A DNA stretch of 64,000 nt from Proteinivorax hydrogeniformans (GTDB lineage: Bacteria > Bacillota > Proteinivoracia > Proteinivoracales > Proteinivoracaceae). The notes beneath the pieces were generated by a model. That model was given only the letters and a program-made list of their open reading frames with translations. It did not search any database and was not told the DNA's origin. The stretch spans positions 558,001 to 622,000 of the forward strand of contig NZ_CP159485.1 of the NCBI RefSeq assembly GCF_040515995.1, read 5' to 3'. The translations under genes and the position numbers were made by a program. Shown here piece by piece: positions 1-64,000 of the stretch (within the stretch, counting starts at the first letter, position 1; each line of letters begins with the position of its first letter).

Positions 1-2
1 TT

Positions 3-1202
3 GTGGTAGAACATGATGAAGATACTATTAAAGCAGCAGATCATATTGTAGATATCGGACCTTATGCGGGAGCTCATGGCGGTGAGATAGTGGCCCAAGG
101 TGATATTAACGATATCATGGCGGAGAAAAAATCGATCACCGGCCAATACCTAACTGGTGAAAAAGAGATTGTAGTTCCCGATAAAAGAAGAAAGCCAAAT
201 GGCAAGTGGCTGGAGGTTGAAGGTGCTGCAGAAAACAACTTAAAAGACGTGGATGTTAAAATCCCCTTAGGAGTTTTTACCTGTGTTACAGGAGTGTCTG
301 GGTCTGGGAAAAGTACTTTGATTAATGAAATACTGTACAAAACTTTAGCACAAAAAATAAACAAAGCCCGCTCAAAGCCAGGCAAGCACAAAACGGTTAA
401 AGGTATAGAAAATGTGGAGAAAATTATAGATATAGACCAGTCCCCTATCGGAAGAACGCCTAGGTCTAACCCAGCCACATATACAGGAGTCTTTGACCAT
501 ATTAGAGAACTGTTTTCCAAAACCCAAGATGCTTTGGCAAAGGGGTATAAGCCGGGGAGATTTTCTTTTAATGTTAAAGGTGGCCGTTGCGAGGCTTGCC
601 GAGGGGATGGAATTATAAAAATCGAGATGCATTTTTTACCTGATGTTTATGTGCCTTGCGAAGTTTGTAAGGGTGCTAGATATAATAGGGAGACCCTAGA
701 AGTAAGGTATAAAGGTAAGACCATAGCTGATATTTTGGCGCTACCTGTTTCAGAGGCGATAACATTTTTTGAGAACATCCCCAAAATCAAAAGAAAGTTA
801 GATACTTTATATGATGTTGGACTTGGTTATATCAAGCTTGGGCAGCCAGCGACTACTTTATCCGGGGGTGAAGCCCAAAGGGTTAAGCTTGCCACCCATT
901 TAAGTAAACGAAGCAACGGTAAGACGTTATATATATTAGATGAGCCTACAACAGGCCTTCATATCGCTGATATAGATAGATTGCTCAGGGTGCTAAATAG
1001 ATTAGTTGAAAATGGGGATAGCGTGCTTGTGATTGAGCATAACTTAGATGTCATAAAGACTGCTGATTATATAGTTGACTTAGGACCAGAAGGCGGACAT
1101 CGCGGCGGAGAGGTTATTGCCAAAGGGACCCCTGAGGAAATCTGCAAAGAACAAAGGTCCCACACAGCCAAGTACCTTAAGCCATATGTTAACAATAGTT
1201 GA
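3..1202 (+). CDS. uvrA: UvrABC excinuclease subunit A, C-terminal part (5' end outside window)
   Basis: ATPase subunit that recognises DNA damage in nucleotide excision repair. The window opens inside the gene, so only about 399 residues of a protein of about 940 are present. Visible parts: VEHDEDT at the very start is the H-loop end of the first ABC domain; GVSGSGKST (about residue 96) is the Walker A of the second ABC domain; CEAC and CEVC (about residues 195-225) form the zinc module; [12 protein letters not shown] is the ABC signature; [12 protein letters not shown] is Walker [13 protein letters not shown] is the second H-loop. The last codons and the TGA stop fall inside an 11-bp tandem repeat that continues downstream. 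uvrC follows after a 2.1-kb repeat region, so the usual uvrA/uvrC proximity has been interrupted. Identification is certain. Confidence 0.98.
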
Positions 1203-1297
1203 ACAGTAGTTGAGCGATAGCTAAACAATAGTTGAACAGTAGTTGAACAGTAGTTGAACGATAGTTAAACGATAGTTAAACCATTGTTAAACCATCT
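1189..1297. repeat. 11-bp tandem repeat overlapping the uvrA stop codon
   Basis: About ten consecutive copies of an 11-bp unit close to TTGAACAGTAG / TTAAACGATAG start in the last uvrA codons and run to 1297. A related array is at 2678-2746, and a decayed one lies around 1551-1600. The unit length matches one helical turn. Function unknown. Confidence 0.85.
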
Positions 1298-1436
1298 GAC
1301 GACCCCAATTGACTGTAGGGGAGCAGTACCTGCTCCCGCACCTTAACGTCCGCGTTCCAAAGCGGACAGCTACTGAGACCCCAAACTGGTATCAAATCCA
1401 GACCACAATGACAAAACCTAATTGGCTGTAACCCAA
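1298..1436. repeat. REP-like palindromic element A, copy 1
   Basis: This 130-140 bp element recurs at 2029-2157, 3093-3206 and, inverted, at 11819-11945. It carries two short hairpins: GGGAGCAG/CTGCTCCC (about 1319-1337) and GTCCGC/GCGGAC (1348-1367). No open frame in it resembles a protein. The stretch 1437-1665 holds partial, diverged copies of the same sequences and no gene. Confidence 0.8.
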
Positions 1437-1665
1437 AATGATGCCCCAAATGAAAAACCAAGATGGACTACCCCTCGAAGAGGTAGGGGGCGACCTCAGT
1501 GTCGCCCCATCAGCAAATGGCCAGCGAATATGGACGCATTTAATATGTAGTTTTAACAATTGTTAAACAATTGATAGACCATCGTTAGCAGATAGCTAAA
1601 GCAAATACTGCCAAGCAGAAAACCGCCCTTGATCTTCTGACCAACTGATTGCTGTATCTAGCACC

Positions 1666-1757
1666 GTCAGTTCAGGATTAGCAATATATTTCCGGGTTTG
1701 TAAGAATCCTAAGCTGTTTCTCCACATGTGGGACAGCTCAGGCTTTGAGTCGACATT
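1666..1757. repeat. Dispersed repeat B, copy 1
   Basis: About 90 bp nearly identical to 2587-2677. Both include the block CCACATGTGGGACAGCT, whose CCACATGTGG core is palindromic, and both run into a shared TTTGAGTCGAC. It is part of the REP mosaic between uvrA and uvrC. Confidence 0.75.
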
Positions 1758-1784
1758 GTCATGTCTCTGGTATTAATGGAAGCG

Positions 1785-2128
1785 AGCTCAAAGCCAAAGC
1801 CTTACCCACAGGGAGAAAAGACGCCGCCTTCAATCAAACCCTCCAATATATAGCAAATCCTTCAGTAGAAGGAAGACCCCAAATGACAAAACCAAGGGAC
1901 AAGGGGACAGCCGTACCTGTCCCCTCTGAAATGCAGGGGTCAGTCTTTTAAAATTACCTTTCTTGAACTGTAGAAAGTTAATTTTGACAGGCTGACCCCA
2001 CACCCCAAACGAAGATGGATGCCGCAACTGACGACCCCAATTGACTGTAGGGGAGCAGTACCTGCTCCCGCACATAACGTCCGCGGTTCAAAGCGGACAG
2101 CTACTGAGGCCCCAAACTGGTATCAAAT
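1785..2128. repeat. 344-bp direct repeat C (MITE/REP-like), copy 1
   Basis: Nearly identical to 2850-3194, with only a few substitutions and one 1-bp indel visible. It contains a long inverted repeat at 1936-1999 with GGGGTCAG/CTGACCCC ends and internal TAAAATTA and CTTTC arms that also pair. It also has a GGGGACAG...CTGTCCCC palindrome, and it ends with a copy of element A. Such ends are typical of REP-like sequences mobilised by IS200-like (Y1/RAYT) transposases; no transposase is in the window. Open frames here are by-products of the repeat. Confidence 0.85.
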
Positions 2129-2327
2129 CCACAATGACAAAACCTAATTGGCTGGGACTGTAACCCCACTAGAAGCACCCACTAAAAACCAGGGGACACA
2201 AGGGATGAACAATGCTAAACAAACGTTATACAGTTGCTATAAAAAAAAGTAAGAGTCCTTGCTAACATCAGAGGGAATTTGGCCATATAAGTAAAGAACG
2301 ACGAACAAAGGGAGGGGAGCTTAGTTA

Positions 2328-2555
2328 ATGAAAATAAATAAAAAATATAAAAACGTTTTATTTTCTTGTATAGCTGCTATCTTTATTTCAGTGCCAATAG
2401 CGCTAATCATGGTAATCATTAATTATGGAGTTGAACCGGGTTTCTTCAGAGCATTTTTAAGATCTGCATTAGTGGGGACGGCTATATCTATCCCACTTGC
2501 TAACATATTTATCCCACTGACGGAGAAAATAGTGAATAAGTTAATTGAGGAATAA
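2328..2555 (+). CDS. Small membrane protein, DUF2798-like
   Basis: A 75-residue protein of unknown function. It has a lysine-rich N-terminus (MKINKKYKN), a first hydrophobic segment at about residues 9-31, a short polar loop (GVEPGFFRAFLRS) and a second hydrophobic segment at about 44-66 ending in KIVNKLIEE. This two-helix layout with a central FFRAFLRSALVG stretch resembles DUF2798 proteins. The start is supported by GGGAGGGGAG at 2310-2319, eight bases upstream of the ATG. It sits alone between two copies of a REP-rich repeat, so it may have been carried in with it. It is real by length, ribosome-binding site and membrane pattern; the family assignment is moderate. Confidence 0.7.
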   Translation: MKINKKYKNVLFSCIAAIFISVPIALIMVIINYGVEPGFFRAFLRSALVGTAISIPLANIFIPLTEKIVNKLIEE

Positions 2556-2586
2556 CGCCTATGTAGGTGGTTATGTATTCTACTAG

Positions 2587-2677
2587 GTCAGTTCAGGATT
2601 AGCAATATATTTCCGGGTTTGAAAGAAGCCTAAGCTGTTTCTCCACATGTGGGACAGCTTTAACTTTGAGTCGACGA
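2587..2677. repeat. Dispersed repeat B, copy 2
   Basis: Second copy of the 1666-1757 sequence, directly followed by the second 11-bp array. The order of repeat blocks differs from copy 1, which suggests repeated insertion or rearrangement rather than one simple duplication. Confidence 0.75.
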
Positions 2678-2746
2678 TGAACAATAGTTAAACAATAGCT
2701 GAACAATCGTTGAACCATTGTTAAACAATTGCTAGACCATCGTTAA
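2678..2746. repeat. 11-bp tandem repeat, second array
   Basis: About six degenerate 11-bp units of the type TTAAACAATAG / TTGAACCATTG, the same family as 1189-1297. From 2747 to 2849 no gene is seen. Confidence 0.75.
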
Positions 2747-2849
2747 AAACATTACCGTGGCCAATTAAGGTTTTACCATTTAGCAGGTGGCAGATGCCCT
2801 GCCAACGGGACTCTGACCTTAATTGTAAATTGTAAGTTGAATGAAAGAT

Positions 2850-3194
2850 AGCTCAAAGCCAAAGCCTTACCCACAGGGAGAAAAGACGCCGCCTTCAATC
2901 AAACCCTCCAATATATAGCAAATCCTTCAGTAGAAGGAAGACCCCAAATGGCAAAACCAAGGGACAATGGGACAGCCGTACCTGTCCCCTCTGAAATGCA
3001 GGGGTCAGTCTTTTAAAATTACCTTTCTTGAACTGTAGAAAGTTAATTTTGACAGGCTGACCCCACACCCCAAACGAAGATGGATGCCGCAACTGACGAC
3101 CCCAATTGACTGTAGGGGAGCAGTACCTGCTCCCGCACCTTAACGTCCGCGACCCAAAGCGGACAGCTACTGAGGCCCCAAACTGGTATCAAAT
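2850..3194. repeat. 344-bp direct repeat C (MITE/REP-like), copy 2
   Basis: Second copy of 1785-2128. Its GGGGTCAG/CTGACCCC long hairpin is at 3001-3064 and its element-A copy starts at 3093. After it, at about 3233-3259, the 8-bp unit ACTGACCA is repeated three times. No gene lies between 2556 and uvrC. Confidence 0.85.
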
Positions 3195-3330
3195 TCAGAC
3201 CCCAATGGCCAAATGCAGGGGGTGGGTCATGTACTGACCAACTGACCAACTGACCAACTCGCATTTTGTCAACAAATTGTAAATTCACCCTTGAACTTAA
3301 TAGATCTTAAAAAGAAAGGTGGTGAGTGCT

Positions 3331-5142
3331 TTGAACAGTAAAGTTAGCCAGCTGCCAGCTAGTCCCGGAGTTTATTTCATGAAGGACAAATATGGTGATG
3401 TTATATATGTTGGCAAGGCTGCTTCCCTTAAAAATCGCGTTAAATCGTATTTCCAAAACACCGAGAAAAAGGGTGCTAAAGTTACAGCACTGGTGCACAA
3501 TATTGAAGACTTAGATTATATAGTTACTGACTCTGAGGTTGAGGCCTTGATATTAGAGAGTAACTTAATTAAGAAATACCGCCCCAAATATAACATCTCG
3601 CTCAAAGATGATAAACATTACCCATATATCAAAATAGATGTAACCGAGGATTTTCCTAGGGTGGAAAAGGTTCGTAAAATTAACAAGGACAAAGCCCGCT
3701 ATTTTGGCCCATACCCTAGCGCCGGTGCTGTAAACGAAACGCTGCAGCTAGTTCACAAAATTTTTTCGCTCAGGCGTTGCAAGGGCAAGCTAGAGCATAA
3801 AGATAGGCCTTGTTTAAACTTTCAAATCAAGCGCTGCCACGCACCTTGTCAGCATAACATTACTTCAACTGATTACCATAAGATGATTGAAGAAGTTTTG
3901 TTGTTTTTAGAGGGAAAAAGCTCTCATCTAGTTAAAAAGGTGGAAGCTGAAATGAAGGAGCAAGCTGCTAATCTAAACTTTGAAAAAGCAGCTGAGCTAA
4001 GGGATCAACTTAAAGCTCTAAAAAGTGTGACAGAAAAACAGAAAATCATATTTAGCGATCTTACAGACAGAGATATTTTGGCGGTGGCAGATGGTGGAAA
4101 CCTTGCCTGCATTCAAGTGTTTAGCATTAGAGGTGGCAAGCTTTTAGGCAGAGACTCATTTAGACTTGAAAACACAGGAGGTTCAACTTCTAAGGAACTG
4201 TTAATAGCTTTTATAACTCAATTTTATGAAAACGCTCCAATCGTTCCTGGTGAGATTTTAGTGCCGGAGGATTTGTTTGATCAACAAGTGCTTTTAGAAT
4301 TTTTGCAAAAGAAAAGAGGTTCTAAGGTTAGTTTAAAAGTTCCTCAAAAAGGGGAAAAAAAGGAGTTATTGATACTAGCCAAGAAAAACGCCCGACTTCA
4401 GCTAGAACAATACGAAAGCCAGGGCGGTGTAGAAAAGCACCGTGGTGAAAAGGGAGTAGTAGAGCTTGCAAAAGAACTAAAGTTTGGAGAACTTCCTTGG
4501 CGTATGGAGTGCTATGACATCTCTAATATACAGGGTGAATATTCTGTAGGCTCTATGGTTGTGTTTGAAGGTGGAAAGCCTGCAAAAGATAAATATCGTA
4601 AGTTTAAAATCAGAACTGTGGAAGGTCCTAATGATTTTGCATCCATGGCAGAAGTGCTTACTCGAAGGTTAAAAAAATACGCAGAAGGTGATGAAAAGTT
4701 TTCTCCACTTCCTCACCTAATTGTAATTGATGGTGGAAAAGGACAGCTTTCCGCAGCAAATAAAATTGTAAAAGAACAAGGTTATGAGCATGTTCACATT
4801 ATAGGCTTAGCCAAAAAGATGGAAGAGGTATTCTTCCCTGAACAATCGGAGCCGGTTATTCTACCTAGAAACAGTGAAGGACTTTACCTTCTTCAAAGAA
4901 TACGTGACGAAGCTCACCGGTTTGCAATAACCTACCATAGGACGTTACGCAAAAACGAGACATTTACATCAGAATTAGATAGCATTGAAGGTGTGGGACC
5001 TAACCGGAGAAATTCTTTGCTAAAGGTATTTAACTCAGTTGAAGAAATTTCCACTAAAGACGTAGGTGAAATAGCTGCAGTGCCAGGTATCCCTTGGCAA
5101 GTAGCTGAGAATGTCTATAGATATTTTAGAAAGAAAAGATAG
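3331..5142 (+). CDS. uvrC: UvrABC excinuclease subunit C
   Basis: Nuclease subunit that makes both incisions in nucleotide excision repair with UvrA and UvrB. It has the GIY-YIG domain at the N-terminus (GVYFMKD, then YVGKA around residues 13-30), a Cys cluster typical of UvrC near residue 150, a UVR domain (about 205-225, LNFEKAAELRDQL), the RNase H-like C-terminal nuclease (MECYDISNIQG, VIDGGKGQLSAA) and a terminal helix-hairpin-helix (IEGVGPNRRNSLL). Length (603 aa) is normal. The frame is open from 3319 (GTG), but the strong site AAAGGTGGT at 3316-3324 is correctly spaced only for the TTG at 3331, which also gives the usual short N-terminus. Confidence 0.97.
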   Translation: MNSKVSQLPASPGVYFMKDKYGDVIYVGKAASLKNRVKSYFQNTEKKGAKVTALVHNIEDLDYIVTDSEVEALILESNLIKKYRPKYNISLKDDKHYPYIKIDVTEDFPRVEKVRKINKDKARYFGPYPSAGAVNETLQLVHKIFSLRRCKGKLEHKDRPCLNFQIKRCHAPCQHNITSTDYHKMIEEVLLFLEGKSSHLVKKVEAEMKEQAANLNFEKAAELRDQLKALKSVTEKQKIIFSDLTDRDILAVADGGNLACIQVFSIRGGKLLGRDSFRLENTGGSTSKELLIAFITQFYENAPIVPGEILVPEDLFDQQVLLEFLQKKRGSKVSLKVPQKGEKKELLILAKKNARLQLEQYESQGGVEKHRGEKGVVELAKELKFGELPWRMECYDISNIQGEYSVGSMVVFEGGKPAKDKYRKFKIRTVEGPNDFASMAEVLTRRLKKYAEGDEKFSPLPHLIVIDGGKGQLSAANKIVKEQGYEHVHIIGLAKKMEEVFFPEQSEPVILPRNSEGLYLLQRIRDEAHRFAITYHRTLRKNETFTSELDSIEGVGPNRRNSLLKVFNSVEEISTKDVGEIAAVPGIPWQVAENVYRYFRKKR

Positions 5143-5154
5143 TTAGATATTAGA

Positions 5155-5206
5155 AGATAATCGAAAAAGCAGCGACAATTTAATTGTCGCTGCTTTTTCG
5201 ATTATC
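5155..5206 (+). terminator. Terminator after uvrC
   Basis: Perfect inverted repeat with 25-bp arms (GATAATCGAAAAAGCAGCG...). The A- and T-rich arm ends would let it work in both directions. Confidence 0.85.
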
Positions 5207-5279
5207 ACGGTGATTTTAACATATTCAATTTAAAAATTAATAAAGTGAATAAAATAATTAAATAATTTCATAAAAAGTG

Positions 5280-5307
5280 TTGCATTTTGTGAAATTATGA
5301 GTATAAT
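5280..5307 (+). promoter_or_regulatory. Sigma-A-type promoter upstream of the SHOCT-like gene cluster
   Basis: TTGCAT (5280-5285), 16-bp spacer, TATAAT (5302-5307), followed by TAAAGTAAAGGTTA. It has the same layout as the promoter at 5649-5676. Confidence 0.6.
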
Positions 5308-5447
5308 TAAAGTAAAGGTTAGATATATTAATATCAAGAGGTAAAAATATCAAAATAATTAATCTAACAATAAACACAAAGGGTGAGAATCTTAGTTATA
5401 AAATTTTTGATTACTAAATCTGAGAATGTAAAAAAGGAGGGTGGAAG

Positions 5448-5549
5448 ATGGTAAACGATCCAAAACTTATGGTTTTAGAGATGTTGACTTCTGGGAAAGT
5501 TTCAAAGGAACAAGCGGAAAAGCTTTTAGAATGCTGTAAAAATAAATAA
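5448..5549 (+). CDS. 33-residue stand-alone SHOCT-like protein
   Basis: Tiny gene with AAAAAGGAGG at 5431-5440, seven bases before the ATG. Almost the whole protein is one SHOCT-like helix pair, MVLEMLTSGKVSKEQAEKLL, ending ECCKNK. The same motif occurs in each of five neighbouring proteins except the small membrane protein, so this looks like a free copy of a shared interaction domain. It lies between two promoters of similar sequence and ends just before an inverted repeat. Function is unknown. It could act as an adaptor or competitor for the domain in the larger proteins, which is inference. The ribosome-binding site and the clear family match make it a likely real gene. Confidence 0.7.
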   Translation: MVNDPKLMVLEMLTSGKVSKEQAEKLLECCKNK

Positions 5550-5563
5550 CTAGTTCTAAACAA

Positions 5564-5669
5564 ACATAGAAAAGAAAATTCAGCGACTAGCTAGTGCACT
5601 AAGGATGTTAAAAAAATTAAGTTTGACCATTAAAAATTCCAATATCGGTTGCAATTTTCTTTTCTATGT
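5564..5669. other. 17-bp inverted repeat spanning the second promoter
   Basis: ACATAGAAAAGAAAATT at 5564-5580 is exactly complementary to 5653-5669, with a 72-base loop. The right arm lies in the spacer of the promoter at 5649-5676. It may be a weak terminator or a regulatory stem between the mini-gene and the DUF2089 gene. Confidence 0.55.
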
Positions 5670-5676
5670 GTATAAT
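5649..5676 (+). promoter_or_regulatory. Second sigma-A-type promoter, before the DUF2089 gene
   Basis: TTGCAA (5649-5654), 16-bp spacer, TATAAT (5671-5676), then TAAAGCAAAGATTA. It closely matches the promoter at 5280-5307 including the bases after the -10 box. Confidence 0.6.
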
Positions 5677-5740
5677 TAAAGCAAAGATTAAAATTATTAA
5701 GAAGTGAATTCATATAGTTAATATTGTGGGAGGTGTACAG

Positions 5741-6127
5741 ATGAAAAAGCAGGCAATTGGCAAGTGCCCCATCTGTGATTCGCATTTAAATGTTGCTAAG
5801 CTAAAGTGCAATCATTGCGATACGTCTATTGAAGGTGATTTTGAATTATGCAAGTTTTGCAAGCTAGGTAGGGAACAAAAAGAGTTTGTTGAAGTTTTTA
5901 TCAAAAGCAGAGGAAATATTAAGGAAGTTGAGAGAGAGCTGGGGATATCTTATCCTACAGTTCGAAGCAGATTAGAAGGTGTTATAGAATCTTTAGGATA
6001 CAGACCAGAACCAATTCCTAAAGTGGATCCTGCCACCGCAGAGAAAAGAAAAAAGGTGCTTGACGCTTTAAACAATGGTGATATTACGGCGGAAGAAGCA
6101 GTAGAATTATTAAAAGAGCAAAGTTAG
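5741..6127 (+). CDS. DUF2089 family protein: zinc ribbon, HTH and SHOCT-like tail
   Basis: A 128-residue probable DNA-binding regulator. The N-terminus has a zinc ribbon built from CPIC (about residue 9) and CNHC (about 23), then a second CKFC. The middle has a helix-turn-helix (IKEVERELGISYPTVRSRL). The C-terminus is a SHOCT-like helix pair (VLDALNNGDITAEEAVELL). This is the domain order of DUF2089 proteins. GGGAGGTG at 5728-5735 supports the ATG at 5741 over an upstream GTG in the same frame. As the only apparent DNA-binding protein of the cluster, and preceded by its own promoter and inverted repeat, it may be the local regulator; that role is inferred. Confidence 0.85.
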   Translation: MKKQAIGKCPICDSHLNVAKLKCNHCDTSIEGDFELCKFCKLGREQKEFVEVFIKSRGNIKEVERELGISYPTVRSRLEGVIESLGYRPEPIPKVDPATAEKRKKVLDALNNGDITAEEAVELLKEQS

Positions 6128-6260
6128 GAAAATTTTTATCTCACAACTTTGGATAACTCCATTCATTATGTGGCATGGGGCACATATCTCGTTGTTGGGA
6201 TAAAAAATTTACACATCTAATTCAGAATATAAATAATTAAATGAAAAGGGGGAGGATGAA

Positions 6261-7262
6261 GTGGGGCTTAATGAGAGGGAAATGATACTTGAAATGCTGT
6301 CAGAAGGTAAGATCTCTCAGGAACAGGCTAATAAGTTATTAGCAGCTTTAGACAAAGTAGAAGTAGATGAAAGCACAGCTGACGGTGAAAAGGTTACGCA
6401 TACTTGTAGCAAAGATGGGGGTTGTGAAGAAGATGAGGGGTTTTCTTTATTTGAAAACTTGAAAGATGCTTTTGGTGTAGCCCTTAACAGTAACCATATC
6501 CATGAATTTAAAAGGGAGATAAAACAAACCTTTATCACCAGTTTAGTGGACGTAGAGCTTGGTTCTAGAAAAGGCAACATCGAAATACAGGGTTGGAGTA
6601 GGGGTTATGGTTATATAGAAGAAACTATTAAAGTTAAGGGAATAAAAAATAAAGAAGAAGCAGAGAAGTTAGCGGAGAAATATCGGACATTAACGGTCGG
6701 AAAAGACTTTATACAAGCTAAAAAAGAGATGAAGAGTAAGCGAATATTTATATCGTATAAGCTTTTTTTGCCCAAAGCCAACCAATATGATGTCTGCGTT
6801 AGCACAGTTAATGGGAAAGTGACTATAGCGGGAATCGTTACAAAGGATTGTGACTTAAGCCTAGTTAATGGGAAATGCGATTTAAGTGATGTAAAGGGGG
6901 AAGACCTTGAGCTTTCTATGGTCAACGGTAAGGGTATTGTTTCCGGCGAGTTCAAAGATATTGACTGCTCTACTGTAAATGGGAAACTGGAAATATCCGA
7001 TTACCTTAGTAGCCCAGGAGATATTGACATTTCTACAGTTAACGGTCCTATAATAATAGCACTTCCAACCCCTGGTTTGAATGTCAAGGTTGATTTAAGC
7101 GCTGTAAACGGAAGAGCTAAAGTTGAACATCCAAACTTAAACATTCAAAGTAAAAATGGGGTAGTGATAACTAAAAATTGTACGATTGTAGGTGAAGGAA
7201 AAGCGCACAGATTTTATGATGTTAGTTCCGTCAATGGATCACTAACCTTAAAAGAATTATAA
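6261..7262 (+). CDS. LiaX/YvlB-like protein: SHOCT-like N-terminus plus DUF4097 beta repeats
   Basis: 333 residues. The N-terminal 35 residues carry the SHOCT-like motif (MILEMLSEGKISQEQANKLL). From about residue 100 on the protein is beta-strand rich, with at least seven S-x-V-N-G repeats (STVNGKV, SLVNGKC, SMVNGKG, STVNGKL, STVNGPI, SAVNGRA, SSVNGSL), as expected for a DUF4097 right-handed beta-helix. The layout matches LiaX/YvlB proteins of Firmicutes, which are linked to envelope-stress sensing. There is no signal peptide or membrane segment. The start is GTG with GGGGGAGG at 6248-6255. It is 16 bases upstream of a small membrane protein gene, probably co-transcribed. Confidence 0.85.
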   Translation: MGLNEREMILEMLSEGKISQEQANKLLAALDKVEVDESTADGEKVTHTCSKDGGCEEDEGFSLFENLKDAFGVALNSNHIHEFKREIKQTFITSLVDVELGSRKGNIEIQGWSRGYGYIEETIKVKGIKNKEEAEKLAEKYRTLTVGKDFIQAKKEMKSKRIFISYKLFLPKANQYDVCVSTVNGKVTIAGIVTKDCDLSLVNGKCDLSDVKGEDLELSMVNGKGIVSGEFKDIDCSTVNGKLEISDYLSSPGDIDISTVNGPIIIALPTPGLNVKVDLSAVNGRAKVEHPNLNIQSKNGVVITKNCTIVGEGKAHRFYDVSSVNGSLTLKEL

Positions 7263-7278
7263 AGGAGTGGATTGAAAA

Positions 7279-7581
7279 ATGTTGGAGGTTTTATTATCGA
7301 CAGAGGTATTACTGGGGATATTTTTCTTAATTTTGGTTGCTCTAATTTGTAACTTGATAATTAAGCTAGCGATGGTAAAGGCAGGTATCTATAAAAAGTA
7401 TTCAAAAAATAGGGTTTGTTCCGGGAGACTTCAAGGTGGACTTTGGACATTAGGGATTGCCCTTTTAGTGATTGTATACATGCAACTTGATATTTCTTTT
7501 TGGCTTGCTTTTTGGTTGCTTGTTGCATTGGCAGGGTTAATACAGATAATTTTCTCTTTTAGAGGAAATAACTTTTTATAA
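7279..7581 (+). CDS. Small integral membrane protein, unknown function
   Basis: 100 residues with three hydrophobic segments at about 9-31, 52-68 and 71-92. A basic, cysteine-bearing loop (KAGIYKKYSKNRVCSGR) lies between the first and second. No family is recognised. It sits between two DUF4097-type genes with gaps of 16 and 26 bases, and AAAGGAGTGG precedes it. As the only membrane protein in the cluster it is the obvious candidate to anchor the soluble beta-repeat proteins at the membrane; this is inference from position only. Confidence 0.75.
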   Translation: MLEVLLSTEVLLGIFFLILVALICNLIIKLAMVKAGIYKKYSKNRVCSGRLQGGLWTLGIALLVIVYMQLDISFWLAFWLLVALAGLIQIIFSFRGNNFL

Positions 7582-7607
7582 AAGTGGGAAGTAGGTGATT
7601 TTAGATT

Positions 7608-8633
7608 ATGGCGCACCTTAGTAAGGAGTTTAACATTACCCTTAATGGGAAAGTTGCGCTATCCTTAGATAAAGGAGAGCTAGATGTTAGGGGCTGGGAC
7701 GAGGAATGTTGTAAGCTAGTAGTGGAAAGTGAAAAACCTATAAAGTTAAACCATAAGGCAAAAAGTGATAAGTTATATATTTCCTTAGCAGGTGAGTTAA
7801 CAAAACAAGTTCAGGTATACCTACCAAAGATGTGTGATCTATTTGTGGATGGTAGTTATTTGGATTTATCTATAGCTAATCTTGACTACAAAGTGAAAGT
7901 GGATAACGGTAATGGTAAAACTAGTATCACTAATATTGATGGAGAGATTAAAGTAGAACAAAGCAAAGGCAGTATAGAATTTGTCTCTAACCATGGTAAA
8001 GTAAGGGCTGATTTAGGGGCGGTGGAAACGGAAGTCTACAATCACCAAGGAGAGATTAACCTAGATATCGGTCGGGGGAATCTAAATCTAAAGGGCTTAG
8101 ATGGAGATGCTAGACTGATCCTAGCTAAGGGCAAGCATGTAGTAACTGATAGTAGGGGCACACTAAATTTTAATTCGTCGGGGGATATTAGCATTACCTC
8201 TAGCAGATTTACAAGGGTTAAAGGCAGGGGCTTTGGCGATACAGTGCTTCATTTACCGATAGCATATGTAGCCAACTATTCTTTAACTACCAGTGGAGAT
8301 TTTTATTTAGGAATTCCTTCAGACTCGGCATTTTCCTTGAAAGCTAAGGTTAAGTCGATCGATAACAAAGTAGATTCTTTACAGCTAACAAAGGGTAATG
8401 GTGAATACAAAGGGGATAAAGGTTTGCATCCGTTAGGAGATGTTAGTCTAGAAGGAAAACATTTAAAGATCGAGTCAATAGTACTGAAAGATGATTCAGC
8501 AGACTTTTATGATAAAGAAGAAAATCAAGAATCGCTAAAAATTCTAAGAATGGTTGAGGAAGGAACTCTTGACCCACAAAAAGCTGAAGAACTGCTGGAA
8601 ACTTTTGAGGAATTTGAGAAGGGGGAGAATTAA
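7608..8633 (+). CDS. DUF4097-like beta-repeat protein with C-terminal SHOCT-like motif
   Basis: 341 residues. The first 270 are a beta-rich repeat region in the style of adhesin/DUF4097 families, with short strands joined by turns such as NGNGKTS, NHGKV and SSGDIS. The last 45 residues carry a SHOCT-like motif (ILRMVEEGTLDPQKAEELL). In the protein at 6261 the same domains are in the opposite order. No signal peptide is seen. The stop codon is directly followed by the ATG of the next gene, which indicates translational coupling. The family call rests on fold pattern; the specific role is unknown. Confidence 0.75.
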   Translation: MAHLSKEFNITLNGKVALSLDKGELDVRGWDEECCKLVVESEKPIKLNHKAKSDKLYISLAGELTKQVQVYLPKMCDLFVDGSYLDLSIANLDYKVKVDNGNGKTSITNIDGEIKVEQSKGSIEFVSNHGKVRADLGAVETEVYNHQGEINLDIGRGNLNLKGLDGDARLILAKGKHVVTDSRGTLNFNSSGDISITSSRFTRVKGRGFGDTVLHLPIAYVANYSLTTSGDFYLGIPSDSAFSLKAKVKSIDNKVDSLQLTKGNGEYKGDKGLHPLGDVSLEGKHLKIESIVLKDDSADFYDKEENQESLKILRMVEEGTLDPQKAEELLETFEEFEKGEN

Positions 8634-8987
8634 ATGAATGAAAAAATTCAAGTGCTTAAAATGATTGAAAGTGGAAAAATAACTGCGGAAGAAGGGGCAA
8701 AGTTATTAGCTGCAGTGGACGTTAAAGATGAAGGCAAAAAAACTAGGGGTAAGGCTAAGCAACTAAGGATAAAGGTGGTAGATAAAGTTAGCAAAAGAGT
8801 TAAAACTAACGTTAAAATCCCCATGTATTTAGTTTCGCTAGGTATGAAATTTATACCTGAGGAAAGCTCTGTCACCCAAAAAGAGTTAGCTGAAGCTATA
8901 GAGCTTGCTAAATCTGGCGAAGAAGGAAAGGTTTTAGAAGTAGAAGATAGGGACTCAAACTATGATGTCCATATTATAGTTGAGTAG
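8634..8987 (+). CDS. SHOCT-like domain protein, 117 aa
   Basis: The N-terminus is the shared motif VLKMIESGKITAEEGAKLL. A basic linker (KKTRGKAKQLRIKVVDK) follows, then a domain that begins like the next protein (VKIPMYLVSLGMKFIP) and ends in an acidic region. It starts immediately after the upstream stop codon. It resembles the 130-residue protein encoded at 8999 over its full length, so the two are probably tandem duplicates. The second domain resembles YvlB-type short proteins of Firmicutes. Function unknown. Confidence 0.75.
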   Translation: MNEKIQVLKMIESGKITAEEGAKLLAAVDVKDEGKKTRGKAKQLRIKVVDKVSKRVKTNVKIPMYLVSLGMKFIPEESSVTQKELAEAIELAKSGEEGKVLEVEDRDSNYDVHIIVE

Positions 8988-8998
8988 GGGGGACGTTT

Positions 8999-9391
8999 AT
9001 GTCAAAAAGTAAGCTACAGGTCCTAGAAATGATAAAAGAAGGAAAGGTAACTGCAAAAGAAGGGTTAAAACTTTTGGAGGCGTTAGATGAAAGCGAGGCT
9101 TATAACGAAGATATCGACCTTATATCTGAGTGCAACGTCGAGGATCCAACAAATCTAAGAATCAGGATTACAAAAGAAAATGAAAAAGGAAAAGAAAAAG
9201 ATCATGTTATCATCCTACCCCTAGGGGTAATAAAGTTTTTAAAGTTATTCCCCATAGCTACTGCAAAAATAAAAGCTAACAACCTTAACCTAACAGGAGA
9301 GGAAGTGTTGGCTAAGGCAGCAAAAGGTGAAAAGGGAATAATAAAAGAAAGTAAAGATGGCAACAAAAGAGTAATTGTAGAGTTAATTTAA
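8999..9391 (+). CDS. SHOCT-like domain protein, 130 aa (paralogue of the preceding gene)
   Basis: The N-terminus is VLEMIKEGKVTAKEGLKLL. The C-terminal part contains LRIRITKENEKGKEKDH and VIILPLGVIKFLKLFP, which line up with LRIKVVDKVSKRVKTNV and VKIPMYLVSLGMKFIP in the previous protein. GGGGGGACG lies before the ATG. It is the last gene of the SHOCT-like cluster and is followed by a hairpin at 9397. No catalytic motif is seen. It is probably a protein-interaction component that works with the two DUF4097 proteins. Confidence 0.75.
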   Translation: MSKSKLQVLEMIKEGKVTAKEGLKLLEALDESEAYNEDIDLISECNVEDPTNLRIRITKENEKGKEKDHVIILPLGVIKFLKLFPIATAKIKANNLNLTGEEVLAKAAKGEKGIIKESKDGNKRVIVELI

Positions 9392-9396
9392 GCTTC

Positions 9397-9431
9397 ACTA
9401 CCCAGCGACTTTATTGGAGGAGCTGGGTAGT
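9397..9431 (+). terminator. Hairpin after the SHOCT-like cluster
   Basis: ACTACCCAGC pairs with GCTGGGTAGT. The T tract after it is short (GTTTAT), so this may be a weak terminator. Confidence 0.55.
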
Positions 9432-9468
9432 AGTTTATAAAAAAACTATAATAAGTGGAGTGGTTTAT

Positions 9469-9852
9469 GTGAAATTTCTTCCTTTTATTTTAGTATTATC
9501 ATTACTTATAGGGGGATGTGCTGTGGACAAAAATCTAGAAAAATCAGCGGATTTAGCAAAGGCTCCCGATGCAATAGAAGTACAGAGAGAGCGGCTAAAA
9601 AAAGCTGGTGGCGAGTATATTTATGACTGTGACGACACAGGAAAAAAATATGTATACATTGCCTTAGGAGAAAGACCGACTGGTGGGTACTCAATCAAGA
9701 CTGAAGTGGAAAAGCAAGAGAATAAAATCGTAGTAAAATATAAAGAGGTAAAGCCGGCAAAAGGCGATATGGTAACCATGGTGATTACTTATCCTGAAAA
9801 GCTTCTAATTTTCGATACCGAAAAGGAGATTGAAGTTAAAAAGATTAATTAG
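9469..9852 (+). CDS. Lipoprotein with PrcB C-terminal-like domain
   Basis: About 127 residues. The N-terminus is a lipoprotein signal (KFLPFILVLSLLIGGC) with lipobox Cys at residue 17, so it should be anchored outside the cell membrane. Residues from about 55 on (VYIALGERPTGGYSIK, then VVKYKEVKPAKGD) match the PrcB C-terminal domain, named for a subunit of a Treponema protease complex and common in clostridial lipoproteins. GGAG at 9456-9459 favours the GTG at 9469 over the in-frame GTG at 9460. It is probably a single-gene unit between two hairpins. The actual role is unknown. Confidence 0.75.
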   Translation: MKFLPFILVLSLLIGGCAVDKNLEKSADLAKAPDAIEVQRERLKKAGGEYIYDCDDTGKKYVYIALGERPTGGYSIKTEVEKQENKIVVKYKEVKPAKGDMVTMVITYPEKLLIFDTEKEIEVKKIN

Positions 9853-9862
9853 AATGGAGAAC

Positions 9863-9900
9863 AAAAAAGAAAACACCCTATAGCTGGTGTTTTCTTTTTA
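9863..9900. terminator. Bidirectional terminator between convergent genes
   Basis: AAAAAGAAAACACC / GGTGTTTTCTTTTT around an 8-base loop, between the PrcB-like gene and the reverse-strand gene ending at 9933. Confidence 0.85.
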
Positions 9901-9932
9901 ATTTTGATGGCACCTGCCATGTATGATTATTT

Positions 9933-10931
9933 TCATGATTTTAGGTCATGTTTGCTTGCAGGTTTTCCTTTAGCTCTTTGCTGCTCAAGCTCTCTGTTCT
10001 TCTTTGCAAATTCTTCTTTAAGATAGTGCTTCAAGGCAGGAGAAGGATTTTTTACTATCTTACCCTTTGCTTTTTTAATAGTTGAGTTCTTTGCCATTTT
10101 ATCAACCTCCAGTTCAGATTTAAGCTCAGTCTCATCAAGATTTCTCTGCTCTTTTTGGAACTCTTTATAAATGGTTTCAGCCATATTTTCCTGAACAGAT
10201 AGGTCTTCTTCTTTGGGTGCAGTTGGGTTATGCCCTAGATCGGTAAAAGTGTTGTCATCTTCTTGCACCTGTACAGGTTCTTTTTCTGTAGTCTCATCTC
10301 CATCCACATTTTGTATAAAAAGTTCCCAATCTATCTCTGGAATTGCATTAGTGGAAAATCTCATAAGTCCAATTAATAAAGATAGAGCTAGTTTTACACT
10401 ATCTTCTGCCTCATTTTTTTGGCGCCAGTTCACTGAGATTATTGGAAGAGATAGTTTTTTCCACATGTTAAGCTGGTCAAGACATTCCATAGTATTCTTT
10501 TTAGGAGGTGAAATGTAATCAAGCTCAAACACCTTTGTTAGTGACCAACGAACGCTCTCTGCTAACCTTTTTGCACCGTTTAAAGTTAAACCACCGAAGT
10601 CCGTTTTGAAAACACCTTCTTTACTGGAAAGGCATAATAGAAGATCATAGTTATCTAGGTTTTGCCTTTTAACTGTTACCTTTTCCACTGTACATCCGGT
10701 ACCTTGTAGGACTCTTTTGCTCTCTGTAAAATAAAGGTCTGAAGTATCGTCCTCTAAATCTAGCAAACCAACTTTTAAATTTGCCAGAGGACTATCAATA
10801 AAAATGACCCTTTCCTTTTCTAAAATCGAAAAATCTTCTCTCATATATTCTACAGGGAGGTATAGAGTGCCATCTTTATCATAAGCCTCTCCCGGCACTT
10901 GGGTGTTTTTCCTGATAATCTTATAACCCAT
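9933..10931 (-). CDS. Unknown protein, possibly a degenerate amidase-like domain with charged tail
   Basis: 332 residues, start supported by GAGGAGGT upstream. The first 200 residues look globular; the segments FTESKRVLQGTGCTVEKVTV, YDLLLCLSSK, LAESVRWSLTKVF and LPIISVNWRQKNEAED have the spacing of an amidase_3 (MurNAc-L-alanine amidase) fold. The zinc-binding His/Glu residues are not evident, so if related it is probably inactive. Residues 210-332 are charged and low-complexity, with a basic C-terminus (ELEQQRAKGKPASKHDL). It is 38 bases downstream of a YheC/D ATP-grasp gene and likely co-transcribed, which suggests a spore or cell-wall role. The amidase relation is tentative. Confidence 0.5.
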   Translation of the reverse strand: MGYKIIRKNTQVPGEAYDKDGTLYLPVEYMREDFSILEKERVIFIDSPLANLKVGLLDLEDDTSDLYFTESKRVLQGTGCTVEKVTVKRQNLDNYDLLLCLSSKEGVFKTDFGGLTLNGAKRLAESVRWSLTKVFELDYISPPKKNTMECLDQLNMWKKLSLPIISVNWRQKNEAEDSVKLALSLLIGLMRFSTNAIPEIDWELFIQNVDGDETTEKEPVQVQEDDNTFTDLGHNPTAPKEEDLSVQENMAETIYKEFQKEQRNLDETELKSELEVDKMAKNSTIKKAKGKIVKNPSPALKHYLKEEFAKKNRELEQQRAKGKPASKHDLKS

Positions 10932-10969
10932 TGTTTAAACCTCCTCAAACTTAGGATAGTTTATTTTAT

Positions 10970-11752
10970 TCATAAATGGGCAAAAGGTGAGTTAAATGTT
11001 AACTTTCTTTTTTTGGATTTAATATGATTTCTGGCAATTTGTTTGTAAAGGTCCATGTCAAAATGGGTAAAAACCTCAAACTTTGGAGCAGAATTTATCT
11101 CTAAAATCCAAGGCCTAAACTGATTATCTAAAGCAACATCCACTCCAATTTGACAAAGATGAGGGAAATGATGCTCCATTGCATTCATTGCCTCTAGGGA
11201 GATGAAAACTAAAATCTCTTTAATGGAGCTTTGCACCTTAGGTGTAGCACCTAGCTCCTCTAACACAGTTTCAAGTGCATATCCTTTGCCGCCGGCACTG
11301 ATATTTGTGGTTAAAAAATTGTCTTTTGCAACTCGGGCAGCAATCCCTGTAACCTCCCATTTTTCTTTAGGGCGTTGAACAATAATTCGTATATCAAAAA
11401 CGTTGCCTTTAAACTGGGGTGTAACTATACCTTGCTGAATGATATATGGGCTTTCATTGATGATGACAGCTGCCAGCTTTGATAAAGCTTCAAAACTTAA
11501 CCCCACATATGTTAAGTGTCTGTAGTTTAAGGTGTATAGTCCTTCCTGTTTTTTTAAAATGGAAAAAACCCCTTTGCCTTGGCTGCTGCGGCATGGCTTG
11601 CAAAATACGAACGGAAACCTTGTGAGAAATTCCTTTAGATCCTCTAAAGTATATGGACAGTAGTGAGGGGAAAAAGATTTAAGAAGAGGATGTTTAGCTA
11701 ATATCTCACTTTTGACCATTTTATTAGACACCAAGCTTTTGTATAATGGCAT
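10970..11752 (-). CDS. YheC/YheD-family ATP-grasp protein (short form)
   Basis: 260 residues. ATP-grasp enzymes join a carboxylate to an amine or thiol through an acyl-phosphate; YheC and YheD of Bacillus subtilis are spore coat associated, with unknown substrates. Visible motifs: FVFCKPCRSSQGKGVFSI (nucleotide-binding lysine and glycine-rich loop, about residue 50), YIIQQGIVTPQFKGNVFDIR (about 105-125), and GVDVALDNQFRPWILEINS (metal-binding E-x-N, about 205-222). Two Cys lie in the loop KPCR and in the preceding strand. It lacks the N-terminal domain of the long forms at 19998 and 32718. The reverse-strand gene 38 bases downstream is probably in the same operon. Confidence 0.85.
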   Translation of the reverse strand: MPLYKSLVSNKMVKSEILAKHPLLKSFSPHYCPYTLEDLKEFLTRFPFVFCKPCRSSQGKGVFSILKKQEGLYTLNYRHLTYVGLSFEALSKLAAVIINESPYIIQQGIVTPQFKGNVFDIRIIVQRPKEKWEVTGIAARVAKDNFLTTNISAGGKGYALETVLEELGATPKVQSSIKEILVFISLEAMNAMEHHFPHLCQIGVDVALDNQFRPWILEINSAPKFEVFTHFDMDLYKQIARNHIKSKKRKLTFNSPFAHL

Positions 11753-11818
11753 AAAAATTCACCCCTAAGATTATCGTTTTAATAGTATATGTGCCTGTTT
11801 GGCAAAAGGTGAAGTCAT

Positions 11819-11945
11819 CGGGGTCTGGATTTGATACCAGTTTGGGATCGCAGTAGCTGTCCGCTTTGGACCGCGGACGTTATGTGCGGGAGCAGACACT
11901 GCTCCCCTACAGTCAGTTTGGGTCATCAGTTGGGGTTATTAATTG
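11819..11945. repeat. REP-like element A, inverted copy
   Basis: Reverse complement of the element seen at 1298, 2029 and 3093, including GTCCGC...GCGGAC and the GGGAGCAG/CTGCTCCC palindrome. It fills most of the 345-bp gap between the ATP-grasp and CAP genes; the rest holds the terminator at 11979. Confidence 0.8.
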
Positions 11946-11978
11946 GGGTTGAGAAATGCTCCTGCAGCTTTATACAGT

Positions 11979-12025
11979 AAAACACGGTTCTAATCATCAA
12001 AAGTCGATGATCAGAACCGTGTTTT
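11979..12025. terminator. Terminator after the CAP-domain gene
   Basis: AAAACACGGTTCT...ATCATC pairs with GATGAT...AGAACCGTGTTTT. The A/T ends make it usable on both strands. It lies about 70 bases past the stop of the reverse-strand CAP gene. Confidence 0.8.
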
Positions 12026-12097
12026 ACTTGTTTTGGATATATATGTCCCAGCCTCCTGATTGTTAGTTTAACCATTCGGGATTTTAGTGGCTGCTAC

Positions 12098-12967
12098 TTA
12101 TTTTGCGGTAAAGATTTGGGTTACATATACGCCGGAAGGATTTTGGTCAACTATGCCAATACCTACATGGGTAAAGTTTGGGTTTAAAATGTTTCTTCTG
12201 TGGCCGTCTGATGCCATAAGTCTATGATGAGAAACAACATAGCTTTGAGAAGATGCAATATTTTCTCCCACCCTTGTAAAGCTTACGCCACCTTCTCTTA
12301 ACATTTGGCCTGCTCTACCGTAAACAGGTGATTCATGGGCAAAGTAGCTGCTATTTATAAAGTCTTGACTTTTAACTCTAGCCCACTTGCTTACTTCCTC
12401 ATCAATTTTTAGGGGAGCTACCCCTGCTGCTTTTCTTTCCTCATTTATAAGCTCTAACATGCTAAGTTCCCGTTGGCTAACTTGATGGGTTGATGTTGGC
12501 TGAGTTTCTTCCTTAATAGGCTGTTGCTCAGTTGGTTGTTCTTGCTTCTGCTCTTGGGGAGTAGAAGGTTGTGTTCTAGTTCCTCTTCTGGCCCAAAAGT
12601 TATCCAGTAGGTTGCTATTTTTTTCTTCGTTCTTATTCTCTTTTACTTGGTTATCATCTTCTGCCGTTTCTTTAGATCCTTCTTCTAATTTGCCTTCATC
12701 AGATTCTTTACTTGGTTTATTATCTAGATCTTCTGTATCTGTTTGTGGCTGGTTTTGCTGTCTTCTTGACGTCCAGAAGTTAGATAAAATACTTTCTTGA
12801 TTGTCGTGGGGGTTATGCTCAGTAGTTTGTTCGTTTTGTAGGCCGCTACTGTTTCCAAACTGTTGCAAAAAGCTGCGATAACTAAAGGCTTCAGCGGGCT
12901 GAGCCGATAGCATAAGCACAGATGTACTAATAACTCCTAAAGTTAAATAAGTAGTGATTTTCTTCAT
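12098..12967 (-). CDS. Secreted CAP-domain (SCP/YkwD-like) protein
   Basis: 289 residues. An N-terminal signal peptide (MKKITTYLTLGVISTSVL...AEA) is followed by a long Gln/Glu/Asn-rich linker (about 28-165) that holds two copies of a short motif (NFWTSRRQQNQPQT and NFWARRGTRTQP). The C-terminal CAP domain (about 170-289) has LELINEERKAAGVAPL, a His in YFAHESP, GENIA and SDGHRRNIL, the usual YkwD/SafA-partner layout. The protein is exported; CAP proteins of spore-formers are often found in coat or wall. A strong site (GAGGGTACC just before the ATG) supports the start. It is a monocistronic unit with its own terminator. The exact activity of bacterial CAP domains is not established. Confidence 0.9.
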   Translation of the reverse strand: MKKITTYLTLGVISTSVLMLSAQPAEAFSYRSFLQQFGNSSGLQNEQTTEHNPHDNQESILSNFWTSRRQQNQPQTDTEDLDNKPSKESDEGKLEEGSKETAEDDNQVKENKNEEKNSNLLDNFWARRGTRTQPSTPQEQKQEQPTEQQPIKEETQPTSTHQVSQRELSMLELINEERKAAGVAPLKIDEEVSKWARVKSQDFINSSYFAHESPVYGRAGQMLREGGVSFTRVGENIASSQSYVVSHHRLMASDGHRRNILNPNFTHVGIGIVDQNPSGVYVTQIFTAK

Positions 12968-13152
12968 GGTACCCTCCTATAATCTTTACATATTATACAT
13001 TAATGTTATCTAACTTATGGTTTATCTTCAAAGGTAATTGTTTCAATTAATAGAGTATTTAGGTATAGGCATTTTTCTTAAAAAACTCAGCTAATAACAT
13101 GCACCAACCCTGGGGTAACTTCATAGAGTATTGTGAAAGGAGGGTACAATAA

Positions 13153-13836
13153 ATGAGAGATAGATTTGATCCAACATGTATAAAACCACCTAAAAATGAT
13201 GAGCCTGAGATTTTAGAATGTATAATCACCACTAAGGTTTATGACGCTTGCCGCCAAACAGAATGTGAATTTTTTGCCTTTAAGCATCCAGATGTTGATT
13301 TCCCAGAGTTTGAGGAAATCGAGCACTTAGCAGGGTCTGCGGAAATAGCTCCCCCTGAAAATGGAAATGAAACACCAAGATTTACGGTTTTGAGCATTAA
13401 CTTAATCAATGGGGGACCTTTAGCTAGGGTGCGAATAGAAGTGTGTGCAGATATAAACCTTACAATTGTCAACACAAAGACACAAGCTGAAGTTACTAAT
13501 ACAGGTCTTGAAGTGTGCTTCACAAAGGATGTAGTGTTATGGCTACCTGAGCCGGAAAGAATGGAAGCAATAGCTGAATCTATTTTCCGAATAGTAGGGG
13601 AACCAATTTTTGAAGAGGTTGAAAGTACAGATGTTGAGGAAGAAGAAGTAGCAGTGTTAATACCAGTTGGCGCTTGGATCATCATTAAGTCAACGGCAGA
13701 AGTGCAACTGCTTATCCCAACATTTGGATTCTGTCCGACACCTCCAGTGTGTGAAGAATTCCCAGACCCATGTGAAGACTTTGAGCAGCTGCCGTTCCCA
13801 GAATTTTACCCACCACAGCCAGATGATGAAGACTGA
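13153..13836 (+). CDS. Cys-containing, Pro/acidic-tailed protein, possibly spore coat
   Basis: 227 residues with no signal peptide. An N-terminal CIITTKVYDACRQTECEFF motif is of the kind seen in clostridial spore-surface and SPOCS/DUF3794-like proteins. The middle is beta-rich (FTVLSINLINGGPLARVRIE...). The C-terminus holds a conserved-looking GAWIIIKSTAEVQLLIPT stretch and a Pro/Asp/Glu-rich Cys tail (CPTPPVCEEFPDPCEDFEQL). The scattered Cys and the tail fit a cross-linked coat protein, but no domain is firmly recognised. AAAGGAGGGT precedes the ATG. The stop codon lies inside the left arm of the terminator hairpin. Confidence 0.55.
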   Translation: MRDRFDPTCIKPPKNDEPEILECIITTKVYDACRQTECEFFAFKHPDVDFPEFEEIEHLAGSAEIAPPENGNETPRFTVLSINLINGGPLARVRIEVCADINLTIVNTKTQAEVTNTGLEVCFTKDVVLWLPEPERMEAIAESIFRIVGEPIFEEVESTDVEEEEVAVLIPVGAWIIIKSTAEVQLLIPTFGFCPTPPVCEEFPDPCEDFEQLPFPEFYPPQPDDED

Positions 13837-13871
13837 CTATAATTGCCGGTTTTTTTCCGGCAATTATAGTC
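13835..13871. terminator. Terminator hairpin overlapping the stop codon
   Basis: GACTATAATTGCCGG and its exact complement around a T7 loop. There is no T tract after the stem, so it may equally be a 3' stabilising stem. The LuxR gene starts 19 bases later. Confidence 0.6.
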
Positions 13872-13889
13872 CACAAGGATGTGGTCTGG

Positions 13890-14492
13890 ATGAACGTACT
13901 TGCTATTATTGATCGTAACTTTGAAAAGGATAACACTGAGCTTATCGGACACCTAAAATCTAAGCAATCTATCAGAGTGATAGAAGCTACAAACTCTTGT
14001 CTAGAAAAGACATTGGCTAGTTATAAGGGATTAGTAATATGGGCTACAAACCAGATTGATTATAATTCAACATTATGGCATCACATGATTTCAAAAAAGC
14101 ATTGCTGGTTTATGCTTATGGAAAGAACGTCTCCTAAGGAGATACTAAAACTCGTAGATCATGGAATTAACTTTATTACCTTAGGTGACCCTAAAAGAGC
14201 TTTTGTGCTAAACAACCAAAACTATAAATTACTTCGTTTAGCGATAGATATTTTATCTTGGTCAGCAGAAAAATTGTTAATAGAAGAGCATAGCTTAAAC
14301 GTACTAAGTAAAAAGGAAAACGAAGTAATAAACCTTCTTTTGGAAGGGTACGAAGACAAGGAAATAGCAAAGAGGCTGTATATTAGTGATAAAACAGTGA
14401 GAAACCATATAAGTAATATTTTAAAAAAAGTCTCGCTAAAAAATAGGACACAGCTTGTGCTGTGGGCATTAAGTCAAAAGGGAGAAATTTAA
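13890..14492 (+). CDS. LuxR-type transcriptional regulator with degenerate receiver domain
   Basis: 200 residues. The C-terminal LuxR/NarL helix-turn-helix is clear: LSKKENEVINLLLEGYEDKE, then ISDKTVRNHISNILKKV (about residues 140-185). The N-terminal 120 residues have the size and strand pattern of a response-regulator receiver (VLAIIDRNF, KGLVIWATN, GINFITLGDP), but the phosphorylatable Asp expected after the third strand is absent, since the strand ends IWATN. It is therefore probably phosphorylation-independent. No histidine kinase is nearby. AAGGA at 13875-13879 favours the ATG at 13890 over the in-frame GTG at 13881. Targets are unknown. Confidence 0.85.
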   Translation: MNVLAIIDRNFEKDNTELIGHLKSKQSIRVIEATNSCLEKTLASYKGLVIWATNQIDYNSTLWHHMISKKHCWFMLMERTSPKEILKLVDHGINFITLGDPKRAFVLNNQNYKLLRLAIDILSWSAEKLLIEEHSLNVLSKKENEVINLLLEGYEDKEIAKRLYISDKTVRNHISNILKKVSLKNRTQLVLWALSQKGEI

Positions 14493-14516
14493 AGTGCCCT
14501 AAAGGCCAAGATTAAA

Positions 14517-14555
14517 AACAGCTCGGCCTCGTTAAGAGGCTGGGTTGTTTTTTTA
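14517..14555 (+). terminator. Terminator after the LuxR-type gene
   Basis: AACAGCTCGGCCTC / GAGGCTGGGTTG stem followed by seven T. Confidence 0.9.
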
Positions 14556-14653
14556 GGTTGCATTAATAGTTTTTGGTTTAAAAACACATTATACTTTATA
14601 AATATGTTAAAATGGGATATCATTATATTGAAAAGAAAGGGGTGAACATAATA

Positions 14654-15004
14654 ATGAGAGGTTTGATCTGGAGATGGGTGATAAACGGATTAGCTCTATT
14701 TTTTGCTGCGCAGATAGTACCAAACATGGCGGTTGATGGTTTTGGATCTGCAATGATAGCTGCTTTGGTACTGGGGTTAGCAAATGCTACCATAAGGCCG
14801 ATAATAAAGTTTTTGACCTTTCCCATAACTATACTTACTTTAGGGCTTTTTACTTTAATTATAAACGGGTTTATTTTATGGATAGTGTCAGTTAACGTAC
14901 AAAATTTCCATGTTGAGGGCTTTTTCAGCGCGGTGCTCGGGGCAATAATACTTAGCGTAATTTCATCACTTCTAACCTATTTTGTGGGAGATAATAGTCT
15001 ATAA
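14654..15004 (+). CDS. Phage holin 4_2 / YvlD-family membrane protein
   Basis: 116 residues with four hydrophobic segments: about 5-22, 30-48, 56-78 and 88-110. The segment ALVLGLANATIRPIIKFLT is the family signature of the YvlD-like proteins (phage_holin_4_2). Despite the name these are mostly chromosomal membrane proteins of unknown function. In Bacillus yvlD sits in an operon with yvlB, a LiaX-like gene; here the LiaX-like genes lie 5-9 kb upstream. AAAGGGGTG upstream sets the start at 14654; the frame is open from 14612. Confidence 0.85.
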   Translation: MRGLIWRWVINGLALFFAAQIVPNMAVDGFGSAMIAALVLGLANATIRPIIKFLTFPITILTLGLFTLIINGFILWIVSVNVQNFHVEGFFSAVLGAIILSVISSLLTYFVGDNSL

Positions 15005-15075
15005 GTGAAATAGGATTTTGTCTTGCTGATGAAATAAGATGAAAAAGTATATACTTAAAAAAGATATTCACTGTT

Positions 15076-15223
15076 TTATCCACATATCCACAATTTAGAC
15101 TAATAAAATCGTGAACTTATCAACATGAGATAAATACCGTTACTGTGGGGTTTCTCTTTTGCGAAACAGATGTAACAAAAAATATAAACAAGCTAATAAC
15201 AATTTTCCACTAGTTTATCCACA
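15076..15223 (+). promoter_or_regulatory. DnaA-box cluster upstream of the pyrophosphatase gene
   Basis: Two exact TTATCCACA boxes (15076-15084 and 15215-15223) in the same orientation, plus near matches (TATCCACAA at about 15085, TTATCAACA at about 15118). A third exact box is inside the next gene at 16331-16339. This may be a DnaA-regulated promoter or DnaA titration site; there is no sign of a replication origin gene set. Confidence 0.5.
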
Positions 15224-15252
15224 AAATTTAATAAGATAGGTGAATGTGAAAA

Positions 15253-16884
15253 ATGAATGAAACAATTGTAATAGGCCATAAAAACCCAGATACTGACTCA
15301 ATAGCTTCAGCTATAGCTTATAGTGAACTTAAAAACAGGTTGGGGGAAAAGTGTATCGCAAAAAGGAGCGGAAGCTTAAACCCTGAAACAGAGCATATAC
15401 TCAATGTGCTTGCTATAGAGGCTCCTGAGTATATAGAAAGCTTAGAGCTGAGTGTAAAAGAACTTTTAACAGAGTCATATCAGACCTTACAAAAAGACGA
15501 AACTTTAAAAAGAATAGGAACTTTAATGCAGGAAGAGGAAATTAAATCCCTCCCCCTACTTAATGCAAATGGCACACTAGCTGGGGTTATCACCCCAGGA
15601 GATTTTGCAAAGCTTTATCTACAAGAAATAGGTAGTGGAGAGATAAGCTATTCAAAGATTTTGTTAAAAAATGCTGTGGAAAACCTAAATGCAACTGTTT
15701 TTCATCAAGGAAAGGACACCTTTTTAACAGGGAGAATTTTGATAGGTGCGATGGACACAGAAAACCTAGAGCATAGTTTAAAACCAAATGATACTTTAGT
15801 AATAGGCGATAGGGTTAAAGGACAGAGGGTAGCTATCTTAAGAGGCGTAAGCACTCTTATTCTAACAGGTGGATGTAAGCCCAGAGATGAAATATTAGAA
15901 TTGGCTAAAGAATTCGATGTGAATTTGCTTGGATTTATGGGGGACAGTTTTACTGCTGCCAGGCTTTTAGCGCTAGCTAGAAGCGGTAGTGATGTGATGA
16001 CAGAATCTCCTCAGACAGTGGTGGAAAGTACAAAACTTAGCGAGTTAAAGAAGTTATTTTCAGCCACTCAATACAGGGCATTTCCCGTTGTTGACGAGAG
16101 TAGTAGGTTTAAAGGAATTATTACCAAAGGTGATGTCATTAACGCTACTTCCCCAAAGGTAATTTTGGTGGACCATAGCGAAACAAGCCAAGGTATAGAA
16201 GGGCTTAACTGGGGTGAGGTAGTGGAGATTATTGATCACCATCGGCTAGGTGATATACAAACACAAAAACCTATTCCCATTAACTGCCGTCCAGTAGGCA
16301 GCACTGCAACTTTAGTGGCAGAGCAATACTTTATCCACAACATAGAATTGTCACCTAAAATGGCAGCACTGCTACTATCTGCCTTAATTTCTGATACAGT
16401 TATGTTAAAATCACCCACAACAACATCAACCGATGCTAACATGGCAAAAAAGCTAGCTGAAATTGCTGGTGTTTCCCTAAAGGATTTTGGGAGAGAGGTA
16501 TATAAATGGACGGAAAAAATAGCTGACCTATCAGCAGATGAACTGCTAAATCAAGACTTAAAGGAGTTTGAGTTTAGCGGTGGAAAAGTAGCGATTGGAC
16601 AGGTTGAGACGACATCTGTGGATAAAATTCTAGACCAAAAGAGTGAATTTTTAAAAGCTATGGAATATAAATCGGTAGAAAATGGATATAAGCAGATGAT
16701 GTTTATAATAACTGATATAGTTTGTGGGGATTCGTATGCCATTTGTTATGGTGATGATAGCTCTAGGTTAGCTGAGGCGTTTAATCAAACTTTGCAAAAA
16801 AGTATAGTGTTTTTGCCTGGTGTTATGTCGAGAAAGCTACAAGTAGTCCCAGTATTAGGAAAAATATTTAGTGAAAGTGTATAA
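15253..16884 (+). CDS. ppaC: Mn-dependent inorganic pyrophosphatase with CBS and DRTGG domains
   Basis: 543 residues. Family II pyrophosphatase of the DHH superfamily; it hydrolyses PPi to two phosphates in the cytoplasm. The N-terminal catalytic motif is IGHKNPDTDSIASAIAY (about residues 7-23). A regulatory insert follows: a first CBS domain (about 70-125), a DRTGG domain, then a second CBS domain (about 245-300, FPVVDESSRFKGIITKGDV). The catalytic domain resumes with VEIIDHHRLGD and GSTATLVAEQY, and ends with a DHHA2 domain. In this family the CBS pair binds adenine nucleotides and makes the enzyme sensitive to energy state. The membrane pyrophosphatase at 59437 is a second PPi user. The upstream region has DnaA boxes. 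Confidence 0.95.
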   Translation: MNETIVIGHKNPDTDSIASAIAYSELKNRLGEKCIAKRSGSLNPETEHILNVLAIEAPEYIESLELSVKELLTESYQTLQKDETLKRIGTLMQEEEIKSLPLLNANGTLAGVITPGDFAKLYLQEIGSGEISYSKILLKNAVENLNATVFHQGKDTFLTGRILIGAMDTENLEHSLKPNDTLVIGDRVKGQRVAILRGVSTLILTGGCKPRDEILELAKEFDVNLLGFMGDSFTAARLLALARSGSDVMTESPQTVVESTKLSELKKLFSATQYRAFPVVDESSRFKGIITKGDVINATSPKVILVDHSETSQGIEGLNWGEVVEIIDHHRLGDIQTQKPIPINCRPVGSTATLVAEQYFIHNIELSPKMAALLLSALISDTVMLKSPTTTSTDANMAKKLAEIAGVSLKDFGREVYKWTEKIADLSADELLNQDLKEFEFSGGKVAIGQVETTSVDKILDQKSEFLKAMEYKSVENGYKQMMFIITDIVCGDSYAICYGDDSSRLAEAFNQTLQKSIVFLPGVMSRKLQVVPVLGKIFSESV

Positions 16885-16947
16885 ATGTTCCTAGACTGGA
16901 TATTATTAATAGTGGTTAATGACATTCTCATTAGCCCCCTGTTTTAG

Positions 16948-16986
16948 AAATCTAGGCAGAAGTAGGCCACTGCCTAGATTTTTTTG
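16948..16986 (+). terminator. Terminator after the pyrophosphatase gene
   Basis: AAATCTAGGCAG / CTGCCTAGATTT with a run of seven T. Confidence 0.9.
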
Positions 16987-17122
16987 TTTTAACATAAAAT
17001 ATTAGTTAAAACACGTCAAAAATATGATAAACTTAAATAAATATACTTAAGCTTAAAGTTGTTTGCATTTAAGTACAGATATAGGCATATTTTTGTTATA
17101 AACACGTTTGGGAGGATTAGGT

Positions 17123-18007
17123 ATGGTAAAAAAAATTTTATTAACTTTTTTAGTCGGCATAATTGTTTTTACACCTATGTCTGTGTTGGCCAATGGTAAA
17201 GTAATTTTTGAAATGGAAGATCCGGCAGGTGATGCAGTTGGGGATGGCAACTTAACTCACCCAACAGCAGAGGTTTATGGTGACAGAATACAAGAGCAAT
17301 TAGACCTTACATATTTTAAGGTTATTGAGGATGATAAGGACATACAGTTTAGGTTGGAATTTGCCTTAGAACCTGATTTTGAGCAGCCATGGCAGGGAGA
17401 AGGCTTTAACTTTCACAGGATTGATATCTATCTAGTCACTGAAGATGATATACCAGGTTCCACACACACTTTTAGACGAGGGGCAAACGTTGAGTTTGCG
17501 GTTCCATGGAATAAGCTTGTGGCGATTCAGGATTTTAACGGCTCAAAGGTCTATGACGTTAGGGAGGATGCCGATGATTTAGATGCTGGCCAATCAATCG
17601 AGACATTTGTTGATGGTAAAGAGATAGTGGCGAATGTTCCTAAAGATTATTTAGGGCAGATAGACAGCAGTACACAGTTTTATGTTTTAGTGGGGCACTA
17701 CTCTAGCTTAGACTATGATGGGTATCAACAGGTGAAACAAGAAGCAAGTAAATGGCATGGTGGGGGTGGCGATCCTGAAGGGAAGTACAGCCCCAATGTA
17801 TTTGATATTTTAGCAGAAACTGCCCAAGAGCAATTTGAACAGTTGCAATGGGAAGAAGGAAATTTAGCTACCTTACATCCTGTAGGTGGCAATGGGGGCT
17901 TTTCTATTTTTAAGACGTTACTTATAGTAGTCGGAGTTACCATATTTGCAGGGATAGTCTTATTTGTTATAAAAAATAAAAGCAGAAAAGTAAGTCGACG
18001 CTTTTAA
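17123..18007 (+). CDS. Membrane-anchored glucodextranase C-terminal-like (DOMON-type) protein
   Basis: 294 residues. A signal peptide at the N-terminus (KKILLTFLVGIIVFTPMSVLA), a sugar-binding-type beta domain at about 28-245, and one C-terminal membrane helix (about 262-283) followed by KNKSRKVSRR, so the domain should face outside. The domain has the glucodextranase C-terminal pattern: FEMEDPAGDAVGDG...HPTAEVY, DLTYFKV, and a C-terminal GGGGDPEGKYSPNVFDIL. In other bacteria this domain is attached to amylopullulanase-type enzymes; here it is free-standing. GGGAGGATT supports the ATG at 17123. The neighbouring sugar-binding lipoprotein, 33 bases on, suggests a joint role in capturing oligosaccharides. 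Confidence 0.8.
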   Translation: MVKKILLTFLVGIIVFTPMSVLANGKVIFEMEDPAGDAVGDGNLTHPTAEVYGDRIQEQLDLTYFKVIEDDKDIQFRLEFALEPDFEQPWQGEGFNFHRIDIYLVTEDDIPGSTHTFRRGANVEFAVPWNKLVAIQDFNGSKVYDVREDADDLDAGQSIETFVDGKEIVANVPKDYLGQIDSSTQFYVLVGHYSSLDYDGYQQVKQEASKWHGGGGDPEGKYSPNVFDILAETAQEQFEQLQWEEGNLATLHPVGGNGGFSIFKTLLIVVGVTIFAGIVLFVIKNKSRKVSRRF

Positions 18008-18040
18008 TTTAAATAATTTTGTATTAAAGGGTGATGCCAA

Positions 18041-19282
18041 ATGAAGATATATAAAGCTACGGTCTTAGTGCTCGTGCTATCATTTCTAGTCGTTGGGTGC
18101 CAAAGTCCTTTGCCGGACCCTGTGGATCCAGATACAGAAATTACACTAGAAATTTGGGAAACATATGGCGAAGAAGAAAGAAAGGTTTTTTTAGAAATTG
18201 TGGATAAGTTTGAAAAAAAACACCCTAACATTACTATAGAAGCGAAAAATATAAAGCGAGGGCAAAAATGGGGAGAACTTCAAAAGGGGCTAGCCACTGG
18301 AGATCTTCCCGACATAGCTAAAGTGGACATGGAGTATGTACCCACTTTAGCAGAAGCTAGAGCAATAATTAACCTAAATTACTTAGGGATAGATGAAGAA
18401 GGGGATAAATACCTTAAGTCTGCATTTGAATCAAATCGTTATCAGGGAAGAATATACGGAGTTCCAAAGCGAGTGGATACCAGCGTACTTATTTACAACA
18501 AATCTTTATTTGATAAGGCTGATCTTAGTTATCCTCTAAGTAGCTGGGACTATGAGGACTTCATAGAAGCAAGCCTAGCTTTAACTGACTCAGATGTATA
18601 CGGCTTCGCTATGTCAAGCAGATTAGAAGGTGTACTGCCTATACTATTATCCCACGGTGCATCATTAACAGATGAAAAAAGCAAGGAATTTACCCTAAAC
18701 ACCGAGAAAGCTATCGAAGGACTAAGCTTAATTACCAGCTTACATAAGGAGCATGCCACCATGGAGGGGGCATGGTTAAGTGATGTTACAAGCTCTAGAG
18801 AGGGATTTATTCAGCAGCAGTATGCTATGATAATAGATTGCACAGATAGCTTAAGTAGGTATGAAGATGAAGATTTAGATTTTGGTGTATCTACAATACC
18901 AGCAGGTACTTCTGGTGCAATATCTAGCATCAAAGGGAATAGTATGGTAATTTTAGAAGATTCAAGTTATCCTCATGAAGCCTATAAGTTCATTAAATTT
19001 TTAACATCTGAAGAAATACAAGTCTTTTGGGCAGAAAAGTTGGGGCAGATACCAGTAAACAGTAAGGCGGTAAGTACTATAAACACAGATGATAATCCTA
19101 TACTTGAAGTTATGTTAAAGCAAGCAGAGCAAACAGTGCCCAGGCCTGCCATACTAGGTTATAGTAGAATGGAGGAGCTGGTAAGTCGAGAAATAAAAGC
19201 AGCTCTAAAAGGAGACAAGTCCCCTAGCAAAGCCATACAGGATGCATCGGATAGAGTTAATGAGGAGTTATTTACGGAATGA
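18041..19282 (+). CDS. ABC sugar transporter solute-binding lipoprotein (family 1)
   Basis: 413 residues. The lipoprotein signal MKIYKATVLVLVLSFLVVGC puts the lipobox Cys at residue 20. It is followed by a maltose/oligosaccharide-type binding protein fold: ITLEIWETYGEEE (first strand), HPNITIEAKNIKRGQKW, LATGDLPDIAKVDMEYVPTL (family 1 signature), and RPAILGYSRMEELVSREIKAAL near the C-terminus. No ABC permease or ATPase gene is adjacent, so it depends on a transporter encoded elsewhere, or has become a sensor. It is probably co-transcribed with the glucodextranase-type gene and ends at a strong terminator. Confidence 0.9.
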   Translation: MKIYKATVLVLVLSFLVVGCQSPLPDPVDPDTEITLEIWETYGEEERKVFLEIVDKFEKKHPNITIEAKNIKRGQKWGELQKGLATGDLPDIAKVDMEYVPTLAEARAIINLNYLGIDEEGDKYLKSAFESNRYQGRIYGVPKRVDTSVLIYNKSLFDKADLSYPLSSWDYEDFIEASLALTDSDVYGFAMSSRLEGVLPILLSHGASLTDEKSKEFTLNTEKAIEGLSLITSLHKEHATMEGAWLSDVTSSREGFIQQQYAMIIDCTDSLSRYEDEDLDFGVSTIPAGTSGAISSIKGNSMVILEDSSYPHEAYKFIKFLTSEEIQVFWAEKLGQIPVNSKAVSTINTDDNPILEVMLKQAEQTVPRPAILGYSRMEELVSREIKAALKGDKSPSKAIQDASDRVNEELFTE

Positions 19283-19310
19283 AAAAAGGCGCTTTGGCGC
19301 CTTTTTTTTA
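19282..19310 (+). terminator. Terminator after the solute-binding protein gene
   Basis: AAAAAAGGCGC / GCGCCTTTTTTTT. The group IIC intron begins two bases after its T tract, the insertion site typical for that class. Confidence 0.95.
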
Positions 19311-19311
19311 T

Positions 19312-19775
19312 GTGCGCCCAGCATGTGCGTTAACTTGGCGGTGAAAGTCCGCTGTGGGCTTGGTAGTGGGAACCACTAGCCGAAGGCAAGGGTGTCCATC
19401 GTGAGGTGGAATCTGAAGGAAGCCTTAGGCAAAATCCCGGTCTGAGGAACACAAACCACATATAAGGCTTGCTTAGGACGGACGAGTTTGCATAACAAAA
19501 CAAAGTCCAACACTACCCGAATCCTAAAGAGTAGGACTTGACGATAATTAAATAATAGGTATTAAGAAGGTCCCTCATGTTGATAGCAGCCAACCCTTTT
19601 GGGACTACCTAACTGAGAATAGAGTGGAACTCGAAGGTAAATGTTAGGAGTGCTTAGTGAAACCTACGCTTAATACATGACAGAGTTCAATTATTTAATT
19701 ATCGAACCGCTGTGTACGGGTCCGTATGCATGGTGGTGTGAGAGGACGGCGGTTAGTCACCGCCTCCTACTCGAT
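19312..19775 (+). mobile_element. ORF-less group IIC intron
   Basis: Starts GTGCGCCCAGCATG and contains the class C core blocks GGTGTCCATCGTGAGGTGGA, ATCTGAAGGAAGC, GGTCTGAGGAACAC and GAGTTTGCATAACAAAACAA. Domain V is at 19704-19737 (GAACCGCTGTGTACGG...CCGTATGCATGGTGGT) and domain VI at about 19741-19769 with GGCGGTTAGTCACCGCC; the intron ends CTCGAT. At 464 bases it is close to the size of the catalytic core of the Oceanobacillus IIC ribozyme and has no room for a reverse transcriptase. A perfect 15-bp stem (19542-19556 with 19690-19704) lies just before domain V. Insertion directly behind an intrinsic terminator is the IIC habit. It would need a maturase in trans to move. Confidence 0.88.
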
Positions 19776-19842
19776 TGGCTATTTACTGAGTATAAAAATA
19801 CCGATAACAAAAAGTTTTTAAAAGCATAAATTGAATTAGTAA

Positions 19843-19970
19843 GACCCCCACTTCAATTCGAGGATAATCCAAGAGTTGAAGTGTGGGTCAACAGCCAGTC
19901 AAAAGCCCGATTGGTTTAACTAACAATGGTGGGGGAGAAGGCAACTCCCAATGATTGAAGTTTCACTTTA
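19843..19970 (+). mobile_element. Putative IS200/IS605-type right-end remnant with omega-RNA-like structure
   Basis: Three successive hairpins: GACCCCCACTTCAATTC with GAGTTGAAGTGTGGGTC, then CCCGATTGGTT with AACAATGGTGGG, then GGGGGAG with CTCCC. It ends in ATGATTGAAGTTTCACTTTA. This resembles the right ends that follow tnpB genes in Firmicutes, from which the guide RNA of TnpB is made. No tnpA or tnpB is present, so it would be a remnant or a non-autonomous element. The rest of 19776-19997 holds no gene. The assignment is by memory of such ends. Confidence 0.5.
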
Positions 19971-19997
19971 TATATCTTAAAACTGGGAGATGAAAAA

Positions 19998-21128
19998 ATG
20001 AATTTACAAGGGCTCAAGCTGGGAGTTTTAATTACCAAAAAAACTTTCAGGAAGCTTGAAAATCAAACAGTTCCTCATAGAATAAACAGCTTAGCAAATG
20101 CTGGCAAGCAGATAGATATAAATTTATACTTTTTTTCAATTATCGAACTGGACATAAAATCGAAGAGCATTACTGGTTTATACTGGTCTGACAAAGATAA
20201 TTTGTGGCTAAAAAACGATTTCCCGTTACCGGACATATTGTATTTAAGAAGCACCCCAGGCAAAATGTATAAGGGGAAATTTTCTAAACTGATAAAAGAA
20301 ATTAATATTAAAAAAGGTTTAATTATAAATTATCCAGCATTTGATAAAATCGATGTTTTTAAAAAATTAAACACAGTAGAACTGGCCCAAAAGTATTTGC
20401 CAGACACTACTCCCTTTAAAAGCTTTAATACTCTCAAAATAATGCTAACTAAATATACTTGCGTGTACCTAAAAGCATCTCAAGGGAGAAAAGGACAACA
20501 AGTTATGCGCATTAAAAGGGACTGTAACTGCGGGTTTGAATATAGTTATTATCTGCAAAGTAAGATAAACGCTAAGGGGAAGATAATTAAAAGAAAGGCT
20601 GACAGCTTTGGGCAGCTAAGACTCCCCATATCAAACTTTTTTAAAAACAATTCCGTCCTAATACAAAAAGGTATCGAACTATTAGAGTTTGATGGCAGCC
20701 CTATTGATTTGAGAGCAGAGCTGCAGCGAACAAAATATGGTAAAGTTAAAATAACAGGAATTTCAGTGAGGGTGGGCAAGGTTAACTCTCCCATTACCAC
20801 TCATTTTAAAGCATATGAGTTTGGAGCATTTTTTAAAAATAAACTTAATTATTCTCAACAGAGAATAGAGCATCTAAAAACTAAAATTTATAGGTTTTTG
20901 TTTATAATATATTACTGCCTCGAATATCACTATGGGGAATATGGGGAAATTGGAATAGACTTTGCAGTTGATCATAATGACAAAATATGGTTTATAGAAT
21001 CTAACTCCCAGAGTACTAAAGTTTCCTTAGAAAGATCTCATAATAAAGAGACTTATTCAAAATCATATATTGACTTATTAGAGTATGCTGTAAATAAATA
21101 TGAAAAACATAATGAACAGCAAATATAA
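19998..21128 (+). CDS. YheC/YheD-family ATP-grasp protein (long form)
   Basis: 376 residues. The N-terminal part (about 1-110: LGVLITKKTFRKLE, then PLPDILYLRS) is the pre-ATP-grasp domain of the YheD-like forms. It is followed by the ATP-grasp core: CVYLKASQGRKGQQVMRIK (about 155), VLIQKGIELLEFDGSPIDLR (about 220-240) and GIDFAVDHNDKIWFIESNSQ with the metal-binding E-S-N (about 315-335). It is closely similar throughout to the protein encoded at 32718. It opens the surface-polymer region and is followed by a small protein kinase gene. Substrates are unknown; a role in the spore coat or cortex is inferred from the family. Confidence 0.87.
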   Translation: MNLQGLKLGVLITKKTFRKLENQTVPHRINSLANAGKQIDINLYFFSIIELDIKSKSITGLYWSDKDNLWLKNDFPLPDILYLRSTPGKMYKGKFSKLIKEINIKKGLIINYPAFDKIDVFKKLNTVELAQKYLPDTTPFKSFNTLKIMLTKYTCVYLKASQGRKGQQVMRIKRDCNCGFEYSYYLQSKINAKGKIIKRKADSFGQLRLPISNFFKNNSVLIQKGIELLEFDGSPIDLRAELQRTKYGKVKITGISVRVGKVNSPITTHFKAYEFGAFFKNKLNYSQQRIEHLKTKIYRFLFIIYYCLEYHYGEYGEIGIDFAVDHNDKIWFIESNSQSTKVSLERSHNKETYSKSYIDLLEYAVNKYEKHNEQQI

Positions 21129-21215
21129 AAGAAAGCACCTATATACTTTTCAAGTGTACAATAAGGCACAGTTGTAGAAAAGGCGTAACTTTTAAATAGG
21201 TAAGAGGTGAAAAAA

Positions 21216-21911
21216 GTGAAGGGGAAATTAGGTGATTATATAATTAACACCAACCCAATAGGTAGGGGACGTTACGCAAGTGTTTTTCGTGGCTTTGATA
21301 AATTCCACAAAAAACCAGTGGCAATAAAAGTTACTCCAAACTTAAAAAGAGCTTATAGGGAAGTCAAAGTTTTAAAGCACATAGGATATTCAAAGTACTT
21401 TCCGACTTTATACGACTTTTTTATACAAGAAAGTAAAGGGTATATTATAATGGAGTACATTGACGGAGAATGTTTAGGTGGGGAGTTTTACAGTTATGGA
21501 AAGAGGTATGAACAAAAAATAGCATTAGAAATCATAATCAATTTACTTAAGGGCCTCCATCGGATTCATGACAGGGGATACTTTCACCGGGATACCAAGC
21601 CTAAAAATATTATGATTATAGGTGATAATCCTGAAAAAATTAAAATAATTGATTTTAATGTAGCAGGAGTAATTAAAGGTACTAATTCAATTCAGAAAGA
21701 TCTTCGGTACTCTGCTGCTCTGTTCCTATATCTCACAAACGGACCTATGCACGAAAAAAATAATAAGGCGGAATTTATAATAGAGCTTGATAACTTGAAT
21801 TTTAAAAATAATGATCTTAAAACAGCTATCTTAAATGCTTACAACAAAAACCCTAATCATAGGTACAACTCAGCTATGGAGTTTGTCGATGCTCTTATAC
21901 CTTTTTGGTAA
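21216..21911 (+). CDS. Compact Ser/Thr protein kinase-like protein
   Basis: 231 residues. Kinase motifs: glycine loop IGRGRYASVF (residues 15-24), VAIKV with Lys38, hinge MEYIDGE, catalytic loop HRDTKPKNIMI, and DFN in place of DFG (IIDFNVAG). After DFN the protein is short: no standard APE-ended activation segment is visible, but NPNHRYNSAMEFVDAL resembles the last kinase helix with its conserved Arg. It is probably an active but minimal kinase. The frame is open from 21207, but AGAGGTG at 21203-21209 fits the GTG at 21216. It lies between an ATP-grasp gene and a second, convergent kinase-like gene, suggesting that phosphorylation is part of surface-layer assembly. Confidence 0.82.
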   Translation: MKGKLGDYIINTNPIGRGRYASVFRGFDKFHKKPVAIKVTPNLKRAYREVKVLKHIGYSKYFPTLYDFFIQESKGYIIMEYIDGECLGGEFYSYGKRYEQKIALEIIINLLKGLHRIHDRGYFHRDTKPKNIMIIGDNPEKIKIIDFNVAGVIKGTNSIQKDLRYSAALFLYLTNGPMHEKNNKAEFIIELDNLNFKNNDLKTAILNAYNKNPNHRYNSAMEFVDALIPFW

Positions 21912-21968
21912 AATTTTAAACAGCAACAATCATTATTATAAACTAAGCAAGCCTACTTCCCATTTTAT

Positions 21969-22016
21969 TAAAAAATAAGGAGTCACTTCGTAAACTAGAG
22001 TGACTCCTTATTTTTT
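21969..22016. terminator. Bidirectional terminator between the two kinase-like genes
   Basis: AAAAAATAAGGAGTCACT / AGTGACTCCTTATTTTTT around a 10-base loop. Confidence 0.92.
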
Positions 22017-22022
22017 AATTAT

Positions 22023-22601
22023 TTAATATGAAACCCAGTCATTATAAGTTTTAGGGTCAGCCTTTTTAACGTACTCCATAAAATCATTTAATAATCCTAA
22101 CTTCCTTAGTCCTCTAAGCAAATATGTTGGCTTTTTACTAAGCTCTTTGTAAACATTAGCATGATCTATTACTTTAAGTTTGTTATCATTTGCTATTATA
22201 AAATGTCGAACATGGACATTTGTCCGTGGAAAACCTAGACGGTCTAACTCTTTTAAACAAAACAAAATCTGTTTTGATAGATGGTTAGGTAACTCTTTTG
22301 TCTTTTTAAGGTAACTGCTTAAGCTAGGGCCTCGAATATATTCCATTACAATATAGTTTGATCCGACATCATAAAGTTTCGGCATTATAGGAGAGTCTTG
22401 GCCTGTCCGTAGCGCCTTAGCTTCATCTTTAGCTTTTTTCTGTTCTACGTATATTTTCACACATTTAGTATTACTTAATTTAAAAACTGCTCCAGTATAT
22501 CCCCTTCCTATAAACTTAAGGTTAGTAGGGTTTTCATACCTTACTTTTTTTTTGCCTGGATATACTTTGATTTTGGTAAAGTCTTGTTCCAATCTATTCA
22601 C
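22023..22601 (-). CDS. Kinase-like protein, YrzF-type, with altered catalytic loop
   Basis: 192 residues. The N-lobe is kinase-like: FIGRGYTGAVFKL (glycine loop, about 30-42), CVKIYVE with the candidate Lys, and the hinge YIVMEYIRGPSL. The catalytic loop reads NVHVRHFIIANDNKLKVIDH, so HRD has become VRH and DFG has become DHA. The DxxxxN spacing is not standard, which suggests a RIO-like or pseudokinase mechanism. It is similar in size and style to YrzF-like proteins of Bacillus. It is on the reverse strand, converging on the kinase at 21216. Nothing here shows its substrate. Confidence 0.72.
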   Translation of the reverse strand: MNRLEQDFTKIKVYPGKKKVRYENPTNLKFIGRGYTGAVFKLSNTKCVKIYVEQKKAKDEAKALRTGQDSPIMPKLYDVGSNYIVMEYIRGPSLSSYLKKTKELPNHLSKQILFCLKELDRLGFPRTNVHVRHFIIANDNKLKVIDHANVYKELSKKPTYLLRGLRKLGLLNDFMEYVKKADPKTYNDWVSY

Positions 22602-22841
22602 CTACCTTTTATGGAGGTTTTACGTAGAGGTTAGTAAAAGAAATCCTTTTTGTTACTACAACATATGTAAGTAATAAGAAAAAGTACTATCATTCCTATC
22701 TATCCCTTTTGAATGCAGGGGCAGGAATTAACTTTTCAATCAGGTATGGGCTATAACCCAATTAAGTACATTCAATAACAAGTGGTTTACATCTTCATAT
22801 ATTAAAGAAAGTCTATAGTTGAAATGGAGGTGTTTTATTTA

Positions 22842-23609
22842 ATGAAAGCTGTTATTTTATGTGGCGGAAAAGGTATGCGTATGGGCGGTGAAGTAAGTTA
22901 TACTTGCAAGCCTTTGATTAAAGTAGGAGGCATGCCAATTCTATGGCATATCATGAAAATATATAAATCTTACGGGATAAATGAGTTTGTCCTTTGTTTA
23001 GGGCATAATGGCGATGCCATCAAGGAATATTTCCTAAACTTAGACTGGAAAACTAATGATTTTCAATTAAAAATCGGTAGTAACTATAAAGAGATAAAAA
23101 TTTTAAAAAACCGGGAAGAATGGAATATTACTTTTGCTGATACTGGCCTAGATACTATGACCGGTGGCAGAATCAAAAGAATAAAAAAGTATATATCTGA
23201 TGATGAATTTATGTTAACTTACGGCGATGGCGTTTCAGATATTCCGTTAGATAAACTTTTGAATTTCCATCGTCAAAACAGGAAAATTGCCACTGTAACA
23301 GGGGTTAAGCAAAAGTCAGGCTTTGGTTTTTTAGAGGCGGAAGGTGACGTTGTTAAAAGCTTTATCGAAAAACCCCTCCTTAATGGGTGGGTAAACGGTG
23401 GATTTTTTGTTCTTAATCGAGAGGTATTTGATTTTATCGAAGGTGACAAAACCGTTTGGGAACAGCAGCCCCTAAAAAAGTTAGTTCAGGAAAATCAACT
23501 AGCTATGTACCAGCATGATGGTTTTTGGCACTGTATGGATACTGTAAAAGATGTTCATAGCTTAAACGAGCTTTGGAATAAAAACGATAAAGCTTGGGTA
23601 AGGTGGTAA
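22842..23609 (+). CDS. rfbF: Glucose-1-phosphate cytidylyltransferase-like nucleotidyltransferase
   Basis: 255 residues. It transfers a nucleotide, CMP in the RfbF family, to a sugar-1-phosphate to give an activated sugar. Motifs: the N-terminal signature AVILCGGKGMRMGGEV, KPLIKVGGMPILWHIM, the RfbF-typical TGLDTMTGGRIKRI, catalytic Asp in YGDGVSD, and EKP then GGFFVL. GGAGGTG at 22827-22833 supports the ATG at 22842, not the one at 22824. In Gram-negatives RfbF leads to CDP-dideoxysugars with RfbG; no clear RfbG (CDP-glucose 4,6-dehydratase) is here, though an SDR enzyme follows directly. It heads the sugar-nucleotide operon. Confidence 0.88.
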   Translation: MKAVILCGGKGMRMGGEVSYTCKPLIKVGGMPILWHIMKIYKSYGINEFVLCLGHNGDAIKEYFLNLDWKTNDFQLKIGSNYKEIKILKNREEWNITFADTGLDTMTGGRIKRIKKYISDDEFMLTYGDGVSDIPLDKLLNFHRQNRKIATVTGVKQKSGFGFLEAEGDVVKSFIEKPLLNGWVNGGFFVLNREVFDFIEGDKTVWEQQPLKKLVQENQLAMYQHDGFWHCMDTVKDVHSLNELWNKNDKAWVRW

Positions 23610-23631
23610 TCTTTTTAGGAGGTGATATGTT

Positions 23632-24597
23632 ATGGTCAGTAGTTTTAAAAACAAAAGAGTGTTAATAACAGGGGCAAGTGGATTTATAGGATCACATATG
23701 GTAAGAAGAATGGTAAAGGAAGGGGCCAAGGTATTTATACTAGCTAGGCAAGATTCTGATTTATGGAGAATTTCCTATTTAAAAGACTCTGTTGAAGTTT
23801 ATACCTGTGATATTCGTAATGCATTACAGGTGGATATTTGTATCAATAAAATTAAACCAGACTATGTTTTTCATATGGCAGCTTATGGTGTTGATTCTAG
23901 GCAAAAGGACTACCTTGTTGCAGCTTATACAAATATTATAGGTACAGTGAATCTTTTAAACTCTTTAAAAGCTGTGGGTTGTACTAAATTTTTAAACGCT
24001 GGCACCTGCATGGAGTATGGTGACAAAGACAAGCCGATAAAGGAGTATGAACCATTAGAGCCATTAAACATCTATGGCAGCACCAAAGCCTCTGCTGGCA
24101 TCTTAGCCCACCAGATTGCTGCAGAAAATAACATCGACATCGTTACTCTCCGGGCCTTTGGAATTTTTGGCGAAGCAGAAGGGAGCCATAAATTTTTCCC
24201 TCATATAATACTATCAATATTAAATGGCAAAGATGTCGAACTAACGTCTTGTGAACAGTATCGTGATTACTGCTATATTGATAACATCATAGATGGATTT
24301 GTGTTAGCTGCCTTAAATAATGAAGCAAAAAATGAAATCTTCAATATTGGTAGCGGAAATATTAGCCCCCTTAAAGACTATGTCAATTTGATATTTAGTC
24401 ATATGGGTGCTAAAACAGAGCCAGCCTTTGGAGTTGTCCCACATCGCTCTAGGGATGTATGGAGACCGCAACCAGACATCACTAAAATTCAAACTAAGCT
24501 AAAGTGGGAACCTAAAGTTAGCCTTGAAGATGGTTTAGCGATCACAATTAATTGGTTTAAGCAAAACAAAGCAAAATACGAAGATGCAGGGAGATGA
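23632..24597 (+). CDS. NAD-dependent sugar-nucleotide epimerase/dehydratase (SDR)
   Basis: 321 residues, extended SDR fold. The NAD motif is GASGFIGSHM (about 14-23). The active-site pair is Y-x-x-x-K in IYGSTKAS (about 143-150), with AGTCMEYG supplying the Thr/Ser region. The C-terminal substrate-binding part has RDYCYIDNIIDGF. It is closest in pattern to CDP- or GDP-sugar-modifying SDRs found beside RfbF-type transferases, so it may act on the product of the preceding gene. Substrate and product cannot be told from sequence. Its stop overlaps the next start (ATGA), which shows tight coupling. Confidence 0.85.
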   Translation: MVSSFKNKRVLITGASGFIGSHMVRRMVKEGAKVFILARQDSDLWRISYLKDSVEVYTCDIRNALQVDICINKIKPDYVFHMAAYGVDSRQKDYLVAAYTNIIGTVNLLNSLKAVGCTKFLNAGTCMEYGDKDKPIKEYEPLEPLNIYGSTKASAGILAHQIAAENNIDIVTLRAFGIFGEAEGSHKFFPHIILSILNGKDVELTSCEQYRDYCYIDNIIDGFVLAALNNEAKNEIFNIGSGNISPLKDYVNLIFSHMGAKTEPAFGVVPHRSRDVWRPQPDITKIQTKLKWEPKVSLEDGLAITINWFKQNKAKYEDAGR

Positions 24598-25673
24598 AAA
24601 CGTTGAAAGTAAATCATATCGTCCAAGAGGACCTAGAAAAAATTTATAATGACATTAAAGGTTTGTTAGATGGCGTAGAAGGAAGTACTTGGCTTATCAG
24701 CGGCGGGGCCGGTTTTTTAGGTAGCTACTTTTTAGATCTGCTTAATTATTGTAATGAAAACGTCTTTAGTAGGCCATGTAAAGTTTATTGTGTTGAAAAT
24801 TTTGCTTCCTCAACTCCTGAAAGAATCAAGCACCTAGAAAATAATAAAGACATTGAAATTATAAACCAAGATATTACAAAGCCTTTTAATTACTCCTTAA
24901 GTAATAACATTGATTATATAGTCCATGCTGCAAATATAGCCTCACCTACCTTTTACAGAAAGCATCCCATTGAAACAATAGAGGCTAACGTAGTAGGGCT
25001 GAAAAACTTATTAGATTTAGGGATTAAAAATAACCTCAAAAGCTTTTTGTTTTTTTCTACAAGCGAGATTTACGGAGATCCTACACCTGAAAACATCCCA
25101 ACACCAGAACACTATAATGGAAATGTATCATGTACCGGTCCAAGAGCTTGCTATGACGAATCAAAAAGACTTGGGGAAACGCTGGCAATAAATTATTACC
25201 GTCAGCACTTACTACCAGTAAAAATAGTAAGGCCTTTTAACGTCTATGGTCCCGGTCTTAGATTAGAAGATAAAAGAGTTATCCCAGATTTTTGTAAAGA
25301 TGCATTAACTGAACAAAAGATATCTATATTGAGTGATGGCACACCTTCAAGAAGTTTTTGTTATGTTAGCGATGCCATTGCAGGCTTTCTGAAAGTGCTA
25401 CTTTCAGACTATAATGGCGAGCCTTTTAATATCGGAAATGATAAGTTAGAACTTAACATGATTAGTCTAGCTAATAAAATTTCTGAAGTAGTTGGTAATG
25501 TAGAACTGATTTATAATAAAAGTGAAGATGGGGATTACCTGATTGATAACCCCCAAAGACGGTGCCCGGATTTAACAAAGGCTAAAAACTTGTTGGGCTA
25601 TCAACCAAGGGTAGATCTAAAAGAAGGATTAGACAGAACGATTAGATGGTACAAAGAGATCTACAACCTGTAA
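24594..25673 (+). CDS. UDP-glucuronate decarboxylase-like SDR (UDP-xylose synthase type)
   Basis: 359 residues. SDR family; the NAD motif is GGAGFLGSYF at about residue 37, and the extra N-terminal 30 residues are normal for bacterial forms. Features typical of UDP-glucuronate decarboxylases: HAANIASPTFYRKHPIETI, STSEIYGDP, an active-site Y-x-x-x-K in CYDESKRLGETL, and VKIVRPFNVYGPG. UDP-glucose dehydrogenase is the next gene, so UDP-glucose to UDP-glucuronate to UDP-xylose is a coherent two-step route, though the gene order is reversed. Specificity for decarboxylation rather than epimerisation is inferred. Confidence 0.82.
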   Translation: MKTLKVNHIVQEDLEKIYNDIKGLLDGVEGSTWLISGGAGFLGSYFLDLLNYCNENVFSRPCKVYCVENFASSTPERIKHLENNKDIEIINQDITKPFNYSLSNNIDYIVHAANIASPTFYRKHPIETIEANVVGLKNLLDLGIKNNLKSFLFFSTSEIYGDPTPENIPTPEHYNGNVSCTGPRACYDESKRLGETLAINYYRQHLLPVKIVRPFNVYGPGLRLEDKRVIPDFCKDALTEQKISILSDGTPSRSFCYVSDAIAGFLKVLLSDYNGEPFNIGNDKLELNMISLANKISEVVGNVELIYNKSEDGDYLIDNPQRRCPDLTKAKNLLGYQPRVDLKEGLDRTIRWYKEIYNL

Positions 25674-25686
25674 GGAGTTGAAAGTT

Positions 25687-27048
25687 ATGAAAATTACTGT
25701 AGTGGGTACAGGTTATGTGGGCCTTGTTACTGGGGTGTGCCTGGCATATAAAGGGCACCATGTGATTTGTATCGATAAAAAGAAGGATATAGTTGAAAAA
25801 ATCAACAATATGGAAGTGCCAATTTACGAACCAGGTTTAGATAAGCTTTTAAAAGAAGTAATAGCTTCAGGTAGGTTAAAGGCGGCTACAGAACTTGGCA
25901 AATCTGTAGCAGAGTCAGAAGTATCCATTATAGCAGTAGGCACCCCTTTTAAAGGAGATGAGATTGACTTAACATATATTAAAGCTGCTACAAAGGAAAT
26001 TGGAACCGCCTTAAAAGAAAGGGATAAATATCACGTAGTATGTGTTAAAAGCACAGTAATACCAACAACTACAGACACACTAGTTAAGAACTATCTTGAA
26101 GATAGCTCCGGTAAAAAACTTGGTGAAGATATTGGATTGGCTATGAATCCTGAATTTTTAAGAGAGGGAAAGGCTATGGAAGATTTTATGAATCCAGACA
26201 GGATAGTAATCGGTGCTTATGATAAAAATAGCTTTTCTATTATGGAAAAAGTATATAAAGATTATTTTAAAGCTCCCATCATTAGGTGCAACCTAAGGAC
26301 TGCAGAAATGATTAAATACACTGCTAATGCCCTTTTAGCAACCTTAATATCTTACTCAAATGAAGTTGCCACCATATGTGAAAAAACAGGAGAGATTGAT
26401 GTTAAAGAGGTGCTAGAAGGAGTTGTCTTAGATAAAAGGTTTAACCCTAGAGTTAATGGCAAGTTAGTAAATCCTGAAATGAACAAATATCTTCAAGCCG
26501 GTTGTGGGTTTGGAGGAAGTTGCTTTCCAAAGGATGTAAAAGCTCTCATCTCGTATAGCATAGCAAAAGAGCATATTCCCCGTATCATAGACTCCACTAT
26601 TGAAGTAAATAAAGAGCAACCATTACGGATTATAAGTCGACTCGAGGATAGTGTTGGTACTTTAGAAGGCAAGAAAGTTGCCGTGTTAGGTCTGGCTTTT
26701 AAGCCTGAAACAGACGATGTTAGAGAATCTCCAAGTATTGCAATAATAAAAGAATTATTAGAAAAAAAGGCAAGGGTTCACGGAGTGGATCCTAAAGCAA
26801 TGGATAATATGAAGAAGATAATTCCTCCCGATAATTCATTAACCTATAGTACAGAATACAAATCTGCTTTAGAAGATGCCGATGCCGTTATCTTGGTTAC
26901 CTCGTGGCCTGATTTTGTACAAATACCGCCTGAAGATTTTATAAGGTTAATGAAAAAGCCGTTAGTTGTAGATGGTAGAAGGGTATTTGACAAAGCAAGA
27001 CTAAAAGCAAAGGGGATCCGCTATATAGGAGTAGGGTTAGCCTACTAG
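25687..27048 (+). CDS. UDP-glucose 6-dehydrogenase
   Basis: 453 residues. It oxidises UDP-glucose to UDP-glucuronate with two NAD+. Motifs: GTGYVGLVTGVCLAYKGH (NAD fold, residues 7-24), NPEFLREGKAMEDF, KYTANALLATLISYSNE, the catalytic Cys in GCGFGGSCFPKDV (about 255-275), and the C-terminal GLAFKPETDDVRESPS. AAGGAG at 25672-25677 fits the ATG at 25687; the frame is open from 25678. It supplies UDP-glucuronate to the SDR encoded just upstream. Length and motifs are complete. Confidence 0.95.
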   Translation: MKITVVGTGYVGLVTGVCLAYKGHHVICIDKKKDIVEKINNMEVPIYEPGLDKLLKEVIASGRLKAATELGKSVAESEVSIIAVGTPFKGDEIDLTYIKAATKEIGTALKERDKYHVVCVKSTVIPTTTDTLVKNYLEDSSGKKLGEDIGLAMNPEFLREGKAMEDFMNPDRIVIGAYDKNSFSIMEKVYKDYFKAPIIRCNLRTAEMIKYTANALLATLISYSNEVATICEKTGEIDVKEVLEGVVLDKRFNPRVNGKLVNPEMNKYLQAGCGFGGSCFPKDVKALISYSIAKEHIPRIIDSTIEVNKEQPLRIISRLEDSVGTLEGKKVAVLGLAFKPETDDVRESPSIAIIKELLEKKARVHGVDPKAMDNMKKIIPPDNSLTYSTEYKSALEDADAVILVTSWPDFVQIPPEDFIRLMKKPLVVDGRRVFDKARLKAKGIRYIGVGLAY

Positions 27049-27067
27049 TTTTAAAGGAGGTGTATAT

Positions 27068-27472
27068 ATGAAAACACCTTGGGAGATTTACACTATTAAG
27101 CCTTTTAAAGATTGTCGAGGTAGTTTGAAAAAAGTTATAATGAAAAGTCAAATTGCAAATGAAGAAGAACTTGAGGAAGCTTATTTATTATATAGCAACA
27201 GCAAAAGTATAAGGGGAAACCATTATCATAAGAAAACTATTGAGTACTTTACCGTTGTAAGTGGCACAGCAAAATTTGTACTAAAGGACCTAAAAACAGG
27301 TGTTGTCGAAGAGGTAGAAGTTTCGGAAAGTGACAATTTGGTGCTAAAAATCCCTCCTTATGTTGTTCATGCCTTTAGAAATGAGAAGGAAAAAACATTA
27401 GTAATCCTTGCAATTTCCACTAGGGAGTATCGTAAAGGAGATACGGACTCTTATGAACAGAAAATTTTATAA
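27068..27472 (+). CDS. Cupin sugar-nucleotide isomerase-like (FdtA/WxcM-type)
   Basis: 134 residues, a single-domain cupin. The motif RGNHYHKKTIEYFTVVSG (about residues 50-67) and PYVVHAFRN (about 97-105) are those of the WxcM/FdtA group, which includes dTDP-4-keto-6-deoxyglucose 3,4-ketoisomerases and epimerase-like proteins. GGAGGTG immediately before the ATG fits. Its 3' end overlaps the next gene by 20 bases. The dTDP-sugar enzymes that would feed a classic FdtA are not in the window, so the substrate may be a CDP- or UDP-linked sugar from the genes just upstream. Confidence 0.8.
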   Translation: MKTPWEIYTIKPFKDCRGSLKKVIMKSQIANEEELEEAYLLYSNSKSIRGNHYHKKTIEYFTVVSGTAKFVLKDLKTGVVEEVEVSESDNLVLKIPPYVVHAFRNEKEKTLVILAISTREYRKGDTDSYEQKIL

Positions 27473-28403
27473 AAATAATCACCCAAATCTTTGCACCATA
27501 TTGACAAAAGATTATTTAGTTAAAGGGTTAGCATTATATCATTCCCTAAAAAAACACACCAAAGACTTTCATTTATGGGTTTTATGTGTAGATGAAGTAT
27601 CCTATGACATTTTGGAGCACATGGAGCTTAAAAATGTTACGTTAGTTAAGTTAAAGAATCTACAGACTCCTAAGTTAAAACAGTTGCAAAAAACTAGAAA
27701 GTTAAATGAGTTTTGCTGGACTTTAAAGGCACCTTTTATCCTGTATCTCATAAAAAACAACTACAACCTTGATTCAATAATGTATATTGATGCCGATTTA
27801 TTTTTCTTTGACGATATTAAACAGTTATACAAAGAGTGGGGGCAATCTTCAATACTCTTAACAAAACTATGGTTATCCCCTGCTTGGAATAGAAGGGTGG
27901 GCAGGTATCAAGCAGGCCTAATCGGCTTTAAAAGAGATGCAAACGCCTTTAAATGTCTTAATTGGTGGAACAAAAAGTGTTTAGAATGGTGTTTTGATAT
28001 AAAAGAAAAGAAACGCTGGGCAGATCAGAAATATTTAGATAAATGGCCCGCTTTAGTGTCAGATATTAAAATAATAAAAAGCTTGGGTATTAACTCAGGG
28101 CCTTGGAATGTAAGACGTTTTCCAATCCGCGTAAAAGGGGATGTAATTTACTGTAAAAGTAATAAATTAATTGCTTACCATTACAGTGGATTTGATATAT
28201 TTAACGAAGGGGAGTTTGAACTTTGCAATAGAAAAAAACTTCCTCGTAAAGCTATAAAACACATCTATGGTCCCTATGCCGAGGAAATTAGTAAAGTAAT
28301 TAAACTTCTTAAGTCCAAAGATAAAGAGTACTCATATGGCTTTTCTAGCAAACATCAGGATAAGAAGCTTTATAATTATTACTGTTTAGAAAGCAATGAT
28401 TAA
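27453..28403 (+). CDS. GT8-like glycosyltransferase
   Basis: 316 residues. N-terminal TILTKDYLVKGLALYHSLKK and IDADLFFFDDI (D-x-D at about residue 110) are the donor-binding features of GT8-type/nucleotide-diphosphosugar transferases. QAGLIGFKRD, WADQKYLDKW and IAYHYSGF complete the family pattern. The ATG at 27453 follows AAAGGAG at 27434-27440 at rather long spacing, and overlaps the cupin gene. The C-terminal half of the next protein (28524) is a close relative, so the gene has been duplicated. It is a cytoplasmic protein without membrane segments, acting on an unknown acceptor. Confidence 0.83.
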   Translation: MNRKFYKNNHPNLCTILTKDYLVKGLALYHSLKKHTKDFHLWVLCVDEVSYDILEHMELKNVTLVKLKNLQTPKLKQLQKTRKLNEFCWTLKAPFILYLIKNNYNLDSIMYIDADLFFFDDIKQLYKEWGQSSILLTKLWLSPAWNRRVGRYQAGLIGFKRDANAFKCLNWWNKKCLEWCFDIKEKKRWADQKYLDKWPALVSDIKIIKSLGINSGPWNVRRFPIRVKGDVIYCKSNKLIAYHYSGFDIFNEGEFELCNRKKLPRKAIKHIYGPYAEEISKVIKLLKSKDKEYSYGFSSKHQDKKLYNYYCLESND

Positions 28404-28414
28404 TATTAAAAACT

Positions 28415-28454
28415 AAAACCTCCCCTTGAGAAAACTCTCAAAGGGAGGTTTTTA
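28415..28454 (+). terminator. Terminator inside the glycosyltransferase cluster
   Basis: AAAACCTCCC / GGGAGGTTTTT stem. It separates the sugar-nucleotide operon from the tandem glycosyltransferase gene. Confidence 0.88.
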
Positions 28455-28523
28455 TGTTTGTAACCGGCAGGACTGTAGCAACATATACTATTTATAGTAA
28501 ATAACATGGAAGGAGCGTTACTA

Positions 28524-30323
28524 GTGAAGCACTATTACTGTACAACGCTTAGCAAAGATTACTTGTACAAAGGTCTACTACTTTATAAATCATTGGAGAA
28601 AGTGGATGATAATTTCCACTTTTACTTTGTTTGTCTTCATGAAGAAACTAAAGAACTACTTTCTAAAATGCACCTTAAAAACGCTACCATCATACCCATA
28701 TCAGATATAGAGGCGGAAGATAGCCAGCTATTACAAGTAAAGGAAAGCCGAAATGATAAAGAGTACATCTGGACCTCTAAAGCATCCGCTATGTTGTATA
28801 TATTGCGAAACTTTAAGGGCACAGATCATATCGTATGGTTAGATGGTGACACTTACTTTTTTTCTGACCCTGCCCCTATTTACAAAGAATGGGGAAACTA
28901 TTCGATTATGCTAACTAAGGAAAGGTGGCGTAAAAGAGATAAAATAAGGGAAAACCAGATCGGAATTTACAACACTGGTTTTATGGGATTTAGGCGAGAC
29001 AGGCATGGCCTAAAGGCTCTTAATTGGTTTAGAAATAAACTTATCATGTGGTGTTATGACAAAAACAAATTTAAAATCGGCCCTTGGAGCGACCAGGTTT
29101 ATGTAAATGATTGGCCTGACAGATTTCAAAATGTAGGTGTTATAAAAAATATAGGGGTTAACTTAAATCCCTATATAGTGCAAGGGTGCAAAATTTCTAA
29201 AGATAAAGACCATCTCTACGTTAACGATACAAAATTAATTTTTTACCATTACTATGGGTTTAAATATTATGATGGTAACGAATTTGATTTATGTGGCTAT
29301 GCCCCAAACCTTAAAGATAATGTTTTAAAACTAATATACCTACCATATATCAATGCAGTTAATGATATTACAAAGTTTATAAAAAGTGTGGATTCTAACT
29401 TTTTCAAACTCAAAAATCCAAAAGAGTACTATATTAGTCGATACTTTAATCTTACACAAAATCAGAGAGCCAAAGCTAATCATCCCAACCTTTGTGCTAT
29501 TGTAACGAAAGACTTCGTAGTTAGAGTAGTGACTATGTATAACTCTCTTAAAACCTATACCAAAAGTTTTCATTTATGGATTTTGTGTGTCGACGATATT
29601 TCTTATAAAGCTCTAGAAAAAATGAACCTTGATCACGTCACATTAATTACCTTAAAAAATATTGGCACTAAGAAATTAAAAAAGCTTGAAAAAACTAGAA
29701 AGCTAAATGAATTTTGCTGGACTTTAAAGGCACCCTTCATCCGCTTTTTAATAAGAAACAACTTTAACATAGATTCAATAATATACCTAGATTCAGATAT
29801 ATTCTTCTTTAAAGATATTAAATCCATCTATGAAGACTGGGGCAGTAAATCAATTTTGATAACAAAGCACTCAGAGCCCAAGGTTGAGAAAAAATACGGA
29901 GAGTTTCAAGCTGGCCTTATAGGTTTTAAGAGAAATAAGACAGGGCTTAGATGTCTTAGATGGTGGCAAAAGAAATGTTTTAAGTGGTGTTATGACAACT
30001 TTGATGATAAAAGACAGTGGGCTGATCAGAAGTATTTAGAACAATGGCCACGAAAATTCCAAAATGTAAGGATAGCCCAAAATAAAGGAATAAACGCCGG
30101 TGAATGGAATGTTCGGTCTTTAACTATAGAAGTTAAAGACAGGAGTGTTTATATAGACGGCGATGAGTTAATTGCATATCACTTCAGCGGTGTTCCTGCA
30201 AATGATGAGAAACGTGAGTTATTAAAAAGAAGAGAAACCTCTAAGAAAGTAAAAAAATACATTTATAAAATATATATTGAGGAACTAAAAAAAACTGCTA
30301 AAAAGCTAGGCGTTAACAATTAA
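28524..30323 (+). CDS. Two-domain GT8-like glycosyltransferase (tandem fusion)
   Basis: 599 residues made of two homologous transferase domains. Domain 1 (about 1-300): TTLSKDYLYKGLLLYKSLEK, D-x-D in WLDGDTYFFSD, TGFMGFRRD, WSDQVYVNDW, IFYHYYGF. Domain 2 (about 318-599): AIVTKDFVVRVVTMYNSLK, YLDSDIFFFKDI, QAGLIGFKRN, WADQKYLEQW, IAYHFSGV. Domain 2 is much nearer to the protein encoded at 27453 than to domain 1. Both D-x-D motifs are intact, so it could add two sugars in turn, like a small polymerase. The GTG at 28524 follows GGAAGGAG at 28508-28515; the frame is open from 28506. Confidence 0.83.
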   Translation: MKHYYCTTLSKDYLYKGLLLYKSLEKVDDNFHFYFVCLHEETKELLSKMHLKNATIIPISDIEAEDSQLLQVKESRNDKEYIWTSKASAMLYILRNFKGTDHIVWLDGDTYFFSDPAPIYKEWGNYSIMLTKERWRKRDKIRENQIGIYNTGFMGFRRDRHGLKALNWFRNKLIMWCYDKNKFKIGPWSDQVYVNDWPDRFQNVGVIKNIGVNLNPYIVQGCKISKDKDHLYVNDTKLIFYHYYGFKYYDGNEFDLCGYAPNLKDNVLKLIYLPYINAVNDITKFIKSVDSNFFKLKNPKEYYISRYFNLTQNQRAKANHPNLCAIVTKDFVVRVVTMYNSLKTYTKSFHLWILCVDDISYKALEKMNLDHVTLITLKNIGTKKLKKLEKTRKLNEFCWTLKAPFIRFLIRNNFNIDSIIYLDSDIFFFKDIKSIYEDWGSKSILITKHSEPKVEKKYGEFQAGLIGFKRNKTGLRCLRWWQKKCFKWCYDNFDDKRQWADQKYLEQWPRKFQNVRIAQNKGINAGEWNVRSLTIEVKDRSVYIDGDELIAYHFSGVPANDEKRELLKRRETSKKVKKYIYKIYIEELKKTAKKLGVNN

Positions 30324-30357
30324 CATCCACTCCCTACCTTATTAAGCTTTATAGGAG

Positions 30358-31113
30358 GTGGTAGCGCTGTCTACCCATAGACCCTTTAGAAACAAGATGA
30401 TAGTCAATTATGCTCTTTTAAAAGACCCGCTGACTCAGCAGCATACCCCCAAAACAGTATGGTTTAACAGTGAGAATTTAAAGAAGATGTTAGATGCGTA
30501 TGACTCAGTCTATATCAAACCAAATAAGGGGAAAAAAGGTAAGGGAATTATTAGGGTAAAAGCCTTTAATTCAGGATATGAAATATCCTGCGATAAAGTA
30601 AAAAAAATAGTATCTAAAAATGAACTCAAGTTGGAGCTTAAAAAGTTGATTTCTAACCCTGCAAAATATCTAGTTCAACAGGGGATTGATTTAGCAACCT
30701 TTAAAGAGCGTCCCTTTGATTTGCGTATTTTAATGCAAAAACCATATAAATCTTGGCAGGTAAGTCATACAGGAGCTAAGGTAGCTTTAGATAAAGATGC
30801 TGCAGTGACTAATCGTTCACAGGGAGCTGAAATTTTTCCCCTTCAAAAAGTGCTGTCAAGTTATGACCAAAAAACAGATTCCATGGCAACTATGAGAGAA
30901 ATAATAGATTTATCTCATCGAACTTGTTATACACTAGGGGACCACTTTCCTATTAGAGTTATTGGGCTAGATATTGCTGTGGATAAACAAGGTAAACTAT
31001 GGTTAATTGAAGCTAACACTCTCAACCCAGCTAGTAATTTTGAAAAAGTTAGCGATAAAATTTCTCAAGATAAGTTTGCAAAAGCAAAGAAGGTAATAAA
31101 GGGATCACTTTAA
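30358..31113 (+). CDS. YheC/YheD-family ATP-grasp protein (short form, tandem copy 1)
   Basis: About 250 residues. ATP-grasp core: VYIKPNKGKKGKGIIRVK, YLVQQGIDLATFKERPFDLR, and IGLDIAVDKQGKLWLIEANT with the metal-binding E-A-N. It is the first of three tandem paralogues, followed by a long form. The start is odd: AGGAGGTG is directly followed by GTAGCGCTG. The position of the GTG start of the next paralogue corresponds to CTG at 30367 here; the annotated GTG at 30358 lies within the ribosome-binding site. Translation may begin at CTG. Substrate is unknown. Confidence 0.83.
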   Translation: MVALSTHRPFRNKMIVNYALLKDPLTQQHTPKTVWFNSENLKKMLDAYDSVYIKPNKGKKGKGIIRVKAFNSGYEISCDKVKKIVSKNELKLELKKLISNPAKYLVQQGIDLATFKERPFDLRILMQKPYKSWQVSHTGAKVALDKDAAVTNRSQGAEIFPLQKVLSSYDQKTDSMATMREIIDLSHRTCYTLGDHFPIRVIGLDIAVDKQGKLWLIEANTLNPASNFEKVSDKISQDKFAKAKKVIKGSL

Positions 31114-31141
31114 ACTGAGCACAGATTAAGGAGGTGTAAGA

Positions 31142-31885
31142 GTGAGCACTCACAAACCATTTAGAGACAAAATGAAAGTTATGACAACTCTCTCCCATGA
31201 TCCTAATATAAAAAACCACTTACCGGAAACAAAGTGGTTTAGACAAGATAACTTAGTAAAAATGTTAGATAAGTATAAAGCTGCCTATATTAAACCAAAC
31301 AAAGGAAAGCAAGGACGAAGTATAGTCCGTGTAAAAAACACTAAAGATGGCCATGAGATTTCAAGCGGAAGTGACAGAATTAACATTCCTAGTGAAAGTC
31401 TAAAGTCCGAACTAAAAAAAACAATGTCTGATTCTATAAAGTATGTAGTGCAACAAGGGATAGATCTAGCAACGTATAAAGGACGTCCTTTTGATATGCG
31501 CATTGTAGCCCAAAAACCATATAATTTTTGGCAAATAAGCTTAACAGGGGCGAAAGTGGCAACATTTAAGGAGGCTGCAGTGACAAATTTAACTAAGGGA
31601 TCAAAGGCTTATGCACTGCAAGAAATATTGTGTAATTATGACCAGCGACAAGATCCTATGGCAACACTTAGAGAGATAATAGATTTATCACACCAAATTT
31701 CCTATATCTTAGGAGAACATTTCCCTCTAAGAATAATCGGGTTAGATATAGCCGTTGATAAAAAAGGAAAGTTATGGTTTATCGAGGCAAATACACAGCC
31801 TATAAACTCAATTATAAAAGTCAATGATGTGGAGTCTCAAAAGAAATATCTGAATGCTAAGCAAATAATTAAAGACTCCCTTTAA
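31142..31885 (+). CDS. YheC/YheD-family ATP-grasp protein (short form, tandem copy 2)
   Basis: 247 residues, GTG start behind AAGGAGGTG. Motifs in order: AYIKPNKGKQGRSIVRVK (about 45), YVVQQGIDLATYKGRPFDMR (about 105-125) and IGLDIAVDKKGKLWFIEANT (about 205-225). The N-terminal STHKPFRDKMKVMTTLSHD is shared with the flanking copies (HRPFRNKM, HKPIRDKM) and may be a specificity segment of this subgroup. It is 28 bases from its neighbours on both sides or less, so one transcript is likely. The residue between metal-binding Glu and the C-terminus differs most among copies. Confidence 0.85.
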   Translation: MSTHKPFRDKMKVMTTLSHDPNIKNHLPETKWFRQDNLVKMLDKYKAAYIKPNKGKQGRSIVRVKNTKDGHEISSGSDRINIPSESLKSELKKTMSDSIKYVVQQGIDLATYKGRPFDMRIVAQKPYNFWQISLTGAKVATFKEAAVTNLTKGSKAYALQEILCNYDQRQDPMATLREIIDLSHQISYILGEHFPLRIIGLDIAVDKKGKLWFIEANTQPINSIIKVNDVESQKKYLNAKQIIKDSL

Positions 31886-31913
31886 CGTAAATCTCTGTAA
31901 AGGAGGTGTGTTT

Positions 31914-32666
31914 TTGAAATCCCACAAGCCTATACGTGACAAGATGAAGAGAATTGCGGTACTTTCCAAGGACCCTATTTTAAAAAATCACATTCCCGAT
32001 ACAAACTGGTTTAGTCATGAAAACCTTAAACAAATGCTAGATAGCTACAAAACCATTTATATAAAGCCCAACAAAGGAAATAGCGGCAATAAAATTATAA
32101 GAATAAAAAGTGTTGAAGGTAGGTATGAAGTCTCTTTCGGTGGCACTAGGCAGTTAGCTTCTATGGACACTCTCAAAATGGAGCTAGACATAATATGCTC
32201 AACTAGAAAATATTTCATTCAGGAAGGGATAGATCTAGCCACCTTCAAAGGTCGCCCCTTTGATATGCGTGTAGTAATGCAAAAACCATATAACTCGTGG
32301 CAGCTAACACTAACATCGGCTAAGGTAGCAACCAAAAAAAATGCAGCGGTAACTAACGTATCTAAGGGCGCTGAGGATTTTTTATTACAAAAAATACTGT
32401 GTAATTATGATCAAAAAAAAGATCCCATGGCTACCTTTAGAGAAATAGTTGATATAGCACATCAGATTTCTTACAGTCTATCTAATAAGTTTCCTCTCAG
32501 AATTATTGGCTTAGATTTGGCTATTGATAAAAACAATAAGGTTTGGTTTATAGAAGCTAACACTGTTCCCCTTTGTAAGCAGTGTAAAAAGGTAAATGAT
32601 AAATCATCTCAAAGGAAATACGTTAAGGCTAAAAAAGTAATACGAGAATCTTTGGAAACCTTTTAA
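31914..32666 (+). CDS. YheC/YheD-family ATP-grasp protein (short form, tandem copy 3)
   Basis: About 250 residues. The TTG at 31914 follows AGGAGGTG and aligns with the starts of the other copies; a GTG at 31908 is in frame but overlaps the ribosome-binding site. Motifs: IYIKPNKGNSGNKIIRIK, YFIQEGIDLATFKGRPFDMR, and IGLDLAIDKNNKVWFIEANT. In the glycine loop GKKGKG of copy 1 has become GNSGNK, which may alter nucleotide handling. The C-terminus adds a CKQCKK pair of Cys not present in the other copies. Confidence 0.85.
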   Translation: MKSHKPIRDKMKRIAVLSKDPILKNHIPDTNWFSHENLKQMLDSYKTIYIKPNKGNSGNKIIRIKSVEGRYEVSFGGTRQLASMDTLKMELDIICSTRKYFIQEGIDLATFKGRPFDMRVVMQKPYNSWQLTLTSAKVATKKNAAVTNVSKGAEDFLLQKILCNYDQKKDPMATFREIVDIAHQISYSLSNKFPLRIIGLDLAIDKNNKVWFIEANTVPLCKQCKKVNDKSSQRKYVKAKKVIRESLETF

Positions 32667-32717
32667 TGTTTTAATCATAGCTTTTGACTAGACTTGTCTT
32701 AGAAAGGAGGCTTTGAC

Positions 32718-33851
32718 TTGCAAAGAAAAAATACCAGGCCGGTAATGGCAGTTTTAATAAGCAGAAAAACCATGAACAAGTTAGAAAAGGGAAATGCCCA
32801 CTACCGTTTAGAATATCTTGCTAGGGCTAATAAATATGTAAATATTGATTTATGTTTTTGTTCAATCAACGGAATTAACATGGAAAATCATAAGATTATT
32901 GGCATGAGCTTGAGTAATGAAAAAGGTAAATGGGAAGAAAAGCATATTCCTTTTCCAGATGTTTTATATATGAGAGGTGGAGTTGGCGCCAAAAACAAAG
33001 GAAAGTTTGGAAAATTTATTGAGTATCTTAAAAAAGAAAACTGTATTTTATTAAACTATCCTAATTTTAATAAACTAGATACCTTCAATAAGTTAAACTC
33101 TGAACCTACAACCAAGAGATATTTACCTGATACAATACATTATACTGGGCCAAAAGATTTAGAGAAGATGCTAGCTTTATACGATACTGTATATCTAAAA
33201 GCCCATGTAGGTAGAAAGGGTAAAAACGTCTTGAAGGTGAAAAAGACTTCTTTATTTGGATATCAGCTTAGCTACTATCGCTACAACAGTAAGAAAAAAA
33301 GAGGTTTACTGGTAAGCAGAAATTATGAAAATATTAAAGCTCTAGTACAGCCGCTATACCGATTTTTTAAAGATAAGCCTTTTATTATCCAAGCTGGTAT
33401 TGATCTAATTGAGTTTAATGATAGAAAGGTTGATATGAGGGCAGAGATTCAGAGAAATAAATATGGAGAAGTAGAATTATTCGCCATCTCAGCAAGACTA
33501 GGCAGCCCAAGAGCACCGATAACAACTCACTCCAATGCACATGAGTTTGAGACCTTTTTGCATAAACAACTTAACTTCTCCCAAGGAAGAGTAGAAAAGC
33601 TTAAAAAGAACGTTGAAAACTTTTTACGCAACGTTCATAAAGTTGTAGAAAAGCACTATGGAACCTATGCAGAACTTGGAATAGACTTTGCCATTGATAA
33701 AAATGATAGAATATGGTTTATAGAGTGTAACTCTCAGTCCACTAAGGTTTCTGTAGAAAAAGCCTTTAGTAAAGAAAAATACAACCAATCATTTATAAAT
33801 GTGCTAGAATATGCTAAATACAGATTTGAAAAGGAAAAGCCCACTAGTTAA
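32718..33851 (+). CDS. YheC/YheD-family ATP-grasp protein (long form)
   Basis: 377 residues, TTG start behind AAAGGAGG at 32703-32710. The N-terminal domain (AVLISRKTMNKLEKGNAHYR, then PFPDVLYMRGG) and the ATP-grasp core (VYLKAHVGRKGKNVLKVK, FIIQAGIDLIEFNDRKVDMR, GIDFAIDKNDRIWFIECNSQ) match the protein at 19998 over the full length, including THSNAHEFETFLHKQLNFSQ against THFKAYEFGAFFKNKLNYSQ. The two long copies bracket the cluster. The three short copies immediately upstream suggest that several related ligation steps, or several acceptor lengths, are handled. Confidence 0.87.
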   Translation: MQRKNTRPVMAVLISRKTMNKLEKGNAHYRLEYLARANKYVNIDLCFCSINGINMENHKIIGMSLSNEKGKWEEKHIPFPDVLYMRGGVGAKNKGKFGKFIEYLKKENCILLNYPNFNKLDTFNKLNSEPTTKRYLPDTIHYTGPKDLEKMLALYDTVYLKAHVGRKGKNVLKVKKTSLFGYQLSYYRYNSKKKRGLLVSRNYENIKALVQPLYRFFKDKPFIIQAGIDLIEFNDRKVDMRAEIQRNKYGEVELFAISARLGSPRAPITTHSNAHEFETFLHKQLNFSQGRVEKLKKNVENFLRNVHKVVEKHYGTYAELGIDFAIDKNDRIWFIECNSQSTKVSVEKAFSKEKYNQSFINVLEYAKYRFEKEKPTS

Positions 33852-33868
33852 GCTTCGGTGGGCTTTTA
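33836..33868 (+). terminator. Terminator overlapping the end of the ATP-grasp operon
   Basis: AAAAGCCCAC / GTGGGCTTTT. The left arm lies in the last codons of the ATP-grasp gene. Confidence 0.85.
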
Positions 33869-33988
33869 AGGTGTTATAAAATGTTTCGCTTTGCTGTACA
33901 AATAGAAAATTTTTTATAGTCTTACTTTCAAAACTTTGATACAATAAAAGATATATCTAGCAAACCAAATATTTAGGGAGTGGGATTA

Positions 33989-35239
33989 ATGACTCAATTG
34001 CTACATAATTTTAGTTGTGATGTTCGGGGTGTGGGGCGAAACATTCACCTTTATCTAACTGCGTCTTTTTTTGCCTATTTAGGGATGGGGGCCGGCAATG
34101 TTCTGATAAATCTTTATCTGATGAACATGGGTTTTAACGAAGACTTTGTAGGTATATTTCTGTCCGTAAAGCTTATTTCTACTGGAGTTCTGGCTATTCC
34201 CAGTGGGATTATAACAAAGAAGATGGGGTACAAATGGAGCTTAAAATTGGCGTTACTGTTAGTGGGAGCAGGTATCTTGTTGCTTACATACTTCCCAATC
34301 ACTGAAATAGTTCTGCTAAGCGCTCTTTTGTGGGGCCTTGGACTTTCTTTTTTTGCGGTAAGTGCTCCTCCCTTTTTACAAGAGAACTGTCCTCCCAGGT
34401 TGAGGCAACAGGCTTTTTCTTACAATTTTTCCGTTATGATGATTTCCATGATGTTTGGAAATCTATTTTCCGGTCTGATGGTGGAAAACTTAGGTTACAC
34501 TATAGATATTAACTATAGGATAACATTGACTTTTTTTGCAGTTATAACATTGCTAGGGTTAATTCCCCTAACATTTATTAAGGAAAATCTCATTTTAGAA
34601 AAGACAAAGTTTTCTAGGCAGATTGAGGATATCAAAAGAGTAGTAGTGGACAATAAAAGTATAGGCAAACTATTATTATGTCATGGAATGATAGGCTTTG
34701 GCGCTGGTTTAATTGTTCCACTTTTTAACGTTTTTTTACAGGAATCAGCAGGGGCCTCAGAAGGGCAAATAGGAACCATTTTAGCTTTATCTCAAACTAG
34801 CACCGCAGTTGCTGGCTTGTTAACCCCTTGGATAGTGCCCAAGTTAGGTAAGATAAAAACCGTAACCTACCTGCGCATGGCATCCATTCCCTTTCTTATA
34901 TTGATAGCTTCCGGTAACAGTCTTTATTTTGTTGGCCTTGCTTTTATATTTAGAGGAAGCCTTATGAATATGACTCACCCTGTGGAACTTGAGTTTTCTA
35001 TGCAATTAGTTAATAAGGAACAACGCCCGTCGTTAAGCGCGCTGCTAAAGACAGTAGAAAGCAGCACTAGAGCATTCAGTGTTGTTCTAGGTGGTTTTTT
35101 AATGTCAAATGTTTCATACACCATTTCATACTATCTGACTTGTAGCTTGTACTTGATAACCGCTGTGCTATTTTATTATTGGTTTAAAAACAAGGAAGGT
35201 TTACAAAAGGTGGTTGACAACAAATCAGTTAATGTGTAA
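33989..35239 (+). CDS. Major facilitator superfamily transporter
   Basis: 416 residues with about twelve hydrophobic segments and a central cytoplasmic loop (about 190-215, FIKENLILEKTKFSRQIEDI). Loop 2-3 holds IPSGIITKKMGYKWSL, a version of the MFS G-x-x-x-D/K-R-x-G-x-R/K signature. Substrate is unknown; the pattern fits small-molecule or drug export types. AGGGAG at 33974-33979 supports the ATG at 33989. Its stop precedes the trxB promoter by only a few bases, and the trxB -35 box (35214) lies within this coding region. Confidence 0.87.
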   Translation: MTQLLHNFSCDVRGVGRNIHLYLTASFFAYLGMGAGNVLINLYLMNMGFNEDFVGIFLSVKLISTGVLAIPSGIITKKMGYKWSLKLALLLVGAGILLLTYFPITEIVLLSALLWGLGLSFFAVSAPPFLQENCPPRLRQQAFSYNFSVMMISMMFGNLFSGLMVENLGYTIDINYRITLTFFAVITLLGLIPLTFIKENLILEKTKFSRQIEDIKRVVVDNKSIGKLLLCHGMIGFGAGLIVPLFNVFLQESAGASEGQIGTILALSQTSTAVAGLLTPWIVPKLGKIKTVTYLRMASIPFLILIASGNSLYFVGLAFIFRGSLMNMTHPVELEFSMQLVNKEQRPSLSALLKTVESSTRAFSVVLGGFLMSNVSYTISYYLTCSLYLITAVLFYYWFKNKEGLQKVVDNKSVNV

Positions 35240-35267
35240 AATATGGTTAAAGTACCCCTTAGGGGTA
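35214..35267 (+). promoter_or_regulatory. trxB promoter with CsoR/CstR-like operator
   Basis: TTGACA (35214-35219), 17-bp spacer, TAAAAT (35237-35242). The palindrome TACCCCTTAGGGGTA (35253-35267) lies just after the -10 box, where a bound repressor would block initiation. The same TACCCC-N3-GGGGTA layout is at 38548-38562. Confidence 0.65.
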
Positions 35268-35282
35268 TAGGAGGTTTTAATA

Positions 35283-36209
35283 ATGATATACGATGTAATC
35301 ATAGTTGGAGCAGGTCCTGCGGGGTTGACAGCTGCCATTTATGCCGCAAGGGCGGAGTTAAAAACGTTACTTATTGAAAAAAATGCTCCTGGTGGGCAGG
35401 CATCAACAACTGATACCATTGAAAACTATCCTGGTATAGAAACAGTTTCTGGTCCTGATTTAGCGATGAACATGTACACACAGGCTACTAACTTAGGGGT
35501 TGAGCTTTCCATGGATGAAATTATCGACATGGAGCTAAACGGTGATATCAAAACCATTACCACAGATTCTGGAACTTTAAAGGCCAAAACGGTCATTTGG
35601 GCAACAGGTGTGCAGCCTAGAAAGATTGGTGTGTCAGGAGAACAGCGATTTACAAGTCGAGGTGTATCCTATTGCGCCACCTGTGATGGTGCTTTATACA
35701 AAAATAAGGTCGTAGCAGTAGTAGGTGGCGGAGATTCAGCCGTCGAAGAGGCTATTTTCTTGACACGTTTTGCAAAAAAGGTTTATGTGATTCATCGAAG
35801 AGATCAGCTTAGAGCTACTAAGTTTGTCCAAAAAAAGGCGTTTGAGAACAAAAAAATTGAGTTTATTTATGATAGTATCGTTAAAGAAATAACAGGTAAT
35901 AATAATGTAGAGCAGTTAAAGTATGAAAATGTTAACACAAATGAAAGAAATTCCTTAGATGTGGATGGAATCTTTGTTTATATAGGTAACATACCAAACA
36001 CTGGTTTATTAAAAGGGAAAGTTAATTTAGATTCCCAAGGTTATGTGGATGTCAAAAATGGTGTAGAGACCAATATAGACGGTGTCTTTTCTGCCGGGGA
36101 TGTCAATGTTAAATACCTAAGACAGGTTGTTACAGCTACTGCTGATGGTGCTGTGGCAGCCGTTAAGGCACAACACTATATAGAATTTTTTAATAAGGAG
36201 GCAAAATAA
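35283..36209 (+). CDS. trxB: Thioredoxin-disulfide reductase
   Basis: 308 residues. FAD/NADPH enzyme that reduces thioredoxin. Motifs: [16 protein letters not shown] (FAD, residues 8-23), [12 protein letters not shown] with the redox CxxC (about 135), [12 protein letters not shown] (NADPH domain, about 150-165) and [20 protein letters not shown] near the end. The TrxB-versus-ferredoxin-type distinction is not resolved, but pairing with trxA, whose ATG overlaps the trxB stop (TAATG), makes NADPH-TrxR the natural call. It is probably induced through the operator at 35253. Confidence 0.96.
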
Positions 36210-36529
36210 TGTCTGTAGAAAATGTAAAGAGTTCAAATTTTGATCAAGAAGTTCTTCAAAACGATAAGCCGGTACTAGTGGATTTTTATGCTGACTGGTG
36301 TGGCCCTTGTAAGATGTTAGCGCCAGTTATTGATGAGGTTGCTACCGAATATGAAGGGAAAGTTAAGATTGTCAAAGTTAACGTTGATGAAAATCAAGAC
36401 CTAGCTGGAGAATATGGTGTTATGAGCATACCAACTCTTGTATTTTTCAAAAATGGGGAAGCTGTAGATAACGTTGGCGGATTCATGCCTAAAAAACAAT
36501 TAACAGCTAAAATAGAAGAAAACATTTAA
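36209..36529 (+). CDS. trxA: Thioredoxin
   Basis: 106 residues, standard length. The active site is WCGPCK with Cys31 and Cys34; the cis-Pro is in MSIPTLVFF. It is translationally coupled to trxB (start and stop overlap) and ends at a strong terminator. It is the cytoplasmic disulfide and persulfide reductant; the shared operator with a 4Fe-4S membrane protein gene hints at sulfur stress as a signal. Confidence 0.97.
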   Translation: MSVENVKSSNFDQEVLQNDKPVLVDFYADWCGPCKMLAPVIDEVATEYEGKVKIVKVNVDENQDLAGEYGVMSIPTLVFFKNGEAVDNVGGFMPKKQLTAKIEENI

Positions 36530-36530
36530 T

Positions 36531-36560
36531 AAAAAAGCTGGCATAGTGCCAGCTTTTTTT
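36531..36560 (+). terminator. Terminator after trxA
   Basis: AAAAAGCTGGCA / TGCCAGCTTTTTTT, 3-base loop. Confidence 0.95.
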
Positions 36561-36710
36561 AATTGTTCAATAAAGTCTTACGTACAGCTATAAATGCAAA
36601 CTTTTTGGGAAATATATGTTAATGTATTAAAAAAAAAATGACACTTTACTTGAGAAGTTTCAGTCTTATATTATAGATAATTATTTTTTATAAAGGAGTG
36701 CGTAAGTAAG

Positions 36711-37559
36711 ATGAAAATTAAGTTTGTAGTAGATAGCACATGTGATATACCTGAAGAACTTGTAAAAAAACATGATATCAGTGTCATACCATTGGAAATA
36801 AACTGGGAAAATGAGACGTATAAAGATGGGGTGGATCTTAGCAAGGAGCAGTTTATGCGAAAGTTAGAAGAAAGTGATACAATACCAAAAACTTCCCAGC
36901 CATCTGTTGGTCAGTTTGCAAAAGTTTACGAAGAAGCCTTTGCTGACGGATACGATAAGATTATATCTATTCATATAACTGCAGGGTTCAGCGGTACATT
37001 TCAAGGAGCAGAAGCTGCAGCAGAAATGGTTAATTCTAAAAATATAGCAGTAATAGATTCCTATACTACAACCATGGGCGCGGGATGGTTGGTTTTGGAA
37101 GCTATAAAACTTGTGGAAAACGGAGCCAGCTTTGAAGAAGTTGTGGAAAAAATAAAAGTAAAAAGAGAAAACTCTAAGGTAATAATTTATTTAGATACTT
37201 TAGAGTATGCCATCAAGGGTGGCAGAATTAGCAAGCTTAAGGGGATAGTGGGTTCCTTCTTTAATATAAAGCCGATAATATACTTCGAAAATAAAATGGT
37301 GAAGGAGTATTCAAAATCAAGGGGTAAAAACAAGGCACTTCAGTCCATGGTTAACTGTATGTCTGACTTATTTTCCATCGATGAAAACAAAGAAGTTAAA
37401 GTGGCGATGGCATATGGGGCTGATCGGATTGACGCTGAAAAGATAATGGAACAGATAAAGGAAAAATACAATGTTACTGAATCAATGATATACCAAATGG
37501 GTAGTGCAGTTGCAGTTCACGGTGGTCCAGGACTATTAGCAATGTCGGTCTCCTGGTAA
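36711..37559 (+). CDS. DegV family fatty-acid-binding protein
   Basis: 282 residues, usual for the family. DegV/FakB proteins hold a fatty acid in a two-domain fold and present it to the kinase FakA. Family features: VVDSTCDIPEELVKK (residues 5-19), KTSQPSVGQF (about 63), SAGLSGT-like ITAGFSGTFQGAE (about 90), ID-x-x-T motif in VIDSYTTTMGAGW (about 120) and LEYAIKGGRISK (about 165). It is monocistronic with its own terminator. No fakA gene is nearby, so which lipid it serves is unknown. Confidence 0.93.
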   Translation: MKIKFVVDSTCDIPEELVKKHDISVIPLEINWENETYKDGVDLSKEQFMRKLEESDTIPKTSQPSVGQFAKVYEEAFADGYDKIISIHITAGFSGTFQGAEAAAEMVNSKNIAVIDSYTTTMGAGWLVLEAIKLVENGASFEEVVEKIKVKRENSKVIIYLDTLEYAIKGGRISKLKGIVGSFFNIKPIIYFENKMVKEYSKSRGKNKALQSMVNCMSDLFSIDENKEVKVAMAYGADRIDAEKIMEQIKEKYNVTESMIYQMGSAVAVHGGPGLLAMSVSW

Positions 37560-37592
37560 TTATACAAAAATAGGAAATTGCTGTATACAAGT

Positions 37593-37650
37593 AAAGAGGC
37601 TGTCTCAAAACAGGAATATGTTTTCCTGTTAGAGACAGCCTCTTTTATTT
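37593..37650. terminator. Terminator between convergent degV and ttcA-like genes
   Basis: AAAGAGGCTGTCTC / GAGACAGCCTCTTTT, with an inner AACAGGAA / TTCCTGTT stem. Confidence 0.92.
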
Positions 37651-37702
37651 TCCGCAAAGTAAGCCCCACACCTTGCCGAGCATTCAACTAGTTTCCGCTT
37701 AC

Positions 37703-38452
37703 CTAAAATCGTGGGGGAAGCCAAAATTCACCGATGTCAATTGTTTTGGCGCCTTTTAAAAACTGGGTGCGAATTTTTGGATACTTTTTACTTAACTCGT
37801 TGACAAGTTCTTTGATTTCCTCCCTTTTGGTATTTTTATCAGCGGGGCAAGGATTGTGTATAACGGGTATGTTTTTGGCGTTAATAATATTTTTAATAGA
37901 TTTTTCCTCAACTGCCAAAAGTGGTCTAATAACTGTAATGTCTTTACGATCTAGATATGTCTTAGGTTTGAAAATTGCCATTTTACTATTATAGAGAAGG
38001 TTCATAAAAAAGGTTTCGATGCCATCATCTAAGTGATGCCCCAAAGCTACTTTGTTGCAACCATAATCTTTAGCTATATTATTTAATGCTCCTCGCCTTA
38101 GGTTTGCACATAACGAGCATGGGTTCTTTTCCTGCCTGATATCAAAGATGATTTTGGCGATGTCCGTAGGCTCCACTATTAGATCATATTCTAGTTCACT
38201 TACAAATTTCTTAAGTGGTACTAAATCAACCTCAGCATCAAATCCCATATCTAACGTGATTGGTACTAGCTCAAAATCAAAAGGAAACTGCTTTTTTAGC
38301 ACTGTTAGGATATAAAACAATGTGGAGCTGTCTTTACCGCCAGACAGGCCAACTGCTATCTTATCGTTTGGTTCGATAAGGTTATACTCCTCCACCCACT
38401 TTCTAGTGGGCGTTAAAAAATGCTTGTCGGATTTTTTTACTGATAAGTCCAT
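37703..38452 (-). CDS. TtcA-like PP-loop ATPase (tRNA 2-thiolation type)
   Basis: 249 residues. PP-loop motif GLSGGKDSSTLFY, a CSLCANLRRG CxxC (about residue 110) and HNPCPADKNTKREE near the C-terminus give the TtcA pattern of three Cys that hold a 4Fe-4S cluster. TtcA thiolates C32 of tRNA. The start is placed at 38452, because GGGAG precedes that ATG; a further in-frame ATG is at 38479. It is divergent from the polyferredoxin gene and 86 bases from its operator-bearing promoter. Paralogues of this family also act in other sulfur transfers, so tRNA thiolation is likely but not certain. Confidence 0.85.
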   Translation of the reverse strand: MDLSVKKSDKHFLTPTRKWVEEYNLIEPNDKIAVGLSGGKDSSTLFYILTVLKKQFPFDFELVPITLDMGFDAEVDLVPLKKFVSELEYDLIVEPTDIAKIIFDIRQEKNPCSLCANLRRGALNNIAKDYGCNKVALGHHLDDGIETFFMNLLYNSKMAIFKPKTYLDRKDITVIRPLLAVEEKSIKNIINAKNIPVIHNPCPADKNTKREEIKELVNELSKKYPKIRTQFLKGAKTIDIGEFWLPPRF

Positions 38453-38537
38453 ATATAAACTCTCCCTTATGCTATACATTTTAGTGCTGCTTCTATTATA
38501 AACATATTATACCAATGATAAAAGGTAAAATTATGGG

Positions 38538-38566
38538 TTGACATATATACCCCAAGGGGGTATTAT
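38538..38566 (+). promoter_or_regulatory. Promoter with CsoR/CstR-like operator in the spacer
   Basis: TTGACA (38538-38543), 17-bp spacer, TATTAT (38561-38566). The palindrome TACCCC-AAG-GGGGTA (38548-38562) lies between the two boxes, so a bound repressor would exclude polymerase. It is the same operator type as in front of trxB. Confidence 0.68.
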
Positions 38567-38592
38567 GGTAAGAGAAAAAAGAGGAGGGACAC

Positions 38593-39234
38593 ATGATGAA
38601 ATTTAATAAGAGGGTTATAAGTCAGATAACGGGGATAATATTTACTGTGTTTTTAATTTCGCTTGGAATTTACAATTTTAATTTTATTCTTGTTGCTATG
38701 GGTACTTTGGTAGCTATTTTCTACGGGAGGTTCTTCTGTGGGTGGTTTTGTCCAATGGGGACTTTCGCAGAAAGGGTTCTATCAAAGATATCAAAAAATA
38801 GAAAGCCGCCAAAGTTTATGCAGCAGAAATGGTTTCCTTATGTGTTTTTGGTTATATTCTTATCATATTTAGCGGTTCTTATGTTTAGCGGTGTTCCTTA
38901 TGGGGTTTTAATTATGATGGGGACGGTTGCTTTAACCTCTATAGTTTTAGCAGCGTTGTATCGGCCTAGAACCTGGTGTGAGTTTTTCTGTCCATGGGGA
39001 ACTATTATGAGTCTGGTTAGTTTTAAAAGTGGTAAAAAAATATCAATAGATGATAGATGTAAAGGTTGTAAGCTTTGTGTTAAAAGCTGTAATATACCTA
39101 ACCAGCTTTCTAAGTCTATTGATGAAAGAAAAAAATCAGATGGTGGCACTGTTGAGCTAAGTGATAGGTGCATTAAATGTACAGAATGTATAACAGCATG
39201 CCCTCATAACGCTATAGGATTTGATAAAAAGTAG
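38593..39234 (+). CDS. Membrane polyferredoxin-like 4Fe-4S protein (NapH/YccM type)
   Basis: 213 residues. Four membrane segments (about 10-27, 31-48, 80-100, 105-123) with CGWFCPMGT and CEFFCPWGT motifs on the cytoplasmic side, then two 4Fe-4S ferredoxin motifs: CKGCKLCVKSCNIP (about 155) and CIKCTECITACPHNA (about 195). This is the layout of NapH/NosR/YccM-type electron-transfer proteins that carry electrons from quinols or ferredoxin to a partner. No reductase partner is adjacent. The gene is preceded by a CsoR/CstR-like operator shared with trxBA, which suggests a role in sulfur or copper stress. Both ATGs at 38593 and 38596 could serve. Confidence 0.88.
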   Translation: MMKFNKRVISQITGIIFTVFLISLGIYNFNFILVAMGTLVAIFYGRFFCGWFCPMGTFAERVLSKISKNRKPPKFMQQKWFPYVFLVIFLSYLAVLMFSGVPYGVLIMMGTVALTSIVLAALYRPRTWCEFFCPWGTIMSLVSFKSGKKISIDDRCKGCKLCVKSCNIPNQLSKSIDERKKSDGGTVELSDRCIKCTECITACPHNAIGFDKK

Positions 39235-39246
39235 GATTAGAATCCA

Positions 39247-39297
39247 TAAAGGAGCTGTCTTTGCAGGAAAAATATCCCTGTAAAGACAGCTCCTTTA
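39247..39297 (+). terminator. Terminator after the polyferredoxin-like gene
   Basis: AAAGGAGCTGTCTTT / AAAGACAGCTCCTTT with a short inner stem. Confidence 0.88.
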
Positions 39298-39369
39298 CGT
39301 GCTTTGTTATAAATAATTATCATGCTGCTAGGGAAAAATAAAGAAAATTAAAGGGGGCGATAATAAAAT

Positions 39370-40614
39370 ATGCAAAAATCAAAGATGTTCTTTCTAGCCT
39401 TGGCTATAGTCTTTAGCTTTACTTTTTCACTACCTGCTATGGCTGAAGTAGAGACTGAAGATGGAAGTTACTATACTCTTTTTGATGATGATGGGAATGT
39501 ATTATTAAAAACGGGCATTGTTATACAAGAAGGGGATAAATTTGTCGATCAGCAGAACGTTACTTATGAAGTATATAAGGTGGATGAAAGCCAGAAAAGG
39601 GCATGGGCTAAGAAAAAAGAGGATCAACAAAACCCTTTAGAGCAAGAGGAAGGGGAAGAACCCGAGCAAAATGAAGCAGAGGCCCACAGCGAAATAGAAG
39701 CTGTGGGTCAATTTGCTCAAATTGAGGAAGCGGATCAAAGAAGGATAGGCTTATACTATACCCATAGCGGTGAAAGTTTTATCCCCACAGAAGGTTATGC
39801 ACAAACTGATCAGAGAAGAGGAGGCATCTATGAGGTAGGTGCAGTGCTCGCTGAAACACTTGAGGAGCTAGAAGTGGAGGTGCTAAATGACCAGACAACC
39901 CACTTTCCATACTCAGGTTCTTACAGAAGATCTAGAAGAACTGCTTCTGCACTTTTAGAAAATGATTTAGATGCAATATTTGATGTTCATAGGGATGCCG
40001 CACCTTGGGATGGTTATTATACCGAGATAGATGGCGAGCCAGTAACTCAGGTTCTTATAGTAGTTGGAACTCAAAACCCTACATATAGGGCTAATGAGGG
40101 CTTTGCTTGGTGGTTAAAAGCGGTGGCTGATGAGCAAAATCCGGGGCTTATGAAGGGAATTTTCTATGCTAGAGGCGATTACAACCAAGACTTACATCCA
40201 CGCTCTTTGCTTTTAGAGATTGGTGGCCACCAAAACAGTAGAGAGCATGCTGAGGAGGGGGCTAGACTGTTTGCTCCAGCCATTGTTGAAACATTATACG
40301 GTGACCCTGAAAAAGCAGAGGAAGAAAAAGCTAAAATCGAAAAAGAAGCAAAAACAAAACCTCAAGATGAAGAAGACGATGAGCTAGATCCTAAGGTGAT
40401 GTCCACAATAGATAGGGGTGGGCCAGGAGGTATAGGTGGTATTTGGCAGGCAATTTTAAGTCTTTTTTTGTTGGCTTTTGTGGGCGGAGCAATCTATTTA
40501 TTTATAAGCGTCGGGGATACTAGGGAGATAAAAAGAAAGTTAAGAAAGTTTTTTAAAAAGGAGTTTGCAAACCAAATTAAAAGACATGATGACGATGAAG
40601 AGAAAGATAAATAA
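39370..40614 (+). CDS. spoIIP: Stage II sporulation protein P-like amidase/endopeptidase
   Basis: 414 residues. SpoIIP, with SpoIID and SpoIIM, degrades peptidoglycan during engulfment. The enzyme domain (about 125-320) shows IGLYYTHSGESFIPTEGY with the zinc-binding His and Glu, FDVHRDAAPWDGY, and LLLEIGGHQNSREHAEEG. An N-terminal signal peptide (MFFLALAIVFSFTFSLPAMA) and a Glu-rich linker precede it. Unusually, a membrane helix lies near the C-terminus (about 358-380), followed by a basic/acidic tail, so the enzyme would be held by its C-terminus rather than only by an N-terminal anchor. The gene has a clear ribosome-binding site (AAAGGGGGCG). Confidence 0.88.
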   Translation: MQKSKMFFLALAIVFSFTFSLPAMAEVETEDGSYYTLFDDDGNVLLKTGIVIQEGDKFVDQQNVTYEVYKVDESQKRAWAKKKEDQQNPLEQEEGEEPEQNEAEAHSEIEAVGQFAQIEEADQRRIGLYYTHSGESFIPTEGYAQTDQRRGGIYEVGAVLAETLEELEVEVLNDQTTHFPYSGSYRRSRRTASALLENDLDAIFDVHRDAAPWDGYYTEIDGEPVTQVLIVVGTQNPTYRANEGFAWWLKAVADEQNPGLMKGIFYARGDYNQDLHPRSLLLEIGGHQNSREHAEEGARLFAPAIVETLYGDPEKAEEEKAKIEKEAKTKPQDEEDDELDPKVMSTIDRGGPGGIGGIWQAILSLFLLAFVGGAIYLFISVGDTREIKRKLRKFFKKEFANQIKRHDDDEEKDK

Positions 40615-40740
40615 TTTGACAGTTTTTCCTGTACTGTATATTATTAAATTAATGCTTCAGTAAAGGAAAACACTATATTCGCCACTGTAAAAAAATGCAG
40701 TGGCTCTGTTATACATTAAGTAAGAAAGGTGGTCTAAAAA

Positions 40741-41490
40741 ATGAAGTTTAAAATGGATCTTCACACTCACACTATTAGTAGTGGTCATGCCTATAGCACG
40801 TTAATGGAAATGGTTAAAGCAGCAAGCGACAAAGGTTTGGAAGTTATTGCTATAACAGATCATGGGCCCGCTATGCCGGGAGGGCCTCACCCTTATTACT
40901 TTGGGAATATGAGGACGGTGCCAGCAGAAATGTTTGGTGTTGAAGTTTTAAGGGGTGTTGAGTGTAATATAATTGATGAGCTAGGGAATGTGGACTTAAT
41001 TGAAAGGTTTAGAAAACATCTAGATATTATAATTGGTGGTTTCCACACTGATTGCTTTAATGGTGGAGATATGGACCACAACACTGATGTAGCTATAAAA
41101 GCTATGGAAAAAGGAGTTTTTGATATTTTAGTTCACCCTGGTAATCCCGAATTTCCTATAGATAGTGATAAGATAGTTAAAGCTGCAAAAGAAAATAATG
41201 TCCTAATAGAGATCAACAATAGCTCATTAAAAGATGATGGAAGTCGGAAAGGGAGCTTAGAAAATTGTTATAAAATTGCAAAGTCTATAGCAAAGCATAA
41301 TTGGAAGGTATCCCTAGGAAGCGATGCACATATATCTACCGATGTAGGTGTTTTTTCAAAAGCTGCTAAATTGATTAGCGATGCCGGCATTAAAGAAGAA
41401 CAAATAATCAATACCGATGTTGATAAATTTAAAGAGTTTTTAGCACAAAAAAACAGAACTAGATATACTAAGGATACACCTGAAGTGTAG
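40741..41490 (+). CDS. PHP-domain phosphatase (YcdX-like)
   Basis: 249 residues. The PHP metal-binding motifs are intact: MDLHTHTISSGHAYSTL (about 5-21), ITDHGP (about 39), GVECNI (about 72), GGFHTDCF (about 100), LVHPGNP (about 130) and LGSDAHIS (about 195). Single-domain PHP proteins of this kind act as phosphoesterases, as for YcdX in E. coli. It sits 28 bases upstream of the ROK kinase gene and is probably co-transcribed, so a sugar-phosphate substrate is possible. A second PHP gene follows at 45274. Confidence 0.88.
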   Translation: MKFKMDLHTHTISSGHAYSTLMEMVKAASDKGLEVIAITDHGPAMPGGPHPYYFGNMRTVPAEMFGVEVLRGVECNIIDELGNVDLIERFRKHLDIIIGGFHTDCFNGGDMDHNTDVAIKAMEKGVFDILVHPGNPEFPIDSDKIVKAAKENNVLIEINNSSLKDDGSRKGSLENCYKIAKSIAKHNWKVSLGSDAHISTDVGVFSKAAKLISDAGIKEEQIINTDVDKFKEFLAQKNRTRYTKDTPEV

Positions 41491-41518
41491 TAAATAGACT
41501 ATAGGGAGGAAGAGGAGT

Positions 41519-42466
41519 TTGGCAACAAAAAAAAGTATAGGGATAGACTTAGGAGGCACTAATATTGCCTGCGCTTTAGTTGAAGACGGAAAATTATTAC
41601 ATAAAGTCTCAATACCGACAAGGGCAAAAGAAGGAAAAGAGTATGTATTTAATGCTATCTTTGAAGCGATAGAATCTATCTTAGCACAAACCAATACAAG
41701 CAAAGAAGAAGTTGAAGGTATAGGGATAGGGGTACCCGGCCTTGTTGACATTGACAGAGGTGTGGTTAAATTGGCTCCAAACCTATTTTGGGAGCACGTA
41801 CCGGTAAAAGAGATAATCGAAAAAAAGTTTAAGCTTCCGGTCGCGGTTGATAACGATGCTAATGCTGCCGCATTAGGTGAAGTTTTAAATGGAGCAGGCA
41901 AAGGAAATAATGACGTGGTTTGTATCACAATCGGCACAGGTATTGGCTCGGGGTTAATAATAAATGGGAAAATACACCATGGACTAAATGGAGGAGCGGG
42001 AGAGTTTGGACATGTTACCGTTAAAGAAGATGGTCCCTTATGCAACTGTGGGAATCAGGGATGCTTAGAAACTCTTACCTCTGCTACAGCCATTGCAAAT
42101 GAAGGCATGAAAATACTAAAAGCAAGCAAAACTAGCATATTAGCTCAGTTTGTCACCGAAGGTCAACCTCTAGGAGCTAAAGAGGTTTTTTTAGCTGCTG
42201 AAAAGGGAGATAAAGAGTGTAAAGAAGTTATCGAACAAGCTTGTAAAAGTTTAGGCATGGCCCTTGCAAATGTAGTTAACCTTTTAAACCCTCAGCAGAT
42301 TATTGTTGGTGGCGGGGTATCTCATGCTGGGGATGCACTCTTTAGGCCTTTAACTAAATGGATTAATCATTATAGCTTAGATATATTAAACAAAGATCTT
42401 TCTGTAGATCCAGCTCAACTTGGTAATGACGCCGGGATTGTTGGAGCAGCAGGATTAATTAACTAA
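41519..42466 (+). CDS. glcK: ROK-family glucokinase
   Basis: 315 residues. It phosphorylates glucose, or a close hexose, with ATP. Motifs: SIGIDLGGTNIACALVEDG (ATP phosphate-binding), VDNDANAAALGE (catalytic Asp), ITIGTGIGSGLIINGKI, HGLNGGAGEFGH and the ROK zinc motif CNCGNQGCLET. The start is TTG at 41519, with GGAGG at 41505-41509 nine bases away. Terminator directly after. Specificity for glucose is by family resemblance. Confidence 0.92.
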   Translation: MATKKSIGIDLGGTNIACALVEDGKLLHKVSIPTRAKEGKEYVFNAIFEAIESILAQTNTSKEEVEGIGIGVPGLVDIDRGVVKLAPNLFWEHVPVKEIIEKKFKLPVAVDNDANAAALGEVLNGAGKGNNDVVCITIGTGIGSGLIINGKIHHGLNGGAGEFGHVTVKEDGPLCNCGNQGCLETLTSATAIANEGMKILKASKTSILAQFVTEGQPLGAKEVFLAAEKGDKECKEVIEQACKSLGMALANVVNLLNPQQIIVGGGVSHAGDALFRPLTKWINHYSLDILNKDLSVDPAQLGNDAGIVGAAGLIN

Positions 42467-42492
42467 AAGGCGGCGCCAGGCCGCCTTTTTTA
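42465..42492 (+). terminator. Terminator after the glucokinase gene
   Basis: AAAAGGCGGC / GCCGCCTTTTTT, 5-base loop. Confidence 0.95.
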
Positions 42493-42511
42493 AACCATGG
42501 GAGTGATAAAG

Positions 42512-43840
42512 TTGGATATCAAAATGCAACAAGATCGATTTATGGACGTGCTAAAAAAAGGTGAAAGTTCTTGCCAACAAATAGGGATAGAACTAGAGCA
42601 TATCGTAGTGGATAATAACTTTAACACAGTCAACTACTATCAACAAAACGGTATACAGGACATACTTAAGCAGTTGCTGCCACTAGGATATAACGGTGAC
42701 TATTATGAAGAATACTTAGTGGGGCTGACAAAAGATAACTTTACCATCACTTTAGAGCCAGGTGGACAGTTAGAAATCAGTATTAGACAAAGTAATAGTT
42801 TAACTGAAATAAAAGGAACGTATCTTCAATTTATTACTGACATATCACCTATCCTGGCGGAAAACAACCAACACTTATTGGCTATAGGATACCAACCAAA
42901 AACTTCAATTGCAGACATTCCTTTTAATCCCAAACCAAGATATGAGCAGATGGCGAATTATTTTTTGAAAAAAGGAACAATGGCTCACAACATGATGAAG
43001 GGTACCGCTGCAATACAGGTTAGTATAGACTACACATGTGAATCAGATTTTATAAAAAAACTTAAAGTAGCTAACTTTTTGACGCCTTTATTTGCCATCC
43101 TGACCGATAACTCACCGTGCTTTGAAGGTAACAGGTACAAAATGCATAGCGTTAGAACAGAAATCTGGCAAAATACCGACAATGATAGAAGTGGTATAAT
43201 TCCTTTTAAAAAGGGAGAAGTATTTGGATACCAGGCTTATGCAAATTACCTTTTAAACGTACCTCCAATCTGTGTTTTGCAAAATGGAGATCTAAACTTT
43301 TATGATGGTAAAAAGACAAAGGAAATACTAGACCCTAAGACTTACACTGAAGAAGAGGTAGAACACATCATGGGGATGGTATTCCCTGATAATAGGGCTA
43401 AGAAATACATTGAGATAAGGTCTGCAGATTCTATACCTTATCCGCTAAGTTTTGGATTTGCTGCCTTCATTAAGGGTATTTTTTATAACCAGGATGCTGT
43501 TGAATATTTTTGGGATTTAGCTAAGCCGGTATGCAGCGAAGATATCGAAAAAACTAAGGCTGAGCTTAAGTGGAAGGGTTATAATGCCAAAATTGTTGGA
43601 ACAAGTTTAGGTCAGTTAGCTGAAAAAGCATACAGATATGCTTTAGATGGTTTAGATAAAGAAGAAATCCAGTATTTAAACTCCATGAAAATGATGATAG
43701 ATAAAAGGCAAAACCCTAAGATGTTTATGGAACAGTTTTTAGATAAGCATGGCCAAGCAGCTTTTAAGAGCTGCGCTGTTACGCCAGAAACTTTTCACAA
43801 AGATGTACTTGAAAATATAGGTCTATGCTGTAACGACTAG
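42512..43840 (+). CDS. GCS2-family glutamate-cysteine ligase-like
   Basis: About 442 residues. GCS2-type enzymes join the gamma-carboxyl of glutamate to cysteine or another amine. Features: GIELEHIVVDNN, TLEPGGQLEISIRQ (about 85), MKGTAAIQVSIDYTCESDF (about 165) and RTEIWQNTDNDRSG (about 215), the pattern of plant- and actinobacterial-type GshA/EgtA. Any frame start at 42497 (ATG) would lie against the terminator; GGGAGTG at 42499-42505 fits the TTG at 42512. An ATP-grasp-type ligase follows, so a two-step synthesis of a gamma-glutamyl thiol is likely. Glutathione itself is uncommon in Clostridia, so the final product may differ. Confidence 0.85.
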   Translation: MDIKMQQDRFMDVLKKGESSCQQIGIELEHIVVDNNFNTVNYYQQNGIQDILKQLLPLGYNGDYYEEYLVGLTKDNFTITLEPGGQLEISIRQSNSLTEIKGTYLQFITDISPILAENNQHLLAIGYQPKTSIADIPFNPKPRYEQMANYFLKKGTMAHNMMKGTAAIQVSIDYTCESDFIKKLKVANFLTPLFAILTDNSPCFEGNRYKMHSVRTEIWQNTDNDRSGIIPFKKGEVFGYQAYANYLLNVPPICVLQNGDLNFYDGKKTKEILDPKTYTEEEVEHIMGMVFPDNRAKKYIEIRSADSIPYPLSFGFAAFIKGIFYNQDAVEYFWDLAKPVCSEDIEKTKAELKWKGYNAKIVGTSLGQLAEKAYRYALDGLDKEEIQYLNSMKMMIDKRQNPKMFMEQFLDKHGQAAFKSCAVTPETFHKDVLENIGLCCND

Positions 43841-43906
43841 GTGATAATGCTTTTCCAAAGAAATTAAAAGGTGGTGAAAACCTTTGCCATGTAACTTTTT
43901 TAAAGC

Positions 43907-45247
43907 ATGGTGACGGGAAAAATGGTATATACAAAAGCAGTTAAGGAATTTCAAAATATAATAGAAAAAAATAGAGATGACTATATAAAAGAGTACCAAC
44001 ATCTGAAATCTCAGGTTGCTGAATCTCCAGCTATTTATAAAGGGGAACCTATCGATTTTTTGTATCACCCACTATATTTATCTGATGAGGATTTAGAACA
44101 GTTTAAGAGCTTAACTGATAGTCTTTTTGGCATCTTATCAAAAGTTATTGATAGGTATTTAAAGGATGAAAATTTTAGAAAGCACTTTCCCTTTGAACCT
44201 ACCTTAGAAACTCTCATTTTAAAAGACCCAGGGTACAGTGTAAATGTCCCTATGGCTCGTATTGATGTATTTTATCACGGTGCAGGCAAGTTTCAGTTTT
44301 GCGAGTTAAATGCCGATGGGTCCTCTGCCATGGTCGAGGCAAGAGAGTTACAAAGAATAATTGGAGAAAGTAAAGCTGTACAAGAACATAAAAAAAGCCA
44401 CAAGATTACATCTTTTGAATTATTCCAAAGTTGGTTTGATGCTTTACTTAAAAACTACAGAGAATTTTCAACCTCTGAAAAATTACCCAATATAGCCATT
44501 ATTGACTACATTGAAGGTGATACACCTCTAGAATTTATTGAGTTTAAAAAAAACTTCGAAAAAAACCGGTGTCCAACTGTTATAGCTGATGTAAGAGAGC
44601 TAGAATATAGAGATGGAGTGTTATACCATAAAGATTTCCCTATCGACTGTGTTTATAGAAGAGCAGTAACTTGGGAGATAATAGAAAATGAAGAGAAATC
44701 CAAAGCCTTCATAGATGCATACCTTGACGGTAATGTATGCGTGGTTGGGCCGCTGCGATCACAAATCATTCACAACAAAGTGATATTTGCTGTTTTGCAT
44801 AATGAAGAAATCACGTCATTTCTTACAGCGCAAGAAAGAACCTTTATTAAAAAGCATATACCCTACACCGCACATTTTAACGTTGAGGATTCCGCTCTTG
44901 TAGATAAAGTTAGAAACCAAAAAGACCTTTATGTGCTAAAGCCAATGGATAAATATGCAGCCCTTGGTGTGTATATAGGGAAAGACTGCACTCAAGATGA
45001 ATGGGAAGAAGTAATTAACACAGTAGCTGTAGAAGGTTACCTAGTGCAAAAGTTTTGTAACCTGCCTTCTAAAGAGCTAGCTTTTTTTAAAGAAGATGGA
45101 CTAGATTATATTAACTTCAACTATATGGTGGGTTTGTTTTGTTATAACCAAAGTTTTGTAGGGCCATATACTAGATCAGGCAGGAAAAATTTGATAGGTG
45201 CTGTGGTCGAATCTTATATAGTTCCAAACTTTAGAATAAGTAATTAA
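43907..45247 (+). CDS. Glutathionylspermidine-synthase-like ATP-grasp ligase
   Basis: 446 residues. It has CELNADGSSAMVEARELQRI (about 130), resembling the E-x-N-x-D region of glutathionylspermidine synthase-like pre-ATP-grasp proteins, then NIAIIDYIEGDTPLEF, VCVVGPLRSQI, LYVLKPMDKYAALGVYIGKD (about 340, nucleotide-binding Lys) and EGYLVQKFC. It is the immediate partner of the GCS2 gene. The product could be glutathione-like, or a conjugate with another amine. A 9-codon frame (43884-43913) with a good ribosome-binding site overlaps its start, and the gene itself has no strong site; an internal ATG at 43922 follows GACGGG. Family call is moderate. Confidence 0.72.
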   Translation: MVTGKMVYTKAVKEFQNIIEKNRDDYIKEYQHLKSQVAESPAIYKGEPIDFLYHPLYLSDEDLEQFKSLTDSLFGILSKVIDRYLKDENFRKHFPFEPTLETLILKDPGYSVNVPMARIDVFYHGAGKFQFCELNADGSSAMVEARELQRIIGESKAVQEHKKSHKITSFELFQSWFDALLKNYREFSTSEKLPNIAIIDYIEGDTPLEFIEFKKNFEKNRCPTVIADVRELEYRDGVLYHKDFPIDCVYRRAVTWEIIENEEKSKAFIDAYLDGNVCVVGPLRSQIIHNKVIFAVLHNEEITSFLTAQERTFIKKHIPYTAHFNVEDSALVDKVRNQKDLYVLKPMDKYAALGVYIGKDCTQDEWEEVINTVAVEGYLVQKFCNLPSKELAFFKEDGLDYINFNYMVGLFCYNQSFVGPYTRSGRKNLIGAVVESYIVPNFRISN

Positions 45248-45273
45248 CAATAGAAGGGGTAAGAGATACTAAA

Positions 45274-46005
45274 ATGCGTGTATATGCTGACTATCACACT
45301 CACACTTATTATAGTCATGCCAAGGGCAGCGTGGAGGAAAACGTTAAAAGTGCCATTAAGGCAAACTTAAAAGAAATAGGGATAGCTGAACATGGGCCTA
45401 AAACTTTGTTTGTAGGAGTTTCTGCTAAAAGGTTTGAAAAAATTTATCGAGAAATTGAGCTGCTCAGGGACAAATACCCTGAAATTAAGATACTTTTTAA
45501 CATAGAAGCCAACCTTTTAGATTATGACGGAAATATAGATGTTCCACCATCAGTGCGCTCAAAGCTAGACATGCTACTTCTAGGGTTTCACCCTAACATT
45601 GTGCCCTCATCAAAGGGGTTTGGACTGGTTTTTAACAACCTCTTATCCAGAAAATTAGGTGTTAGAAAAGAAGAAACCCGCATGCTTAACACGAAAAGCT
45701 TGATCAACGCTATTAGGAAAAATAGCATTGACTTGATAACCCATCCAGGTCATAAAATTGATGTTGATACTAAGGAGCTAGCCAAGGCTTGTGCTCAAAC
45801 TAATACCGCTCTTGAAATCAACTGTAAGCATGGATTGAAAGTAAAGGATTTTGTTGATATAGCAAAAACAGAGGGTGTTAAATTTATTTTAAGCACTGAT
45901 GCTCATCATCCTAAAGAAGTTGGTGAATTTTCCAAAGGAATTAAGATAGTAAATCAGTTAAATATACCAAATGAAATGATTTTGAATGTGGAAGGAGGAA
46001 ATTAG
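45274..46005 (+). CDS. PHP-domain hydrolase, second copy
   Basis: 243 residues. PHP motifs: ADYHTHTYYSHAKGSV (about 4-19), IAEHGPK (about 37), FNIEANLLD (about 72), LGFHPNI (about 100), LITHPGHKID (about 150) and STDAHHPKE (about 210). It differs clearly from the PHP protein at 40741 (VRGVECN against FNIEAN) and carries a longer central loop. It lies between the thiol-ligase pair and rapZ, overlapping neither; it is 27 bases after the ligase gene. Probably a phosphoesterase; substrate unknown. Confidence 0.85.
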   Translation: MRVYADYHTHTYYSHAKGSVEENVKSAIKANLKEIGIAEHGPKTLFVGVSAKRFEKIYREIELLRDKYPEIKILFNIEANLLDYDGNIDVPPSVRSKLDMLLLGFHPNIVPSSKGFGLVFNNLLSRKLGVRKEETRMLNTKSLINAIRKNSIDLITHPGHKIDVDTKELAKACAQTNTALEINCKHGLKVKDFVDIAKTEGVKFILSTDAHHPKEVGEFSKGIKIVNQLNIPNEMILNVEGGN

Positions 46006-46006
46006 C

Positions 46007-46867
46007 ATGAAATTTGTAATAATTACAGGAATGTCTGGAGCAGGTAAAACATTAGCACTACGCAGCTTTGAGGATATGGGATATTTTTGCATAGATAATT
46101 TACCACCTAAGCTGATTCCAAAATTTGCAGAAATATGTAAGGAAACTGATGGTGAGATTGAGAAAGTAGCGATAGTTGTAGATATCAGGGGAGGGAAGTT
46201 TTTTTCCGGTATTTCTAAGGTATTGGAAGATACAAAACTTAATCCCACTATAGTTTATTTAGAAGCAACAGATGATGTTTTGATTAGACGTTTTAAAGAA
46301 ACCCGCAGAACACACCCGTTAGCCCCTGGTGGCGGTCGTCCTATAGAGGGAATCGCCAAGGAGAGAGAGCAGTTAGCACTGCTGCGTGAAGCAGCAAATC
46401 ATATTGTGGATACTTCGGAATTTACTGGCCATCAATTGAGTAAAGCTATAAAAGAGAAGTTTCAAAAAGGCTATCCATCTTTTACCGTTAACGTAATGTC
46501 ATTTGGCTTTCGGTATGGGATTCCCCATGATGCAGACTTAGTTTTTGATGTCAGGTTTTTGCCTAACCCACATTATATTCAAGACTTACAGCCCAAAACA
46601 GGTGATGATAAAGAAGTTCAACAGTATGTTATGAAGCACAAAGTGGCACAAGATTTTCTAAAAAAGCTAGAAGATATGGTGAATTTTTTACTGCCTTTAT
46701 ATAAAGATGAGGGTAAGGCTCAAGTTATGATAGCTATTGGGTGTACCGGAGGAAAGCATAGGTCTGTGACTTTGGCTAATATTTTAGCAGAAAAATTTGA
46801 AGAAAATGAGAATGTAAATCTGTTACATAGGGATGTTACTAAAGGAAGGGAGAAAGTTGAAAGGTAA
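46007..46867 (+). CDS. rapZ: RNase adapter protein RapZ / YvcJ nucleotide-binding protein
   Basis: 286 residues. GTP/ATP-binding P-loop GMSGAGKT (residues 8-15), DNLPPKLIP, RRTHPLAPGG, a second conserved motif VMSFGFRYGIP, and C-terminal GCTGGKHRSVTLA. It is always found beside yvcK and whiA in Firmicutes, as here. In E. coli RapZ delivers an sRNA to RNase E and senses glucosamine-6-phosphate; the Firmicute role (YvcJ, linked to competence) is less clear. The ATG at 46007 follows GGAGG; the frame is open from 45986. Confidence 0.95.
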   Translation: MKFVIITGMSGAGKTLALRSFEDMGYFCIDNLPPKLIPKFAEICKETDGEIEKVAIVVDIRGGKFFSGISKVLEDTKLNPTIVYLEATDDVLIRRFKETRRTHPLAPGGGRPIEGIAKEREQLALLREAANHIVDTSEFTGHQLSKAIKEKFQKGYPSFTVNVMSFGFRYGIPHDADLVFDVRFLPNPHYIQDLQPKTGDDKEVQQYVMKHKVAQDFLKKLEDMVNFLLPLYKDEGKAQVMIAIGCTGGKHRSVTLANILAEKFEENENVNLLHRDVTKGREKVER

Positions 46868-46882
46868 ATTAGGGGGGATAAA

Positions 46883-48232
46883 ATGGGGCGTTTTAGTAAA
46901 TGGTTTTACCCAGGTTTGTCGGTAAAAAGGTGGGTAATTGTTTTATCGATTTCTATATTGGGTTTGTCTGCAGGAGTAGCTTTAATCGCTGTTGCTGTGG
47001 AGCAACTACAGGATAGAACGAGAAGTTTAGCTTCACAGTTTCTAAATTTTTTAGGGGACTATGCTCTGGTTTTAGCTGGACTAGTCATTATATTTAGTTT
47101 GGTTGTAATGGTAATTTCTATAGTAAAAATTAACCGTAATATAACTGGGGTGTTTACCGGCAAGCAAAAAAAGATTGTTGATACTATGTACACCAAGGCT
47201 CAGCTTTCAAGAGGACCGAATATTGTTGTCTTCGGTGGTGGGACTGGGCTGTCTATGCTTTTAAGAGGGTTAAAGAAGTACTCCACAAATATAACAGCGG
47301 TTGTAACTGTTGCTGATGATGGGGGGAGCTCTGGTAAGATACGTGGCGACATGGGTGTTTTGCCCCCAGGAGATATCCGCAACTGTTTAGTTGCACTAGC
47401 AGATACCGAGAGTTATTTAGAAATTATCATACAACATCGATTTACAATAGATGAGCTAAAGGAACATAACTTAGGGAATCTTATTTTAGCCTCTTTAGCT
47501 CAGAAGATAGGATTTGTTAATGCTATAAAAGAGTTGGGCAAAGTATTAGCGGTAAGAGGCAGGGTTTACCCAGCTACCTTAGAACCGACAATTTCTTTGC
47601 GAGCAAAATTTAAAGATGGCACGGAAGTGGTTGGCGAAACAAAAATAGCTCAGGAGAATAAACAGATAAAAAAGATTTCGATTATTCCCGATAAAGCAGA
47701 ACCTTTGCCGGAGACTTTGCAGGCTATAGAGAATGCTGATGCAATAATCTTAGGCCCTGGCAGCTTATATACTAGTATTATTCCCCACTTTTTAGTGGAT
47801 GGGATTTCTGACGCAATCAAAAATGCTAAAGCGCCAGTATATTACATTTGTAACGTAATGACCCAAAAAGGAGAAACGCTAAATTACACTGCGTCGGATC
47901 ATATAAAAGCACTGGAAAACCATAGTGTTAAGAATATAGCTGATTATATCGTGCTAAATAACAAAAAAATATCAGATAAGCATGCTAAAATTTACAAAGA
48001 ACTTGATAACGCAGAACCAGTTAAAATAGATGAAAAGAGGCTAAAAGAAAAAGGTGTAATTACCTTGCAAGAAGATCTTTTAGAAGATGATGAAATGCAG
48101 GTTCGCCATAGTTCTGCAAAATTAGCAAAATTTATTTTAGGGCACTTAATAAAGCAAGACTATAGAAATAAAAGCTTTATAGATCACTATTTGCTAGATA
48201 AAAAGTTAAATGAAGTAGAACAGAATAGGTAG
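46883..48232 (+). CDS. yvcK: YvcK/CofD-like gluconeogenesis factor, membrane-anchored form
   Basis: 449 residues. The C-terminal 330 residues are the CofD-like Rossmann domain: VVFGGGTGLSMLLRGLK (about 112), VADDGGSSGKIRGDMGVLPP (about 140), ADTESYLE, and GPGSLYTSIIPH. YvcK is needed for growth on gluconeogenic carbon and for cell shape in Bacillus and binds UDP-GlcNAc. The N-terminal about 95 residues carry two membrane helices (about 16-37 and 52-77), which the Bacillus protein lacks; such long forms are known in Clostridia. It sits 15 bases after rapZ. Confidence 0.93.
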   Translation: MGRFSKWFYPGLSVKRWVIVLSISILGLSAGVALIAVAVEQLQDRTRSLASQFLNFLGDYALVLAGLVIIFSLVVMVISIVKINRNITGVFTGKQKKIVDTMYTKAQLSRGPNIVVFGGGTGLSMLLRGLKKYSTNITAVVTVADDGGSSGKIRGDMGVLPPGDIRNCLVALADTESYLEIIIQHRFTIDELKEHNLGNLILASLAQKIGFVNAIKELGKVLAVRGRVYPATLEPTISLRAKFKDGTEVVGETKIAQENKQIKKISIIPDKAEPLPETLQAIENADAIILGPGSLYTSIIPHFLVDGISDAIKNAKAPVYYICNVMTQKGETLNYTASDHIKALENHSVKNIADYIVLNNKKISDKHAKIYKELDNAEPVKIDEKRLKEKGVITLQEDLLEDDEMQVRHSSAKLAKFILGHLIKQDYRNKSFIDHYLLDKKLNEVEQNR

Positions 48233-48292
48233 CAGAACCCCCCGTTTTTTTGGTATAATACAATTAATTAAATTATAAAGGGGGACACTAAA

Positions 48293-49246
48293 ATGTCTTT
48301 TGCATCCTCCGTAAAAAACGAACTTTGTAGAAATAATTATGAACAATGCTGCATTAAGGCAGAGCTAGCTGCCCTTTGTTTGATTAACGGTTCTGTTCAA
48401 ATTAACTCAAAACAAGGTATCGTACTTCATGTATCCACCGAAAATGCCACTATTGCCAAAAGAATGTTCAACCTTATAAAAAGTGCTTTTGGTATTTCCG
48501 GACAGATTTTTGTAAAAAAGAAAAAAAAATTAAAAAAGAATAATAGCTATCTTGTGCAAGTTAGCGGCCAGGAAAACGTAGAAGATTTACTTAAGGAGTT
48601 ATGCTTGCTAGAAAGTAACCGAGGTGTTAAAGACAGAATTCACGAGCAATTGTTGAAGAAAAGCTGCTGTAAAAGGGCGTTTTTGCGAGGAAGCTTTTTG
48701 GCATCTGGCTCGGTAAATAACCCAGAAACTTCTTCATATCATGCGGAAATATCCTTAAACTCAGAAAGCCAATGTGATTATTTAATAGAGTTATGTGCGC
48801 AATTTGGTCTTGAAGTAAAAAAAACATCAAGGAAAAAATATTTTCTCCTTTATATAAAAGATAGCGATATCATAGTAGACTTTTTAAATGTAATAGGGGC
48901 TCATAATGCGCTTTTGTCCTTTGAAAATACAAGGGTATACAAGGAAATGCGTAATAACGTTAATAGGGTTGTTAACTGCGAAACTGCAAACCTTAACAAA
49001 ACAGTGGACGCTGCTCAAAAACAGATAGAAAACATTAATCTTATTGATAGATATATAGGTTTAGACAATATACCGCAGCAATTACAAGAAGTTGCGTATA
49101 TGAGACTTAAAGACTCATCTTTAAGTCTTAAAGAAATCGGTGAGGGAATAAATCCACCCGTTGGCAAATCAGGCATCAATCACCGGTTTAAAAAGATAGA
49201 AAAAATAGCCAACTCTATCCGAGCTAAAAGCAAGCCCAAGAATTAA
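48293..49246 (+). CDS. whiA: DNA-binding protein WhiA
   Basis: 317 residues. N-terminal LAGLIDADG-like domain (about 1-200; ELCRNNYEQCCIKAELAAL and FLRGSFLASGSVNNPE), C-terminal helix-turn-helix (about 260-310; LKEIGEGINPPVGKSGINHR). WhiA controls division and chromosome segregation in Gram-positives. It is preceded by a 60-base gap that contains TATAAT at about 48253, and is followed 15 bases later by the HPr gene. All expected conserved blocks are present. Confidence 0.95.
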   Translation: MSFASSVKNELCRNNYEQCCIKAELAALCLINGSVQINSKQGIVLHVSTENATIAKRMFNLIKSAFGISGQIFVKKKKKLKKNNSYLVQVSGQENVEDLLKELCLLESNRGVKDRIHEQLLKKSCCKRAFLRGSFLASGSVNNPETSSYHAEISLNSESQCDYLIELCAQFGLEVKKTSRKKYFLLYIKDSDIIVDFLNVIGAHNALLSFENTRVYKEMRNNVNRVVNCETANLNKTVDAAQKQIENINLIDRYIGLDNIPQQLQEVAYMRLKDSSLSLKEIGEGINPPVGKSGINHRFKKIEKIANSIRAKSKPKN

Positions 49247-49261
49247 AAAGGAGCGATAAAA

Positions 49262-49522
49262 TTGGTTGAAAAGAAAAGTAAAGTGAATCTAAAGACAGGT
49301 TTACATGCTAGACCTGCTGCTTTGTTTGTACAACAAGCAAGTAAGTTTGCCAGCGACATTAAGCTTATAAAGGAAGACATAGATGTAAATGCAAAAAGTA
49401 TTATGGGTATAATGGCGATGGCTTTAAGTAAGGGGAGCGAAGTTACTATTTGTGCAGAAGGTCCAGATGAAAAAGAAGCGGTTGAAGCGCTTATTGAATT
49501 ACTAGAAAAGGAAACCATATAA
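49262..49522 (+). CDS. HPr-family phosphocarrier in the crh position
   Basis: 86 residues, TTG start behind AAAGGAGCG. It has GLHARPAA with His15 and KSIMG with Ser46, so it could both accept phosphate from PEP via EI and be phosphorylated on Ser by HPr kinase. In Bacillus the protein encoded here is Crh, which has Gln at position 15 and acts only in carbon catabolite repression. Retention of His15 means this one may be the real PTS HPr, or serve both roles. No other PTS gene is in the window. Confidence 0.93.
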   Translation: MVEKKSKVNLKTGLHARPAALFVQQASKFASDIKLIKEDIDVNAKSIMGIMAMALSKGSEVTICAEGPDEKEAVEALIELLEKETI

Positions 49523-49546
49523 AAAACTCCCTTAAGGGAGTTTTTT
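49521..49546. terminator. Terminator between convergent HPr and rpmE genes
   Basis: AAAAAACTCCC / GGGAGTTTTTT, 4-base loop. Confidence 0.95.
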
Positions 49547-49554
49547 ATATGGTT

Positions 49555-49758
49555 TTACTTCTCTCTTTTATACTTTCTTTGGAATAACTCAATACGACCA
49601 GCACTATCAACTACTTTTTTAACACCTGTGTAGAAAGGATGGCAACTAGAGCAAATTTCCACCTTTAGATTTTGTCTTGTGGAACCTGTTTCAATACTAT
49701 TGCCACAGGCACATGAGATAGTAGTTTTTTGGTACTTTGGATGAATACCGCTTTTCAT
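49555..49758 (-). CDS. rpmE: 50S ribosomal protein L31 (zinc-binding form)
   Basis: 67 residues. [18 protein letters not shown] and [10 protein letters not shown] provide the four Cys of the zinc-binding C+ form; [19 protein letters not shown] is the family signature. It is a peripheral protein of the large ribosomal subunit and can also serve as a zinc reserve. GGGGGGAG lies just upstream of the ATG. It is a single gene facing the HPr gene. Confidence 0.97.
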
Positions 49759-49996
49759 ATTATCTCCCCCCAGAACTGATTTATCAAAATAGTATCACAA
49801 TTTAGAAATAAAAACAATCACTTATAATAAATTGAATATGACTTACTACTGTATTTTATGTCAGTTTACGGTATAATGGTTATAGGACAACCTTTTTAAA
49901 CATGGGGGAATATTTGGTTATTTTTAGAACTAGAGGAAAGAAGTCAAAGCTTAAAGAATATAGTAATATATAATAAAATTTGGGAGGGAGTACTTT

Positions 49997-51397
49997 ATGA
50001 GATTAGACTTTGGTTTAGAGATGCAACAAGCGCAAAAGTTGATGATGACTCCCCAACTGCAGCAAGCTATCAATATCCTACAGATGTCTTCTATAGAATT
50101 AAATGAATTTATTTTAGAGGAAATGGAAAAAAACCCAGTACTTGAGGTTAACGATGAAGGTGAGCGTCAGCCTGAAGGGTTAAAAGAAGAAAACACAAAG
50201 GAAAAAGAAAAGGAAAAAGAAGAAGTAGATTGGGAAGAATACTTTGCCCATGACACTACATCTTATGAAAACAACCTTGCATATAGCAAGGATAATGAAA
50301 AGGATTCCTTTGAGACATATACAAGTAGTGAGCCTACGTTGTTAGATTATTTTGAAGAGCACCTTTTGTTTTATAAACTGACAGAGACAGAAAAAAAGAT
50401 AGGTGAATATATAATCGGAAGCCTAAATGATAGCGGCTACTTAACAACGACAATTAAAGATATTTCCCGGAACCTATCAGTTGATTCTGAATCAGTTGTA
50501 AAAGTGCTAAATATTATCCAACAGCTAGAGCCTGGAATAGCTGCTCGGGATCTTAAAGAATCCTTACTGCTTCAAACTCTTTATAGACTTGACGCACCAG
50601 AGCTAACCAACGTTGTGATTGAAAACTATCTTGAGCTTGTTGCACAAATGAAAATTAAAAGACTTTCAGAGGTGTTAGAAGTATCCACGGCTCATTGCCA
50701 AAGAATAGTTGATTATATCAAAAGTCTAAATCCACGTCCGGGTCTGCTTTTTGCATCTATGAATGATAATAGATATATCCAACCAGATGCTACGGTACTT
50801 GATATTGAGGGGGACTATGTAGTACTAGTAAATGATAACCTAGTACCCTCGTTACAGATAAATGGTTATTATAAGTCCTTGCTAAGCAAGGGTTCAGGTA
50901 AGGAAAAAGAGTTTGTGAAAGGCTCTTTAAACGCAGCATCGTACTTAATTAAAGCTATTGAGCAAAGAAAGAACACTTTAAGAAATGTTGTGGAGTATAT
51001 TGTAGAATACCAAAAGCCCTTTTTCCAAAACGGCATAAAATACTTAAAGCCTTTAAGACTAAAAGATGTTGCGGAAGAGCTAGAGATCCATGAATCTACA
51101 GTAAGTAGAGCCACTTCATCTAAATCTGTGGAGACACCCCGAGGTATTTTCCAGCTTAAGTACTTCTTTAATAACTCTTTAAGTGGTGGTATCGAGGGAC
51201 AATCTACAGCAGGTATTAAACAACAAATTTTGGACATGATTAATAAAGAGGATCCCACCAAGCCGTTAAGCGATCAAAAAATTGCTGATACACTTAATAC
51301 TAAAGGTATAGAGATTTCCCGTAGAACTGTTGCTAAATACAGAGTAGAAAACAAAATACCCTCATCATCAAAGCGCAAAAGATATGCAGCAAACTAG
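49997..51397 (+). CDS. rpoN: RNA polymerase sigma-54 factor
   Basis: 466 residues. The N-terminal Gln-rich activator region is MQQAQKLMMTPQLQQAI, the acidic linker runs about 45-80 (EKEKEKEEVDWEEYF), the core-binding domain follows, then the helix-turn-helix (about 365-390, EIHESTVSRAT) and the C-terminal RpoN box SRRTVAKYR. Sigma-54 needs enhancer-binding AAA+ activators; none is in this window and no clear -24/-12 promoter was seen. A TATAAT at 49872-49877 upstream may be its promoter. The HD-domain gene follows after 25 bases. Confidence 0.97.
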   Translation: MRLDFGLEMQQAQKLMMTPQLQQAINILQMSSIELNEFILEEMEKNPVLEVNDEGERQPEGLKEENTKEKEKEKEEVDWEEYFAHDTTSYENNLAYSKDNEKDSFETYTSSEPTLLDYFEEHLLFYKLTETEKKIGEYIIGSLNDSGYLTTTIKDISRNLSVDSESVVKVLNIIQQLEPGIAARDLKESLLLQTLYRLDAPELTNVVIENYLELVAQMKIKRLSEVLEVSTAHCQRIVDYIKSLNPRPGLLFASMNDNRYIQPDATVLDIEGDYVVLVNDNLVPSLQINGYYKSLLSKGSGKEKEFVKGSLNAASYLIKAIEQRKNTLRNVVEYIVEYQKPFFQNGIKYLKPLRLKDVAEELEIHESTVSRATSSKSVETPRGIFQLKYFFNNSLSGGIEGQSTAGIKQQILDMINKEDPTKPLSDQKIADTLNTKGIEISRRTVAKYRVENKIPSSSKRKRYAAN

Positions 51398-51422
51398 GGT
51401 CTCATCTTGAGGGGAGATATAA

Positions 51423-51920
51423 ATGTTATATAGGGTAAAACAGTTTTTTAAAAGTTTTAACGCCAAAGTTAGTGAAAAGGAAATAAACTGGATAAGAAAC
51501 AACCTTACAGCTTCTGAACAAAAGATATTTTTTAAGCTCCCTACCTATGAACAAAGGCATAGCATAGACGTGGCGCTTACCGTAAAGGAAAGAACAGGGC
51601 AGCTAGATGAAAGACAGGCTAAACTTCTTATAAGGGCTGCCCTGCTTCATGATGTGGGCAAAATTAATACCGGCTTAAATCCCATCACAAAATCAATATC
51701 AGTAATATTTGATATTTTTAATAAACAAAAAAAAGTTCCTAAAAAGCCTCGGTTTCTACAGGGTTATTATTTGCATCCCTACTTCTCAGTTGAGATCTTA
51801 AAAAATGAAGGCATACAGGACGAAGAGCTTTTATATCTGATTGGCAATCATCACAACAACACAGAAATTGAAAAGAATTATTTGTTAAAAGTTTTAATGG
51901 ACAGTGACGGAGAAAATTAA
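51423..51920 (+). CDS. HD-domain hydrolase
   Basis: 165 residues. HD motif: HSIDVALTV (first His), LLHDVGKIN with the HD pair (about residue 77), HPYFSVEIL, and LIGNHHNNT near the end. Such small HD proteins are metal-dependent phosphohydrolases of nucleotides or second messengers. The N-terminal 50 residues are helical and resemble those of clostridial YfbR-unrelated HDIG-type proteins. It follows rpoN closely and precedes the cggR promoter. Substrate unknown. Confidence 0.82.
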   Translation: MLYRVKQFFKSFNAKVSEKEINWIRNNLTASEQKIFFKLPTYEQRHSIDVALTVKERTGQLDERQAKLLIRAALLHDVGKINTGLNPITKSISVIFDIFNKQKKVPKKPRFLQGYYLHPYFSVEILKNEGIQDEELLYLIGNHHNNTEIEKNYLLKVLMDSDGEN

Positions 51921-51929
51921 ATTTATCTA

Positions 51930-51958
51930 TTGATTTAAAAACTCCGTCATGGTACTAT
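51930..51958 (+). promoter_or_regulatory. Promoter of the cggR-glycolysis operon
   Basis: TTGATT (51930-51935), 17-bp spacer, TACTAT (51953-51958). Confidence 0.6.
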
Positions 51959-51990
51959 TTAACTGTACAGGATATTTTTTTAAAACGTCT

Positions 51991-52017
51991 GGGACAAAAA
52001 AGGAACAACTAGGACAC
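51991..52017 (+). promoter_or_regulatory. Putative CggR operator
   Basis: Three phased direct repeats: GGGACA (51991), GGAACA (52002) and GGACAC (52012), spaced about one helical turn, between the promoter and cggR. In Bacillus CggR binds a GGGAC-containing operator at this relative position. Confidence 0.5.
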
Positions 52018-52045
52018 TAAGAGTCCCTCCAGGGAGGTTAACAGC

Positions 52046-53056
52046 TTGAAATCGATTATAGAAATCCAAAAAAAAATAGCCCCAGAATCTATAGATATAG
52101 TAAAAAAAAGACATAATATACTGAGAAGCATTAGTTACTTACAGCCCATAGGCAGACGAAATCTAGCGGCAAAGATTGGTGTTGGAGAACGAGTGCTACG
52201 CTCTGAAGTAAACAAGCTAAAAGATAGCAACTTGATTAAAATTGAAACAGCTGGCATGAGTCTCACTAAAAATGGCGAGACATTTCTAGAAGAAAGTGAA
52301 GATTATATCAAGGAGTTGTTAGGGTTAACCAACCTTGAAGACTTGCTAAAAGCTAGACTAAATATTGAAAAAGTAGTTGTTATTCCTGGAGATAGCGATG
52401 AAAACCCTTTGGTGAAAGACGAAATAGGCAAAGGTGTAGCAACGGCTCTTTTAAAGCTATTAAAAGATGGAGACGTTATAGCGGTAACTGGTGGCTCGAC
52501 GGTGGCAGCTATTGCAGACCAACTACCTAAAACCACAAAGGATGTTACTGTAGTTCCCAGCCGTGGTGCTTTAGGTGAGCAGGTGGAGATTCAAGCTAAT
52601 ACCATAGCAGCAGCATTAGCTAATAAATTAGGAGGCAGATATAAACTGTTGCATGCCCCTGATAATTTGAGCCAAAATGCGCTAAGCTCTATTATTGCAG
52701 ATCCCAAGATTGCTTCAGTACTTGAGGCAATAAAAGGTTCTAATATACTAATTCACGGTATTGGGGAAGCAGGAGTTTTGGCCCAAAGAAGATCTACAGA
52801 CCCTGAAATCTTAGATAAATTGGAAAAGAGTAACGCAGTTGCAGAGGCCTTTGGTTACTATTTTGATGCTAAGGGCAATATAGTTCATCAGGTAGAAAGT
52901 ATAGGGCTTAAACTTACAGATTTACAACATATAAGTAAAGTGATTGCAGTAGCAGGAGGCAAAAGCAAAGCCAAGGCTATTGAAGCTGTGGCTATAAACC
53001 ATAGACAGCATATCTTAGTAACTGATGAAGGTGCAGCTATGGAGATTTTAAATTAG
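52046..53056 (+). CDS. cggR: Central glycolytic genes regulator (SorC/DeoR-type repressor)
   Basis: 336 residues. The N-terminal winged helix is GRRNLAAKIGVGERVLR (about residues 36-52). The sugar-binding domain follows from about 105 (VTGGSTVAAIADQLP, VVPSRGALGEQVEIQANTIA, HGIGEAGVLAQRR, VAVAGGKSKAKAIEAV). In Bacillus CggR represses gapA-pgk-tpi-pgm-eno and is released by fructose-1,6-bisphosphate. The same gene order follows here. The TTG start is set by GGGAGGT at 52032-52038. It is probably autoregulated via the repeats at 51991-52017. Confidence 0.95.
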   Translation: MKSIIEIQKKIAPESIDIVKKRHNILRSISYLQPIGRRNLAAKIGVGERVLRSEVNKLKDSNLIKIETAGMSLTKNGETFLEESEDYIKELLGLTNLEDLLKARLNIEKVVVIPGDSDENPLVKDEIGKGVATALLKLLKDGDVIAVTGGSTVAAIADQLPKTTKDVTVVPSRGALGEQVEIQANTIAAALANKLGGRYKLLHAPDNLSQNALSSIIADPKIASVLEAIKGSNILIHGIGEAGVLAQRRSTDPEILDKLEKSNAVAEAFGYYFDAKGNIVHQVESIGLKLTDLQHISKVIAVAGGKSKAKAIEAVAINHRQHILVTDEGAAMEILN

Positions 53057-53091
53057 TTATTAAGCCTTGAGGCTAAATATATAAAAAATAA

Positions 53092-54111
<1,020 letters not shown>

Positions 54112-54121
54112 TATTAAAACT

Positions 54122-54147
54122 AAGGGTGGGGCTACGGCACCACCCTT
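54122..54147 (+). other. Intergenic hairpin between gap and pgk
   Basis: AAGGGTGG / CCACCCTT with a 10-base loop and no T tract; more likely an mRNA-stability or processing stem than a terminator. Confidence 0.6.
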
Positions 54148-54172
54148 ATAATCTAACAAGGAGGCTAATGCC

Positions 54173-55354
54173 ATGAACAAGCTTACATTGAAAGATGTTA
54201 ACTTAAAAGGGAAAAAAGTTTTTGTACGCATGGATTTTAATGTTCCTTTAAACGATGGTAAGATAACCGACGAGACAAGAATTCAAGGGGCATTACCCAC
54301 AATTCAATACCTAATGGAAAACGAAGCAAAGGTTATATTGGCATCTCACTTAGGTAGACCAAAAGGTCAAGTCAAAAAAGAGCTATCCTTAAAGGTTGTT
54401 GCAGATAGAATATCTGAACTTATAGGCAGAGAGGTTAAAATGGCTCCTGATGTAATAAGTGACAAAGTTACTGAAATGGCCAACTCTTTAGAAAATGGAG
54501 AGGTGATGCTGCTAGAAAATGTGCGCTTTTTACCTGGTGAGGAAAAAAACGACGCTCAGCTGTCCAAAGAATTTGCAGCCTTAGCGGATATCTTTGTTAA
54601 TGACGCATTTGGAACTGCCCATAGAGCCCATGCAAGCACTGCTGGAATTGCTGATTACATACAAGCAGTAGCTGGGTTTTTAATTGAAAAAGAATTAAAC
54701 ATGCTAGGAGAAGCTGTAAATAACCCTAAGCGTCCGTTAGTTGCTATAATTGGCGGTGCTAAGGTAAGTGATAAAATCGGAGTTATAGAAAACTTGATAG
54801 AAAAAGTTGATACTTTAATCATAGGTGGTGGAATGGCTAATACCTTCCTATCTGCAAAAGGTTATGATATGGGTAACTCTTTGGTGGAAGAAGACAAGAT
54901 TGAACTTGCTAAGGACTTGATGAAGCAAGCTACCGCAAAGAAAGTTGAAATAATGTTACCATCTGACCTTTTAGTAGCTGAGAAGTTTGACAATGAAGCG
55001 CCAAGTCAGATAGTTCCGTGTGATCAAGTGCCAAACGGATGGATGGCCGTGGATATTGGCACTAAGGCAGCAGAAGAATTTTCTCAAGTTATAACAAAAG
55101 CTCAGACAATTGTATGGAACGGTCCTATGGGAGTGTTTGAAATGGATAACTTTGCTAAAGGAACTTTTAGCGTTGCAAAAGCTTTAGCTAAGAGTGAAGG
55201 ACTATCCATCGTTGGTGGAGGCGATTCAGCAGCTGCCGTGGAAAAAGCTGGATTAGCTAAGCAAATGGGTCATATCTCCACAGGTGGAGGAGCATCATTA
55301 GAGTTTTTAGAAGGAAAAACCTTGCCTGGTGTAGAAGCACTAACAGAAAAATAA
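54173..55354 (+). CDS. pgk: Phosphoglycerate kinase
   Basis: 393 residues. It makes ATP and 3-phosphoglycerate from 1,3-bisphosphoglycerate. [13 protein letters not shown] (about 18), SHLGRPKG (about 57), [12 protein letters not shown] (about 190), [15 protein letters not shown] (about 320) and [13 protein letters not shown] (about 350) are all intact. Standard length. Its start codon is preceded by AAGGAGG. Part of the cggR operon. Confidence 0.98.
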
Positions 55355-55374
55355 AAGCCTAGGAGGTATGATTT

Positions 55375-56127
55375 ATGACTAATAGAATCCCAATTTTAGC
55401 AGGTAACTGGAAGATGAATAAAACTGCCAGCGAAAGTGAAAAGTTTTTTGAGGAAGTAGCAGAAAAGCTGGATGTTGATGAGGTAGAAGCGGTTGTTTGT
55501 CCGCCATTTACTAGCTTGCAGGCGGCTAAAAGTTTGCTGAGCAACTCAAGTATAAAACTAGGAGCTCAGAATGTACATTTTGAAGAAAAAGGAGCTTATA
55601 CAGGTGAGATTTCCCCTGATATGTTAAAGGATTTAGGGGTTGAGTACGTTATTGTAGGCCACTCAGAGCGTAGAGCTATGTTTGGGGAAAGTGACGAGAT
55701 TGTAAATAAAAAAGTGTTAGCTGTGATAAATAGCAAAATGAAACCAATCCTTTGTGTAGGAGAAACTTTAGAAGAAAAGGAAGATAATAAAACCGAGGAA
55801 GTTTGCAAAACTCAGGTTGAAGAGGGTCTAAAAGGACTTACTAAAGCACAACTTGAAAATGTTGTAATAGCCTACGAACCTGTTTGGGCAATCGGTACAG
55901 GAAAATCTGCTACAAAAGAAGATGCCAACGAAACCATTGCTTTTATTAGAAATACTGTTAAAGAGTTTGCATCTAACGATGTAGCACAGCAAATTAGAAT
56001 TCAATATGGAGGTAGTGTAAAGCCAGAAAATATTAGCGACTACATGGCGATGTCTGATATAGACGGCGCCCTTGTAGGTGGAGCTAGCTTGAAGGTGCCT
56101 TCTTTTGTCGATATTGTTAAGTTTTAG
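55375..56127 (+). CDS. tpiA: Triosephosphate isomerase
   Basis: 250 residues. It interconverts dihydroxyacetone phosphate and glyceraldehyde-3-phosphate. AGNWKMNKT (Lys12-type), VGHSERR with the electrophilic His (about 95), the catalytic Glu in AYEPVWAIGTG (about 165), and the phosphate-binding loop YGGSVKPENI. It lies 20 bases after pgk; GGAGGT precedes the ATG. Nothing unusual. Confidence 0.98.
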   Translation: MTNRIPILAGNWKMNKTASESEKFFEEVAEKLDVDEVEAVVCPPFTSLQAAKSLLSNSSIKLGAQNVHFEEKGAYTGEISPDMLKDLGVEYVIVGHSERRAMFGESDEIVNKKVLAVINSKMKPILCVGETLEEKEDNKTEEVCKTQVEEGLKGLTKAQLENVVIAYEPVWAIGTGKSATKEDANETIAFIRNTVKEFASNDVAQQIRIQYGGSVKPENISDYMAMSDIDGALVGGASLKVPSFVDIVKF

Positions 56128-56140
56128 GAGGAAATAATTA

Positions 56141-57661
56141 ATGACTACAACCAAACCACTTGTACTAGTTGTTATTGATGGATGGGCATTAAATGAAGTT
56201 GGTGATGGTAATGCTGTTGTTGCAGCAGAAAAACCATATTACGATGCTTTGATAAACAAGTTTCCCACTACGGAAATTAAAGCTAGCGGCCTAGAAGTGG
56301 GGCTACCTCAAGGGCAAATGGGTAATTCTGAGGTAGGACACTTAAACATGGGCGCTGGAAGAGTAGTTTATCAAGACCTTACTAGAATCAACAAAGCTAT
56401 AGAAGAAGGCTCATTTTTTAAAAATGAAAAGCTAGCGGCAAGTATGGATAACTGTATAGAAAAAAACTCGACGCTGCACCTGATGGGTTTACTATCCGAT
56501 GGTGGAGTCCACAGTCACACAAATCACCTATTTGCCTTACTTGATATGGCGAAGGAAAAAGGTGTACAAAAGGTCAAAGTACATCCAATTTTAGATGGCA
56601 GAGACGTTCCACCCAAATCCGCTTTAGGATATATAGAGATGCTAGAGGCAAAACTAAAAGATGTACACTTAGGAGAAATTGCAACTGTATCCGGTAGATA
56701 CTATACCATGGATAGGGATAAGAGATGGGAAAGAACAGAAAAAGCATATAATACTATTGTTGCTGGCAATGGTGATGTAGCTACCAGCGCTTTAGAAGCT
56801 GTAGAAAGTGCTTATGAACAAGATAAAACAGACGAGTTTGTTCCGCCAGTTGCAATAGCTAAAGAAAGCAAAGTGGAAGATGGAGATTCTGTTATCTTTT
56901 ATAACTTTAGGCCGGACAGAGCTCGTCAAATAACTACAGCTTTAACCAGTGATGAATTTGATGGGTTTAACCGAAAGCATCTCCCTAAAGTACATTACAC
57001 CTGCTTTACACAGTACGATGAAAATTTTTCATTACCTATAGCTTTTGAGCAAAAAGAAATTGTTAACACCTTGGGCGAAGTGCTAAGTAAAGCTGGTAAA
57101 AAGCAGCTAAGGATTACAGAGACAGAAAAATATGCCCATATAACTTTCTTCTTTAACGGTGGAGTTGAAAAAAGTAATGATGGGGAACAAAGAGTGTTAA
57201 TACCATCTCCTAAAGTAGCTACCTATGACTTGCAGCCGGAGATGAGTGCTCATGAAACTACTGATAGGTTGTTAGAAGAAATGGAGCAAAACGATTATGA
57301 TTTTATTTTGATTAACTATGCAAACCCTGATATGGTAGGCCATACTGGTAACTTTAAAGCAGCTGTTAAAGCTTGCAACACAGTAGACAAGTGTCTTTCT
57401 AAGCTAGTGCCCGCTATATTGAAAAAAGGCGGGGGAGTAATAGTCACATCAGATCATGGAAATGCAGAGCAGATGGTTGACCCTAGAACTAAAAAACCTC
57501 ATACTGCGCATACATCCAATCCGGTGCCATTAACATTAGCAGGGTTTGGAGATAAAAGTCTTAAAGAAGGCGCTTTATGTGACATAGCCCCTACAGTACT
57601 TGAACTTATGGGGGTTGAAATACCAGCTGAAATGACCGGTGAGTCCCTAGTAAAAAAATAA
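56141..57661 (+). CDS. gpmI: 2,3-bisphosphoglycerate-independent phosphoglycerate mutase
   Basis: 506 residues. Mn-dependent, cofactor-independent interconversion of 3- and 2-phosphoglycerate. Alkaline-phosphatase fold: VVIDGWALNEVGDGN (metal-binding Asp), catalytic Ser in MGNSEVGHLNMGAG (about 62), HSHTNHL, DGRDVPPKSAL, SDHGNAEQM and HTAHTSNPVP. Typical length and motifs. 13 bases after tpiA, with AGGAGG before the ATG. Confidence 0.98.
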   Translation: MTTTKPLVLVVIDGWALNEVGDGNAVVAAEKPYYDALINKFPTTEIKASGLEVGLPQGQMGNSEVGHLNMGAGRVVYQDLTRINKAIEEGSFFKNEKLAASMDNCIEKNSTLHLMGLLSDGGVHSHTNHLFALLDMAKEKGVQKVKVHPILDGRDVPPKSALGYIEMLEAKLKDVHLGEIATVSGRYYTMDRDKRWERTEKAYNTIVAGNGDVATSALEAVESAYEQDKTDEFVPPVAIAKESKVEDGDSVIFYNFRPDRARQITTALTSDEFDGFNRKHLPKVHYTCFTQYDENFSLPIAFEQKEIVNTLGEVLSKAGKKQLRITETEKYAHITFFFNGGVEKSNDGEQRVLIPSPKVATYDLQPEMSAHETTDRLLEEMEQNDYDFILINYANPDMVGHTGNFKAAVKACNTVDKCLSKLVPAILKKGGGVIVTSDHGNAEQMVDPRTKKPHTAHTSNPVPLTLAGFGDKSLKEGALCDIAPTVLELMGVEIPAEMTGESLVKK

Positions 57662-58957
<1,296 letters not shown>

Positions 58958-58959
58958 CT

Positions 58960-58989
58960 AAAAAGGCCGCCATTTTGGGCGGCCTTTTT
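58960..58989 (+). terminator. Terminator of the glycolytic operon
   Basis: AAAAAGGCCGCC / GGGCGGCCTTTTT. Confidence 0.95.
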
Positions 58990-59045
58990 CTAACTTTACA
59001 TTTGTGAATGAAATTTCAATCTGGTAAAGTTGCCTTTATAACAGG

Positions 59046-59074
59046 TTGTTTTTTGGGTATAACTATGGTAAAAT
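59046..59074 (+). promoter_or_regulatory. Possible secG promoter
   Basis: TTGTTT (59046-59051), 17-bp spacer, TAAAAT (59069-59074); a second TATAAT lies at 59084-59089. Confidence 0.35.
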
Positions 59075-59127
59075 TACATTTGGTATAATATTAAGAAATT
59101 ACCCTAGCAATCAAGGAGGTGGGGAAG

Positions 59128-59358
59128 GTGTCAACAATTTTACAAATTATACATGCCCTTATCGCAATCGGAGTAATTGCGGGAGTGCTACTGCAATCAG
59201 GTAAGAGCGCTGGCCTATCAGGCAGCATTGCTGGAGGAGCGGAAACTTTCTTTGGTAAGAGTAAAGGTCTAGATGAAACATTATCTAAGCTAACTACAGT
59301 GGCAGCAGTACTTTTCATAATTAGCTCTCTTATACTAGCTTTCTGGTTAGGGCGATAG
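59128..59358 (+). CDS. secG: Preprotein translocase subunit SecG
   Basis: 76 residues. Small partner of SecYE; two membrane helices (about 3-23 and 52-73) joined by a loop with the family motif [20 protein letters not shown] and [24 protein letters not shown] at 59113-59120 fits the GTG at 59128, seven bases on; an in-frame GTG at 59119 overlaps it. In many Firmicutes secG follows eno, as here, with rnr and smpB next; here hppA follows instead. Confidence 0.92.
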
Positions 59359-59365
59359 TTTATCC

Positions 59366-59403
59366 CCCCACCCTGACATGCTGTTGGGGTGCTTCTTTAT
59401 TTC
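59366..59403 (+). terminator. Weak hairpin after secG
   Basis: CCCCACC / GGGGTG arms around TGACATGCTGTT, followed by CTTCTTTATTT. Possible weak terminator or leader structure for hppA. Confidence 0.4.
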
Positions 59404-59436
59404 AACTTATTTATTTAACTTAAAGGAGGAAGAAAA

Positions 59437-61404
59437 GTGGAAAATTACATATTCATAGTACCTATTTTAGGAATAGTGGCATTAATTTACGCGTTCATTC
59501 TTACAAAAAAAGTCACTAAGGAAGATGTTGGGACAAGCAGAATGCAAGAATTATCAGATGCAATATTTGACGGTGCAATGGCATTTTTAAACAGAGAATA
59601 CAAAACTCTAGTCTTTTTCGTTGGAGTTGTAGCTGTCATTTTATGGTTTGCACTTAGCTGGCAAACAGCTATCTGCTTTTTAGCGGGAGCGCTTTTCTCA
59701 GGTTTGGCAGGAAACATCGGGATGCGAATTGCTACAAAAGCAAATGCTAGAACTGCTAACGCTGCTCAAAAAGGTATCAACCCGGCACTGAGCATTGCCT
59801 TCAATGGTGGAGCTGTAATGGGAATGTCAGTAGTAGGTTTAGGACTTTTCGGTGTTGGTACACTATATATCATTTTCCAAGACCCTAATATTGTAAATGG
59901 GTTTGCACTAGGCGCAAGCTCCATTGCTTTATTTGCTAGAGTTGGTGGAGGTATCTACACCAAAGCTGCAGATGTTGGAGCTGACCTTGTAGGTAAGGTA
60001 GAAGCTGGTATCCCAGAGGATGACCCAAGAAACCCTGCTGTTATTGCAGATAACGTAGGCGACAACGTCGGTGACGTAGCAGGTATGGGAGCTGACCTTT
60101 TTGAGTCTTATGTAGGTTCTATTATTGCTGCGTTAGTGCTAGGAGCTTCACTTGGGGTAGAAGGTGTTATGCTACCGTTGCTTTTAGCTGGAGTTGGAAT
60201 CGTCTTCTCAATCCTTGGTACATTTACAGTTAAAGCTAAGGAAGGTGGCAGTTTAAGCGCTGCGCTTGAAAGAGGAACTATGGTAAGTGGAGTGTTAACT
60301 CTGATTGCAGCTTTCTTCTTAAATTCTTGGTTATTAGGAGATAACAATATATTCTTTGCTATCGTAGCAGGTCTTGTGGCTGGTATTGCAATTGGTAGAA
60401 TTACCGAGTACTATACATCTGATCACCATAAGCCTGTTAAAAGTATTGCTGAATCTTCTCAAACTGGACCTGCAACAACCATTATTAGTGGATTATCTGT
60501 AGGTATGAGAAGTACTGTATTACCTATTTTAGTAATCGCTGGTGCAATTCTTATTTCTCACCACTTTGCTGGACTTTACGGAATTGCAATTGCTGCTGTA
60601 GGAATGCTTTCCACAGCTGGTATGACTATCGCTATCGATGCTTATGGACCGATTGCTGATAATGCTGGTGGAATTGCTGAAATGGCTAACTTAGACAGCA
60701 GTGTTAGAGAAATTACAGATGAACTAGACGCTGTGGGTAACACCACCGCTGCTATAGGTAAAGGCTTTGCTATCGGTTCTGCGGCGCTAACTTCTTTAGC
60801 GTTATTCTCTGCCTTTACGCAAGAAGCAGAATTAGTTGGCATAGACTTAACTAATGCTACCGTTATTGCTGGTCTATTTATCGGTGCAATGCTTCCGTTT
60901 TTATTCTCTGCAATTACCATGGATGCTGTTGGAAAAGCAGCTTTCCAAATGATTGAAGAGGTTAGACGCCAGTTCAAAGAAATTCCTGGCATTATGGAAG
61001 AAAAGGCAAAGCCAGACTATGCTCGTTGTGTAGAAATCAGTACAGATGCAGCAATTAAAGAAATGGTTATTCCAGGTCTTTTAGCTGTTGTTGTGCCAGT
61101 AGCTGTAGGGTTTATTTTAGGTGCAGAAGCGTTAGGTGGACTACTTGCTGGAGCTTTAGCAGCAGGGGTGCTTATGGCTATAATGATGGCTAATGCTGGT
61201 GGTGCCTGGGATAACGCTAAAAAGTATGTTGAAGGTGGAGCTTATGGCGGTAAGGGTACAGAAACTCACGCTGCTACTGTTGTAGGTGATACAGTAGGTG
61301 ACCCATTTAAGGATACTTCAGGACCATCTATCAACATCCTTATCAAGCTAATGACAATTGTATCTTTAGTATTTGCCCCGCTATTTGGCGCAGGAATACT
61401 ATAA
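59437..61404 (+). CDS. hppA: K+-dependent membrane-bound pyrophosphatase (H+ or Na+ pump)
   Basis: 655 residues, about sixteen membrane helices. It couples PPi hydrolysis to ion export. Signature region [20 protein letters not shown], then [20 protein letters not shown] with the Mg-PPi-binding Asp residues; a second set is in the C-terminus ([14 protein letters not shown]). [16 protein letters not shown] has Ala where K+-independent enzymes have Lys, so it should need K+. Whether it pumps H+, Na+ or both is not clear from sequence. GGAGGAAG precedes the GTG start. It consumes the PPi that the cytoplasmic enzyme at 15253 would otherwise hydrolyse, so the cell seems able to conserve PPi energy. 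Confidence 0.97.
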
Positions 61405-61423
61405 AGAACAATATATAGAAGAG

Positions 61424-61456
61424 AAAAAACGTCGCTCATTTTGAGCGGCGTTTTTA
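61424..61456 (+). terminator. Terminator after hppA
   Basis: AAAAAACGTCGCTCA / TGAGCGGCGTTTTT. Confidence 0.92.
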
Positions 61457-61553
61457 TTTATGGTATTTGGGTCAATGGGTATATGTTTTCATTGTACACT
61501 GTAAATTGTTTTGCATTGAACCCTCCAACAGAGTGTTACCATTTTGGTCTGGA

Positions 61554-62090
61554 TTTGCTACCATATATGTAAGGAAGAACCGTCCCACTGAGATACGTGG
61601 GACATAGTGTTCGGGAGCAGACACTGCTCCCCTACGCCATTTGGGTTGTTCCATCTAGGTCATGCCATCTCGGGACAGAGGGGACAGGTACGACATTTTC
61701 ATTTTGAACCGATGGGACAGCATACCAGTCCCCATTGTCCCTAGGTTTATCATTTGGGTCTTTTATTTGCTACCATATATGTAAGGAAGAACCGTCCCAC
61801 TGAGATACGTGGGACATAGTGTTCGGGAGCAGACACTGCTCCCCTACGCCATTTGGGGTTGTTTCATCTAGGTCATGCCATCTCGGGACAGAGGGGACAG
61901 GTACGGCAGTCCCATTTTGAACCGATGGGACAGCATACCAGTCCCCATTGTCCCTAGGTTTATCATTTGGGTCTTGATTTGCTACCATATATGGAAGCAG
62001 TAACCGTCCCACAAAAAATATGTGGGACATAATGTTCGGGAGCAGACACTGCTCCCCTACAGCCATTTGGGTGTCATTTGGGTCATCATT
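61554..62090. repeat. 212-bp-period REP-like tandem repeat, about 2.5 copies
   Basis: The sequence TTTGCTACCATATATG begins copies at 61554, 61766 and 61978, exactly 212 bp apart; copy 3 is partial. Each copy holds palindromes: GTCCCAC/GTGGGAC, GGGAGCAG/CTGCTCCC and a GGGACAG.../...TCCCC region. Copies 1 and 2 differ by a few substitutions and indels. The GGGAGCAG palindrome links this array to element A near uvrA. There is no gene between 61405 and the rRNA. Confidence 0.85.
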
Positions 62091-62113
62091 AGGGCTGGGG
62101 CTTATGTTTTCCT

Positions 62114-62208
62114 ATCCAACCATCCAACCATCCAACCATCCAACCATCCAACCATCCAACCATCCAACCATCCAACCATCCAACCATCCAACCATCCAAC
62201 CATCCAAC
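62114..62208. repeat. 8-bp microsatellite, about 12 units
   Basis: Eleven exact ATCCAACC units and a terminal ATCCAAC, with no mismatch seen. Frames through it encode only repeats of a few residues. It lies about 90-170 bases upstream of the rRNA promoters. Confidence 0.95.
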
Positions 62209-62294
62209 TGGTTTTAGGTTTTCCTATCCGCTACCTGCTATCCGCTGACCACCAAAACGGCCCCCCATTATTTTCCATGCATAAATCCTTGACC

Positions 62295-62324
62295 TTTGGT
62301 AAAAATGATGGTAAAGTATATAAC
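62295..62324 (+). promoter_or_regulatory. rRNA promoter P1 (upstream, weak call)
   Basis: TTTGGT (62295-62300) and TATATA (62317-62322); TTGACC at 62289 is another -35 candidate but too far. Followed by the same ACTGTCGCTGAAACA... leader sequence as P2. Confidence 0.4.
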
Positions 62325-62378
62325 TGTCGCTGAAACAAGCGGCGGCAAAAATATTCAACAGCTTTTAAAAAAAAGTTG

Positions 62379-62407
62379 TTGACACAAAAACGAATAAATG
62401 ATATAGT
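62379..62407 (+). promoter_or_regulatory. rRNA promoter P2
   Basis: TTGACA (62379-62384), 17-bp spacer, TATAGT (62402-62407). Just after it is a small stem GTCGCTG / CGGCGGC, and then GGTCTTTGAAAATTGAACAG, the usual Firmicute rRNA leader (antitermination region). Confidence 0.75.
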
Positions 62408-62550
62408 ATTACTTGTCGCTGAAACACGGCGGCAAACAAATTAGGTCTTTGAAAATTGAACAGCTAATGCAAAAGCCAGTAAGGTTTAAAGTTAATTTCT
62501 TTTTTATTATTTAAGTAAGTTGAGCTAAATTTTAGCTTTTCATAAACTAT

Positions 62551-64000
<1,450 letters not shown>

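Follow-up and report, generated by a model that had tools for sequence, protein, structure and literature searches.

Do the sugar-nucleotide, glycosyltransferase, kinase-like and ATP-grasp genes packed between positions 19998 and 33851 of a 64,000-nucleotide stretch of Proteinivorax hydrogeniformans DNA (the window) form a single system and, if so, what would it make? The explanation that we favor, with a probability of about 0.42, is that they constitute a glycan cassette gained by lateral transfer and serving, most probably, the spore surface. An initial annotation of the locus had proposed a glycopolymer system with six ATP-grasp proteins under the possible control of two kinases. Each gene that it named in the block was present as an intact ORF (Table 1), a PF14398 search of the genome retrieved five YheC/D-type ATP-grasp genes there, and the association of a linked glycan-assembly set with ligases of an amide-bond-forming fold was borne out. 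The block is composite, featuring a conserved six-gene sugar/glycosyltransferase core (RfbF, SDR1, the UXS-type SDR2, Ugd, the cupin and the two-domain GT8), ATP-grasp genes and accessory kinases.

Table 1. Features of the block and its surroundings, in window positions.
Feature	Position	Strand	Evidence or remark
sATPg0, sixth (short) ATP-grasp, outside the block	10970..11752	-	PF14398 match; orthologues, separate clade
ORF-less group II intron, left edge of inserted block	19312..19776	+	Rfam RF02001 at 19395-19567, 102.7 bits; edges by eye
lATPg1, long YheC/D ATP-grasp, 376 aa	19998..21128	+	PF14398, 212 bits
Hanks-type protein kinase, 234 aa, accessory	21207..21911	+	PF00069, 90 bits
Kinase-like protein, 192 aa, accessory	22023..22601	-	weak ABC1/Bud32-type matches only
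sigma-K-like promoter site AC-N16-CATATATTA before rfbF (-46)	22778..22804	+	weak statistics
rfbF, glucose-1-phosphate cytidylyltransferase	22842..23609 (ORF opens 22824)	+	TIGR02623, 314.8 bits (cut-off 300.25)
SDR1, extended SDR, epimerase or 4-ketoreductase type	23632..24597	+	[ST]CMEYG motif
SDR2, extended SDR, UDP-glucuronate decarboxylase (UDP-xylose synthase) type	24594..25673	+	UXS1 match
UDP-glucose 6-dehydrogenase (Ugd)	25678..27048	+	TIGR03026, 436 bits
Small cupin, sugar-nucleotide epimerase or isomerase type	27068..27472	+	profile matches
Single GT8	27408..28403 (start probably 27450)	+	copy of fusion C half
sigma-K-like promoter site AC-N17-CATATACTA before GT8 fusion (-43)	28463..28490	+	see text
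Two-domain GT8 glycosyltransferase (fusion)	28506..30323	+	PF01501, two stretches, 53 bits
sATPg1, short YheC/D ATP-grasp	30358..31113	+	PF14398, 175 bits
sATPg2, short YheC/D ATP-grasp	31142..31885	+	PF14398, 178 bits
sATPg3, short YheC/D ATP-grasp	31908..32666	+	PF14398, 174 bits
lATPg2, long YheC/D ATP-grasp, 377 aa	32718..33851	+	PF14398, 222 bits

The six-gene module is more than a chance assemblage, because the same sugar and glycosyltransferase genes cluster, in four or more gene orders, in another 12 Bacillota genomes, distant ones among them and with one copy broken. Cassettes in the same order, with a short ATP-grasp gene directly behind the GT8 fusion, were found in UBA5509, UBA5496 and AS09scLD_363, and other orders or contexts in Bacillus sp. 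HNG, Halalkalibacter, two Gottfriedia, Fredinandcohnia and genomes G058, G192 and G061, the G192 module having RmlC instead of the cupin. Relative to the window, the Bacillaceae copies share 57-62% identity in SDR1 and the cupin; since RfbF, UXS and Ugd are only 39-48% identical, the combination has been preserved despite strong divergence of these three parts. A linkage check in relatives, set beforehand, thus found the sugar and glycosyltransferase genes still linked, and the ATP-grasp genes linked in some lineages.

The two kinases, in contrast, are not part of what is conserved: no kinase of either kind was present in the other module loci examined, so their proposed role as members or regulators of the system was abandoned. 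The second is encoded on the strand opposite to the rest of the block, and its only homologues, in three other relatives, are distant and never adjoin the module, and within its class no relative was found; it is possibly a pseudokinase, because its sequence lacks a recognizable HRD motif. A kinase-like protein beside glycosyltransferase and nucleotide-sugar genes recalls the bacterial spore kinases cotS/ytaA, which occur with cotSA, ytcC, ytcA-B and ytdA (PMC2860764). Unlike those, neither window protein carries an APH-type (CotS/YtaA) kinase domain, the first matching PF00069 and the second only, and weakly, ABC1; nor do they persist with the module.

In the whole 2.83-Mb genome PF14398 had six matches, each of them inside the window, with scores of 174-222 bits against a curated cut-off of 26.8, and the catalytic residues K54, D205, E218 and N220 were invariant in the alignment of all six proteins. 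A genome scan with all six ATP-grasps found no conserved stretch. Their inclusion in a single set did not survive: sATPg0 belongs to a separate, older locus according to synteny and phylogeny, with orthologues adjoining the same neighbor gene in all four of genomes G001-G004, a clade of its own in the tree and 28% identity to sATPg1. The other short proteins, sATPg2 and sATPg3, are 55-57% identical to sATPg1, and the two long forms are sisters (support 0.976). In a Foldseek search with the sATPg1 model (pLDDT 82), the top matches were TTL, D-Ala ligases, LysX/ArgX and TTLL6, and the short YheC/D proteins are likely, on this modelled fold, to be TTL-like carboxylate-amine ligases.

By gene context, these ligases are an addition to the module in some lineages only, and the sugar chemistry can do without them, because the modules of the Bacillaceae and of G061 have no YheC/D gene beside them. 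The YheC/D array could instead be a spore-envelope system separate from that of the sugar module, the two having come to lie side by side, with the ATP-grasps as coat components of the YheC/YheD kind that have no action on the glycan. Arrays do exist without the module (13 matches in genome G054 and 10 in G033), as does the module without YheC/D, and among five Bacillaceae carriers searched YheC/D lay away from the module in four and was absent from the fifth, Halalkalibacter. Against such independence, YheC/D genes lie beside or within about 3 kb of the module in three other lineages: directly behind the GT8 fusion in one, convergent with it about 50 bp away in G192 and, in G058, separated from the module by about 3 kb, the last two being independent cases. 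The module-linked short ATP-grasps moreover form one clade (support 1.0) with the three tandem short copies of the window, so that the copies behind a tandem GT8 represent a distinct clade in two lineages of the window's class. With 2-7 YheC/D genes per genome, we estimate that chance would place one beside the module with a probability of only 0.001-0.008 per lineage. Two separate systems are possible, if rather unlikely.

The product of the cassette is likely a spore-surface glycan of a uronic acid and pentose type that TTL-like carboxylate-amine ligases join or decorate. Ugd and the UXS-type SDR2 would supply NDP-glucuronate and NDP-xylose (or its 4-keto form), while RfbF, the cupin as C3/C5 epimerase and SDR1 as 4-reductase or epimerase could yield another sugar, possibly linked to CDP. 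Two different sugars would be added in turn by the two GT8 domains, an acidic glycan being built or capped in the mother cell. YheC/D would convert a carboxylate, of a uronic acid or an acidic coat protein, into an acyl phosphate and couple it to an amine, leaving the glycan decorated or fixed to the spore envelope; an acidic protein encoded at 13153-13836 is one candidate acceptor.

Ugd keeps the catalytic GGSCFPKD. SDR2 has human UXS1 as its best PDB match (E 3e-58), carries the UXS active-site motif [TS]SE[IV]YG and shows GPRACYDE[SA]KR in 11 of the 12 module copies read; both Ugd and SDR2 score as ordinary family members. In SDR1, an invariant [ST]CMEYG replaces the TDE motif of 4,6-dehydratases in 12/12 sequences, and a nucleotide-sugar 4,6-dehydratase function was rejected since the TDE/SDK-type acid-base motif is absent from all of them. 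By profile search, the cupin matches the C-terminal cupin of Cap5F (1e-6) and QdtA (6e-6). The real RfbF start is probably that of Table 1 rather than the opening of the ORF, because it is conserved in an alignment of starts.

These same enzymes could be arranged in a single linear pathway, in which RfbF makes CDP-glucose, Ugd oxidizes it, the UXS-type SDR produces a CDP-4-keto-pentose, the cupin epimerizes and SDR1 reduces. This variant is compatible with the glycan cassette and would account for the co-occurrence of all five enzymes (with RmlC for the cupin in G192) and for the retention of RfbF even in a strongly diverged copy. Cap5F combines an epimerase with a 4-reductase, and the cupin and SDR1 resemble a split Cap5F. 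Nor is there a 4,6-dehydratase in any module copy, the window's included; this absence favors the linear route, and it counts against the favored scheme in that a CDP-deoxysugar would be left without explanation. However, UDP sugars are the usual substrates of the Ugd and UXS families, the window's Ugd and SDR2 score as ordinary members, and an rmlB-like dehydratase is encoded elsewhere in the genome; we regard an all-CDP route as doubtful.

A spore-surface role of the cassette is plausible. In Bacillus subtilis, yheC and yheD belong to the sigma-E genes and are stimulated by SpoIIID, while sigma-K and GerE control yfnHGF (PMC517825), the YheD protein surrounds the spore as a shell (PMC7911427), and yfnHGFED and ytdA-ytcABC shape the spore crust (PMC7439481), the structure of the spore glycans being as yet undetermined (PMC7439481, PMC11708026). 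The earlier view that the combination is no described pathway accordingly stands for the chemistry of these systems and falls for the genes, as YheC/YheD, yfnHGFED and ytdA-ytcABC have been described. With yfnHGFED/ytdA-ytcABC the window shares an RfbF-type first gene, an SDR, a UDP-glucose dehydrogenase (ytcA) and glycosyltransferases, and mother-cell expression is a trait of those genes that the cassette would share. In the window module, UXS, SDR1 and the cupin stand where those systems have a CDP-glucose 4,6-dehydratase, the glycosyltransferase is a single fused two-domain GT8, and ATP-grasp genes lie inside. Lacking a 4,6-dehydratase, it was not classed as a yfn-type member, though it may work like one. 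Genomes G147 and G315 hold a five-gene set (rfbF, CDP-glucose 4,6-dehydratase type, GT, GT2, GT) which we take to be yfnHGFED-like, and whose glycosyltransferases are 28-32% identical to the window's GT8. The likeness to YheC/YheD extends to the PF14398 family, the tandem arrangement and the long forms, whereas what sets the window apart is its short forms, of about 250 aa and lacking the N-terminal part, together with the neighboring glycan module. YheC/YheD proteins occur widely among spore-formers; the cassette gives a concrete hypothesis for their substrate, and a distinct YheC/D clade directly behind a tandem glycosyltransferase and nameable donor-sugar enzymes makes a set small enough for in vitro reconstitution.

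Sigma-K-like sites number 16 in the window, not above the shuffled expectation of 12 +/- 3.5; they precede 4 of 18 candidate genes versus 1 of 39 others (p = 0.03, for a set chosen after the fact), and it is at most their placement, not their number, that hints at sigma-K control. SpoIVA occurred in 12/13 tested genomes and in 11/12 of those carrying the module or a remnant; it was discarded as spore evidence because its base rate is 83%.

Capsule loci commonly carry Ugd and sugar genes, and the block could be an operon for a vegetative capsule or wall polysaccharide that has nothing to do with spores, its ATP-grasps making a teichuronopeptide-like copolymer. ATP-grasp ligases of other families have indeed been linked to teichuronopeptide and O-antigen synthesis (PMC4431377). 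What makes this improbable is that neither the block nor the other module copies showed a flippase, polymerase, lipid-carrier transferase or ABC exporter, that the genome holds other sugar-nucleotide genes at 1.29-1.34 Mb, and that the B. subtilis kin of YheC/D are mother-cell genes (PMC517825).

The tandem glycosyltransferase invites a more specific proposal. Both DxD motifs of the fusion (D113/D115 and D429/D431; DGD and D[SA]D) are invariant in eight aligned proteins from eight genomes, and full-length relatives share 47-53% identity. Sequence comparison marks the single GT8 as a copy of the fusion's C-terminal half (53% identity, vs 37% to the N half). Viral contigs searched for the single GT8 gave nothing, and a plasmid tblastn returned only proteobacterial glycosyltransferases, at 27-32% identity. 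From a weak model (pLDDT 67, eight-sequence alignment), and so no more than a lead, the best Foldseek match of the fusion was LARGE1, with an E of 2e-9 and a TM-score of only 0.3. LARGE1, the matriglycan polymerase, likewise has tandem GT-A domains. Its second domain belongs to GT49, whereas both halves of the window fusion are GT8-like; a profile search of the PDB returned no LARGE match, so sequence homology is wanting in either domain. Still, for both donors of LARGE, UDP-glucuronate and UDP-xylose (PMC12514197), the cassette carries genes of the likely synthetic enzymes. The fusion might be a bacterial LARGE counterpart that polymerizes xylose and glucuronate in alternation, supplied by its own Ugd and UXS, with the glucuronate carboxylates amidated by the short YheC/D ligases into an amino-acid-decorated, matriglycan-like spore coat polymer, an idea that we consider a long shot. 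In another comparison, the Pyl/UDP-Yelosamine ATP-grasp of B. cereus reportedly joins an acid to a nucleotide sugar and is said to need an aminotransferase and a 4-amino sugar; the window cassette has no aminotransferase. A graspetide (RiPP) cluster, suggested by the tandem ATP-grasp ligases and by PsnB among the structural matches, is highly improbable, as the gaps of the block hold no credible precursor peptide, just chance ORFs of 15-33 aa, and the sugar genes would be left unexplained.

Finally, the SBP and MFS genes that flank the block lie side by side in congener G001, with about 140 bp between them. Because the block is missing at this same site, synteny indicates that it was inserted as a unit, and the cassette suggests that the chemistry of the spore surface can pass from one spore-former to another in a single block. 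At 32-37% in the block and 34-40% around it, GC content is not decisive. The group II intron at the left edge lies just past the terminator of the upstream gene, and further copies of it lie elsewhere in the genome.

All genes named in the initial annotation are present as intact ORFs, and Pfam and NCBIfam confirmed the five YheC/D-type ATP-grasp proteins (PF14398) of the inserted gene cluster, hereafter the block, as well as the sixth, the 10970 gene. No other PF14398 match occurs in the 2.83-Mb genome, and all six proteins retain the active-site Lys, Asp, Glu and Asn. The sugar genes of the block encode a glucose-1-phosphate cytidylyltransferase (RfbF, scoring barely above the curated cut-off), two extended SDRs (SDR1 and SDR2), a UDP-glucose dehydrogenase (Ugd) and a small cupin, accompanied by one single and one two-domain (tandem) GT8 glycosyltransferase; the single GT8, with 53% identity to the C-terminal half of the fusion and 37% to the other half, is a duplicate of the former. 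The interpretation in that annotation was half correct: the linked glycan module, amide-bond ligases included, stands and probably serves the spore surface, but the sixth ATP-grasp and the kinases amid the block (by Pfam/NCBIfam one Hanks-type and, on the opposite strand, one weak kinase-like protein) are bystanders. The 10970 gene is an older family locus outside the block: it adjoins the same neighbour in G001 (the congener), G002, G003 and G004, and in the tree it branches as a separate clade.

In the congener, genes on both sides of the block occur in the same order, and the solute-binding-protein and MFS genes that flank it here lie ~140 bp apart, so the block is an insertion. At its left edge, directly 3' of the solute-binding-protein gene terminator, lies an ORF-less group II intron (RF02001, 103 bits), of which two further copies, each a gapped match, occur elsewhere in the genome. 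Window genes share 53-75% identity with G058, a genome of another family and class, versus 48-62% with UBA5509, of their own class; this pattern and the insertion both indicate lateral transfer.

Features of the window and of compared loci (window coordinates unless another location is given)
Feature	Location	Coordinates	Strand
Block	window	19998-33851 (first to last YheC/D)	
Long YheC/D	window	19998-21128	
Three short tandem YheC/D	window	30358-32666	
Long YheC/D	window	32718-33851	
Sixth YheC/D (10970 gene)	window	10970-11752	-
Neighbour of 10970 gene	window	9933-10931	
Group II intron	window	19312-19776	
Intron copies	genome	~2370.6-2371.3 kb; 2784.4-2784.8 kb	
Acidic-tail family	window	13153-13836	+
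Acidic-tail family	L052	11267-11974	
Acidic-tail family	L053	6367-7068; 8157-8834	
Acidic-tail family	L064	14102-14761	
Acidic-tail family	L014	419-1021	
Five-gene rfbF sets (G147, G315)	L097; L098	9547-14365; 7684-12465	
YheC/D array	G054:C3 (L059)	96810-113733	
YheC/D array	G033 (L060)		
YheC/D array	G017:C42		
Start of 16S rRNA gene, GC rising	window	62550-64000	

RfbF, SDR1, SDR2, Ugd, the cupin and the tandem GT8 are found together in several other Bacillota genomes. UBA5509, UBA5496 (fusion interrupted) and AS09scLD_363 keep the window order with a short YheC/D directly 3' of the fusion, and G058 keeps it with YheC/D ~3 kb upstream. Bacillus sp. HNG, Halalkalibacter nanhaiisediminis, two Gottfriedia, Fredinandcohnia onubensis and Bacillus sp. 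AFS001701 show the order rfbF-SDR2-Ugd-GT8-SDR1-cupin, GT8 heads the module in G061, and G006 retains remnants with the fusion reduced to a fragment. G192 carries two tandem fusions, SDR1, Ugd, SDR2 and, divergent from these, rfbF and an RmlC-like gene replacing the cupin, with YheC/D convergent with GT8. Strong fusions, full-length or split, occur in only a handful of 398 genomes sampled evenly across the phylum; the module is therefore rare. In all six Bacillaceae copies (L066-L070, L073) it opens, upstream of rfbF, with an AAA/kinase-like gene of 172 aa (PF13238, PF13671; weak Zeta_toxin).

In a tree of 64 sequences, duplicates included, the three tandem short copies cluster in a single clade (support 1.0) with those that follow the fusion in the UBA5509 group; longer forms lie close to the module in G192 and G058, and none lies near it in the Bacillaceae copies or G061. 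The ligases are thus a recurrent but optional addition. The ATP-grasp structure model (pLDDT 82) has structural matches in tubulin tyrosine ligase, D-Ala ligases, LysX/ArgX and TTLL6 (TM 0.45-0.59), all of them carboxylate-amine ligases or closely related enzymes. Large YheC/D arrays occur in other Bacillota, with at most 13 matches per genome and stops breaking some copies.

Judged by enzyme family, glucuronate and xylose donors would be the simplest products, since SDR2 belongs to the UDP-xylose-synthase type (E 3e-58 against UXS1, with the motif retained) and the catalytic Cys is present in Ugd. SDR1 is probably an epimerase or ketoreductase, as an invariant [ST]CMEYG replaces the dehydratase motif; the cupin profile is closest to the Cap5F epimerase cupin and QdtA. 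Bacillaceae RfbF, Ugd and SDR2 share just 39-48% identity with the window's, yet the Bacillaceae RfbF falls clearly within TIGR02623 (417 bits); the retention of RfbF despite this divergence argues for a requirement for a CDP-sugar. For the tandem GT8, a weak model (pLDDT 67) gave LARGE1 and LH3 as top structural matches (TM 0.3), a likeness that sequence profiles did not support.

The block is a novel variant of known spore-glycan gene sets. G147 and G315 carry rfbF, a CDP-glucose 4,6-dehydratase type gene, GT, GT2 and GT, a set that we take to resemble yfnHGFED; its GTs share 28-32% identity with the window's GT8. In B. subtilis, yheC and yheD are sigma-E genes stimulated by SpoIIID, and yfnHGF is controlled by sigma-K and GerE (PMC517825); YheD surrounds the forespore (PMC7911427), and yfnHGFED and ytdA-ytcABC shape the crust (PMC7439481; PMC11708026). 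Sigma-K-like sites lie upstream of four genes, namely rfbF, the fusion, the 10970 gene and 13153 (p = 0.03, for a set chosen post hoc), and the Gottfriedia, Bacillus sp. and Fredinandcohnia copies share a conserved ACGCATAnTCT-like stretch 5' of the operon. The host genome encodes SpoIVA and SpoIIP; SpoIVA in module carriers was discarded as spore evidence, its presence being uninformative.

The acidic-tail family, which has no Pfam or NCBIfam match, is encoded close to YheC/D genes in several lineages; in L064 its gene immediately precedes two long copies. Its members are candidate ligase partners or acceptors. The tail (CEEF...PFPDFYPPQPEDE) is conserved in five copies.
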